Virus record (IMG/VR): IMGVR_UViG_3300013093_002504
Coordinates: 1-40,105 of that record
Reading direction: 5' to 3' (one strand)
Source: a virus
Length of the DNA stretch: 40,105 nt
Positions within the stretch are counted from its first letter, which is position 1. Every line of letters begins with the position of its first letter. Shown piece after piece: positions 1 to 40,105 of this stretch. The notes below the pieces were generated by a model that was not told the DNA's origin, searched no databases, and worked only from the letters and a program-made list of their open reading frames with translations. The translations under genes and the position numbers were made by a program.

Positions 1-1
1 C

Positions 2-133
2 GTATCTAAGTTAACAAACCGTAAGGCATACTTAACTCCAATTTCAGGTACACAGTTTACTACTGGACAAGCGGCACAATGGAATTTAGCAACTCCAGTT
101 GCTAACGTTTCAGTAACATTAGATAACGCTTAA
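2..133 (+). CDS. C-terminal end of a structural protein (partial, left edge)
   Basis: An open frame enters from the left edge and ends at TAA 131-133, leaving 43 residues. The peptide is rich in Thr, Ala, Asn and Val, ends LDNA, and has no cysteine, which fits the end of a phage fibre or other virion protein like its neighbours. No domain can be named from so short a piece. It lies on the same strand as the following late genes and is separated from the next one by a short gap holding a hairpin. Function is unknown; the structural assignment rests on composition and context. Confidence 0.6.
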   Translation, partial: VSKLTNRKAYLTPISGTQFTTGQAAQWNLATPVANVSVTLDNA

Positions 134-143
134 TAGTTAATTA

Positions 144-163
144 GGGAGGAGGCAACTCCTCTC
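144..163 (+). other. 8-bp hairpin with GCAA tetraloop
   Basis: Bases 144-151 pair with 156-163, with one G-T pair, around the GNRA-type loop GCAA at 152-155. No T-run follows, so it is not a classical intrinsic terminator. It could stabilise or process the mRNA end between the two structural genes. The purine-rich left arm resembles a ribosome binding site but is too far from the ATG at 186; AGGA at 175-178 serves that start. Confidence 0.55.
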
Positions 164-185
164 ATTAACCTTACAGGATTCATAA

Positions 186-1238
186 ATGTCAAGAATATTA
201 AAAGTAAACGGTGATTATAGATTGCAAGTGCAATCTGGTGGTTATATTATCTTGGATGCACAATCCACCGGAACTGTTACTGTACTTGGTAATCTTGATG
301 TCAAAGGTACAACTACGTACATAGAAAACACAAATACAGAAATTAAAGATAATATAATTCAACTTAATTATGGACAAACTGGTAACGGTATTAGTAGTGC
401 TAACAGTTATGTTTCTGGTATAGAAGTTGAACGTGGAAATTATAGTGCCGCGCAGATTTTATTCAATGAACAAGTTAACCATTACGATTCTCTTGCCGGA
501 GCAGAGATAACCGGTACATGGACATTAAAAACAGCAGGCGGTACGACTGAAGGTCTACAATTAAGAACAGTTGTTTCAGACGGACTATCAGACCTTGCAT
601 TTGATATGTTAGGAAGTTCTCATCTACTATCTATAGTTAACGCTGGTGGAACTATAGGTGTTGCAGGTCATACTATAACAACTTCAGCTAGCAATTATGG
701 TTCATCGAATTTACAACCTTGGCATATTCCAAATGTACAATATTTACAAAACTATGTTCTTAGTACGTATGTAAACGGTGGTTTACAAGGAGTTGCGTTA
801 ACTGATAAAGTAATGTATCCACCTACCGCAGGTACAACTATTTCAAATGCAAATAGTTCGATTGAAGCTAATACTGGAAGTATAGTATTTCAAATATCTC
901 AATATACATACGCAACTGTAGATAGTAATGGAGTAACTGCTGGGTATGTTCGAATAGGCGGCGGAAATCTAATAAGTTCACAAGCCAACACAATTACAAA
1001 TACTAGTTCAAACAATTTAATTATTACAGCAAACAATGGTTATATAGAAATCAATGCTGTAACACAATTAGATAACGTAGGAACTAGTGTAACATATAAT
1101 AATACAGGAACTCAAATATATTCAAGTTCTACTGTTGGGCCAGCAAAAACTGGAATTTATTTTACTAATGCTAGCAACCACACCCCCGACGAATTAGTTA
1201 GTAGAAACAGAGCAGTACTGCTAAGTATCTTACTATAA
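186..1238 (+). CDS. tail-fibre-like virion structural protein (350 aa)
   Basis: Start ATG 186 is preceded by AGGA at 175-178. Residues about 30-69 contain a fibre-type segment, with LGNLDVKGTTTYIE followed by NTEIKDNIIQLNYG, then SGIEVERGN and an ILFNE motif. From memory this pattern recurs in structural proteins of T4-like cyanophages and related myoviruses. The C-terminus ends in TGIYFTN, DELVSRNRA and LLSILL, a terminal pattern I also associate with such fibre proteins. The chain is Thr/Ser/Asn/Gly rich, without cysteine, signal peptide or membrane segment. It is likely a trimeric, beta-rich fibre or baseplate-attached protein acting in adsorption. The next gene follows after 9 bases. Family recognition is by motif only; the exact fibre position is unknown. 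Confidence 0.72.
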   Translation: MSRILKVNGDYRLQVQSGGYIILDAQSTGTVTVLGNLDVKGTTTYIENTNTEIKDNIIQLNYGQTGNGISSANSYVSGIEVERGNYSAAQILFNEQVNHYDSLAGAEITGTWTLKTAGGTTEGLQLRTVVSDGLSDLAFDMLGSSHLLSIVNAGGTIGVAGHTITTSASNYGSSNLQPWHIPNVQYLQNYVLSTYVNGGLQGVALTDKVMYPPTAGTTISNANSSIEANTGSIVFQISQYTYATVDSNGVTAGYVRIGGGNLISSQANTITNTSSNNLIITANNGYIEINAVTQLDNVGTSVTYNNTGTQIYSSSTVGPAKTGIYFTNASNHTPDELVSRNRAVLLSILL

Positions 1239-1247
1239 GGAATTAAA

Positions 1248-1577
1248 ATGGCACTTACATCAACATTGATTGCAAATACAAACACAACAATATCTCCTAG
1301 CACATCATTTAGTGGTAGTCAAACAGGAATCGCAATTACTTGTATGATTTTTTGTAATTATACATCTAATACACCTGCTAGCATCACAGTATTTGCTGTG
1401 CCAAATGGAGGATCAGCAAATAATACTACTATGATTATAAATTCGCTAAGTATTCCAGGCGGAGAAACTGTAAGTTTAGATCAAGAAAAATTAGTATTAG
1501 GTAGCGGCGATGCTATTATAGCTGTCGCCAGCGCAGGTAGCGTAATAAGCGCAACAATTAGCACATTACCAGTATAA
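1248..1577 (+). CDS. small beta-rich virion protein (109 aa), paralogue of 6353-6685
   Basis: The start is preceded by AAGGA overlapping the previous stop. The protein is a Thr/Ser-rich chain with alternating hydrophobic residues, suggesting a single beta-sandwich domain. Its second half has a SIPGGETVSLDQEKLVLGSG segment that aligns with TIPSNTSMRVVTGGEKLVLGG in the 110-residue protein at 6353. The 114-residue protein at 32451 may be a more distant third member. No named function is known to me. Position between fibre genes suggests a fibre-associated or capping subunit, which is inference. The stop overlaps the next start in TAATG, implying translational coupling. Confidence 0.65.
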   Translation: MALTSTLIANTNTTISPSTSFSGSQTGIAITCMIFCNYTSNTPASITVFAVPNGGSANNTTMIINSLSIPGGETVSLDQEKLVLGSGDAIIAVASAGSVISATISTLPV

Positions 1578-2683
1578 TGAGATATTTAAAACGTCAAAAT
1601 ATTAATCGCAGAGTTGCTAATGATACAACTTTGTATTCAGATGTAGCTAATGCTAATGTCTTTATAGCACCAGTCAATGGCGGAAGTGTAGTGATACCAA
1701 ACGGGTCAAGCTCACAAGTTCCAAGTAGTCCACAAGTTGGTATGATGCGATATAATGCTACAACAAACGAAGTAGAAGTTTATCAAGGTAGTGGTGGTTC
1801 AGCAACTTGGAGAGCTATTAGATATAAAGAATCTACAGGAATTACCCAACAAAACTTAGGAGTAGGAGACAGTAGTCAGGTATATTTTGGACCATTAAAT
1901 CCAGCTCCACCGACAGTAGTACAAACTGGTAATGGAAGTTCGTCTGGACAATACAGTACCAATGTAGCATGGGGTGGTCAAAATATTATTGTATTAATTG
2001 AAAACTTGATGCAATTAAACAACGTAAACTATACAGTAGTACAAAACCCAAGTATAGGTACTGATAGTAGTGCAATTGGAACATTAAGTTTTGCAGGATC
2101 TACTGGTTCAAAAATATTATATTTTAATACAAGTGCAAATGTAATATCTGCTAGTTGGAGCACAAATGTAGCAACTTTAACATTTGCTTCAACTTATACA
2201 GATCAAACTGGATCATCAAAAACTAGATCAGAACCTCCATTTGCAATAGGAGCAACTATCACAGTAACTGGAATGATACCAACTGGTTATAACGGTATAT
2301 ATACCGTAACAGGCAGTACTGCAACTTCTATTACTTATGCTCTTTCAAGTAATCCAGGATCTGCTACAGTCTATGGTGGTACAGTAACAGCTAGCGGAAC
2401 AACACCAGCAGTATTTGCAAGTTTAAACAATTTAATTGGAGCAAATGTTACAGGTACAGGAATAGCTGGGTCAAGTACAGTGGCAAGTTATAGTGTTGAT
2501 ACTGGCACTGATGCATTAGTTAGTATTACAATGAATAATTATCCGAGTTCAACTATTGCAATTAATACAGTTAATATTACCATTAGCGAAGGTGCTACAA
2601 CTGGATCTGGTTGGTATTTAAAATTCAGTAGCCCACCTCCATACGGAAAAATAGTTACAGCTTTGATCGGATTTGATCAATAA
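1577..2683 (+). CDS. tail-fibre-like structural protein (368 aa)
   Basis: The ATG overlaps the previous stop by one base (TAATG) and has no clear ribosome binding site, so coupled re-initiation is likely. Residues about 38-85 carry a module of the form VxIPxG, then P...VGMMRYN, NEVEVY.G and a Trp. The same module closes the fibre proteins at 2698 and 4186. Residues about 195-310 show beta-rich segments with a GANVTGTGIAGSSTV motif, the same family of repeat that fills the giant proteins downstream. No catalytic motif is seen. It is probably a fibre or baseplate-periphery protein. Confidence 0.65.
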   Translation: MRYLKRQNINRRVANDTTLYSDVANANVFIAPVNGGSVVIPNGSSSQVPSSPQVGMMRYNATTNEVEVYQGSGGSATWRAIRYKESTGITQQNLGVGDSSQVYFGPLNPAPPTVVQTGNGSSSGQYSTNVAWGGQNIIVLIENLMQLNNVNYTVVQNPSIGTDSSAIGTLSFAGSTGSKILYFNTSANVISASWSTNVATLTFASTYTDQTGSSKTRSEPPFAIGATITVTGMIPTGYNGIYTVTGSTATSITYALSSNPGSATVYGGTVTASGTTPAVFASLNNLIGANVTGTGIAGSSTVASYSVDTGTDALVSITMNNYPSSTIAINTVNITISEGATTGSGWYLKFSSPPPYGKIVTALIGFDQ

Positions 2684-2697
2684 CTAAGGAGTAAATT

Positions 2698-4053
2698 ATG
2701 GCCCAAATGGGAAGAATAGGTGGCCCGTTATTAGCAGATAACTTACTGCGAAACGGAAATAACCTAGCGTTTGACACTAATTTATTATTCTTTAATGTTA
2801 ATAGTAAAACTATTGGCATCAATACTCCTGGCCCTTCAGCGGATCTTCATGTAGGTAATTTAAACAATGCCGGTAATGCAACTTCTGGCTCTTTGCAAAC
2901 TATCAATGCAAATATTACCAATCAATTAGAAATTAATAATTTTATTATTTCCGGCAATACTATTAGCCACGTAACTGATGAAATAATAATACAGCCAAAC
3001 CAATCTAGTAATCCTACCATTAACATGGCTGGGTTTGCAACAAATAATTTATATATCTATGGTAACAATATAACCAATACTGTTACAAATGACAGTATAA
3101 ACATAACTGGTGATACTAGTGCAGTTGGAGCAATTACAGGTGTAATATCAGTTAGTGATATGTCACTTATATACGGACAAACTTTACCAGTGGTACAAAC
3201 AGGCGGAACAGGTGCAACAATCTATTTTCCTGTAGGTTCTACTGGAGAATCCGCTGTGATAGTTACTCCCGGAGTTGGTTATACTACTGGAACTGCTACA
3301 ATAACTCAATATGCTACAACATTTTATGTTAATATTACATCGGTAGCCACCCAAGGCGGCATTAATATTTCCAATGATGTAGGCAATGTAGAATTAACTA
3401 TATCTGGTAATTTATGGGCAGACGGAAATATTACTACTGCCGGAAATATTACTGCTGACGGAAATATTACTTTAGGTAATTCTCCAACTGATACAATTGC
3501 ATTTGATGGAGAAATTGATAGCAATATTATTCCAAATGCAACTAATACGTATAACTTAGGATCAAATAGTTTAGTATGGGCCAATGTATATTCAAATAAT
3601 ACTACAATTAATTATTATACTGTACCTACAATTAACGCAACTAACATTATTGGAGGAAATGTTGAATTTAATAGCAATACTATTTTTGATACAAACAATA
3701 GTAATACTATTTTACTTTCAACTTCAGGAACAGGACTTGTTAATTTTAACGGAATTAACTATATAGAAGGTAACGATATATTTCAACCAAGTTCTGGATC
3801 TTTAATTATATCTAGTACAGGTAGTGGCCACGTAGCGTTTGCTGGAACATATGGTGTAGTAATTCCTAGCGGAGCAAGTAGTAACTATCCTTTAGCACCG
3901 TTAACTGGTACTTTAAGATATAATGTGTCTATAAACACTCTTGAAGTATATTCTGGAACTGCATGGATTCCAGCTTATGGCAATAATGCTACCTTATCTA
4001 GTAGCGATGTACAAGACTTAGTTCTTGCATATGAGCTCATCTTAGGGTACTAA
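2698..4053 (+). CDS. tail-fibre-like structural protein (451 aa), paralogue of 4186-6348
   Basis: AAGGAG lies just before ATG 2698. The N-terminus (GRIGGPLLADNLLRNG, then LAFDTNLLF and IGINTPGPSADLHV) matches that of the 720-residue protein at 4186 and probably anchors both fibres in the same way. The middle has short repeats such as AGNITADGNITLGNSPTD and NIIPNATNTYNLGSNSLVW, typical of phage fibre shafts. The C-terminus carries AFAGTYGVVIPSG, TLRYN and LEVYSGTAWIP. A DNA block at 3442-3571 is almost identical to one in the 4186 gene although the flanks differ. No cysteine-rich or enzymatic region is seen. Confidence 0.7.
   Translation: MAQMGRIGGPLLADNLLRNGNNLAFDTNLLFFNVNSKTIGINTPGPSADLHVGNLNNAGNATSGSLQTINANITNQLEINNFIISGNTISHVTDEIIIQPNQSSNPTINMAGFATNNLYIYGNNITNTVTNDSINITGDTSAVGAITGVISVSDMSLIYGQTLPVVQTGGTGATIYFPVGSTGESAVIVTPGVGYTTGTATITQYATTFYVNITSVATQGGINISNDVGNVELTISGNLWADGNITTAGNITADGNITLGNSPTDTIAFDGEIDSNIIPNATNTYNLGSNSLVWANVYSNNTTINYYTVPTINATNIIGGNVEFNSNTIFDTNNSNTILLSTSGTGLVNFNGINYIEGNDIFQPSSGSLIISSTGSGHVAFAGTYGVVIPSGASSNYPLAPLTGTLRYNVSINTLEVYSGTAWIPAYGNNATLSSSDVQDLVLAYELILGY
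3442..3571 (+). repeat. near-identical DNA block, copy 1 (pairs with 4639-4768)
   Basis: About 130 bases match 4639-4768 with only about six mismatches seen by eye, encoding the GNITxxGNIxLGNSPTD and NIIPNATNTY segment of the fibre shaft. Sequence on either side has diverged much more, which suggests recent gene conversion or recombination between the two neighbouring fibre genes. Confidence 0.8.
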
Positions 4054-4064
4054 AAATCAAAACA

Positions 4065-4072
4065 GATAAATA
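4065..4072 (+). promoter_or_regulatory. T4-type late promoter octamer GATAAATA
   Basis: GATAAATA differs from the T4 late consensus TATAAATA only in its first base. It lies in the gap after the stop at 4053, 113 bases before ATG 4186. By T4 spacing, transcription would start near 4078, directly before the hairpin at 4081-4103. Confidence 0.6.
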
Positions 4073-4080
4073 ATATTACT

Positions 4081-4103
4081 GGAGAGTTCGACTAAAACTT
4101 TCC
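4081..4103 (+). other. 5'-leader hairpin, 8 bp
   Basis: GGAGAGTT (4081-4088) pairs with AACTTTCC (4096-4103), with one G-T pair, around a 7-base loop. If transcription starts near 4078 this stem sits at the extreme 5' end of the transcript, where it could protect the message from decay. Confidence 0.55.
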
Positions 4104-4185
4104 GATATCATACTGTGGTAAACCCGCAAAGAGCGCAAGCTGAAAGAGTGGTTAACCGTGAAACACGGGGTATAAAGGAGCGTAA
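4104..4185 (+). promoter_or_regulatory. structured, GC-richer leader of the 720-aa fibre gene
   Basis: This leader contains a CCGTG-AAA-CACGG hairpin at 4156-4168, a possible AGC-GCAA-GCT stem at 4132-4141, and two similar words GTGGTAAACCCG (4115-4126) and GTGGTTAACCG (4148-4158 region). AAGGAG at 4175-4180 is the ribosome binding site for ATG 4186. By hand count 4081-4185 is about 47% G+C, well above the surrounding genes. No known riboswitch or ribozyme was recognised. Confidence 0.45.
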
Positions 4186-6348
4186 ATGGCTGTTGGTCGA
4201 ATTTCGGGTCCGCTCTTAAAGGATAACCTCCTTCGTAATGGGGTTAATTTATCTTTTGAGACGAACTTACTTTACTTAGATGTTGTGGACAGCCGGATTG
4301 GCATTAATACGACAGCACCTCAATACGACCTGGATGTTAACGGAACAACTCGCTCAACTAATTTATACGCAACTACTCAAGCACAAATAGGTGTAACTGG
4401 ATCAAAGTTTACTATATCTGGTAACACAATATCTAGTGATAATTCAACAATTAATTTAGTTCCAAATGGATCTAACCCTACTGTTTTTTCAGCATTAACT
4501 AATATTGGTAATTTATCACTAACTGGAAATACACTTAGTTCGACTAATACAAATGGACCCATTAATATCACAGCTAATGGTACTGGGTCTATTAATTTAA
4601 ACAATAATGTATTAGTTACTGGTAATTTGCATGCTACAGGAAATATTACTGCTGAAGGAAATATTATTTTAGGTAATTCTCCAACTGATACAATTGCACT
4701 TGACGGAGAAATTGTTAGCAATATTATTCCAAATGCAACTAATACGTATACATTAGGTTCGAATTCATTAGCTTGGCAAAATGTCTATACAAATACATTA
4801 ACTACTACTACCGTTAACGCTACTACAGCTAATGCTACTACTTTAAATACTAGCGGATTAACTATTACAGGTAATACTGTCAGCACTATTAACGCCAATG
4901 ATAATATTAATTTTGTAACTTCAGGAACTGGTGCAGTTCAAGTTGGTAATTTGGCATTTTCTGGGAATACCATTACTAATGTTGCAACAAACGCTATAAC
5001 TACGTTTACAAATGTAACTTCAGAAAATCCAACATTTGTAGGAACTATTTCTCCAGGCACATCGTCTACATTTACTGGAAGTATTTCAGGAAATGTATTA
5101 ACTGTTACAAGTCCTCCTGCAAATTCTTTCGGTGGAAGTATTGCGTTTAATGGAACAAATGAATACTTGTCATTATCTCCAGGATTTGGTGTCGGTGGTA
5201 TTGCATATACTATTGAATTCTTTTTTTACACAACTTCTACAGGTACCCAAACAATCTTAGGTGCAGTTGCAGGCGGATATACATTGACTTTTATTGGTAC
5301 CAACGAAGTTCAAATAGCATTGCAAGGTGTTAGTAGTTATACCTATGCTGTATCTTTTTCTACAAATACATGGAATCATATTGCAATAGTTCGAAACAGC
5401 GGATTATTAGAAACAGTTTATATCAATGGTGTTCAAACGTCTTCTGGAGCTAGAACTAATTCAATTAACTACGGAGGCAGTACTGAGAGTATTGGTGCAA
5501 CAATTGATGGTAATAATTTATTCCAAGGGGAAATAAGTAATTTAAGAGTTGTAATTGGTACAGCAGAATATGACCCGACATTAACAACTTTGTCAGTTCC
5601 TGGAGGACAATTAACCGCAGTTACAGGGACCGCAATTTTACTACTTGCTATTAATAGTTCAAATTATCTTAGAGATATAAGTACAAATCAAATATTATCG
5701 CAAGGCAGCAGTGGAACAGTCAGTTATAGTAACACATCTCCATTTGGTGCATCTGGTATTGGCCTTGATGTCGGACAAATAATTAGTGGTACTTCAATTA
5801 CTAACGGAACTTATATTGTATCTAATATATCAGGAACTGGCACTAGTGCATCTAGTTCTTGGACATTAAGTATCAGCTACGGAAGTGTTATTTCAAGTGA
5901 AAGTATTACTTCCACACCTGTAGTACTAACAGTTTCATCTATGACGTATGGAAGTATAACTATCGGTAATACTATTAGTGGAACCGGAGTATCGATAGGA
6001 ACAGTTATTACATCTCAATTAACTGGATCATCAGGCCTGGCCGGAACATATTATGTTAGTCCAATTCAGACAGTTTCAACTCCTACTACAATATCTCAGC
6101 TAACTGGTTCTGGATATGTTCAGTTTACAGGAACATACGGAGTAGTTATACCGGTTGGAAATACTACAAATTATCCTGCATTGCAGTATACTGCACCAGG
6201 AATGATAAGATATAACAATGATCCTACATATAGTTACGTTGAGATTTATAATGGAACTAGTTGGATAAGTGTGGCAGGCGCCGCAGCCGGCGTAACATCA
6301 ACTCAAGCCACAGATATTGCGATAGGTGTAATACTATCATTAGGATAA
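4186..6348 (+). CDS. tail-fibre-like protein with LamG/ConA-like domain (720 aa)
   Basis: AAGGAG at 4175-4180 supports this start. The first 55 residues (GRISGPLLKDNLLRNG, IGINTTAPQYDLDV) repeat the N-terminus of the 451-residue fibre at 2698. The shaft holds GNSPTD and NIIPNATNTYTLGSNSLAW repeats. Residues about 313-495 look like a laminin-G/concanavalin-type jelly roll: SIAFNGTNEYLSLSPGF, YTIEFFFYTTSTGTQTI, WNHIAIVRNSG, VYINGVQ and GEISNLRVVIGTAEYDP. Such domains usually bind glycans. After it come GTSITNGTYIVSN-type repeats, and the C-terminus ends with the GTYGVVIP, IRYN and VEIYNGTSW module. It probably recognises a surface glycan. It has its own promoter, and its first 55 codons are GC-richer than the rest. 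Confidence 0.75.
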   Translation: MAVGRISGPLLKDNLLRNGVNLSFETNLLYLDVVDSRIGINTTAPQYDLDVNGTTRSTNLYATTQAQIGVTGSKFTISGNTISSDNSTINLVPNGSNPTVFSALTNIGNLSLTGNTLSSTNTNGPINITANGTGSINLNNNVLVTGNLHATGNITAEGNIILGNSPTDTIALDGEIVSNIIPNATNTYTLGSNSLAWQNVYTNTLTTTTVNATTANATTLNTSGLTITGNTVSTINANDNINFVTSGTGAVQVGNLAFSGNTITNVATNAITTFTNVTSENPTFVGTISPGTSSTFTGSISGNVLTVTSPPANSFGGSIAFNGTNEYLSLSPGFGVGGIAYTIEFFFYTTSTGTQTILGAVAGGYTLTFIGTNEVQIALQGVSSYTYAVSFSTNTWNHIAIVRNSGLLETVYINGVQTSSGARTNSINYGGSTESIGATIDGNNLFQGEISNLRVVIGTAEYDPTLTTLSVPGGQLTAVTGTAILLLAINSSNYLRDISTNQILSQGSSGTVSYSNTSPFGASGIGLDVGQIISGTSITNGTYIVSNISGTGTSASSSWTLSISYGSVISSESITSTPVVLTVSSMTYGSITIGNTISGTGVSIGTVITSQLTGSSGLAGTYYVSPIQTVSTPTTISQLTGSGYVQFTGTYGVVIPVGNTTNYPALQYTAPGMIRYNNDPTYSYVEIYNGTSWISVAGAAAGVTSTQATDIAIGVILSLG
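4639..4768 (+). repeat. near-identical DNA block, copy 2 (pairs with 3442-3571)
   Basis: This is the second copy of the fibre-shaft block described at 3442-3571, with the same reading frame and direction, 1197 bases downstream. The conserved DNA identity, including silent sites, argues for recent exchange rather than protein-level constraint alone. Confidence 0.8.
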
Positions 6349-6352
6349 AAAA

Positions 6353-6685
6353 ATGTCAACATTATTCAAAAATAAATTAGCAACAGGATTAGGTACAGCA
6401 ACAACTCCGTTATTTCAAACTAACCCTTCAGCAACTACAACAATTATTGGGTTGAGTTTAACTAATATAACATCTGGTATTATTCAAGCAAGTATTCAAT
6501 TACAAGATACCAACGCAGGAACAACCGCATATTATATTCAAAACGTTACAATTCCATCTAATACAAGTATGCGTGTAGTGACAGGCGGTGAAAAATTAGT
6601 GCTCGGTGGTGCGACTAACGTAATTGTTTATTCCAATACTTCATCAAGTATGGATTTAGTTGCAAGTTGGGTTGAAATAAGTTAA
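6353..6685 (+). CDS. small beta-rich virion protein (110 aa), paralogue of 1248-1577
   Basis: AGGA just before the previous stop serves as ribosome binding site. The protein begins MSTLFKNKLATGLG and has the NVTIPSNTSMRVVTGGEKLV motif that aligns with the 109-residue protein at 1248. It is predicted to be one beta-sandwich, with no charged catalytic cluster and no signal or membrane segment. It lies 4 bases after the LamG fibre gene, much as its paralogue lies 9 bases after the 350-residue fibre gene, so each may partner the fibre encoded just upstream. Function is unknown. Confidence 0.65.
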   Translation: MSTLFKNKLATGLGTATTPLFQTNPSATTTIIGLSLTNITSGIIQASIQLQDTNAGTTAYYIQNVTIPSNTSMRVVTGGEKLVLGGATNVIVYSNTSSSMDLVASWVEIS

Positions 6686-6694
6686 GGATTAATT

Positions 6695-7081
6695 ATGTCA
6701 TATTATGCAGGTAATGAATTTAGTTTAAACGATTTATTAGGAGAAGGTAATCCTAGATATTTTTACGCCTTAACACGAAGCGACCCAGACGGCACTTTAT
6801 ATTTTTATAAAGCAGACCAATTAACTAGCACCGGCACACTTACTTTAAATAATCCCGGCGCTGGCCCTAATAACTTTGAAAACTTTGAATACGGTGTGGA
6901 CTTTTTTGACGGAAGAAATGCTGTAACACATGCAAGACCATATCCTAATTTAGCATTTGATCAATATCGATGGGACAATAAAAATTGTTTTTACTACATT
7001 GAAACTAATACTGGTGAGCTAATTGTTCGAATAAATCAAACATACACATATAGCCCTTCACAAATTATCTCATCGACTTAA
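6695..7081 (+). CDS. conserved virion structural protein of T4-like marine phages (128 aa)
   Basis: AAGGA precedes ATG 6695. The N-terminus MSYYAGNEFSLNDLLGEGNP, then RYFYALTRSDPDGTLYFYK, is one I associate with small uncharacterised structural proteins of cyanobacterial myoviruses. The remainder is acidic and aromatic, with FENFEYGVDFFDGRN and YIETNTGELIVRINQTY, and looks like a compact beta domain. It is directly upstream of the first giant gene, 12 bases apart, so it may help attach or assemble the giant protein (inference). There is no enzyme motif. Confidence 0.65.
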   Translation: MSYYAGNEFSLNDLLGEGNPRYFYALTRSDPDGTLYFYKADQLTSTGTLTLNNPGAGPNNFENFEYGVDFFDGRNAVTHARPYPNLAFDQYRWDNKNCFYYIETNTGELIVRINQTYTYSPSQIISST

Positions 7082-7093
7082 CAGGAATAAAAT

Positions 7094-10000
7094 ATGTCAG
7101 CAGAATTTAAAATCAGTAAAATACGTTATACATGGGTAGGCCCATGGACACCTAACACTTCTTTTATTCAAGATAGTGTTGTATCATATGGCGGTCAAGC
7201 ATTTGTATGTTTGGTAGGAAATACATCTAGCAGTAATTTTTATAACGACTTAAATGTAAGCCCTAATCCATATTGGTTACAGATGACTGTTGGTAAGCAA
7301 TGGGGTGGAACATGGAGTTCTAATGGATTTTATACATTAAACACCATAGTAACATTTGCAGGTAACTTGTATATCTGTACTAATTCTCACACTAGCTCGA
7401 CATTTTTATCAGATTTTAATAACGGAGATTGGGCATTATATCTTCAAGAAAATGTGTGGGCTGGAAATTGGTCTACAAGTACAACTTATACTGTAGGACA
7501 ATTTGTAACTTATGGTGGTATCGCTTATGAATGTATTTTAGGTCATACTTCGGCCGCTACAGTAGCATTAGGTTTAGAAGCAAACCAATCTGCTTGGACA
7601 GTTTGGTTTAAAGGTGTACAATATTTAGGTCTTTGGCAGCAAAATTATAGATATAAACTTAACGATCTAGTAAGATTAGATGCTAACATTTACATAGCAA
7701 CTAACTCTGCAGGATTTAATAGTGGTACAAGTTTTAATTCATCTAACTGGGCTATCTTTATACCTGGCCAAGAAGATAATTTAACATGGTCGTCATCTAC
7801 AACTTATCAACTTAATGATGCAGTAATTTATGGAGGTACTGCATATGTCAGTAGATCTGTAAATAATTTAAACAATATACCAAGTTTAGATTCACTCGAC
7901 TGGGCGCAATTTAATGTTGGTTACAAAATCAGAGGAGCATGGTCTTCTGGTAATACCTATGTAACTGGAGATGTAGTTAATAAAAGTGGTGTGCTGTACG
8001 AAGCTACTACCAATAATATTGGACAAGATCCGCAGTCGACGACAGCGGCAGTACAATATAATTCTACAGGAAGTTCAGGAACTACTATTGTAGTGAACTC
8101 TACAACTGGATTACTTCCAGGCATGATTGCTACCGGAGTTGGATTTAATTCAGGGCAATATATTTCTACAATTACAGACGGAGTTACATTAGTACTAGAC
8201 AGAGCTCCAGACAATGTATTATCGAATGGTCAAACAATAACATTTAGAGATCTTAATACTTCATATTGGAAACTATTGATTCCAGGCGGAACTTTTACAG
8301 GATTTTGGTCAAATATAAAATCTTATTCTATCGGAGACCAAGTTGTATGGATTAACGCCACATATCAATGTATACAAGAAAATTCAAATGTCGATCCATC
8401 TACGGATGCTATTAATGCATATTGGATAAAATTAATATCTCACTCTATTATAAATTCGATGCATACAGTTGGAGATATGGAGTCATATAACTCTTTAACA
8501 GGCCCACAATATACTCGTATACCTATCGGAACTAGTGGTTATGAATTAAAAGTTAATGGATCTACAAACTTACCAAATTGGCAACAATTAAATATAGTTC
8601 CAGCAATATATTATGTTGACACAGTTAGTGGTGTTGATGATTTATTACATGGTACATCTTGGGATGCACCTTTTAAAACAATTAGCTATACATGCAATTA
8701 CATTGCAACAGGATTATATTTTCCAAACGCTACAGCATTATTAAAAGCAAATAAAGCCTGGATGATAACAGAAATGTATCAATGGATGCTGTATCAATGT
8801 GCTAATAATATTTCACCATTCAGTACAACAAGTTTATTTGACCCGTTTTATACACAAAGAGATGCTGGATATGTTATTGATGCAATTATCTATGATATGC
8901 AACGAGGTGGTAACAGTCAAATAGTAGCGGCTACTTTACGTTGGTTCTATTATGGAAGTCAAACACAATTAGTTAATAACGTTGTGGAATCTTCTATAGC
9001 ATATTTTCCACCATCATTAACTTATTTGCTAGGTTTAATGATTGATGTTGTAGCACAAAATGCACCATCACAAAGCTACCAAACATTAAATGGAATATCT
9101 GGAATTAATTATATTCCTCAAGTAACTGGGTTACCTGCCGCAGAAGTCGGGCAAGGCGCACTTCCAGAAATTAATACTTTGATGAGCATAGCAATCACGG
9201 CATTAACTAATCAAAATACATATTTGGTTCCTAGTAGTAATAGTGGATTAACAGCGATTGTTAATATTAAAACAGGTACTTATAACGAATACTTACCAAT
9301 CATAGTTCCAGAAAATACATCGATAGTAGGAGATGAATTACGTAGTACTACGGTCCAACCAGCTACTAGTATTGAACTATATGTTACACAAACGTCAAGT
9401 ATAACCAATACTCTTACAGCATCTACTACAGTTGGATTGGTAGATCAAATGCCACTACAATTTATTAGTCCATACGTTAACAATGTTAGTACAGCATTTG
9501 ATCCACTTTTAGTACCAGGTAAAACATATTATGTTCTTGGTTCTTCAATAACATCAACATCATTTCAATTGTTAGATAATCCGACAACTGTATTTGTGGG
9601 AACAATTAATACAGGAAGTAATATAATTGCCAACGTAAACAGTATAACATCTTTAAAAGTTGGAATGAATGTTTCAGGTACAGGAATACCTAACGGAACA
9701 GTTATTTCTTCTTTAACACAAGCAATTAGTGGAATTTCTACAATTACTATAAGTAATAACGCGACAGCGACTCTTATTTCACAATCATTTACTGCTACTG
9801 GAAATATTGTACTAGTATCATCGTTAACAGGTAGTTTGTTAGCGTATGCAGGTGATTGTTTGAAAAATATGTGGTACATGACAAACGGTACTACTATGCG
9901 TAACTTGTCTAATTTTGGATTGTTAGGACAATTAAGTCAAGTAGACCAATATGGTATTGCAACTCCAACCGGTGGTTCTTATACTAGTTTAAATCCTGGC

Positions 10001-13000
10001 ACTGGCCCCGACGATACTAGCGTATGGATTATTCGTCGTTCGCCGTATGTTCAAAACGTTACAAACTTTGGAACAGGATGTTCTGGAGCAGTTGTAGACG
10101 GATCATTGCATAATGGTGGTACTAAAGCCATGCTACATAATGATTATACACAAGTATTAAGCGATGGTATCGGTGTTTGGATTCGTAATTCTGGTGCTAT
10201 TAGCGAGTGTGTGTCTGTATTCTCGTATTACTGTTATATCGGACACTACGCATCAGGTGGTGGACGTATTCGTTCTACTAACGGTAATAGTTCTTATGGT
10301 ACATTCGGTGTTGTAAGTTCGGGTTACGATGTTAATGAAATTCCAGGAACAGGAACAATTTTTAATCAAAGTACTCAAGTACAAGCTAGTGTAAGTGATG
10401 CGTTTGGTACTGCGGCTCAACTGATTAAATTAAACTTCATTAATGCAGGATCCGGATACTATAATCCATCCACAAACATGATAGCCCGAAGCAATGCGTT
10501 TACAACGTCTCCTTGGACTAACGATGGCAATGTATCATTTATTAAAAATAATATTGCACCAACAGGGTATTCAGAAGCATGGCTATTAACTGGCGCTCAA
10601 GGTACACCAGGTACTGGATATATTAGTCAAGCAATTAATATTAATCCTACAGGGCATTATTTTGCAAATATTAGTGGTACTTCTAATGGTACTGGTAGCG
10701 GCGCCACTTTTAATATAACAGCAACTCCTGCAGGATACACAGCATCTGTTGTAAACGGTGGTATAATATATACTGTAGGGCAGACTGTAACAGTATATGG
10801 ATCTGTATTTGGAGGACAAACAGGCACAAACGATGCAACAATTACTGTAGTCAGCGTTACAATGCCCCAGTGGACAAGTAATGGTTCAGCTACTAATGGT
10901 ACTTACTATTATTATTACAATGCAGTATATGGCTCAACTAATTATTATTTGGCTACAAGTACTGGTACATTTGGTACAACTCCTCCTGTTTTAGCTCAAA
11001 ACTTAACCAGCGGTAACGTTACATTAACATATGTAGGAACTTATACTGCTACTAGTTCTTCTAATATTAAAGTAGGAACAATACAAACGTCAGCAGGGTC
11101 TGTGTCAATTAGCGGAACTGTACCATCTGGAACAAGTCAAACTTATACTTTAAGTTGTTATGTTTATCCAGGTTCATCTAACACTGTAGATATACAAGCT
11201 ATATTTTCTGGATCTAGCACAGTTGTTAGTGGTGTAAGTTACAATGTAACTAGCAATGTTGTAACACCATATGCTGGATCTGCACTAGGTAATGTTACAA
11301 ATGCTGGATTATCACCAGTTAGTTACGGAGCCCAAAAGACATTAAAAGCTGGTTGGTACAGAGTTTGGTTAGCCGTCAGTGACTTAACCGGGTTGAATAC
11401 TACTTTAACTTTTAGATTATTCCCACAAGGTGCTGATGCTCCAGTGGCAAATAGTTATTCAATCATATACGGTTCTCAAGTTGAAATATCGACTGCATCA
11501 GGATCACCGAATTTTTATCTAGAAACAGCCAGTGGTATGTTTACAGCATACGCTAATTATGAAGTTACCGGAGCAGGTTTCGGAGCATCTTTAACTGGAG
11601 ATGAAAACAGAAGCAAAGCAATTTTTAATACTCGAATAATTACTGATAGTAATGGTTACACTGGTGGTGCAGGGTATGCTACTAATACGGCAAATGCAAC
11701 ACAAGGTGATTTGTATTCGATACAATTATCTAATTCGGATGCTGGGGTATACAATTATATTAATATGCGAGTTCTAATACAATCAGGTACAGGCGCAGGC
11801 CAATACGGTTGGATTGGATATTATAATAAATTGTCGACAACTGATTCAAACGGTATTGCCGCAAGAACAGCATTAATTTTAAAAGAAAGTGTAGATACAA
11901 TAACAGTTACGGCTACTCAATATAGTTTAACTCCTGCAAATAATTTAATTTCTTTAACTCCAGGAACTGATTTAAGTAGAATATATGTTAATCAAGTAGT
12001 ACAATTTGTACCAACTTATTTTAGTTCTACAATTACTTCTGCATCTCTAGGAACAATAACAGCAGTTGCAACAGTTGGTGGAACGACCAATACTATTCAA
12101 GTTTCAAGCACAGCTTCTTTATTCCTTAATATGCCAGTGATCTTTACATTAGGAGCTGGTACAGGATTTACTATAACAACCAATTACATTTATTACATTA
12201 TTAATATCTCAGGTAATAATATTCAAATCGCTCCTACTTTAAGTGGTCAGGCTATTCAATTATCTACAGTAGGCCAAATTGCTGGCAATACAATGATAAT
12301 CACATTCCCTAATTACTCATTGTATTTGACTGGTACAAATTCAACAGTTAATATGGTACCATGTATTCCTATTGAATTTACTGGAGTATCGTTAGGAGGT
12401 TTAACACTAGGTCAAAATTATTATGTAAATGATATTATTGACGCTAGCAATTTTACAGTATCTTCTACATCAATTTCACTAACAGCAACAGCTAGTGTTG
12501 GTGGATCGACTAATACTATCACAGTTGCGAGTACTGCTTCTCTAATTCCTTTAAATGCAATCGTGTTTACTGGTAACACATTTGATGCGGCCATTACAAC
12601 AAATACAACATATTATATTAGCAATATTACTGGAGGAACAAGTTTCCAAATAACATCTACGTTAATCAGAACAACAGCTACCGCTACAGTCTTTAGTACA
12701 AACGTTATTCAGATAAGCACATCAGTGTTATCTTGGCAAGCAGGACAACCAGTTATCTTTAGCGGCATTGCTCCAACTCGTAACTTTGGTGGAATTTTAC
12801 CTGAAACAATTTATTACATTTTAAATCCAAATCCAACTTTGAATCAAATTCAGATTTCAACAGATGGTATTAACCCTGTGAACTTAACTAGTGCAGTAGG
12901 CCAAATTAACGTAAGAACTGCTCCGGCAGCAAATGCTTTAGGTGGAGGTTCTGGCTCGATGTTAGCATCTACAACAGGGCCTCGTGTTCAAGTATCTAAT

Positions 13001-16000
13001 ACTATTGGTGTAGCAAGCACTATGACTGGAACATTCTCTTTATCTTTAATTGGCGGCTTAAATTCTTATACAAAATATTATATTACCGCTATTAACCCAG
13101 GCACTACACCAACAATATCGGTGAGTACTTCTTTGGCAGGTACTCCAGTAACTTTAATTACGGCCACAGGAACTATGCAGTTAGGTGCTAGTGGGTGGGA
13201 TAATTTTAACCCAGGTACTCCTAATGCAGTTGCTTTAGATAGCCAATCTATATATTTTATCGAACCTAGAGTAACATATTCATTGCCATCATGGTCACAG
13301 TCTTTAGGCACAGTTACAACTCCATTATCCGGAGCAACATGGCAATCGGTTACGTATGGAAACAACATGTTTATGGCAATGCCTAATGGAGGAACAGTTG
13401 GTGCAACATCGACTAACGGTTTAACCTGGACTTCAATAGCGCTACCATCCACTGTCGGTTCTTATACCGACGTTGCTTATGGTAATAACTATTGGGTTGC
13501 GTTAGGAACATCTTCAGGATCTAGTGTAGCTATATATTCTAATTCTGCAGGAAAAAGTTGGTATACTTCTAACTTACCTGCAACATATAATTGGACTAGT
13601 ATCTCTTACGGTAATGGTATATTTTGTGCTATTGCATCCAATTCAACACAAACTACATCAACACCTGTAACAGTTTCTTCAGCTAAATGGAATGCGGTAA
13701 GATACGGTAATGGATTATTGGTAGCATTAAGTCAAAATGGAGTTACTGGATATAGTACTAATAATGGATCTACTTGGAATTACGGTACCACTTTAAGTGC
13801 ATCTTATGTATGGAACGATCTTGCATATAACGCAGGTACAACAACATTTGTTGCGGTAGGTACAGCAGCCAGTGGAGCACCAGTTAGTGCATACACTACA
13901 ACTGGTTTAACATGGTTAACTGGTGGCACGATGAATTTATCAGCCGGCAATTTCCAATCTGTTGTCGCAAGCGGCTTAGGAGTTTATGCTACAGCAGGAT
14001 ATAACACTTCATCTATTGAAGTTAGTACAAACAGTGGAATAGCTTGGACAACTTATTCATTACCATCAGTTCAAAATTGGACTAGTATCGCTTACGGTAA
14101 TGGTATTTTTGTGGTAGTTTCTGGAGGAACTACTGCAAGTACCGCAGCCGCGTATAGTTTAGTTACTGGACAAACATGGACAGCAAGTACATTACCTGTT
14201 AGTGCAATATGGACTGGTATTGCGTTTGATCCGATTATTGGTATATTTGTAGCAATTGCACAAAATGGTACTACAGCTACTACCTCAAATGGCTATACTT
14301 GGACCAATACTACTAGTTCTGTTTTAACCAGTACTGCAACATTAAATTGGCAAAATATTAGATACGGTAACGGACAATACTTAGCTCAAAATCCTGGAGC
14401 AACTGCCGCACAAAGCTCGGCAACTAGTGTAGACGGTATCAATTGGTTGCTATGTCCAATGCCAAGCGTACAACAATGGGCCGATTGCGCATATAATTCA
14501 GTGTTTAATACTTGGTTAATGGTATCTGGAATTGCTACAGCAAGCACAACTTTTGCTATCGTATCAATTGTAGGACCAGCCGCATACTCTACTAACTTCG
14601 GTTATACTTGGTCAGCTAGTGCAACAGGTTTATTAACAACTAAATTCTGGAGTCAGGTAACATATGGTAATGGTGTGTTTATATGTATTGCAACAGATGG
14701 CACAACTGCGTTCAGTTCAGACGGAAATACTTGGATACAAAGTAACGCACCGACTAGTTCAAAAGTACTTTCTGGTGTAACTATTGCAAGTAGCGGAGGT
14801 TCATTTGCTTGTTCAGCAAGTCCGATACAGATAATACCCGGCCAGACTATGGTAATTACTGGTACTAATGTTGGAACCGGTGCAGTAGAAAACGGTAATT
14901 ATTATGTCTATAGTACTACTAACGGTGCAACACAATTTACGCTATCGTCGACATATCCAACATTTACAGCTATCAATACTACAACAGCTGGATCTCCGAT
15001 TGGATTATCATTTGCATTAGGTGGTACTCCAAACTATACAGGTATTGCTTGGGGCAACAGTCGTTTTGTTGCTGTACAGAGCGGTGTAGGTTTATTCCCA
15101 GCTTACACATTCGATGGAGTTAATTGGTATCAAGGCTTAACATATTTGTCAGCAACTTCTATTGGTTATGGACAAGGAGCATTTGTTGCAACTAATAATG
15201 CATCTACAACCGAATATTGTAGTGATGGTGGAGTTTATTGGTATCAACGAACCCTACCTTACGGCAATATTTCAAATGTCACTTTTGGTTTCGATTTAAA
15301 TAATAATGGATTGTTTGTAACATTATCAGGCACTGGTAGTGTAAGTGGTAATGCTACTGTTATTTACGAAGGAGTTAGAGGGCAAGGTCGTGCGCAGGTA
15401 ACATCTGGAGTAATAACATTAGTTACACAGTGGGAAACTGGATCAAATTATACTTCAACACCTACTACTACATTTACTGATTTTAATGCTCAAATAACTT
15501 GTTTAGTACAAGACAGATTAAGCAATGGTACATTGAGTAACCCGACATTTGTTAATAGAGGAACAGGATATAACACTACTTCTACAGCAATTGTAATTTC
15601 AGGAAACGGTTATGCTGATACATATCAAACAGGATACACTATTATTTGTAATAATTTGCAAACAGTACCTGCGGTAGGAAGCAATATTGTTATCAGTGGT
15701 GTGAGTCAGATTTATAAAGTAACTAGTGCTTATGCAGTATTTGGTACAGTAGCACCTTTTATCGAAGCTAACATTCAGATATCGCCTGCAATGACAGTAG
15801 CAAATAGTCCAGCGAATGTAACACCATTCTCTGTTCGTGCTTTGTATAGTCAAGTACGTTTAACAAACCATGACTTTTTAAGTATCGGTACTGGTAATCG
15901 AGAAAGAACAAATTATCCAAATTGGGATGAAACAACAGCCATACCAGGCAATGAAGCTGTTGAAATCAATCAAGGTCACGTGTTCTATGTTAGTACAGAT

Positions 16001-16450
16001 GAAAACGGTAACTTTGCTGTAGGTAGTTTGTTTGGAGTACAACAGTCAACTGGTACAGTTACATTAAGTGCTACACAATTTGGATTGATTGGTTTGAGCC
16101 AATTGAGTTTGGGTGGACTAGCAGTCGGCAGTAATCAAATTATTATTTCGCAATTTAGTACTGATCCTGCATTTACCGCGAACTCAGATGCGATTCTTCC
16201 TACACAAAAGGCTATTAAATCTTACATAACAAGTAGATTAAGTCAAGGTGGTGCTAATACATTTACCGGAACGTTGATTGCTGGTACAATAGAAGTAGGT
16301 AATCCTAATTTTATTCAATCATCTATTCCTAACGGTGTAGCAGGATCTAGTGTAAAGATGGGAAATAAAGTTTACATAAATGCAAAAGGTGTAGATGGCA
16401 ACATGGCGGCATTTGACTTTTATGGAAGAAATGCCTTCCATAGATCATAA
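7094..16450 (+). CDS. giant modular adhesin-like structural protein (3118 aa)
   Basis: CAGGA precedes ATG 7094. Domains in order: seven CBM5/12-like repeats (about 12-452) with the pattern GxW....Y..GD.V.YGG..Y.C...HTS...W; a TRIPIGTSGYELKVNG joint (about 474); a beta-helix start, YYVDTVSG...SWDAPFKTI (about 505-535); one RDAGYVIDAIIYDMQRGGN motif (about 588); GTYNEYLPIIVPENTSIVGD (about 727); a conserved helix core (about 923-1079) with HNGGT, DYTQVLSDGIGVW and GGRIRSTNGNSSYGTFG; an inserted jelly-roll module (about 1129-1484); YYI-type beta repeats (about 1600-2030); 14 propeller-like repeats (about 2070-2770); and a conserved C-terminal domain (about 2816-3118) with TNHDFLSIGTGN, STDENGNFAVGSLFGVQQST and PTQKAIKSYI. 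It is probably a trimeric or fibrous host-binding protein. The C-terminal domain resembles that of cyanophage and pelagiphage structural proteins. Confidence 0.8.
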   Translation: MSAEFKISKIRYTWVGPWTPNTSFIQDSVVSYGGQAFVCLVGNTSSSNFYNDLNVSPNPYWLQMTVGKQWGGTWSSNGFYTLNTIVTFAGNLYICTNSHTSSTFLSDFNNGDWALYLQENVWAGNWSTSTTYTVGQFVTYGGIAYECILGHTSAATVALGLEANQSAWTVWFKGVQYLGLWQQNYRYKLNDLVRLDANIYIATNSAGFNSGTSFNSSNWAIFIPGQEDNLTWSSSTTYQLNDAVIYGGTAYVSRSVNNLNNIPSLDSLDWAQFNVGYKIRGAWSSGNTYVTGDVVNKSGVLYEATTNNIGQDPQSTTAAVQYNSTGSSGTTIVVNSTTGLLPGMIATGVGFNSGQYISTITDGVTLVLDRAPDNVLSNGQTITFRDLNTSYWKLLIPGGTFTGFWSNIKSYSIGDQVVWINATYQCIQENSNVDPSTDAINAYWIKLISHSIINSMHTVGDMESYNSLTGPQYTRIPIGTSGYELKVNGSTNLPNWQQLNIVPAIYYVDTVSGVDDLLHGTSWDAPFKTISYTCNYIATGLYFPNATALLKANKAWMITEMYQWMLYQCANNISPFSTTSLFDPFYTQRDAGYVIDAIIYDMQRGGNSQIVAATLRWFYYGSQTQLVNNVVESSIAYFPPSLTYLLGLMIDVVAQNAPSQSYQTLNGISGINYIPQVTGLPAAEVGQGALPEINTLMSIAITALTNQNTYLVPSSNSGLTAIVNIKTGTYNEYLPIIVPENTSIVGDELRSTTVQPATSIELYVTQTSSITNTLTASTTVGLVDQMPLQFISPYVNNVSTAFDPLLVPGKTYYVLGSSITSTSFQLLDNPTTVFVGTINTGSNIIANVNSITSLKVGMNVSGTGIPNGTVISSLTQAISGISTITISNNATATLISQSFTATGNIVLVSSLTGSLLAYAGDCLKNMWYMTNGTTMRNLSNFGLLGQLSQVDQYGIATPTGGSYTSLNPGTGPDDTSVWIIRRSPYVQNVTNFGTGCSGAVVDGSLHNGGTKAMLHNDYTQVLSDGIGVWIRNSGAISECVSVFSYYCYIGHYASGGGRIRSTNGNSSYGTFGVVSSGYDVNEIPGTGTIFNQSTQVQASVSDAFGTAAQLIKLNFINAGSGYYNPSTNMIARSNAFTTSPWTNDGNVSFIKNNIAPTGYSEAWLLTGAQGTPGTGYISQAININPTGHYFANISGTSNGTGSGATFNITATPAGYTASVVNGGIIYTVGQTVTVYGSVFGGQTGTNDATITVVSVTMPQWTSNGSATNGTYYYYYNAVYGSTNYYLATSTGTFGTTPPVLAQNLTSGNVTLTYVGTYTATSSSNIKVGTIQTSAGSVSISGTVPSGTSQTYTLSCYVYPGSSNTVDIQAIFSGSSTVVSGVSYNVTSNVVTPYAGSALGNVTNAGLSPVSYGAQKTLKAGWYRVWLAVSDLTGLNTTLTFRLFPQGADAPVANSYSIIYGSQVEISTASGSPNFYLETASGMFTAYANYEVTGAGFGASLTGDENRSKAIFNTRIITDSNGYTGGAGYATNTANATQGDLYSIQLSNSDAGVYNYINMRVLIQSGTGAGQYGWIGYYNKLSTTDSNGIAARTALILKESVDTITVTATQYSLTPANNLISLTPGTDLSRIYVNQVVQFVPTYFSSTITSASLGTITAVATVGGTTNTIQVSSTASLFLNMPVIFTLGAGTGFTITTNYIYYIINISGNNIQIAPTLSGQAIQLSTVGQIAGNTMIITFPNYSLYLTGTNSTVNMVPCIPIEFTGVSLGGLTLGQNYYVNDIIDASNFTVSSTSISLTATASVGGSTNTITVASTASLIPLNAIVFTGNTFDAAITTNTTYYISNITGGTSFQITSTLIRTTATATVFSTNVIQISTSVLSWQAGQPVIFSGIAPTRNFGGILPETIYYILNPNPTLNQIQISTDGINPVNLTSAVGQINVRTAPAANALGGGSGSMLASTTGPRVQVSNTIGVASTMTGTFSLSLIGGLNSYTKYYITAINPGTTPTISVSTSLAGTPVTLITATGTMQLGASGWDNFNPGTPNAVALDSQSIYFIEPRVTYSLPSWSQSLGTVTTPLSGATWQSVTYGNNMFMAMPNGGTVGATSTNGLTWTSIALPSTVGSYTDVAYGNNYWVALGTSSGSSVAIYSNSAGKSWYTSNLPATYNWTSISYGNGIFCAIASNSTQTTSTPVTVSSAKWNAVRYGNGLLVALSQNGVTGYSTNNGSTWNYGTTLSASYVWNDLAYNAGTTTFVAVGTAASGAPVSAYTTTGLTWLTGGTMNLSAGNFQSVVASGLGVYATAGYNTSSIEVSTNSGIAWTTYSLPSVQNWTSIAYGNGIFVVVSGGTTASTAAAYSLVTGQTWTASTLPVSAIWTGIAFDPIIGIFVAIAQNGTTATTSNGYTWTNTTSSVLTSTATLNWQNIRYGNGQYLAQNPGATAAQSSATSVDGINWLLCPMPSVQQWADCAYNSVFNTWLMVSGIATASTTFAIVSIVGPAAYSTNFGYTWSASATGLLTTKFWSQVTYGNGVFICIATDGTTAFSSDGNTWIQSNAPTSSKVLSGVTIASSGGSFACSASPIQIIPGQTMVITGTNVGTGAVENGNYYVYSTTNGATQFTLSSTYPTFTAINTTTAGSPIGLSFALGGTPNYTGIAWGNSRFVAVQSGVGLFPAYTFDGVNWYQGLTYLSATSIGYGQGAFVATNNASTTEYCSDGGVYWYQRTLPYGNISNVTFGFDLNNNGLFVTLSGTGSVSGNATVIYEGVRGQGRAQVTSGVITLVTQWETGSNYTSTPTTTFTDFNAQITCLVQDRLSNGTLSNPTFVNRGTGYNTTSTAIVISGNGYADTYQTGYTIICNNLQTVPAVGSNIVISGVSQIYKVTSAYAVFGTVAPFIEANIQISPAMTVANSPANVTPFSVRALYSQVRLTNHDFLSIGTGNRERTNYPNWDETTAIPGNEAVEINQGHVFYVSTDENGNFAVGSLFGVQQSTGTVTLSATQFGLIGLSQLSLGGLAVGSNQIIISQFSTDPAFTANSDAILPTQKAIKSYITSRLSQGGANTFTGTLIAGTIEVGNPNFIQSSIPNGVAGSSVKMGNKVYINAKGVDGNMAAFDFYGRNAFHRS
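7127..8450 (+). repeat. seven tandem CBM5/12-like repeats
   Basis: Seven units of about 50 residues follow the consensus W-x-G-x-W, Y...D.V.YGG..Y.C...HTS, W. The sixth is split by an inserted TTGLLPGMIATGVGF-type repeat. The 5309-residue paralogue also has seven units, at 16520-18180, so the number appears conserved. This module class is known from chitinases and phage fibres and usually binds polysaccharide. Confidence 0.75.
10478..11548 (+). other. module inserted in the first giant gene: jelly-roll-like domain
   Basis: The paralogue reads continuously from FENAGSAYTN to TISGAGYN, while here the equivalent NAGSGYYN and YEVTGAGF are separated by about 356 residues. The insert includes SNAFTTSPWTNDG, a GSGATFNIT...VGQTVTVYG segment, and AGWYRVWLAVSDLTG with IIYGSQVEIS...FYLETASG. 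The last pattern is typical of phage carbohydrate-binding jelly rolls (by memory). Confidence 0.65.
13300..15400 (+). repeat. fourteen propeller-blade-like repeats
   Basis: About 14 copies of the pattern W.SI.YGNG.FVA......AYS..G..WT...LP can be aligned by eye, for example NWTSISYGNGIFCAIAS, NWTSIAYGNGIFVVVSG and FWSQVTYGNGVFICIATDG. The form resembles BNR/sialidase-type beta-propeller blades. Fourteen would give two seven-bladed propellers. One extra beta repeat is inserted between copies 11 and 12 (about 14775-15030). Confidence 0.65.
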
Positions 16451-16469
16451 ACTTAGAAAAACGAAACGA

Positions 16470-16477
16470 GATAAATA
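16470..16477 (+). promoter_or_regulatory. T4-type late promoter octamer GATAAATA
   Basis: The octamer lies in the 48-base gap between the two giant genes, 22 bases before ATG 16499. By T4 spacing the transcript would start near 16483, giving a leader of about 16 bases that consists mainly of the ribosome binding site AGAGGATGA. Confidence 0.6.
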
Positions 16478-16498
16478 CTATCAAGAGGATGATATAAA

Positions 16499-19400
16499 AT
16501 GGCAGAATTTAAATTAGGTAGAATTAAGTTTGTATACCAAGGTACTTGGACAACTAGCACCACATATGTTGTTGATGATGTAGTTACAAACGGTGGAAAA
16601 ACATATATTTGTGTCTTAGCACATACTTCTTCTGCATTATTTGCAACAGATTTAGCTGGCGGCGCTGGTACAACTAAATGGAATTTGATAGCAGATGGTC
16701 AGTCATGGAAAGGCACATGGGGTAATTCTACTTTATACAATCCCGGAGATTTAGTTGAATACGGTAGTACAATATATCAATGTACTACAGCAAATACTAG
16801 TGTAGCGTCTACATTAACAATAACTGCTACTGGACTTGCATTATCCAGTGGTACTGCAACATTAACTTTTGCTAATCAAACATCTGGTATTCCATTTGTT
16901 GTAGGACAACAAATTACATTGTCAGGATTTAGTCCATCTCAAACCAGTGGTACTGTAAACAATGTTAATACAACATTTACAGTTCTCACATGTAGCAATA
17001 CTAATCTTACATTTGCATTGACAGGAACATATGTTCTTGCAACACCCGGAACTGTATCAGGAACCGGTTACTTAGAAAGTCAAATTAATGACTGGACAGT
17101 TTTTGCTTCAAATCTAAACTGGAGTAATGCTTGGGCAACAAGTACAAAATATAAAATTAACGATTTTGTCTACTATGGCGGAGTGACTTATGTTTGTAAT
17201 ACTGCTCACATATCTGCAAGCACAGCAACAGCCGGACTAGAAAGTAATTCAGGATTCTGGTCAACATTTAATGCTGGATTAAATTACATTGGTACATGGA
17301 CAAGTGCCACACGTTACAAATTAAATGATATCGTTAAGTATGGTGCAGATCTTTGGATTTGTACAGTTCCACATACATCATCTGGATCAACAATTAATAC
17401 AACAAACTTTAGTATGTTTGTTAACGGATTAGAATTTCAAAATTCTTGGTCTAATTCAATCAACTATGCAATCGGTGATTTAGTTACGTATGGAGGATAT
17501 ACTTACACTGCTATTCAAAATAATATCGGCCAAGTACCTAGCACTCAAACTGCTTATTGGCAAATCTTTACAACTGGATTAACTTTTTCAGGAGCTTGGG
17601 TATCGGGTACTGCATATAAAATTGGTGATATAGTTACTTTAGGCGGATTTACTTATGTTGCGGCTGCTGATAATACAGGATCTCAACCCGCTACTGGTAA
17701 TGCAAATTGGAGTCAATTGAATCCCGGTATACGTTGGGCCCAACCATCCGTATATACCTATTCTGGAATAAGCGGAATTAACGTAGTTGGAACAGGAACT
17801 GCGGCAACATTCGATATAACACTAACTGGTACAACATATTCTGTAGTAGTTCACACTGGCCAAGCTGGCGGTGGATATTCAGTAGGTAATACTATTAAAA
17901 TTCTAGGAACAAACCTAGGAGGTTTAAGTCCTGCTAATGATATTATATTAACCGTAGCAACAGTTCTTGGAAATGCAATTGCAACAGTCACAGTTACAAG
18001 TGGTTTTGCTGTTACATGGAGAACAGGTATAACTTATCTTATCGGCGATGCAGTTTATTACGGCAATAGCAGTTATATTTGTGTAAGTTCTCATGTAGGT
18101 TCAACTGGTGTTAATGACCCAGTTAGTGATACATCTGCAACATACTGGAACATATTGGCTCAAGGCGCAAATGGTGGTGTGCTAACATCAACTGGCGATA
18201 TGGTATATTTTGGAGCAAATGGTGCTACTAGATTACCAATCGGTACCGATGGACAAATCCTTCGTGTTAACGGTAATGTACCATCATGGGCGTATTATGG
18301 TTTATTACAAAATATTGTTTACGTAGCTCCAACAGGACAAGACATAGTAGGAAATAGTCAAGGACAAAGTTTAGACAAACCATGGGCTTCTTTATTATTT
18401 GCATGTAAACAAATTGAAGATGGCTATTTAAACACAAATGCTGGTCTTGCTTTAAAAATTAATAAACAGTTTATGTTAAAAGAAGTTAATAACTGGATTC
18501 TAAATCAGTATTCTTTTAATGTAACTGGATCAAGTGTATCTGGAAATACATTTATAGTTGGCGGTTCTAGTACAAGTAGTCAAACAACGACTGCAAACAT
18601 GTATTATGGTATGCCTATTACATTTACAACGGCTGTTACTAGTCAAATAACTCCAGGAACCGTTTACTATGTAAACACTATTCCTAGTGCCACAACATTC
18701 ACTATTAGTACAAGCTATAAGAGTGGAGCAACATTACCAATTACTGGTGGAAGTTCTACTTCAGGTACTGTTATTTTTAGTTATACACAATCAAAAGCAG
18801 AACGTGATGCAGGTACACTAATTGACGCAGTAATATTTGACTTAACTCACGGTGGAAACTTATATTGTATCACCGCTACACAAGCATTTTTCTCTACATT
18901 AACAAGTTATATTACAACAAATGCTGGCTATGAAATGACAGTATGGATTGCAAGTTTACAATATTTAGAAAATACTTTATTTTCAGCTGTTTTAACAAAT
19001 AGTCCTCCTCAATACAACTATCAAACTACGCAAGGTATTCCTGTTTCAAGCCAAGCAATTCAAAATACTTCAGAAATTGCAACGTCAAACATTGAACAAG
19101 GAGCATTAACTACTGTAAAAAGTTTGTTAAGTATTGTAACAAATGCATTGGCAGCTGGCACATACGCTGGAAATCCTTTACTACAAAGACCACATACTTC
19201 AATTTATTTAAAAACTGGTACGTATAATGAATATGGTCCTATTGTAGTTCCGCAAGATACTGCTATCTTAGGCGATGAATTACGTAGTACCATAGTTCAA
19301 GTAGCATCTGCTCAACCATATTTAGGTAATGATACAACTAGAACAGCATCTGCTTTACGTCGTATTCAGTGGTTGTTACCTGCTATTTCTGCAAATATTC

Positions 19401-22400
19401 CTGTAATTCCAACTTCTACCAATACTGCAACACAACAATATCTTGGTACAAGTCCTTACGGAACATTTACATCAAATGTCAATACCAATGTAACTTTAAT
19501 TCAAACTATTTTAGCTGGTGGATTAAGTGCAGTTCCTGGTGCCGGCACAACTACAATTACAATTACTGCGGGATCAATTACTGTTCCTAACACTGGAACT
19601 TATACTTTAACAACACCAGTTGGATTTGGATCAACTTTATCTAACATTGCATTTGCATGTAGTAGTAACGCAACTGGTTCAACTGTTGGATATGATGGCG
19701 GTATAGCACAAATTCAACAAAACATTTCTTTTATTCAGACTGAAATAGCCGCGTTTATGAACGCTAACTATAATTCTGTATGGACTGCAATGGGTTCAAC
19801 AAATCAAGGATATACATTACGTGATGTCGGTTATTTGTTAAATTCAATTATCTATGATATGAATTACGGTGGTAATACACAAAGCCAAATAGACGGTTTA
19901 GCATATTATAGTTTAGGTACAGCTAGTATCATTAGTGGTTATCAGGCAGCAACAGTTGCCATGATGACTCGTTTACAATCAATTATTCCGTATATTGTTA
20001 CAGCCAACACAGGTAGTTGGACAAAAACTTCAGGTAATACTGCTAGTCAAGTGACATCAGGTGCTGCCGGATCAACAAATGCCGCAACATTTGCAACCGG
20101 TTTAGTTACTACTGTACTAAATTGGGTTAATAGCACTAACGGAACTGGTAACAGTTTAAGTACAGGTGCAGGTTTAAACGGAACTATTCCTCCATGTACT
20201 TCTTGGGTAAACAGTGCAAACTTAACTGCATTTAATAATATACAAACAAACAGAACAGCTATTCAAACATGGATTAAAAATTGGGTAGCTAACGACTATC
20301 CAGCAATCAGCTCGTCATTAACATATCGAGATGCTGGTACTATTACTGATGCGTTAAGTTATGACTTGTTATTAGGTTCTAATTATTTTAGTATGGTTTC
20401 TGGTCGTGCATTCTATAGATTAGTAACAAGTGCAGAGAACTTAGTAGGAAATGTTAATAATGAATTAACAGTTACCGAACAAGCAATTAATTATATTGGT
20501 GCGCAAGTTGCAGGATATGCAAATGGTTCGACTACTCCTGCTGGAGCTTCTGGATCTGCAATCAATCTTGGAAATTCACAAGTTATACCATCATTAGTTG
20601 CAAATAGTCAATTATTACAAAATATTCTTTCTAATGGCTTAACTTATAGCCCTGTGTTTGGATCTGGTAGTGTTATTATTTCACAATCAGCATTGGCATC
20701 AGTTGTGAATAATTCTACTACAGGTATTGCTTATACTTCAACAACAGTAGCATTACCAGTAGGAACTCCTATTACAATTACAAGAACATCATCTGGTACA
20801 GCGATTACTGGTAATTTAACAATAGGCGGTGTGGCTATATCAGCTATTGCTTCTGGTGCAAGTGTAACTTATTACACTGGTAGTACAACAACTGCTACAT
20901 CAACAGCTTTGTATGCAAATTATGCAAATGCAATTGCAAGTTCAAGCCCGTTAACAATTGGAGGAACAACTACAACTGGTGCTACATTCACTATTGGAAT
21001 TACTACACCAACAGCTGGAACATTTACTTTAACAACTCCAACAGGGTTTAATACTTCTTCGTTGACAAATACTGCTTACTCTATTACAGGATTAGGAGTT
21101 TCTGGATATACCGGTAACACCACTGGCGATACAACTGGGTATGGCTATGGTGCGGCTAATATTGCGGCTAATATTTCATTCTTACAAACTGAAATTGCAA
21201 ATTATCTAAATGCTTATACTGGATCTGGATTCAGTTGGAACGCTTTATCAGCAGTTAATCAAGGTAAAACTTTACGAGATTTATCATATATTTTACAGTC
21301 AGTTCAGTATGATATGACTTATGGTGGTAATTTACAAAGTCAAACACAAGGTGTTGGTTATTATTCTTTAGGAGTAGCATCATTATCTCCTGCATCTACA
21401 GTGGCAGCATCAATTGCGTCATTGACACGATTACAAACAATTATTCCTTATATTGTTAATGGTACTACTGTTGGTTGGACTCCAAGCACCGGTAATACTG
21501 CAACTCAAGTTATTGTTACTTCTGGAACATACACTAATGCGGCAACTTACGCACAAGCGTTGATTGGTAATATAATTAATTGGATTAATGGTACTAACGG
21601 AACTGGTAATAGCGCAAGTACTGGTATTGGTTTATCTGGAACAGTTCTTCCATGCACATCTTGGGTGTCGGCTTCCGCAATTAGCGCCTTTAATGCAATA
21701 AACGCTCAGAAGAGTTATGTACAAACACAAATTCAAACATTTGTAGCTACACAATATCCTAACAACGTCACTAATTTAGCATTAACTTATCGTGACGCTG
21801 GTACTGTTGTAGATACATTAAACTATGATATGTTGTTAGGCTCTAATTACTTTACATTAGTTTCTGGCAGATCGTTCTATAAGGCTGTATCAAGCGCACA
21901 AGCTCTAGTATCTTCTACAGAATTAAGTGCAACTGAAATTGCTACACAATATATTGCATATTATATCAGTGGTATTGCTACACAAGCGCTAACACTACCA
22001 GCATTGACTGGCGATTTTGGTAATCCTGCGGCGGTTAATTTAGTAGTTAATAATACTGCAATTATCCAGAATATGTTTGCAAATGGATTAACAATTACTC
22101 CTGGCATACAAAATAATACAAACTACGGTGCTAATTTAGGTATTGTTCAAGAACCAGCATTTAATATGCCGACTGTAGCAAACTATAATACATATTATCT
22201 TGTAGGCTATGGTTATGCTGTGACACAACTTCAAAATAACTATCAATTTATTAAAGATGAAATTGTAGCATATTTGATTCAAACTATTGGTGGCTCAACA
22301 TGGGCAAATTATGGTCCAACATATCAGGCAGAAACAATTAGAGATTTAAGTAATATTTTAGATGCTTTGCAATATGATATGACTTATGGTTGTAATGACC

Positions 22401-25400
22401 AATCATTGATTGCAGGTCGTGCTTTCTATAGTTTAAATACACCATTAATTGTTAGCCCTTACACAGCAGGCGTTACAGCAGCCTTAAATAGATTGGCAGC
22501 AATCATTAGCAGTATTGTGACTGCTAATGCAATAAGCCCAACTTCAGGTAATACTACAAGTCAAAGTACAAGTGGTACAGCTGGATCTGCGGCCGCTGGT
22601 GCTTTTGCAGTGGCTCGTGTTGCCGATGTTCAATACTGGTTAGCTAACGGTGTACAAAACACAACAACTGGAGTAGGTACAGCAACATTTAGCGGTACAA
22701 CAATGACAGTTAGTGCTGTTGCAAGTGGTACTTTTGCCGTAGGACAAGCAGTGACTGGTACAACATTAACAACAACTGCAACAGCAGTTAACGGCAGTAC
22801 AGGTGTAGTGACATTAACATCTACTGTTGGTTTAGCATCAGGTATGCCAATTACATTTAGTGTTGCGTACGGATCTGGAAATCAAGGACTGTTTGGAAAC
22901 TTATCTGCTACAACTTACACAATTAATGCTGTTGTAGGTTCTACTGTTACACTATATAATTATGGAACAACAACTGCACCAAGCCTTACAACTGCAACAG
23001 GCCAACTGACAGTAACAGCAGGCGTTGCTCCAGGAACTTATATTACATCAATTGGCAGTACAGGCGGCGGAACCGGTGCATATACAGTAAGCGTAAGTCA
23101 AACATTGTCAACTGCTACAACAGTAACTGGAACATTTACAATTACACCTGTAGTGTCGGGCGCATTTAACTTTGCTTCACCTGCCAATCAATTGTCATTT
23201 AATGCAATCCAAGCTCAAGCAACATTAATTGCAAATGACGCTCAAGCATGGGTAACACGTTTTTTCCAAAACGAAGGTCCAAGTTTATCATTAACAAATA
23301 GAGATGCGGCCTATGTTGTTACAGCATTAAGTTACGATGTATTATTTGGTAGCAATTTCTATAGTATTATTAACGGACGAGCATTTAATAGATTAATTCC
23401 AAGTATTGCTCGTTTACAAGGCAACTACGCTGATTCAGCATATGGTGCAATTGGATTTATTGGACAAAAAATTAAAGTTATCGCATCAGCAGGCTCGGCA
23501 GTGCAAACACAGACAACTATTGACGATATGATTGCACAAATCTATGGTCAGCCAATAACTACTTGTGTGTTCAATGCTACTGTTAATGGAACACAATTAA
23601 TAGTGAACAATATTACTAGTGGTGCAATTGTACCAGGTATGCCAATATCTGGTATTGGTGTTGCAACTGGTACCTCAACAGTATCTGGCGCAACTACTAC
23701 ACTATCTGGAATTTATATTTCTAGTAATACTGGTGTATTTGGTTGTACAGCATTAACAAGCCCATTAGTGGTAGGTCAACAAGTTACTATCACTGGAACA
23801 TTCTCAGCAGGTTCTATTAGTGGCTATACTTCTGGTACAATTTACTATGTTATTGGTAGTCCGACAACTACATTATTCCAATTGTCAGCTACTCAAGGAG
23901 GAACTGCTTTAACAACTGTAGCCGCTGGATCAAGCGGAAGTCCATTAACAGGCATAACATTTGTAGCAAGCCCAACAACATGGTTGTTAAATTATAGCCA
24001 ATCAGTAAGCTCGACTGTTACATCTATTCAGAATATTATTCCTACATCTAATTTAATTACAATGGGAACTACTGCTGGAATGGTGCCAGGATTGAGTATT
24101 ACAATTACAGGTACAGCGATAGGCAATTTAACTGCTGGAACATACTATATTAAGCAAGTATTAAATACTACTCAACTAACAATTAGTTCATCTTACAATG
24201 GTTCTGTATTCAGTGTTACTCCGCTAACAACACTTAGTGGTGTTACTGTAACAAGTTCTGCAGGAACATTTACATGTACAGCGGCAAGCACAACATTAAC
24301 TACTGGACTACCAGTTACTATTTCTGGAACAAATACAGGTAGTGGTGGAATTTACGGATACAGTAGCCCAACTACATATTACATTGTTAATACAAATGGT
24401 TCAACAACATTTACATTATCAGCTTCTATTGGTGGTTCAGCAATTGTTACTACCGTAGGAACTCCAACTGGTTGGACATTTGCAGTAGGATCACAAGGTT
24501 CAATGGTTGCTACCGTATATGGAATTTACAGCGGATTAGCATTAACAACTAATCTTGTTGGCACAAGTACTAATATTCCTGTGACAGCAGTGACTACAAG
24601 TACTAATGCAATTACGTTAAGTAGCGATGCAGGTGTTTATATTAATATGCCTGTTGTGTTTAGCGGATTGCCAAATAATATTAACACAACTGCTATTTCA
24701 ACTACAACAAGTACAAATGTGATTACTTTAGCCGCAAGTGCAAGTAGTTTAGGAATTGTTGCAGGTCAACAAGTTTACTTCACTGGAATGATGTTAGGTA
24801 AGATTGTATTCAACCAAAATTATTACGTAATTAACCCAACAGGTAGCACTATTCAAATTAGTAATACATTAGGCGGAAGTGCTGTTTCATTAACAAGCAG
24901 TCCAACATTAAGCACAGTGGCTATTACAGGTACATCAGGTCAATTCTCTTGTGCAAGTTATAGCACTTTATATGTTGGCCAAGCAATTACAATTAATGGT
25001 ACATTATCTGCTGGTACAATTAATACTAACTCTACCATAACAGCTCAAACATTCTATATTATTGCTACAAATGGTTCAACAACATTTACGTTGTCAGCTA
25101 CTTTAGGTGGCGTAGCAATAGTTACAACTACAAGTGGTGGCACAATTACTGGTACAACATTTGGTGTAAATGCACAAATGAATGTTGTAGTTAATACAGC
25201 AGGCGGCCTAGTAAACGGCGATACTTATTGGGTTAATAGCGTTGCTTCTGGAACTTATCCAGCAGCCGGTACAACTATTACTGTTTCATCTAGTTATAAG
25301 AGTGGTACAGCAGTCGTAATTACAAATAGTTTGACTGGGTTGACTGCAACAGCAAGTATTGGATTATATACTAATCAAGGTATTGCTAGCAAGATTGTTA

Positions 25401-28400
25401 ATGGTATGAGTCAAGTATGGGGTAATCCAACTAATTCATATCAAAGCTATCCTGGTTACAACAATACTATGACAACCATAATGGGTGCAGAGTTATTCCG
25501 TCTAAATAAATCATTCTTAGCAGGTGAAGCCGCATTCTGGACACAGGCTAATTATGGTTCTACTTCAACTAGCACTACATCTGGTACTAATATAATTACA
25601 ACTAGCACTCCACATAATTTGTTAGTAAATGACCCAGTACAATTTGGTTTAACTGGTTCTATATTCGAATATGGTTTAAATTCTACTACAATTTACTGGG
25701 TATTATCTACACCAAGTTCAACTACATTTACAGTTACAACTACTCAACCAGGTACAGGCGCACAAAGTGCAGTATCATTAAGTGGTGGTACTGGAGCAAT
25801 GGGAGTAAATTATTATATTATTACTTCTAAAGCTACACGTGATGCAGGATATCACGTTGATGCTATGATTTACGATTTAGCGCTAACTGGAAATTATAAA
25901 TCTACTAGATCTGTACAATTATATTTGTCAGCCGCAAATGGTGCCTTATATACAAACTTATTCCATGTACGTAATGGTACTGGTATCCGTAACATGACAT
26001 TGAATGGCATGGGAGGAACATTAAGTTTACCAAATAGTTTAGGTACAAAACGTCCGACAGGCGGTATTTACACTTCATTAGATCCAGGATTCGGACCAAA
26101 TGATTCAAGTGTATGGGAATTCATTCGTTCATGCTACATTCAAAACGTTACTAACTTTGGTAATGGTTGCGTAGGATTAAAGATTGATGCCGCATTACAC
26201 AATGGTGGTAATAGATCTATCCTAGCTAACGATTACACTCAAGTGTTGTCGGACGGTATTGGTGTATACTGTACAGGTCATGGAGCCTTAACAGAGTGTG
26301 TATCAGTGTTTAATTACTACTGCTATTCTGGTTATTTTGCAGAATATGGCGGACGTATACGTGCTACAAACGGTAATAGTTCTTACGGTACATTCGGTGC
26401 AGTCGCAGAAGGTACTGATAGTTATGAAATTCCAGGTTATTCTACAATTAACAATCGTGGAAATCCTGCGTACATTACTAACGTGGTTACAGATGCAACA
26501 AATTATGTGTTCCGTTTAGAGTTTGAAAATGCTGGAAGTGCATATACTAACTATGTTCCAACAATTAGTGGCGCTGGTTATAATGCAGTTGCAATCGGAG
26601 ACGAGTTCCGAGATTCGGCTGTTTTTGAATCACGTTTAATTGACTTGAATAACGGTACAGGTGTTGGCGGTAGTAATTATTTGACTATTAGCAACACAGC
26701 ACAAAGTGGTACAGTTGGGCAAATTACTATTGCTAACTCTGATACTCAGTTAAGTACTGCTTACATTGGAATGCGAGTGTTTTTAACAGGCGGAACTGGT
26801 GTTGGACAATACGGTATTGCTCTAAACTATACATTTGGTTCAAAGATTATCAATGTATATCGTCAAAACTTTGTACCATTGACTATTATTAGTAATAGCA
26901 CATCGGTATTTACAGTATCGACAAATACAAATACAATGTATGCTAACCAACCAATTTATCTTAGTGCAACAATCGCAGGATTAACTTTTGCAACAGTATA
27001 TTATGTTGTTGGTTCGACATTAAGTAATAATGGTACTACGTTTAGTCTATCAACTTCAAGTGGTGGTGGCGCCGCAACATTGACAGCAACTAGTTCAACT
27101 CCAGCTGTTATGAATGGTTCAACTATTGTAGGAACGACATTAACAGTTGGAACATTAGCATCAGGTACTATATATGCAGGTATGTTATTATCTGGTTCTG
27201 GTATTGCAAGTAACACTTACATTTCAGCTAATATAAGCGGAAGTGGAAATGGTTCAACATGGACTGTTACTACGAGCCAAAACTTAGCTTCAACAAATAT
27301 TACAGGAACTATTTCTGTACAGTTATATGAAGCAGGATGGGATCATGCTGTTCCAGGTTATGCTACAGCTAATGTCTTAGATGCTACTACAACTTATATC
27401 ATAGAACCTATGTTATCATATAGTTCTCCTGGTTTTACAGCAACAACAACTTCTATAACTTCAGGACAATACGGATCAGCAACTTATGGTAGCGGTTCTT
27501 TTGTTGCTACAAGTTCGCCAGGAATAGTAACATCATATAGTACAAATGGTTCTACATGGAACGCTGGCGGATCGCTTCCTTCTAACACAGCATGGAATAA
27601 CGTTGTGTACGGTGGTGGCCAAGGTGCTAAAGGCACTGCTGTAATCGGCGGCCTAGGCGGATCTGGTGCAATATTATCAGCAATATTAGGTTCTGGATCT
27701 ACAGCTGGTCAGATAATTGGAATCAATATTATAAATGGTGGTAATAATTATTCAACACCTCCTACTATTGTTATTACTGACAGTACAGGAAACGGAGCTG
27801 TTGCAATTGCCGAAGTATTAAGTGGAGTTGTTACAAATGTTTATATGAACATTACTGGTAGTTTATATTCTTCCAGTCCAACTGTTACAGCGATTACTAG
27901 TGAATTAAGTGGCATTACTGTTAACAGCTGGGGTAATAATTATTTTAGTAATCCAACAGTAACTATTGCACCTCCGTTCAATGCAACATCTTGGGTATCT
28001 GGAGGAACAGTAGTAAATGGCAATTATTATTATAATGTAGATACTACAGTTTCACCAAATGTAACTAACTATTATCAAGCAGGCGCAACTGGAACTTTTA
28101 GTTCAACAGCACCTACCTTTACTAACAAGTACTATGGAAAATCTGGTGCTAGTGCAACTGGTATCGGTGCAAGCGGTACTTATGGCGTTGCTTTGACATA
28201 TGTAGGAAGTTTACCGATAGTAACGGCTAATTTAACTACTAATGGTGTAAGTAGCTACACAGTTGTACAAGCAGGTTTTGGTTACTCAACTATTCCTACT
28301 GTTACAGTTGTTGATCCTTATGCGGCTTACGCGGCAATTTCTGGTTCATCAAATGCATTTGCATATAATACTGGAGCACCTACTGCAAGTATTCAAGTAG

Positions 28401-31400
28401 TAGTTGCATCTAGTTCTGGTACAACTATTACTTTAGCATACGCGGTATCATTACCACAAAATACACCAATTACATTTGCATCAAGTTTTGGTGCAGGTCC
28501 AGGTGTAACTGCTAGCACAACATATTATGTTGCCGCAACAACAAGTAGTTCAACAAGTTTAACATTAGCATCATCAATTAATGGTAGTGCAATTACTATT
28601 GGAACAACTACTGGTTTAGCTATTATTGGAACAACATCTAATTCAACTACTTTAACAGCCGCTTGGCTATCAGGTAGTTCTACTGGACTAACTACATTAA
28701 AATCTTTAGCTTATGGTAATAATTATTATATTGCTGTTGGCGGAAGTGGTTCGGCTGCCGCGGTATCTTTATATAATAATACAAGTTTAGCTTCAGCATC
28801 ATGGGTAAATCAATCTAGTAGTATTACTGCTAACAGCTCAGGTTATACCGCAGTAGCATACGGTGCTGGTTTATTCTGCGCAATTGGAGGCACTGTAAGT
28901 TCCTTTATGCAAAGTAATCCAACAAGTTGGGCTACAGGCGGAACATTAACTAGTAAAACTTGGGCAAGTTTAGCATACGGTAATGGACGATTTGTAGCAT
29001 TAGCTACTGATGGTACACTACAATATACCTATAACTGGCAACCAAGTTTGTGGACTGGTACAAGTGCTACAAATAACACATGGATTACTGTAAAAAATAA
29101 TCCGTTAGTTACAACCGGAGTAACTACTTGGAGTAATATTAAGTATGCAGAAGGTTTATTTGTTGCAATTTCATCATCTCCAAATGAAGTATTCACAGCA
29201 ACTTCTGTTAGCGGAAATAATATTTCAGTAAGTAACACAACTGGTTTAGTAGCAGGTGCTACAATTATTCCAACAGCAGTAACAGAAATAACTACTGCGA
29301 GTGCTACTACACATTCAACAGCTAGTTCTTTAGGTATTATTGGTAACGGTGCATCTAGCCCATCAGCAGGAACCATCCTTACACCAATAAGTTCTATTAC
29401 TGGAACATATGCTGTAGGAGCGTTATTAACAAGTTCCGGAACAATAACTGCTGGAACTTATATTACAGCAAGTAATTCATTTACTTCAACTTCATCAACA
29501 ATTAGTGGATCAACATTAACAGTTGGTGGTACTATAACTGGTACTGTAAGTGTTGGACAGCAAATTACAGGTCCAACATTTAGTAATACTAGTGCGATAA
29601 TTTTAAATAGTTATTACACTAGTGCAAGCCCAACTAATGTATTGGTAATGCCAGCATCGGCACAAACTGGTACAACATTTGTTGGCGGATTACTAAGCGG
29701 TTCTGGTATTACTGCAAATACAACTTATATTACAGGACAAACTACTTCAACTGGTACTATTAGTATTGCTATTGGTTCTACTGCAAATATTACAGCAAGT
29801 ATTAGTGGAACGACTTTAACGGTTACTGCTAATAGCGGAACTATTAATATTGGTATGGTATTAGGCGGCGGAACTGTAGCGGCAGGAACATTTATTGTTG
29901 CTAACTCTGCAGGTACAACAACAAGTTCAGTAAGTGTATGGACTGTTAATATTAGTCAAAGTGCTACTGTAACTACAGCAACACCATATACTGCTACTGT
30001 ATCATCGGCAAGCGGTACATTCTTCCCAGGTATGACATTAACTGGTGGAACTGCAACAACAGGAACTATAGTTACTGCACAAGTTTCGAGTACAGCTGGT
30101 GCAGGCGGTACACAAAACTATTCATCAGGCGGCGCGGCAGGCGCATCAACAGTGACATTGGCTGCTGGTACAGGATTTGCCGCTGGTCAATTGATTACAG
30201 GTAATGGTATTTTTGCTAATACATACATTACAAGTGTAGCTGGTGCAGTAATTACAATTAGTCAACCATTCTACTCACAAGCATCTGGATCTTATACAAG
30301 TTTCACAGCTAGCTCTAATGGAGGTTATTATGTAACACCAGCACAAACTGGTACAACAGCAACTGGTGGTAATGCTTATACAGTTACATCTGGTGTTGGA
30401 TTTATTGCAACAACTACAATTTCTGGACAATTGAATTCGTATATTGTTGCAACAGGATCTGGATCAGGCGGTGCGGGTACATATACAATTAATAACAGCG
30501 TAACAATTAGTTCAGGTACAACAATTAACGGCCAAAGTTATACTGTATCTACTAGCCAATTGACAACTAGCGCAACTATTACAGGTACATTAGATTCAAT
30601 TACTGTCGGCAGTACAGCAGGAATGGCTATTGGAGAACCAATTGTATTCAGCGGCACAACTGGTGGTGGTATTACAAATGGTTCAACTTATTATATAACT
30701 GAAATTATTTCTAGTACCGCTTTAAGTGTTGGTTCAACTTATCTTGCAACAAGCAATGTAACAGTTAACGGATCTACTCCTCCGTCAAGCGTAGTTGCTG
30801 GCGGATTACTTGGAGGATTAACATCTGGAAATACTTATTATATTGCAAGTATTAACTCAGGTGCTAATACAATCCAAGTAAGTACAAGTAGCACATTAAG
30901 TCCAGTTCTTACATTATCAGGCGGTGTAGGTGCATGGACTGCTGTTGCAGGTGAAATTGGCGGTGGTAACAACTATGTTGCTACAAGTTGGGATGGCTTA
31001 AATTGGTATGTGACTACAATGCCAGCATTAAGTTCTTATCAAGGCCTTGCATTTGGTAATCCACAAAATGCTACTTTAGGTGCAGTGCCTACATGGGTAG
31101 CTGTTTCTAGCTCGCCAGGCACTACGGCAGCATTGATTCAGACTGGTGCTAGACCTTTAGGACGAGTTAAGATTTCAAGCAGTACTATTTCGGAAGTACG
31201 CATGATTGAACCAGGAAGTGGATTCCCACGTGGAAATGTATCTGGTACAACATCTACTACTAATTTGATTATAGTGGATAGCACTGTCAATTTAGCCGCA
31301 AATATGCCGGTTGTCTTTAACGGAACAAGTGCAGGAAATATTACTACAGGACAATATTATTATGTTGTCGGTGGAACTATTACAAGTACAACATTCCAAA

Positions 31401-32428
31401 TATCATTAACTGCTGGTAGTAGTGCTATACCTTTAACAAGTACAACAATTACTGGAATGACTTACTTTGCAGGTCCAACTATTACAATAGTTGATCCAAA
31501 CCACGTTAATAGCGCACCAATAGTTCCTCGTATCGGTAACGGTGTTTTAGGTAATCCTAGCTTTACTAATCGAGGTGTTGGTGAAACTACTGCTACAAGT
31601 ATTGTTAGCGGAGATGGATATTCAGATTTATATCAAATTGGTAACTATATTAATGTTTCAGGACTATACAGTATTCCTAGCCCAGGTTCAAATGTAACAT
31701 TTGCTACTATCACAGGTAGTGCTCAATGGTATAAACTAGTTGCAGTTACAAATCAATTAGGTATTCCAGGTAACTATACTGCAACATTCCAGATTAATCC
31801 TGCAATGTCTGTATTGTTAGCACCACCGCACGGTACACAAATAACAACTAGATTGTTATACAGCAATACACGTATGACAGGACACGATTTCTTGTATATT
31901 GGAACTGGTGGTTTCACAAGTACCAACTATCCAAACGTTGATCCTTCTAAAGCTGTAACAGCTAATCAAACATTTGCTACAGGCGGTGGTCGTGTGTTCT
32001 TTACAAGTACAGACCAAGACGGTAACTTTAACGTAGGTAACTTGTTCGGAGTTCAACAGTCAACTGGTACTGCTACATTGAACGCTAGTGCGTTTAATTT
32101 GTCAGGATTGCAAAGTTTGACGTTGGGTTCAGTTAGCCTAGGAGTTGGCTCTGCAACTATTACACAGTTTAGTACAGATCCATATTTTACAGCTAATAGC
32201 GATGCGATTGTTCCGACACAAAAGGCTATTAAAGCATATATTACTAGTCAAATTGGAGGCGGACAAAGTGCATTGAACGTAAATACCATAACATCTGGAC
32301 AGATATATATTGCTGGTAATACTATAAGTACAACTACAGGAAATCAAATCTACGTAAGTAGCAAGATGCTGTTCACAGGCGGAATTGACGGAGCACCAGT
32401 TGCATTGTCATTCTTTGGACAAAAATAA
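16499..32428 (+). CDS. giant modular adhesin-like structural protein (5309 aa), paralogue of 7094-16450
   Basis: AGAGGATGA precedes ATG 16499. At over half a megadalton it is very large for a phage protein. Domains in order: seven CBM5/12-like repeats (about 8-560; second and seventh split by insertions); TRLPIGTDGQILRVNG (about 575); beta-helix start VYVAPTGQD...KPWASLLFAC (about 605); TGTYNEYGPIVVPQDTAILGD (about 905); an expansion of about 2200 residues with helical RDAG/YDxxxGSN units and beta-rich YYV/TFTLS repeats (about 936-3110); beta-helix core (about 3153-3310) with LHNGGNRS, DYTQVLSDGIGVY and GRIRATNGNSSYGTFG; a seven-blade propeller with two long insertions (about 3645-4895); and the conserved C-terminal domain (about 5011-5309) with TGHDFLYIGTGGF, STDQDGNFNVGNLFGVQQST and PTQKAIKAYI. 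It is probably a long host-binding appendage. It has its own late promoter. Confidence 0.8.
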   Translation: MAEFKLGRIKFVYQGTWTTSTTYVVDDVVTNGGKTYICVLAHTSSALFATDLAGGAGTTKWNLIADGQSWKGTWGNSTLYNPGDLVEYGSTIYQCTTANTSVASTLTITATGLALSSGTATLTFANQTSGIPFVVGQQITLSGFSPSQTSGTVNNVNTTFTVLTCSNTNLTFALTGTYVLATPGTVSGTGYLESQINDWTVFASNLNWSNAWATSTKYKINDFVYYGGVTYVCNTAHISASTATAGLESNSGFWSTFNAGLNYIGTWTSATRYKLNDIVKYGADLWICTVPHTSSGSTINTTNFSMFVNGLEFQNSWSNSINYAIGDLVTYGGYTYTAIQNNIGQVPSTQTAYWQIFTTGLTFSGAWVSGTAYKIGDIVTLGGFTYVAAADNTGSQPATGNANWSQLNPGIRWAQPSVYTYSGISGINVVGTGTAATFDITLTGTTYSVVVHTGQAGGGYSVGNTIKILGTNLGGLSPANDIILTVATVLGNAIATVTVTSGFAVTWRTGITYLIGDAVYYGNSSYICVSSHVGSTGVNDPVSDTSATYWNILAQGANGGVLTSTGDMVYFGANGATRLPIGTDGQILRVNGNVPSWAYYGLLQNIVYVAPTGQDIVGNSQGQSLDKPWASLLFACKQIEDGYLNTNAGLALKINKQFMLKEVNNWILNQYSFNVTGSSVSGNTFIVGGSSTSSQTTTANMYYGMPITFTTAVTSQITPGTVYYVNTIPSATTFTISTSYKSGATLPITGGSSTSGTVIFSYTQSKAERDAGTLIDAVIFDLTHGGNLYCITATQAFFSTLTSYITTNAGYEMTVWIASLQYLENTLFSAVLTNSPPQYNYQTTQGIPVSSQAIQNTSEIATSNIEQGALTTVKSLLSIVTNALAAGTYAGNPLLQRPHTSIYLKTGTYNEYGPIVVPQDTAILGDELRSTIVQVASAQPYLGNDTTRTASALRRIQWLLPAISANIPVIPTSTNTATQQYLGTSPYGTFTSNVNTNVTLIQTILAGGLSAVPGAGTTTITITAGSITVPNTGTYTLTTPVGFGSTLSNIAFACSSNATGSTVGYDGGIAQIQQNISFIQTEIAAFMNANYNSVWTAMGSTNQGYTLRDVGYLLNSIIYDMNYGGNTQSQIDGLAYYSLGTASIISGYQAATVAMMTRLQSIIPYIVTANTGSWTKTSGNTASQVTSGAAGSTNAATFATGLVTTVLNWVNSTNGTGNSLSTGAGLNGTIPPCTSWVNSANLTAFNNIQTNRTAIQTWIKNWVANDYPAISSSLTYRDAGTITDALSYDLLLGSNYFSMVSGRAFYRLVTSAENLVGNVNNELTVTEQAINYIGAQVAGYANGSTTPAGASGSAINLGNSQVIPSLVANSQLLQNILSNGLTYSPVFGSGSVIISQSALASVVNNSTTGIAYTSTTVALPVGTPITITRTSSGTAITGNLTIGGVAISAIASGASVTYYTGSTTTATSTALYANYANAIASSSPLTIGGTTTTGATFTIGITTPTAGTFTLTTPTGFNTSSLTNTAYSITGLGVSGYTGNTTGDTTGYGYGAANIAANISFLQTEIANYLNAYTGSGFSWNALSAVNQGKTLRDLSYILQSVQYDMTYGGNLQSQTQGVGYYSLGVASLSPASTVAASIASLTRLQTIIPYIVNGTTVGWTPSTGNTATQVIVTSGTYTNAATYAQALIGNIINWINGTNGTGNSASTGIGLSGTVLPCTSWVSASAISAFNAINAQKSYVQTQIQTFVATQYPNNVTNLALTYRDAGTVVDTLNYDMLLGSNYFTLVSGRSFYKAVSSAQALVSSTELSATEIATQYIAYYISGIATQALTLPALTGDFGNPAAVNLVVNNTAIIQNMFANGLTITPGIQNNTNYGANLGIVQEPAFNMPTVANYNTYYLVGYGYAVTQLQNNYQFIKDEIVAYLIQTIGGSTWANYGPTYQAETIRDLSNILDALQYDMTYGCNDQSLIAGRAFYSLNTPLIVSPYTAGVTAALNRLAAIISSIVTANAISPTSGNTTSQSTSGTAGSAAAGAFAVARVADVQYWLANGVQNTTTGVGTATFSGTTMTVSAVASGTFAVGQAVTGTTLTTTATAVNGSTGVVTLTSTVGLASGMPITFSVAYGSGNQGLFGNLSATTYTINAVVGSTVTLYNYGTTTAPSLTTATGQLTVTAGVAPGTYITSIGSTGGGTGAYTVSVSQTLSTATTVTGTFTITPVVSGAFNFASPANQLSFNAIQAQATLIANDAQAWVTRFFQNEGPSLSLTNRDAAYVVTALSYDVLFGSNFYSIINGRAFNRLIPSIARLQGNYADSAYGAIGFIGQKIKVIASAGSAVQTQTTIDDMIAQIYGQPITTCVFNATVNGTQLIVNNITSGAIVPGMPISGIGVATGTSTVSGATTTLSGIYISSNTGVFGCTALTSPLVVGQQVTITGTFSAGSISGYTSGTIYYVIGSPTTTLFQLSATQGGTALTTVAAGSSGSPLTGITFVASPTTWLLNYSQSVSSTVTSIQNIIPTSNLITMGTTAGMVPGLSITITGTAIGNLTAGTYYIKQVLNTTQLTISSSYNGSVFSVTPLTTLSGVTVTSSAGTFTCTAASTTLTTGLPVTISGTNTGSGGIYGYSSPTTYYIVNTNGSTTFTLSASIGGSAIVTTVGTPTGWTFAVGSQGSMVATVYGIYSGLALTTNLVGTSTNIPVTAVTTSTNAITLSSDAGVYINMPVVFSGLPNNINTTAISTTTSTNVITLAASASSLGIVAGQQVYFTGMMLGKIVFNQNYYVINPTGSTIQISNTLGGSAVSLTSSPTLSTVAITGTSGQFSCASYSTLYVGQAITINGTLSAGTINTNSTITAQTFYIIATNGSTTFTLSATLGGVAIVTTTSGGTITGTTFGVNAQMNVVVNTAGGLVNGDTYWVNSVASGTYPAAGTTITVSSSYKSGTAVVITNSLTGLTATASIGLYTNQGIASKIVNGMSQVWGNPTNSYQSYPGYNNTMTTIMGAELFRLNKSFLAGEAAFWTQANYGSTSTSTTSGTNIITTSTPHNLLVNDPVQFGLTGSIFEYGLNSTTIYWVLSTPSSTTFTVTTTQPGTGAQSAVSLSGGTGAMGVNYYIITSKATRDAGYHVDAMIYDLALTGNYKSTRSVQLYLSAANGALYTNLFHVRNGTGIRNMTLNGMGGTLSLPNSLGTKRPTGGIYTSLDPGFGPNDSSVWEFIRSCYIQNVTNFGNGCVGLKIDAALHNGGNRSILANDYTQVLSDGIGVYCTGHGALTECVSVFNYYCYSGYFAEYGGRIRATNGNSSYGTFGAVAEGTDSYEIPGYSTINNRGNPAYITNVVTDATNYVFRLEFENAGSAYTNYVPTISGAGYNAVAIGDEFRDSAVFESRLIDLNNGTGVGGSNYLTISNTAQSGTVGQITIANSDTQLSTAYIGMRVFLTGGTGVGQYGIALNYTFGSKIINVYRQNFVPLTIISNSTSVFTVSTNTNTMYANQPIYLSATIAGLTFATVYYVVGSTLSNNGTTFSLSTSSGGGAATLTATSSTPAVMNGSTIVGTTLTVGTLASGTIYAGMLLSGSGIASNTYISANISGSGNGSTWTVTTSQNLASTNITGTISVQLYEAGWDHAVPGYATANVLDATTTYIIEPMLSYSSPGFTATTTSITSGQYGSATYGSGSFVATSSPGIVTSYSTNGSTWNAGGSLPSNTAWNNVVYGGGQGAKGTAVIGGLGGSGAILSAILGSGSTAGQIIGINIINGGNNYSTPPTIVITDSTGNGAVAIAEVLSGVVTNVYMNITGSLYSSSPTVTAITSELSGITVNSWGNNYFSNPTVTIAPPFNATSWVSGGTVVNGNYYYNVDTTVSPNVTNYYQAGATGTFSSTAPTFTNKYYGKSGASATGIGASGTYGVALTYVGSLPIVTANLTTNGVSSYTVVQAGFGYSTIPTVTVVDPYAAYAAISGSSNAFAYNTGAPTASIQVVVASSSGTTITLAYAVSLPQNTPITFASSFGAGPGVTASTTYYVAATTSSSTSLTLASSINGSAITIGTTTGLAIIGTTSNSTTLTAAWLSGSSTGLTTLKSLAYGNNYYIAVGGSGSAAAVSLYNNTSLASASWVNQSSSITANSSGYTAVAYGAGLFCAIGGTVSSFMQSNPTSWATGGTLTSKTWASLAYGNGRFVALATDGTLQYTYNWQPSLWTGTSATNNTWITVKNNPLVTTGVTTWSNIKYAEGLFVAISSSPNEVFTATSVSGNNISVSNTTGLVAGATIIPTAVTEITTASATTHSTASSLGIIGNGASSPSAGTILTPISSITGTYAVGALLTSSGTITAGTYITASNSFTSTSSTISGSTLTVGGTITGTVSVGQQITGPTFSNTSAIILNSYYTSASPTNVLVMPASAQTGTTFVGGLLSGSGITANTTYITGQTTSTGTISIAIGSTANITASISGTTLTVTANSGTINIGMVLGGGTVAAGTFIVANSAGTTTSSVSVWTVNISQSATVTTATPYTATVSSASGTFFPGMTLTGGTATTGTIVTAQVSSTAGAGGTQNYSSGGAAGASTVTLAAGTGFAAGQLITGNGIFANTYITSVAGAVITISQPFYSQASGSYTSFTASSNGGYYVTPAQTGTTATGGNAYTVTSGVGFIATTTISGQLNSYIVATGSGSGGAGTYTINNSVTISSGTTINGQSYTVSTSQLTTSATITGTLDSITVGSTAGMAIGEPIVFSGTTGGGITNGSTYYITEIISSTALSVGSTYLATSNVTVNGSTPPSSVVAGGLLGGLTSGNTYYIASINSGANTIQVSTSSTLSPVLTLSGGVGAWTAVAGEIGGGNNYVATSWDGLNWYVTTMPALSSYQGLAFGNPQNATLGAVPTWVAVSSSPGTTAALIQTGARPLGRVKISSSTISEVRMIEPGSGFPRGNVSGTTSTTNLIIVDSTVNLAANMPVVFNGTSAGNITTGQYYYVVGGTITSTTFQISLTAGSSAIPLTSTTITGMTYFAGPTITIVDPNHVNSAPIVPRIGNGVLGNPSFTNRGVGETTATSIVSGDGYSDLYQIGNYINVSGLYSIPSPGSNVTFATITGSAQWYKLVAVTNQLGIPGNYTATFQINPAMSVLLAPPHGTQITTRLLYSNTRMTGHDFLYIGTGGFTSTNYPNVDPSKAVTANQTFATGGGRVFFTSTDQDGNFNVGNLFGVQQSTGTATLNASAFNLSGLQSLTLGSVSLGVGSATITQFSTDPYFTANSDAIVPTQKAIKAYITSQIGGGQSALNVNTITSGQIYIAGNTISTTTGNQIYVSSKMLFTGGIDGAPVALSFFGQK
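16520..18180 (+). repeat. seven tandem CBM5/12-like repeats in the 5309-aa protein
   Basis: Units such as YQGTWTTSTTYVVDDVV, YIGTWTSATRYKLNDIVKYG and FSGAWVSGTAYKIGDIVTLGG follow the same consensus as the array at 7127. The second unit carries an inserted beta segment and the seventh an inserted GTGTAATFDIT...YSVGNTIKILG module. The equal copy number in both giants suggests the array is structural, not freely expanding. Confidence 0.75.
19440..23580 (+). repeat. three tandem units with paired RDxxxxxD..YDxxxG(G/S)N motifs
   Basis: Each unit has one motif of type TLRD..Y.L.S..YDM.YGGN (about 19814, 21271, 22333) and one of type RDAGT..D.L.YD.LLGSN (about 20325, 21787, 23299). The two are about 170 residues apart in the first two units and further apart in the third, where a beta repeat is inserted. 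Between them recur RLQ.IIPYIV and NGTNGTGNS...PCTSWV. Single copies also lie at about 18799 and 25834 and, in the other giant, at 8857. Confidence 0.75.
27430..31180 (+). other. seven-blade propeller interrupted by two long insertions
   Basis: Seven blade-like segments are visible (for example YGSATYGSGSFVATSS, LKSLAYGNNYYIAVGGS, YTAVAYGAGLFCAIGG, WASLAYGNGRFVALATDG, WSNIKYAEGLFVAISSS). Blade 2 is broken by about 1.1 kb (27610-28690) with NGGNNYSTPPTIVI-type repeats. Blade 6 is broken by about 1.8 kb (29194-30958) of GSGITANTTYITG-type repeats before NNYVATSWDGLNWYVT completes it. Confidence 0.6.
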
Positions 32429-32450
32429 ACCATAAAAACGGAGAGATAAC

Positions 32451-32795
32451 ATGGCAGGATCAGGAATAAAAGCAACTACCCAACTAACATCGGGTGCAAT
32501 TGGAACGTATACATTATTGTATAATGTTCCGGCAGGATATTACGGTGTTTACAATATTTCATTTACGAATACAACATCTACGGCTGCAAATATTAGATTA
32601 TATATTGGTTCTAGTACTGCGGCAGTTTCAGGACAAGTTCTAAGTGAAGCGTTTGAATATCAAACATCTGTAACTGGATATGGAGTTTTTGAACGTACCG
32701 GTATTGTAATCCAAGCTGGTGCTAATATTGTAATTTCTAGTTCAGGTACCGCTATGAACATTAATTTATACGGTATTGAAACATCAACAACTTGA
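32451..32795 (+). CDS. small beta-rich virion protein (114 aa)
   Basis: GGAGAG precedes ATG 32451, 22 bases after the giant gene. The protein has ATTQLTSGAIGTYTLLYNVP, VYNISFTNTTSTAANIRLYI and a C-terminal GANIVISSSGTAMNINLYG. Length and strand pattern suit a single beta-sandwich comparable to the small proteins at 1248 and 6353, though identity is low and the relationship is tentative. It may be a capping or decoration subunit for the giant fibre encoded just upstream. No enzymatic motif is visible. Confidence 0.6.
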   Translation: MAGSGIKATTQLTSGAIGTYTLLYNVPAGYYGVYNISFTNTTSTAANIRLYIGSSTAAVSGQVLSEAFEYQTSVTGYGVFERTGIVIQAGANIVISSSGTAMNINLYGIETSTT

Positions 32796-32801
32796 TAAAT
32801 A
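32794..32801 (+). promoter_or_regulatory. T4-type late promoter octamer GATAAATA
   Basis: The octamer overlaps the last two bases of the preceding stop codon and lies 31 bases before ATG 32832. A transcript would start near 32807. TGGAAGA just upstream of the ATG is the likely ribosome binding site. Confidence 0.6.
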
Positions 32802-32831
32802 TACTATAATATATATTGGAAGAAATAGACT

Positions 32832-33563
32832 ATGGCTCGATATAATTCATCAGTTCCAGCAACGACAATTACAACTACGACATCTCAAACTGCTCCTAAT
32901 CAGGGATTGTTTACTGAATTTACTGGTACTGCTCCGTATACTGTTACTATTCCCGACCCTACAATCTTTAACGGACAGACGCAAACATTTTATAATGCCA
33001 CTTCAGGTGTAATTACTTTATCTACTCCTACAGGCGTATTTAATGGTCCAGGCGGTTCGACTACATCAACTCAAGCAATTGTGTCAGGTGGAACAGTAAT
33101 TCTTGCTTCAGACGGCAGTAATTATGTTCAAGTATTAGGTTCAGGTGGTCCGATTAATGGTACAACAATCACAACAACTGGTAATGCGTCTATTGGAGGC
33201 ACAAACTCTAATATACAAATAAACCCAACTGGTACTGGTTATGTAGCTATTACTGCATCTAGCGGCAATCTTGCGATAGGTACAGCTGGAAGTGCAACGC
33301 TGAGAGTGTTGGGTAATCTTGTAGTAGTTGGTAGAGAAACAAGTATCACACAACCTATTTCTAGTGGAAATTATACATACGATGGTAATAATAGGATAAC
33401 GCAATTTGTAGACGGTAATAAAACAACAAGTTCTATTACATACGATGGAAGTAATAGAATTAGTGGATTTACTGAGACAATTACAGACTCATACTCGGGA
33501 GCGACATATACGCAATCAAGAACGGTTACGTATACATCTCAAGGCGATCCTATCATAACATAA
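32832..33563 (+). CDS. short fibre-like protein with YD-repeat-like C-terminus (243 aa)
   Basis: The N-terminal half is Thr/Ser/Gly rich with FTGTAPYTVTIPDPTIFNGQ and TQTFYNATSGVITLSTPTG, a fibre pattern. The middle has SNIQINPTGTGYVAIT and TLRVLGNLVVVGRETSITQP, resembling the shaft segments of the upstream fibres. Residues about 182-190 and 203-211 carry YDGNNRITQF and YDGSNRISGF, matching the core of Rhs/YD repeats, which normally form large beta cocoons or wrap around a sugar-binding shell. Two copies are too few for a cocoon, so here they may form a short beta tip. The gene follows its own late promoter. The structural role is likely; the YD relation is inference. Confidence 0.62.
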   Translation: MARYNSSVPATTITTTTSQTAPNQGLFTEFTGTAPYTVTIPDPTIFNGQTQTFYNATSGVITLSTPTGVFNGPGGSTTSTQAIVSGGTVILASDGSNYVQVLGSGGPINGTTITTTGNASIGGTNSNIQINPTGTGYVAITASSGNLAIGTAGSATLRVLGNLVVVGRETSITQPISSGNYTYDGNNRITQFVDGNKTTSSITYDGSNRISGFTETITDSYSGATYTQSRTVTYTSQGDPIIT

Positions 33564-33582
33564 AGAAAAAGAGGAAGATATA

Positions 33583-34449
33583 ATGGATGTTTTAGTAAAC
33601 AATAGGATACAAAATGCAAACTGTAATATTTCAGGTTTGCAAACTTGTATCACAAATACAAATTCAACATTGTCAACGGCCGGTACTAATATCAGCGGTT
33701 TGCAAACTTGTATACAAAATACAAATACTTGTGTAGGTAGCGTTTTATCTTGCGTACAAGGTGCTAACTCATGTAATAGTAGTATTTTAACTTGCGTACA
33801 AGGTGCAAATTCAAATATTAGTGGTTTGCAAACTTGTATACAAAATAAAGCTACAGGAACACTTGGCGCTGAATTGATTGGACAAACTAATAACAACTAC
33901 ATCGGTTGTCTATGTGTCTCTAAACCAGGCAAGTTCCAACATTATAAAATTATCGGTTCTATGTGTTGCTGGACTTATTATTGTTCACAAATGACATTTG
34001 GGTTTGCTGGTGGATGCGGTGGTGGCTGTTCTGCTAACAATGCCGGTAGTTATTGTTGCAACCAGTGGGCTTGCGGAATTGTATATAATTCAAAGTGTAA
34101 CAATGGTTCATATCAGTGGTCTTGTGCAGGAAATATTACATGGGCATTTGGTTGTAGTAGTGGTTGTTATACAGCATGTTCTGGAAATGGTTTTACTTTT
34201 GAAATTGATATTTTCCCAGATGATATTTGTAATCAACAGCTTGGATTCAAATGGCATATGAGAAATCCAATGGGTGCTAACGGCGGAGGTCAAATGTGCT
34301 GTTTTGGTATAGAAAATGCAGGCTATGCATGTAATTGTTGTGGTGCTGATCCATCTTGCTTACAGTATGTATGTTTTACAACACCTAGTGCGTCGTGTAC
34401 AGTTGGTTGCGGACAATGGGCAATTTACGGATACAACAGATTAGCATAA
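33583..34449 (+). CDS. cysteine-rich fibre protein with coiled-coil stalk (288 aa)
   Basis: AGAGGAAG precedes ATG 33583. Residues 9-89 form an unbroken heptad series: a positions are almost all Ile or Val (9, 16, 23, 37, 44, 51, 58, 72, 79, 86) and d positions include Leu 19, 40, 82, Val 54 and Ile 68. Cysteine occupies the g position at 22, 43, 50, 57, 64, 71 and 85. Beta-branched core residues favour a trimer. Residues 90-288 form a head with about 25 further cysteines, many in CC or GC pairs. In all I count 33 Cys, about 11%. No zinc-finger pattern of regular CxxC pairs stands out. It is probably a trimeric receptor-binding tip, disulfide- or metal-stabilised (inference). I do not recognise a family. 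Confidence 0.65.
   Translation: MDVLVNNRIQNANCNISGLQTCITNTNSTLSTAGTNISGLQTCIQNTNTCVGSVLSCVQGANSCNSSILTCVQGANSNISGLQTCIQNKATGTLGAELIGQTNNNYIGCLCVSKPGKFQHYKIIGSMCCWTYYCSQMTFGFAGGCGGGCSANNAGSYCCNQWACGIVYNSKCNNGSYQWSCAGNITWAFGCSSGCYTACSGNGFTFEIDIFPDDICNQQLGFKWHMRNPMGANGGGQMCCFGIENAGYACNCCGADPSCLQYVCFTTPSASCTVGCGQWAIYGYNRLA
33607..33849 (+). repeat. DNA repeats encoding the cysteine-striped coiled coil
   Basis: The phrase GGTTTGCAAACTTGTAT recurs at about 33633, 33700 and 33825, and CTTGCGTACAAGGTGC recurs at about 33750 and 33791. Spacing follows multiples of 21 bases, one heptad. The array could expand or contract by heptads without breaking the frame. Confidence 0.7.
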
Positions 34450-34464
34450 AAATGGAATTCAAAA

Positions 34465-34965
34465 ATGAATAAATCAGATTTTTATAAAACGTGGTATGTT
34501 AGACATGGACAACCGTTGAATGAGTACGGATATCCTCCTGTACTATGGCAAGCTCTACCAATAACAGATGAAACCGAATGGCAAGCATTTCTCCAAATGG
34601 AGCCAGATCCAGAAGATTTTGTATTATATAATGAAGAAGCTGCCAACCATGCCGGTGTGCCATATACTAAACCACACAAGTATGCTAGAACGTATCCGGC
34701 TTTAGCTGAACAATTAGATGGAATTTATAAAGCATTAATGGCTGTTAAAGCATCTGGCATTGATTTAGGCGCAGAAGGAAATGCATATTTAGATAGTATT
34801 ACTGCTATTAAAACAGCACATCCAAAAACTCCAGATTGGAAAGTTCCAGATCCGTCTACACTTGGTGCAACATCTACACCTGACGGTGGTAATGGTATCG
34901 CACCTGCAATGCCAGCGGCAAAAGTTATCAATCCTTTTCCAATAACAAATAATCCTCCTGCATAA
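34465..34965 (+). CDS. hypothetical tail-associated protein (166 aa)
   Basis: The start follows the cysteine-rich gene by 15 bases with a weak GGA upstream. The N-terminal part has FYKTWYVRHGQPLNEYGYPP and VLWQALPITDETEWQAF. Residues about 72-92 have YARTYPALAEQLDGIYKAL, close to the YP...EQLD motif that, from memory, recurs in tail-fibre accessory or chaperone-like proteins of Caudoviricetes. The last 45 residues are rich in Pro, Ala, Asn and Gly and probably disordered. No cysteine is present, in contrast to the gene before. Likely a small fibre-assembly or attachment factor, at modest confidence. Confidence 0.55.
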   Translation: MNKSDFYKTWYVRHGQPLNEYGYPPVLWQALPITDETEWQAFLQMEPDPEDFVLYNEEAANHAGVPYTKPHKYARTYPALAEQLDGIYKALMAVKASGIDLGAEGNAYLDSITAIKTAHPKTPDWKVPDPSTLGATSTPDGGNGIAPAMPAAKVINPFPITNNPPA

Positions 34966-34993
34966 TTATATCACAATTATATCAGTATAAAAT

Positions 34994-35033
34994 GTACCCA
35001 CATAAATAGAAGCAATAACTATTATGTGGGTAC
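34994..35033 (+). terminator. 12-bp palindrome, possible terminator, enclosing a promoter
   Basis: Bases 34994-35005 pair perfectly with 35022-35033 around a 16-base loop, followed by TTT and then the ATG at 35037. This could end structural-gene transcription, although the T-run is short on the top strand. A CATAAATA late promoter lies within the left arm and loop. The right arm covers the place where a ribosome binding site for the next gene should be. Confidence 0.55.
35001..35008 (+). promoter_or_regulatory. T4-type late promoter octamer CATAAATA
   Basis: CATAAATA differs from the T4 late consensus in the first base. It lies 28 bases before ATG 35037. A start near 35014 would give a transcript lacking the left arm of the palindrome, so its leader would stay unpaired. 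Confidence 0.5.
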
Positions 35034-35036
35034 TTT

Positions 35037-36197
35037 ATGAATAAAACAACCAAAAAAGCATTTGTAATCAACGGTGGCGCCGGCCGTGTTCTCTGTGCAA
35101 TTCCAGGGCTAGAGCATTATGCAAAAACACACGACGGTGATATAATCATCATTTCCGAAGCGTGGAGCGAATTATATCTTTCAAGCAATATTTTAAGAGA
35201 TAAAGTATATCAACTTAATGATAGAAATCTTTTTAATGTAATAAAAGATCGAGAAGTAATCAGCCCTGAACCTTATCGACTTAACGCATATTTTAATCAA
35301 AAAGCTAACATGATTCAAGCATTTGATATGCTTATTAATTATGATACGCCACCTGAAAAAATACCAGAAACAAAAAAATACGAATTAAACATTGGCAAAT
35401 CGGATCAGGTATTCGGTTATAACTCCATAGAAGAAATACGAAAATTATATAAACGAGATAAAGTTGTTGTATTCCAACCATTTGGTAGTGGAATAAAACA
35501 AAACGGATCATTTATTTTTGATGAAACAGGCAGATCATTCGAACCGAAAGATGTAAAAAGAATTGTAATGGAATTAGCTAAACACTATGCTGTCATATTG
35601 TTCAGTAATATTAATCCATTTCCTGAGGATAGCACAGTTCCAGTAGTAGTTCCACCAAATGTAAACTTATTACAATGGTCCGGTATTATTAATGCCGCAG
35701 ATTATTTTTTAGGATGCGACTCTATAGGGCAACATTTTGCTAATTTCTTAAATAAACCTTCAACAGTTGTTATTGGTGCAACATATCCTGAAAATATTTC
35801 ATATCCTGAAAATAAACGATTTAAAATCTTTGATTTAGGTAAAGAAAAAAGAAAATATTCTCCATTACGAATAACTCAGGATTTTGCGGTAGAACGAAAC
35901 AATGAAGATTTAATGGTGTTAACTGAAGATAATTTCAGAGCAATTATTAAAAGTATTCAACAAGTGTTAGGTACAAAAAAAACATATACTCCGCCGGATA
36001 ACAATCTACCAGCATTAAATGTTCCATCAATAACTACACCGTCTAACAATTTATCTAGCATTCTTTTACCAGGTGAAGATTCTACAGAAATACCTCCTGA
36101 AATATTAGAAGTAAGAAAACTAGGAGCAGATTTAAATCTAGAACAACCTGTTCCTCCTTGGTGCCAACAACCAACCAAACAAATAGGAGAAAGATAA
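35037..36197 (+). CDS. GT9-like glycosyltransferase (386 aa)
   Basis: The fold appears to be GT-B of the heptosyltransferase (GT9) kind. The N-terminal motif INGGAGRVLCAIPGLEHYA matches the family's GDVxxxxPAL loop, and the C-terminal motif NAADYFLGCDSIGQHFANFL, followed by KPSTVVIGATYPE, matches its donor-binding DSGxxHxA loop (Asp 228, His 233). The catalytic Asp usual in the first loop is Arg 17 here, so activity or mechanism may differ. Residues about 320-386 are a Pro-rich tail. There is no clear ribosome binding site and no other usable early Met. The next gene starts inside the stop codon (TAATG). It probably transfers a sugar in a surface glycan pathway, or is a degenerate glycan-binding relative. 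Confidence 0.68.
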   Translation: MNKTTKKAFVINGGAGRVLCAIPGLEHYAKTHDGDIIIISEAWSELYLSSNILRDKVYQLNDRNLFNVIKDREVISPEPYRLNAYFNQKANMIQAFDMLINYDTPPEKIPETKKYELNIGKSDQVFGYNSIEEIRKLYKRDKVVVFQPFGSGIKQNGSFIFDETGRSFEPKDVKRIVMELAKHYAVILFSNINPFPEDSTVPVVVPPNVNLLQWSGIINAADYFLGCDSIGQHFANFLNKPSTVVIGATYPENISYPENKRFKIFDLGKEKRKYSPLRITQDFAVERNNEDLMVLTEDNFRAIIKSIQQVLGTKKTYTPPDNNLPALNVPSITTPSNNLSSILLPGEDSTEIPPEILEVRKLGADLNLEQPVPPWCQQPTKQIGER

Positions 36198-37990
36198 TGA
36201 GTCGTATGAACACGGGTTATATTTTAGGAATTTCTCGAGGGCACAATGCCGGAGTTTGTTTATTGAAAGATGGGGAGATCGTTTTTAGTATCGAAGAAGA
36301 ACGGCTAAGTAGATTAAAATATGATGGTTCTCCTTTTGCCGGAATGAAAAAGGTGTTAGATTATACAGACAAAATAGATTACTTAATTATTTGTCACACC
36401 CAACCTCTTGTTGGCGCTGGTAAAATTGAATATACTGGTGAAGATATGTATACAGGATATGCAAGAAAATTAGGACTGATCGATCGTAAAGAAGACAGAT
36501 TTAATCATCCTCAAGTTATTGATATAAGTAATCAACATCATAAAGTACATGCTTCGGCAGCATTTTATCGTTCAGGATTTAAAAATGCTACCGCTGTCGT
36601 TGTCGATGGCGCTGGATCTGAATATATATCTAATAACGAAAGTTTATGGGAAGTTGAATCTATCTTCGAATGTTCGTATGATACTGGAATTGTTACTAAG
36701 TTTAAACATCTTGGTTGTAGAAGTCCTATTGCAAATGTTTATGTTAATAAAGCAAAGATGGAATATTTTGACGAAACTGATAATACAGTTGAATTAGTCA
36801 TAACAGATCATGCAGGTATAGTAAAGTGTTATGAATCTGTGACAGAATATTGTGGCTTTTCGGCCATCGAAGCAGGAAAAACAATGGGGTTATTCCCATA
36901 TGGTTCCGCAGACAACAATCTTCCTTCATTATTTCAAAAGGATATGAAATTCCCAATTTCTAATAGAAATATTGTCATACCTACATATCCTAATAGTGCT
37001 ATATTAAATTCTGCAATGCATGAAGCGTTGGAAGAGTGGCCGACTTCAGAATCAATAGATCCCACTACTATGACAAATAGAAGAAATGCGGCATATTGGG
37101 TTCAAACACAAACACAACAAGCGGTATTAGATTTTATTATTAAAGCAGTAGAAAAAACAGGTAATAAAAACGTTGTACTTAGCGGTGGATATGGTTTGAA
37201 TTGTGTTGCTAACTATTTTTATCTTAATAAATTAAACGAGTTAGGCATTAATTTATATGTTGAGCCAGTATCAAATGATGGCGGAACTGCTATTGGCGCC
37301 GCATTATTCTGGTATCACTTGTCATCTCAAAGTACTAAACAACGGGAAAGATTTGATTCTATATATCTTGGTCCTAAATATGATTATAGCATTGAATATA
37401 TCGAAAATGCTGTAAGTAGTGTATCAGGAACTATTGAAGATTGTACCACAACTGACATCGTATCACTTTTAAGAGATAAAAATATTGTTACTATATTTCA
37501 AGGTAGATCAGAAAACGGACCAAGAGCGTTAGGTAATAGATCAATTTTATTTGATCCGACTTTTAAAGACGGAAAAAATTATGTTAATCGTGTAAAAAAT
37601 AGAGAATATTTTAGGCCTTTCGCCGGATCGATATTAGAAGAACATGTTCACGATTGGTTTGACCTTAGAGGTATGCCTAACAGCCCCCATATGATGTATG
37701 CTGTAAACTGTCAAGAAGGTGTAGCTGAAAAAATTCCTTCAGTTATTCATGAAGACGGTACTTGTCGAATTCAGACAGTAACAAAAATTCAGAACGAATA
37801 TTTTTATAATTTAATAGAAGAATTCTATAAAGAAACTGGTATACCTATGTTATTCAACACCTCGTTTAATTTAGGCGGAGAACCATTAGTAGAAACAATA
37901 GAAGATGCGCTATGGACTTTAGAAAATTCTTTAATTGAGTATTTGTATTTGCCTGAATATAATAAACTTATTACCATAAAGAATGGCTAA
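36197..37990 (+). CDS. carbamoyltransferase, NodU/CmcH/TobZ family (597 aa)
   Basis: The chosen start is ATG 36197, with AGGAGA 7 bases upstream and an overlap with the previous stop; a longer frame from 36158 has no such site. The N-terminal Kae1-like domain shows YILGISRGHNAGVCLLKDG, EEERLSRLK, the metal-binding histidines HHKVHASAA (114, 115, 118), VVVDGAG, GKTMGLFPYG, LSGGYGLNC and NDGGTAIGAA. The C-terminal YrdC-like domain shows GPRALGNRSIL, YFRPFAGSI and NTSFNLGGEPLVETIEDA. All major family motifs are present, so it should be active. The family moves carbamoyl from carbamoyl phosphate, via an adenylate, to a hydroxyl group of a sugar or other acceptor; some phage members are reported to act on hydroxymethylcytosine in DNA. 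Context favours a glycan here, but this is not proven. Confidence 0.9.
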   Translation: MSRMNTGYILGISRGHNAGVCLLKDGEIVFSIEEERLSRLKYDGSPFAGMKKVLDYTDKIDYLIICHTQPLVGAGKIEYTGEDMYTGYARKLGLIDRKEDRFNHPQVIDISNQHHKVHASAAFYRSGFKNATAVVVDGAGSEYISNNESLWEVESIFECSYDTGIVTKFKHLGCRSPIANVYVNKAKMEYFDETDNTVELVITDHAGIVKCYESVTEYCGFSAIEAGKTMGLFPYGSADNNLPSLFQKDMKFPISNRNIVIPTYPNSAILNSAMHEALEEWPTSESIDPTTMTNRRNAAYWVQTQTQQAVLDFIIKAVEKTGNKNVVLSGGYGLNCVANYFYLNKLNELGINLYVEPVSNDGGTAIGAALFWYHLSSQSTKQRERFDSIYLGPKYDYSIEYIENAVSSVSGTIEDCTTTDIVSLLRDKNIVTIFQGRSENGPRALGNRSILFDPTFKDGKNYVNRVKNREYFRPFAGSILEEHVHDWFDLRGMPNSPHMMYAVNCQEGVAEKIPSVIHEDGTCRIQTVTKIQNEYFYNLIEEFYKETGIPMLFNTSFNLGGEPLVETIEDALWTLENSLIEYLYLPEYNKLITIKNG

Positions 37991-38735
37991 CATACAACAA
38001 TTTGTTTGCATGAGTGGATTGCCGAGAACAGGGTCCACTCTGCTTTCGGCAATACTTTCTCAGAATCCCAACATACATTCTGAAGGAAACTCTGCTGTTT
38101 GTCAGTTAATGGTAGATATGGACACTTCATGTAAAGAAGCATGCAAGGAACAATTAATTGCCAATAATAGAGAAAGTACTAGAATAGATTTAATTAAATC
38201 TATACCAAATGTTTATTATAAAAATGTAACTGCTCCTATAGTAGTTGATAAATGCAGACACTGGACGATTCCAGAAAATCAAGTACTATACAACTATATT
38301 ACTGACAATCCGAAAACTATAGTTCTTACTCGCCCGACGGAAGAAATTATTAAATCGTTAATACATTTACACGAAGAAAATAACTACGGTGGTAATTTGG
38401 AACAACAGTTAATTGCTACATGGATACCACCGATAATACATTCGATTAACGGTATTAAATGGGCTAAACAAAATAATAACGGCGAATTTTTATTTGTCAC
38501 TTACGAAGAATTAGTAACTCAAACTTCAGAAACTATAAAAAAAATATATTCTTTTTGCGAATGGGAAAGTTTTGATCATGATTACAATGAAATTGTAAAT
38601 CAACATCCAGAAAACGATCATGTCTACAACTTATTAGGTATGCATGATGTTAGATCGACAATATCAAAACGAAACTTAAATACTCAACTAAGTCCTGCAA
38701 TGCTAAAAAAATGCAGAGATTTAGATTTATATTAA
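37983..38735 (+). CDS. sulfotransferase family protein (250 aa)
   Basis: It overlaps the carbamoyltransferase end by 8 bases, indicating coupled translation. The 5'-phosphosulfate loop is SGLPRTGSTLL (11-21). The 3'-phosphate site is IVLTRPTEEIIKSL with Arg 117 and Ser 125, the same eight-residue spacing as in known PAPS sulfotransferases. A YEELVTQTSETIKKIYSF segment is also usual in the family. The enzyme should move sulfate from PAPS to a hydroxyl or amine on a glycan or small molecule. It has no signal peptide or membrane segment, so it acts in the cytoplasm. With its neighbours it suggests decoration of a glycan by carbamoyl and sulfate groups. The acceptor is unknown. Its 3' end overlaps the convergent Nudix gene. 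Confidence 0.85.
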   Translation: MANIQQFVCMSGLPRTGSTLLSAILSQNPNIHSEGNSAVCQLMVDMDTSCKEACKEQLIANNRESTRIDLIKSIPNVYYKNVTAPIVVDKCRHWTIPENQVLYNYITDNPKTIVLTRPTEEIIKSLIHLHEENNYGGNLEQQLIATWIPPIIHSINGIKWAKQNNNGEFLFVTYEELVTQTSETIKKIYSFCEWESFDHDYNEIVNQHPENDHVYNLLGMHDVRSTISKRNLNTQLSPAMLKKCRDLDLY

Positions 38736-39176
38736 ATCGATTAAATTAAATATTGTTTGTAATTTTGTACGTATCATTTTTGAACTAAAACTATTACGTA
38801 ACCCTTGATGCAATGGTTTAGGAGCACGATCTATTGTTGCCCATGCCCACCCTTGATGCTCATTACTTAATTCTGGAACAAACTCTTTATCTATTACACA
38901 CAGGTATGTATGAAAATTAAACACTTTGTCATTAGATACAAATGTTTCTAATGGGATTGTTTTAATTACATCAGGAATACTTCCAATTTCCTCAATAATT
39001 TCACGTTGCAATCCTTGCCAAGGAGTTTCTCCTGTGATATTTGTACCTCCGACTAAGCCCCAAGTTCCTTCGTGCTTGCCGTGAGCTTTTTGTAATAATA
39101 GAAAACGTCGTGTAGACTTGGCGTAAAACAATGCTCCGCTACAAACTATTGGTTCTTTTATAGTATTATTTTCCAT
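38727..39176 (-). CDS. Nudix hydrolase (149 aa)
   Basis: A complete Nudix box spans residues 44-66: G, five residues, E50, seven residues, REIIEEIGS. The line WGLVGGTNITGE before it and the later FVSNDKVFNFHTYLCVID strand suit the Nudix fold. These enzymes hydrolyse nucleoside diphosphates linked to another group, using Mg at the box glutamates. The WAWATID segment near the C-terminus is the usual place for substrate choice. Possible substrates include NDP-sugars, ADP-ribose, dinucleotide polyphosphates or modified nucleotides; the sequence does not decide. It lies on the minus strand, and its start overlaps the end of the upstream minus-strand gene by 19 bases. Its ribosome binding site is weak. 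Confidence 0.88.
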   Translation of the reverse strand: MENNTIKEPIVCSGALFYAKSTRRFLLLQKAHGKHEGTWGLVGGTNITGETPWQGLQREIIEEIGSIPDVIKTIPLETFVSNDKVFNFHTYLCVIDKEFVPELSNEHQGWAWATIDRAPKPLHQGLRNSFSSKMIRTKLQTIFNLIDLI

Positions 39177-40105
39177 TGGCCGATATCATATTCACCATCG
39201 TAGCTCTTAACCCATGAAACTCCGTTCCACTTGTATTGAACTCCAGTGTATATATTTGTTTGCCATACCATAGTGTTAGAATATTGACTAGCATTAAAGA
39301 TTACATTCCATTGAGATCCGGTATACTCTACAATGTCATTGGCTTTAGCAACTAACGGGCCCCATGCTGTTCCAGGAGTAACATTGCTAGAATTTCCAAT
39401 GTCTTCTACTAATAAAAATCTTGTTCCAGTAGTAATAGGTTGATCAGTTTGCAAAGAAATAGTCGGGCGTTTAGGATTATAAGTTTGAGGATTTATAATA
39501 GCATCAAATGTACCAGTACTATTAGGTCTGTAACTAGCGGCCGGATTATACCCATTAAGATTTTCTAAAATTCCGTTACTATCGATACCAGTATTTGTAA
39601 CTAATGTTGCAGGATTCCATTGAACATTTAAGTTAAAATTATTTAGAGGATCGATTATGAATGTTCCTATGATCTGAGAACCAGTTGATTGTGTTATATA
39701 AATTAAACTAGAACCGGCAACATATTTTCCAGGAAGATTTGAAATAATTGTGTTCCAATTAATTGGTGCACCTAAATATTGAGGATCTGGATTAAGATTA
39801 GGTTCCGGAGGATAAACAGTTCCGCCATCTGCTAATAGTACAACAGTACTTGAAGTTACAGTAGATATTACTTCTATTCTATAATTTGTAGCCGTTGTAG
39901 CACTACTAGTTAATAATTCTTCTAGTACAGGAGTTCCTGCAAATGGATCATGCCCTAATCCTTCAACATAGTCTGTAACAGTATCATATGAATTATACAT
40001 ACTGGTAATAATTTTTGTAATAACACCTAAATGTTTAACTTTGGCAGGCGGATTAATCCATGCAGGTGTATCAACGGTTAATGTAGCAACTTCGATAGCA
40101 CTATC
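39158..40105 (-). CDS. virion structural protein, C-terminal part (partial, right edge)
   Basis: An ATG exists at 40000, but the frame stays open for 35 more codons to the window edge (SAIEVATLTVDTPAWINPP...LGVITKIITS), and the ATG has no ribosome binding site. The gene therefore very likely starts beyond the window. The 315 visible residues have a Thr/Asn/Pro-rich beta pattern. They end with DIVEYTGSQWNVIFNASQ, TGVQYKWNGVSWVKSYDG and EYDIGQWKIIL, a repeated Tyr/Trp strand motif typical of neck, baseplate or other virion proteins of T4-like phages. Which one cannot be said. It reads towards the Nudix gene and overlaps it. Confidence 0.6.
   Translation of the reverse strand, partial: DSAIEVATLTVDTPAWINPPAKVKHLGVITKIITSMYNSYDTVTDYVEGLGHDPFAGTPVLEELLTSSATTATNYRIEVISTVTSSTVVLLADGGTVYPPEPNLNPDPQYLGAPINWNTIISNLPGKYVAGSSLIYITQSTGSQIIGTFIIDPLNNFNLNVQWNPATLVTNTGIDSNGILENLNGYNPAASYRPNSTGTFDAIINPQTYNPKRPTISLQTDQPITTGTRFLLVEDIGNSSNVTPGTAWGPLVAKANDIVEYTGSQWNVIFNASQYSNTMVWQTNIYTGVQYKWNGVSWVKSYDGEYDIGQWKIIL

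Follow-up and report, generated by a model that had tools for sequence, protein, structure and literature searches.

A predicted phycobiliprotein-like helical domain, repeated in A-B pairs, in a giant tail-fibre-like protein of a virus

The giant gene, its paralogue and the repeat array

The window analysed here, the whole 40,105-nucleotide stretch of the IMG/VR virus record IMGVR_UViG_3300013093_002504, comes from an uncultured cyanophage-like virus and carries two related giant genes on its plus strand. The larger (positions 16499..32428) encodes a tail-fibre-like protein of 5309 amino acids, both halves of which match phrog_9851, “tail fiber protein” (E 4e-92 and 2e-53), and the smaller (7094..16450, plus strand) encodes a paralogous tail-fibre-like protein of 3118 amino acids that lacks the insert described below. 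The larger protein opens with an N-terminal region of approximate extent (16499..18300, its end placed by eye) containing seven CBM_5_12 (carbohydrate-binding) stretches; Pfam PF02839 matches this gene at E 2.6e-34, in seven stretches within nt 16499-23998. Further downstream, two landmarks can be recognized by sequence, a beta-helix cap (TGTYNE...GDELRST, 19214..19291, with an equivalent at 9272-9349 in the paralogue) and a beta-helix core (HVRNGTGIRNM, 25964..25996). The Pfam beta-helix family PF13229 has no match in the window.

An earlier note, made by a model from the letters and translated reading frames, had pointed to a recurrent RD...YD...N motif, with eight copies in the larger protein and one in the paralogue. 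We recovered all nine, beginning at residues 769, 1108, 1277, 1593, 1765, 1948, 2268, and 3114 of the larger protein and at residue 589 of the paralogue, and 1000 shuffles of the larger protein gave no match. The pattern is therefore real, except that its spacing had been written one residue too long: four positions, not five, lie between A/V/L and D/N. The motif marks a domain of about 150 amino acids that is predicted to be all-helical, so that the helical character guessed for the motif is borne out by structure prediction.

The first copy, copy 0 (18758..19180; profile A7, E 4e-14), precedes the cap, as does the only copy in the paralogue (8720..9088; profile A7, E 3e-16), and the two occupy the same position. 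By eye, copy 0 has a beta segment inserted upstream of its RD helix. Immediately past the cap lies a C-terminal half copy (19319..19564; profile A7 positions 86-163, E 2.6e-5), followed by six full copies detected by profile search: A1 (19667..20155, E 8e-38), B1 (20192..20650, E 1e-25), A2 (21113..21616, E 3e-33), B2 (21650..22117, E 4e-27), A3 (22199..22714, E 6e-31), and B3 (23186..23695, E 2.5e-16). The array closes, just before the core, with a partial copy consisting of the RD helix (25823..25939; profile A7 positions 44-82, E 5.5e-9). In other words, the interval between cap and core holds three A-B pairs flanked by two part copies, in agreement with the three tandem units of alternating types that had been proposed. 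Repeats in the DNA itself agree with tandem units: their starts are 1455-1509 nt apart and, in one case, 1065 nt.

Measured from the end of GDELRST (nt 19291) to the start of HVRNGTGIRNM (nt 25964), cap and core are about 2220 amino acids apart, compared with 175 amino acids (about 525 bases) in the paralogue, which confirms both the size of the expansion and the short bridge in the paralogue. The limits given for the expansion, 19303-25830, fit less well, because the first copy precedes the cap and, in the last partial copy, the motif (nt 25838) begins just past the proposed end. Nor is the whole expansion built on the motif, since the helical copies cover about 1100 amino acids, roughly half of the extra length between cap and core. 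A further stretch of about 700 amino acids (roughly 23696..25750) has no convincing helical copy, its sole domain match being at E 0.97 (25478-25576); it appears by eye to consist of beta-rich repeats, and short DNA repeat pairs are present.

Predicted fold and remote homology to phycobiliproteins

A 506-residue model, which covers A2 except its first 15 nt, all of B2, and A3 except its last 69 nt, is all-helical, with a pLDDT of 79.6. In the VIA-align comparison of this A2-B2-A3 model the best Z was 16.1, and all 50 matches listed were phycobiliprotein or other phycobilisome chains. The same was true of all 50 matches listed for a single copy from a related locus (L051) that, unlike the window copies, bears a cysteine considered below; its model (pLDDT 93.3) gave a best Z of 16.5, with an rmsd of 2.0 A over 131 residues. 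Both the L051 copy and the window unit are predicted to adopt a globin-like fold with helices A-H. With Foldseek alone, no PDB match at E<=0.001 was obtained for the A2-B2-A3 model (best 0.09) or for the L051 copy (best 1.3e-3). Among the matches listed for the L051 copy, most start at chain residue 22-35 and some at residue 3-4 or 16; the residues upstream of its matched part, in the region of the X-Y hairpin, belong to the preceding repeat.

Sequence comparisons lead to the same family from both directions. In a search of 177,635 PDB sequences with a phage profile, phycobiliproteins made up 40 of the 41 matches at E<=10 (best 0.0031), and with a second profile, which took its rows from the window as well as from environmental loci, they made up 35 of 36 (best 4e-4). 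In reverse, a phycobiliprotein profile made from nine sequences of four subunit types was run against the 528 ORFs of the fetched loci, and all 68 ORFs that scored E<0.01 bear the domain. Among them is the giant window protein, whose repeats together give E 0.0037; the best score of any single stretch in this search was 1.3e-5. The best domain-free ORF reached 2.1 and the best reversed ORF 0.84. This profile misses 53 of the 121 domain-bearing ORFs at E<0.01, and it does not detect the copy in the paralogue. Alignment of the domain with phycobiliproteins by hhalign gave probabilities of 93.4% and 93.5%, against 0.2% for the reversed profile and at most 0.2% for 20 column shuffles. One hhalign run, like the residue percentages given below, is based on 470 nonredundant extended copies, because the 624 copies first collected count some places repeatedly (among other cases, L001, L019, and L103 overlap, L020 and L021 are near duplicates, and L002 and L005 are one record).

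The closest relatives of the domain thus appear to be phycobiliproteins, namely phycocyanin alpha by sequence and phycoerythrin or phycocyanin beta by fold. With them it shares the predicted helices A-H and, in most phage copies, a Cys-x-Arg-Asp where helix E begins, and the alternation of A and B types loosely recalls their alpha and beta subunits, as an analogy only. Unlike them, the phage domain occurs in tandem inside giant proteins, shows no clear N-terminal X-Y helices, and is missed by the Pfam phycobilisome model: PF00502 was not listed at E<=10 for any of nine queries, and at E<=1 it was absent for both large ORFs. The sequence matches are modest individually, and helical folds inflate Z-scores, so one may ask whether an unrelated helical bundle merely resembles the globin-like fold by chance. 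We regard this as very improbable, given that sequence and structure searches in both directions single out one family, the bilin-helix signature falls in register, and the decoys fail.

The motif can therefore no longer be called undescribed, nor the family unrelated to anything known: it corresponds to helix E of a phycobiliprotein-like fold. A match to a family already known for an enzymatic function would, according to the earlier note, have told against its reading; the family is indeed a known one, but its role is light harvesting, so this objection applies only in part. In Pfam and PHROGs, no catalytic family lies above the cut-off for the domain (Lactonase, for example, at E 0.039, is far below it).

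Copy number, distribution and the probable spacer role

The comparison of copy number among relatives that the earlier note had called for revealed orthologues with two, three, or four A-B pairs. Six copies are found in the proteins of L020, L021, and L022, eight in the window protein and that of L001, and ten in those of L023 and L106; five were seen in L105, an incomplete locus. The last A-B pair is orthologous by position, and earlier pairs were duplicated within lineages. Because the number of pairs varies among orthologues, the array lengthens the protein.

The domain is not confined to the window protein. It is present in 368 phage records, of which 367 are named as cyanophages, and its arrays reach 23 copies. 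According to the annotations of relatives, its carriers include baseplate-wedge and virion structural proteins besides tail fibres: one to several copies occur in giant tail-fibre, gp7-like baseplate wedge, and VrlC-type structural proteins of cyanophages, from which the window protein differs in its three A-B pairs between cap and core and its lack of the cysteine. The domain falls inside phrog_4527, 5342, 18802, 3442, and 701, where it is unnamed. The window's own unit reaches few relatives (one phage record by tblastn, and one, five, and six viral-contig loci in separate searches); it is through the Cys-bearing version that the wide distribution is known. A peptide pattern found four loci in 84,980 species genomes of cellular organisms, and these are probably phage contigs: three lie on contigs of one Rhodobacteraceae metagenome bin, in giant phage-like genes, and the fourth, from a Nonlabens assembly, lies on a 188-kb contig with a psbA-type gene as well.

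The computations show a repeat, a predicted fold, a remote homology, and a copy number that varies pairwise. We think it quite likely that the domain, all-helical and globin-like, is a remote homologue of phycobiliproteins and one of the modules that make up a giant tail-fibre-like protein, in an array that grew or shrank by A-B pairs and acts as a spacer. The domain may have been captured from a cyanobacterial host. One copy sits before the cap, and three A-B pairs with their two partial copies would have been inserted between cap and core, the array then expanding or contracting by whole pairs. Together with the beta-rich stretches it may lengthen or widen the shaft of what is presumably a fibre in the virion; in the window virus the domain is probably a structural spacer. 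The earlier suggestion that the repeat lengthens a fibre thus agrees with the variable copy number and with the array's share of the extra length, the step from a longer protein to a longer fibre being conditional. Changes in A-B pairs show how fibre length could vary in whole pairs.

That the domain is homologous to an antenna protein abundant in the host, and that all but one of the phage records are named as cyanophages, might instead suggest a mimic that docks on parts of the host phycobilisome, or a receptor-contact module. We consider this very unlikely, because phycobilisomes are intracellular, occurrence in baseplates and in such long arrays fits a scaffold, and the domain is carried by P-HM2, whose host is Prochlorococcus; marine Prochlorococcus lacks phycobilisomes (PMC2984593).

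Among openly licensed papers, our searches brought up none that describes a phage virion protein with a phycobiliprotein-like domain. It appears that phages have made a light-harvesting fold into a repeated module of their tails and baseplates, unnamed inside giant proteins of hundreds of sequenced cyanophages. The domain accounts for much of these giant genes and supplies a profile for their annotation.

The Cys-x-Arg-Asp signature and the bilin question

The Cys-x-Arg-Asp of the phage domain aligns with the Cys-Arg-Asp of phycocyanin alpha. Across the family (HMM columns of the nonredundant copies), the cysteine is present in 87%, the arginine in 93%, and the aspartate in 97%. All nine window copies keep the arginine and aspartate, and none has the cysteine. 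Since the window clade lacks the bilin-attachment cysteine, its copies, judged from sequence, most likely bear no covalent pigment at this site.

The Cys-bearing majority might still bind bilin, the baseplates and fibres of cyanophages being chromoproteins loaded by a phage CpeT-like lyase or by host enzymes, and the window clade a secondary loss. Besides the conserved signature, in register with phycocyanin alpha, the CpeT family was present in 12 of the 16 phage records chosen, and nine of these 12 have it no more than about 2 kb upstream of the giant tail gene with the repeats. The domain profile also weakly matches (E 2.5) smURFP, which is short like the phage domain and was engineered from an allophycocyanin subunit to bind biliverdin; the phage domain is not known to bind it. 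We nevertheless judge this unlikely. Not only the nine window copies but also most of the other copies without the cysteine retain the arginine and aspartate, so the pair may be structural. The adjacency of CpeT reflects a gene order common to related phages and does not represent independent events; three CpeT carriers (S-SCSM2R, syn9, and P-HM2) do not show it. Among 50 environmental records with the domain, many of them fragments, 48 have no CpeT and 49 no psbA/psbD. CpeT is absent from DSL-LC03 and B23, which carry the domain, and P-SSM2 encodes a bilin reductase but lacks the domain. We do not accept nearby bilin genes as proof of bilin binding.

A broader and decidedly improbable scheme would have cyanophage virions built partly of domesticated phycobiliprotein-domain arrays with bilins still covalently bound on Cys-x-Arg-Asp. 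The targets that phage cpeT, pebS, pcyA, and ho1 pigment or mature would then, at least in part, be the baseplate and fibres of the phage itself and not the antenna of the host; in a trimeric fibre, alpha-beta-like discs would arise from the A-B pairs, and the window clade would have kept the scaffold and lost the pigment. The bilin-attachment genes of myocyanophages have so far been assumed to serve the host antenna (PMC10452541), and the present finding makes their purpose directly testable. As the reason for the conserved cysteine, a constitutive disulfide within the domain is unlikely in general: a second cysteine column is occupied in just 19%, and the first cysteine stands without this second one in 315 of 457 copies.

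The array in the giant tail-fibre-like protein

Two paralogous tail-fibre-like ORFs of the 40,105-base viral window, one of 3118 aa (7094-16450) and one of 5309 aa that bears the repeats (16499-32428), alike match phrog_9851 "tail fiber protein" and an N-terminal CBM_5_12 domain. The flanking genes include a Nol-like carbamoyltransferase and phrog_8954, among others, and the neighbourhood is similar to the tail-fibre module found in T4-like cyanophages, e.g., P-SSM2 and S-CAM1. The motif RD[AVLI]x4[DNTQ]x3[YF]Dx3[GT]xN, which corresponds to helix E of a predicted all-helical domain, occurs eight times in the 5309-aa ORF and once in its paralogue, and was absent from all 1000 shuffles of the 5309-aa protein.

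Matches of a whole-domain profile define the anatomy of the array: one copy upstream of the beta-helix cap (19214-19291), downstream of the cap the C-terminal half of a copy, six full copies of two alternating types in the cap-core interval (A1 B1 A2 B2 A3 B3), and a part copy directly before the beta-helix core (25964). Helical copies take up about half of this interval; a stretch of approximately 700 aa (nt 23696-25750) lacks convincing copies and appears by eye to be beta-rich, with repeats of the type GxxYYVxxxxxTTFTIS. In the paralogue, the same profile finds a single copy, the one preceding the cap. The earlier note had claimed that the paralogue spans the two landmarks with a far shorter bridge, and this was borne out: the cap-core distance is 175 aa, versus about 2220 aa in the giant protein. 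The cap landmark is also common to the paralogue and the tail-fibre genes of P-SSM2 (PSSM2_301) and S-CAM1 (SXBG_00229), in neither of which was the helical domain found; therefore, fibres without the domain exist.

By eye, the C-terminal halves of both window ORFs contain repeated YGNGxFVAxxxxGTxxxSxDGxxW-like segments that look like a beta-propeller, and such segments are present too in the DSL-LC03 baseplate protein. In three related loci (L001, L020, and L022), the copies are interrupted by stretches like the GxxYYVxxxxxTTFTIS region (by eye).

Probable relationship to phycobiliproteins

A profile was built from 16 phage copies, all but one taken from named phage records. Searched against 177,635 distinct PDB sequences, it gave 41 matches at E<=10, 40 of which were phycobiliproteins; the best was phycocyanin alpha (E 0.0031), with KCARDIGY aligned over kckRDlGy. 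A second profile, of 104 copies drawn from the window and environmental loci, had 35 phycobiliproteins, including smURFP, among its 36 PDB matches (best E 4e-4). In the reverse direction, a nine-phycobiliprotein profile matched 68 of 528 ORFs at E<0.01, and all 68 are among the 121 that carry the domain; 2.1 was the best score of a domain-free ORF, and 0.84 that of a reversed one. This profile reaches the giant window protein over its repeats (0.0037) and did not find the paralogue; across all ORFs, the best single stretch scored 1.3e-5. Alignment of the phage domain with phycobiliproteins by hhalign gave probabilities of 93.4% and 93.5% (P ~2e-7), against 0.2% with a reversed alignment and <=0.2% in 20 column shuffles. 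Pfam PF00502 does not reach the phage domain.

An AlphaFold2 model of A2-B2-A3 is nearly all helical (pLDDT 79.6, pTM 0.68). Phycobiliprotein or phycobilisome chains make up 49 of the 50 PDB matches listed by Foldseek, the other being a haemoglobin, and every listed match has E >=0.09; VIA-align gave Z up to 16.1, the 50 matches listed being phycobiliprotein or other phycobilisome chains. Among predicted viral structures there were 20 matches with E<=0.001, and the named ones are cyanophage or uncultured Caudovirales proteins. The model of a single Cys-bearing copy from the locus L051 (pLDDT 93.3, pTM 0.84) superposes on phycobiliproteins over 131 residues with Z 16.5 and rmsd 2.0 A; all 50 listed matches are phycobiliprotein or phycobilisome chains; Foldseek gave this copy no match at E<=0.001 (best 1.3e-3). 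Because helical bundles can reach high Z by chance, the sequence was tested independently. Taken together, the sequence searches in both directions, hhalign, and the structural matches of the models make it likely that the phage domain is homologous to phycobiliproteins.

The fold family is already known; of its tandem use as a virion module, searches of openly licensed papers gave no description. The array is most likely a structural spacer made of a domesticated phycobiliprotein-like domain, its place in the fibre and its spacing role being suggested by annotation and architecture. It most likely grew and shrank by A-B pairs via duplication or recombination.

Distribution and repeat dynamics

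Searching 50,697 phage records by tblastn with one cyanophage copy matched 368 (301 Synechococcus phages, 56 "Cyanophage", 10 Prochlorococcus phages, and one single-cell marine virus); the window's own unit matched one. The domain is present in 14 of 16 chosen phage records, with up to 13 matches (S-WAM2), and was not found in P-SSM2 and the fragment AG-345-E02. Annotations of the genes bearing it include tail fibre and short tail fibre, baseplate wedge, VrlC, and virion structural protein. One scan of IMG/VR confirmed at least 588 domain stretches.

Species genomes yielded four loci with the domain, all probably on phage contigs. One contig of a Nonlabens xiamenensis assembly (NZ_RMVE01000006) carries both the domain and a psbA-type gene, and is probably a cyanophage genome inside a bacterial assembly. 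Three contigs of the Rhodobacteraceae bin Water_Bin34 (L109, L110, and L111) have giant genes of this kind, which contain 12, 12, and 11 copies; apart from a weak last copy in L109 and in L110, all carry the Cys. Here the bin probably combines several phage contigs with a bacterium.

With an iterated profile, 624 copies were detected in 121 of the 528 ORFs of 108 loci plus the window (overlapping loci counted), ranging from 1 to 23 per ORF. Three IMG/VR ORFs (L083, L085, and L093) have 23, 20, and 20 copies, many of them more closely spaced (108-120 aa). Copies in the window protein's orthologues, which were recognised by the first and the last copy that bound the series, total 6 (L020, L021, L022), 8 (window, L001), or 10 (L023, L106); five are visible in L105, whose ORF is cut off, and L073 carries 8, joined by short linkers. 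A tree was built from 62 copies (100 columns) that come from seven loci and the window; many of its forks are unresolved. In this tree, B-type copies group as a single clade (100/98), the last A-B pair is positionally orthologous among the window, L001, L020, L022, and L105, and earlier pairs are lineage-internal duplications, e.g., L023 copies 1 and 3.

Bilin genes and the bilin signature

According to a review (PMC10452541), phage CpeT (31 of 153 cyanophages) helps to pigment host phycobiliproteins, and such genes are confined to myocyanophages, apart from PebS in one podovirus. CpeT (PF06206) occurs in 12 of the 16 phage records, and in nine of these (S-RIM32, ACG-2014e, S-CAM4, S-RSM4, S-H9-1, S-WAM2, ACG-2014h, S-CAM1, and AG-345-P14) it sits no more than about 2 kb upstream of the giant tail gene with the repeats, the exceptions being S-SCSM2R, syn9, and P-HM2. 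The nine adjacencies are not independent, because these phages have gene order in common. Several observations speak against the link being general: the domain occurs without CpeT in DSL-LC03 and B23; a bilin reductase occurs in three of the 16 records, among them P-SSM2, which lacks the domain; and among 50 of 60 listed environmental domain-bearing records, two carry CpeT and one psbA/psbD.

In phycobiliproteins, the aligned Cys of the Cys-x-Arg-Asp signature bears the bilin, which is also contacted by the Arg and Asp. Across a nonredundant extended set of 470 phage copies, Cys is retained in 87%, Arg in 93%, and Asp in 97%. All nine window copies have Thr or Ala in place of Cys and retain Arg and Asp; Cys is likewise missing in L001, L020, L021, L022, and L105. 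Judged from sequence, this loss most likely means that the window clade has no covalent pigment attachment at that site, and the conserved Arg-Asp pair may be structural. The Cys is mixed in L023 and present throughout L106 and L073; on the boldest reading, Cys-bearing relatives would be pigmented virion proteins.

Follow-up and report, generated by a model that had tools for sequence, protein, structure and literature searches.

The cysteine-rich gene and its neighbours

The cytoplasm in which phage proteins are assembled is reducing, and such proteins seldom use many disulfides. The locus described here raises the question of what a protein in which about one residue in nine is cysteine does behind the tail-fibre genes of a virus. 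It lies in the window, by which we mean the whole 40,105-nucleotide stretch of viral DNA that was analysed (IMG/VR record IMGVR_UViG_3300013093_002504), where the open frame at 33583-34449 (+) encodes a product of 288 aa containing 33 cysteines (11.46%). The genes of the locus are as follows.

16499..32428 (+): giant tail-fibre protein, 5,309 aa, with a C-terminal match to annotated Kyanoviridae tail fibre proteins
32451..32795 (+): 114-aa protein, the equivalent of the relatives' 105-108 aa gene between the fibre and Cys-rich genes
32832..33563 (+): small structural gene, RHS-like repeat, 243 aa, no Cys
33583..34449 (+): Cys-saturated probable tail-fibre tip protein (composition, homologues, pN/pS)
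34465..34965 (+): Cys-free partner, 166 aa, phrog_2504-like
35037..36197 (+): GT9-like glycosyltransferase, marker of the cyanophage Cys-rich cassette
36200..37990 (+): NodU/NolO-type carbamoyltransferase (PF16861, PF02543; gene order)

The count of 33 cysteines and the cysteine-filled head reported by the first-pass annotation were confirmed, the head having 25 Cys. Its remark that the neighbouring genes are nearly cysteine-free holds for the structural ones (0-0.6% Cys: none in the 243-, 114- and 166-aa proteins, 22 in the giant protein of 5,309 aa and 20 in that of 3,118 aa) and does not extend to the downstream enzymes, with 0.8-2.8%.

The frame is real and constrained, as follows from its low pN/pS, its synonymous TGT/TGC changes and its diverged synonymous sites. 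Compared with the nearest relative (L009), the head codons give a pN/pS of 0.32 (0.32-0.66 over all pairs), and 7 of the 24 shared Cys codons differ only as TGT/TGC, which rules out a frame or codon artefact. The Cys-rich ORFs on the opposite strand over the repeats, 33516-33896 (-) and 33141-33404 (-), look like mirror-frame by-products of the coding strand.

The window protein matched no known Pfam or PDB family and no PDB sequence. Of deposited sequences, one, from marine virus AG-345-P14 (Kyanoviridae), had a homologue of its head; the other homologues found were on IMG/VR contigs, and one such contig (L001) matches the C-terminus of the window protein itself at 100% identity. The nearest relative is the lineage L009/L010/L011, with 300 aa, 40 Cys and 61% identity to the window protein. 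Pattern searches, which were not exhaustive, found no such head in bacterial genomes. No psbA, which would serve as a host marker, was found in the relatives' contigs, all of which are fragments; the 108 kb parent contig of the striped relative L010 is among them, so nothing in it points to a cyanobacterial host.

The window and its relatives have the same run of genes: the fibre, then small genes, one or more Cys-rich genes, the partner, the GT9-like gene and the carbamoyltransferase. In seven of seven loci the head gene is directly followed by a member of the partner family (120-166 aa, Cys-poor), which is probably an assembly partner or chaperone.

Other phages with cysteine-rich proteins at this locus

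Cultured cyanophages carry comparable proteins at this place: two in P-SSM2 (10.1% Cys), three in S-SSM7 (10.6-11.5%), three in Sf-FS3 (9.4-10.8%) and three each in S-CAM1 and S-CAM3 (8.0-11.6%). In the complete genome of S-CAM1 they are the top three in cysteine among the 129 ORFs of at least 120 aa, and ORFs with less than 6% Cys have a mean of 0.79%; one of the three was called longer than in the record, giving 10.0% vs 11.2% Cys. The equivalent locus of marine virus AG-345-O18 encodes two such proteins, one of 758 aa with 73 Cys and one of 290 aa with 31 Cys.

L018:7007-8077, 8806-9873: reference-cyanophage Cys-rich proteins (8-12% Cys, annotated hypothetical)
L022:10205-13005; L020:7860-10253: as above
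L019:7860-10273; L023:10279-13097: as above
L054:4015-6291 and 6288-7160: AG-345-O18 Cys-rich proteins, whose heads, judged by eye, differ from the others
33583..33621 (+): N-terminal docking peptide MDVLVNNRIQNAN of the window protein, aa 1-13 (HHalign)

The cultured-cyanophage proteins that were compared (PSSM2_304, PSSM2_306; SSSM7_114-116; SXBG_00224-00226; phrog_35878, phrog_4205) are all 'hypothetical' in their records. They resemble the window protein in locus and in cysteine content (8-12%), and those of the P-SSM2 type also in having the N-terminal docking peptide and a short coil, but they differ in their beta/glycine-rich head (WTVPxG...WGAGGG), which is not alignable with that of the window, and in having no cysteine stripe. 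When the head family was compared with the P-SSM2-type Gly/Cys-rich family by HHalign, only residues 1-18 aligned, with 56% identity. Unalignable heads that share a docking peptide are what would be expected of interchangeable tips on one fibre.

The GT9-like gene is accompanied by Cys-rich genes in every cyanophage or marine-virus lineage whose locus was inspected; AG-345-E02, outside that set, has a homologue of PSSM2_304. In Pelagibacter phage Mosig a fibre is present, the fibre region holds no Cys-rich protein or annotated carbamoyltransferase, and nothing matches the GT9-like gene. Two Vibrio phages carry a distantly related GT9 gene, and no nearby protein of theirs exceeds 4.4% Cys. Beside a GT9-like gene, Vibrio virus vB_VspP_SBP1 encodes a tail family protein (L056:7739-10516) of 925 aa, 41 of them Cys (4.4%), which may represent a Cys-rich tip in a different group of phages.

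These arrangements bear on whether the product belongs to the virion. It might instead be a secreted or intracellular protein that merely lies beside fibre genes; the reference phages inspected give such proteins no structural annotation, and we found no virion proteomics or other mass-spectrometry evidence for any family member. We consider such a role outside the virion highly improbable given the docking peptide common to the alternative heads, the constant place after the fibre genes and the resemblance of the beta head to phage fibre proteins.

The head: conservation and cysteine pairing

33880..34446 (+): Cys-rich head, aa 100-288, 25 Cys, predicted all-beta (seven-sequence alignment, models)

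The head was aligned for the window protein and six relatives. Seventeen of the 25 head cysteines are invariant in all seven sequences, compared with 20 of 159 other residues (Fisher p ~1.6e-8). The 17 invariant cysteines and the downstream partner are both present in the window, the family having been defined from these same sequences. The first-pass annotation took free replacement of the cysteines among homologues as evidence against its reading; this is clearly not the behaviour of the head, and it is partly that of the stalk.

Some head cysteines change in pairs. At columns 105 and 225, five relatives have Cys at both places and the window and L009 at neither; at columns 102 and 162, the six relatives have Cys at both and the window at neither. 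C145 is absent in three relatives that carry C140 instead. These changes, with two paired losses among them, are suggestive of disulfides in the head. Some heads have an odd number of cysteines (25 in the window; 23 in L005 and in L015), so not every cysteine can pair within one chain.

The main rival to disulfides is a metal-thiolate tip, in which the head clusters and the stalk stripe would bind Zn, Fe, Cu or Fe-S, either for stability or as a lure for a metal-scavenging host. The cysteine density would suit it, as would the C-x3-C-x3-C motif at 191-199 and the CC pairs at 158, 239 and 252, all conserved in the seven sequences, and phage fibres offer a precedent in the His-x-His iron sites of T4 gp37 (PMC11705849). 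We nevertheless regard it as unlikely, though a real contender: the window protein has just two histidines, both isolated (H120, H225), its sequence contains no HxH motif of the kind that marks iron-binding tail fibres, it matched no known metal-site family, and paired losses of distant cysteines fit disulfides better.

The structure models were computed as monomers from 6-sequence alignments. That of the window protein has a mean pLDDT of 44, with a helical stalk at very low confidence; that of the short-stalked relative L005 has a mean pLDDT of 56, a pTM of 0.63 and an all-beta head, the core strands of the head model reaching a confidence of 70-79. Fold matches to the head model among predicted phage proteins extend down to E 2e-6 and include one named tail fiber protein. 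A fold search of the PDB gave no significant match, and no solved adhesin was matched by sequence or fold. The models thus support a fibre-type beta head and nothing further. Together with the gene order, the predicted head and its phage-protein matches favour the fibre-type protein proposed at first pass, an identity that rests on gene order and fold class and not on a family match.

The stalk and the cysteine stripe

33622..33855 (+): heptad stalk with Cys at g, aa 14-91 (heptad phase, hydrophobic periodicity)

Seven stalk cysteines (C22, C43, C50, C57, C64, C71 and C85) share a single phase modulo 7, whereas C14 is out of phase; three heptads of the stretch have another residue there (T at 29, N at 36 and 78). 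Random placement put seven cysteines in one phase in 1 of 100,000 shuffles. With cysteine unscored, the hydrophobic residues of the stalk have a period of 3.5, which none of 5,000 shuffles equalled in strength; a chance heptad phase was rejected by the two tests together. Heptad column 2 is 90% hydrophobic (a) and column 5 is 70% hydrophobic (d), and the cysteine column immediately precedes the a column, which places it at g. As hydrophobicity was scored without cysteine, this assignment is independent of the cysteines, and it bears out the earlier placement of Cys at g of seven heptads between residues 22 and 85. For the coiled coil itself, the heptad periodicity is significant, and the helical stalk of the models has very low confidence. 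The stalk contains no Asp, Glu, Arg or His, and one Lys, at its end.

A 'minor head protein' label (phrog_19577) was rejected, the match being confined to the coil (residues 5-88). In that Bacillus phage Grass protein, x-[IV]-S-x-L-[KQ]-T heptads match the window stalk, with Asp at the position of the window's Cys; the coil-only match is probably due to composition.

The N-terminus of L009 has Cys at the stripe phase in 10 of 12 heptads. Without gaps, the g column reads CTNCCCCCNC in the window vs CCCSCCNCCC in L009: the phase is kept and single heptads exchange C for T, N or S, so that cysteine content differs in 5 of 10 heptads. The stripe has no counterpart in the five other relatives, whose N-termini are Cys-poor or short. 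The C-x6-C register is kept in phase in L009 and absent from the other relatives, and the stripe is clade-specific, with L009/L010/L011 the one other lineage among the relatives found; it is not supported as a conserved core of the design. A scan for C[IV]xNTNTC[IV] returned further striped stalks on the L009 contigs only, its other 21 stretches being short or out-of-phase chance frames, and a scan with the full protein added none.

Cross-linking of the subunits of one trimer by the stalk cysteines, as the first-pass annotation had suggested, would be in keeping with the heptad phase retained in two diverged proteins. By general coiled-coil geometry, the g-g' distance in a parallel trimer is too long for a disulfide. 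With its cysteines at g, too far apart, and with facing e positions that are N, Q, L, G or A in the window and never Cys, the stripe should not cross-link its own trimer; individual heptads also interchange C with T, S or N, and the Grass coil has Asp at this position. We therefore hold such cross-linking to be highly unlikely. An outward stripe suggests bonding to something beyond its own trimer, or metal binding.

Proposed role and relation to known systems

The explanation that we prefer, to which as a whole we would give about an even chance, is that of a docked and trimeric distal tail-fibre adhesin with an interchangeable Cys-rich head that forms disulfides after lysis. The gene product would form the distal tip of the long tail fibre in a T4-like myophage of Kyanoviridae type. 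The short N-terminal peptide would dock the tip on the fibre, the heptad stalk would trimerise it and the beta-rich head would contact the host. The protein would fold reduced inside the cell and, after lysis, at least 17 conserved head cysteines would oxidise to disulfides clamping long receptor-binding loops. The tip would be one of several interchangeable heads at one locus, all with about 8-12% Cys. The stalk thiols at g would flank the core and point outward, more likely bonding to a neighbouring fibre or partner or binding metal than stapling their own trimer.

Oxidation after lysis is proposed on the basis of the paired cysteine changes and of Agrobacterium phage Milano, the virions of which contain many tail disulfides, including in the tail spike and short fibre (PMC10811340). 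The likeness would lie in Cys-rich virion proteins with disulfides in fibres too (PMC10811340). Milano averages 2.1% Cys over all structural proteins, whereas the window has 11.5% in one protein and no such enrichment across its structural neighbours (0-0.6%). Some Milano disulfides must be reduced before tail contraction (PMC10811340), which could point to a redox switch in the tip, with disulfides that lock it in oxic water and reduction at the host surface that releases or triggers attachment. No reductant partner or switchable pair was identified and the near-saturated cysteine pattern looks structural, so that we see only a faint prospect for such a switch.

The adhesin that we favour would also have counterparts in architecture. 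Pam3 gp24 has N-terminal helices, a beta domain and a receptor tip, with gp25 as its partner chaperone (PMC9608196). Pam3 gp24 and S16 gp38 have the plan that is proposed for the window protein, with helices for docking and trimerisation, a beta domain, a variable tip and a partner chaperone, and their placement, after the tail-fibre genes and with a small partner gene, is also found in the window. They differ in showing no detectable sequence match to the window protein and in tips built on glycine-rich motifs rather than cysteine. The Pam3 tip is 39% Gly, and cysteine is nowhere named in the text on Pam3 (PMC9608196); in the window head, 28 of 184 residues are Gly, and a GGGGxGG run of the glycine-rich kind does not occur.

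Tail-tip adhesins and disulfide-rich virions are both already known. Neither locus-wide Cys-saturated alternative heads nor a g-position cysteine stripe is reported in the papers searched, a search that many subscription papers fell outside, and the principal comparative study of these phages (PMC3037559) does not use the word 'cysteine' in its main text. A wider reading, which we judge quite unlikely, is that aquatic T4-like phages possess a dedicated tail-tip system in which unrelated heads all rely on dense thiol chemistry, as a disulfide or metal network that is finished only outside the cell, and in which one clade has added an outward stalk thiol track that bonds fibres to one another or to the host surface. 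The several heads with 8-12% Cys in cultured cyanophages make the virion-tip question and that of disulfide versus metal testable now. The answer bears on the stability of receptor-binding proteins of abundant marine phages in oxic, sunlit water, on host recognition by cyanophages, of which little is known, and possibly on trace-metal chemistry.

Two further features of the window stand beside the tip gene. Upstream, two giant genes are adjacent, 7094-16450 (3,118 aa) and 16499-32428 (5,309 aa), the latter far exceeding its cultured-cyanophage equivalents (1,090-1,477 aa). Downstream, 35037-38735 encodes the GT9-like glycosyltransferase, the carbamoyltransferase and a sulfotransferase, which might modify either the fibre or a surface sugar.
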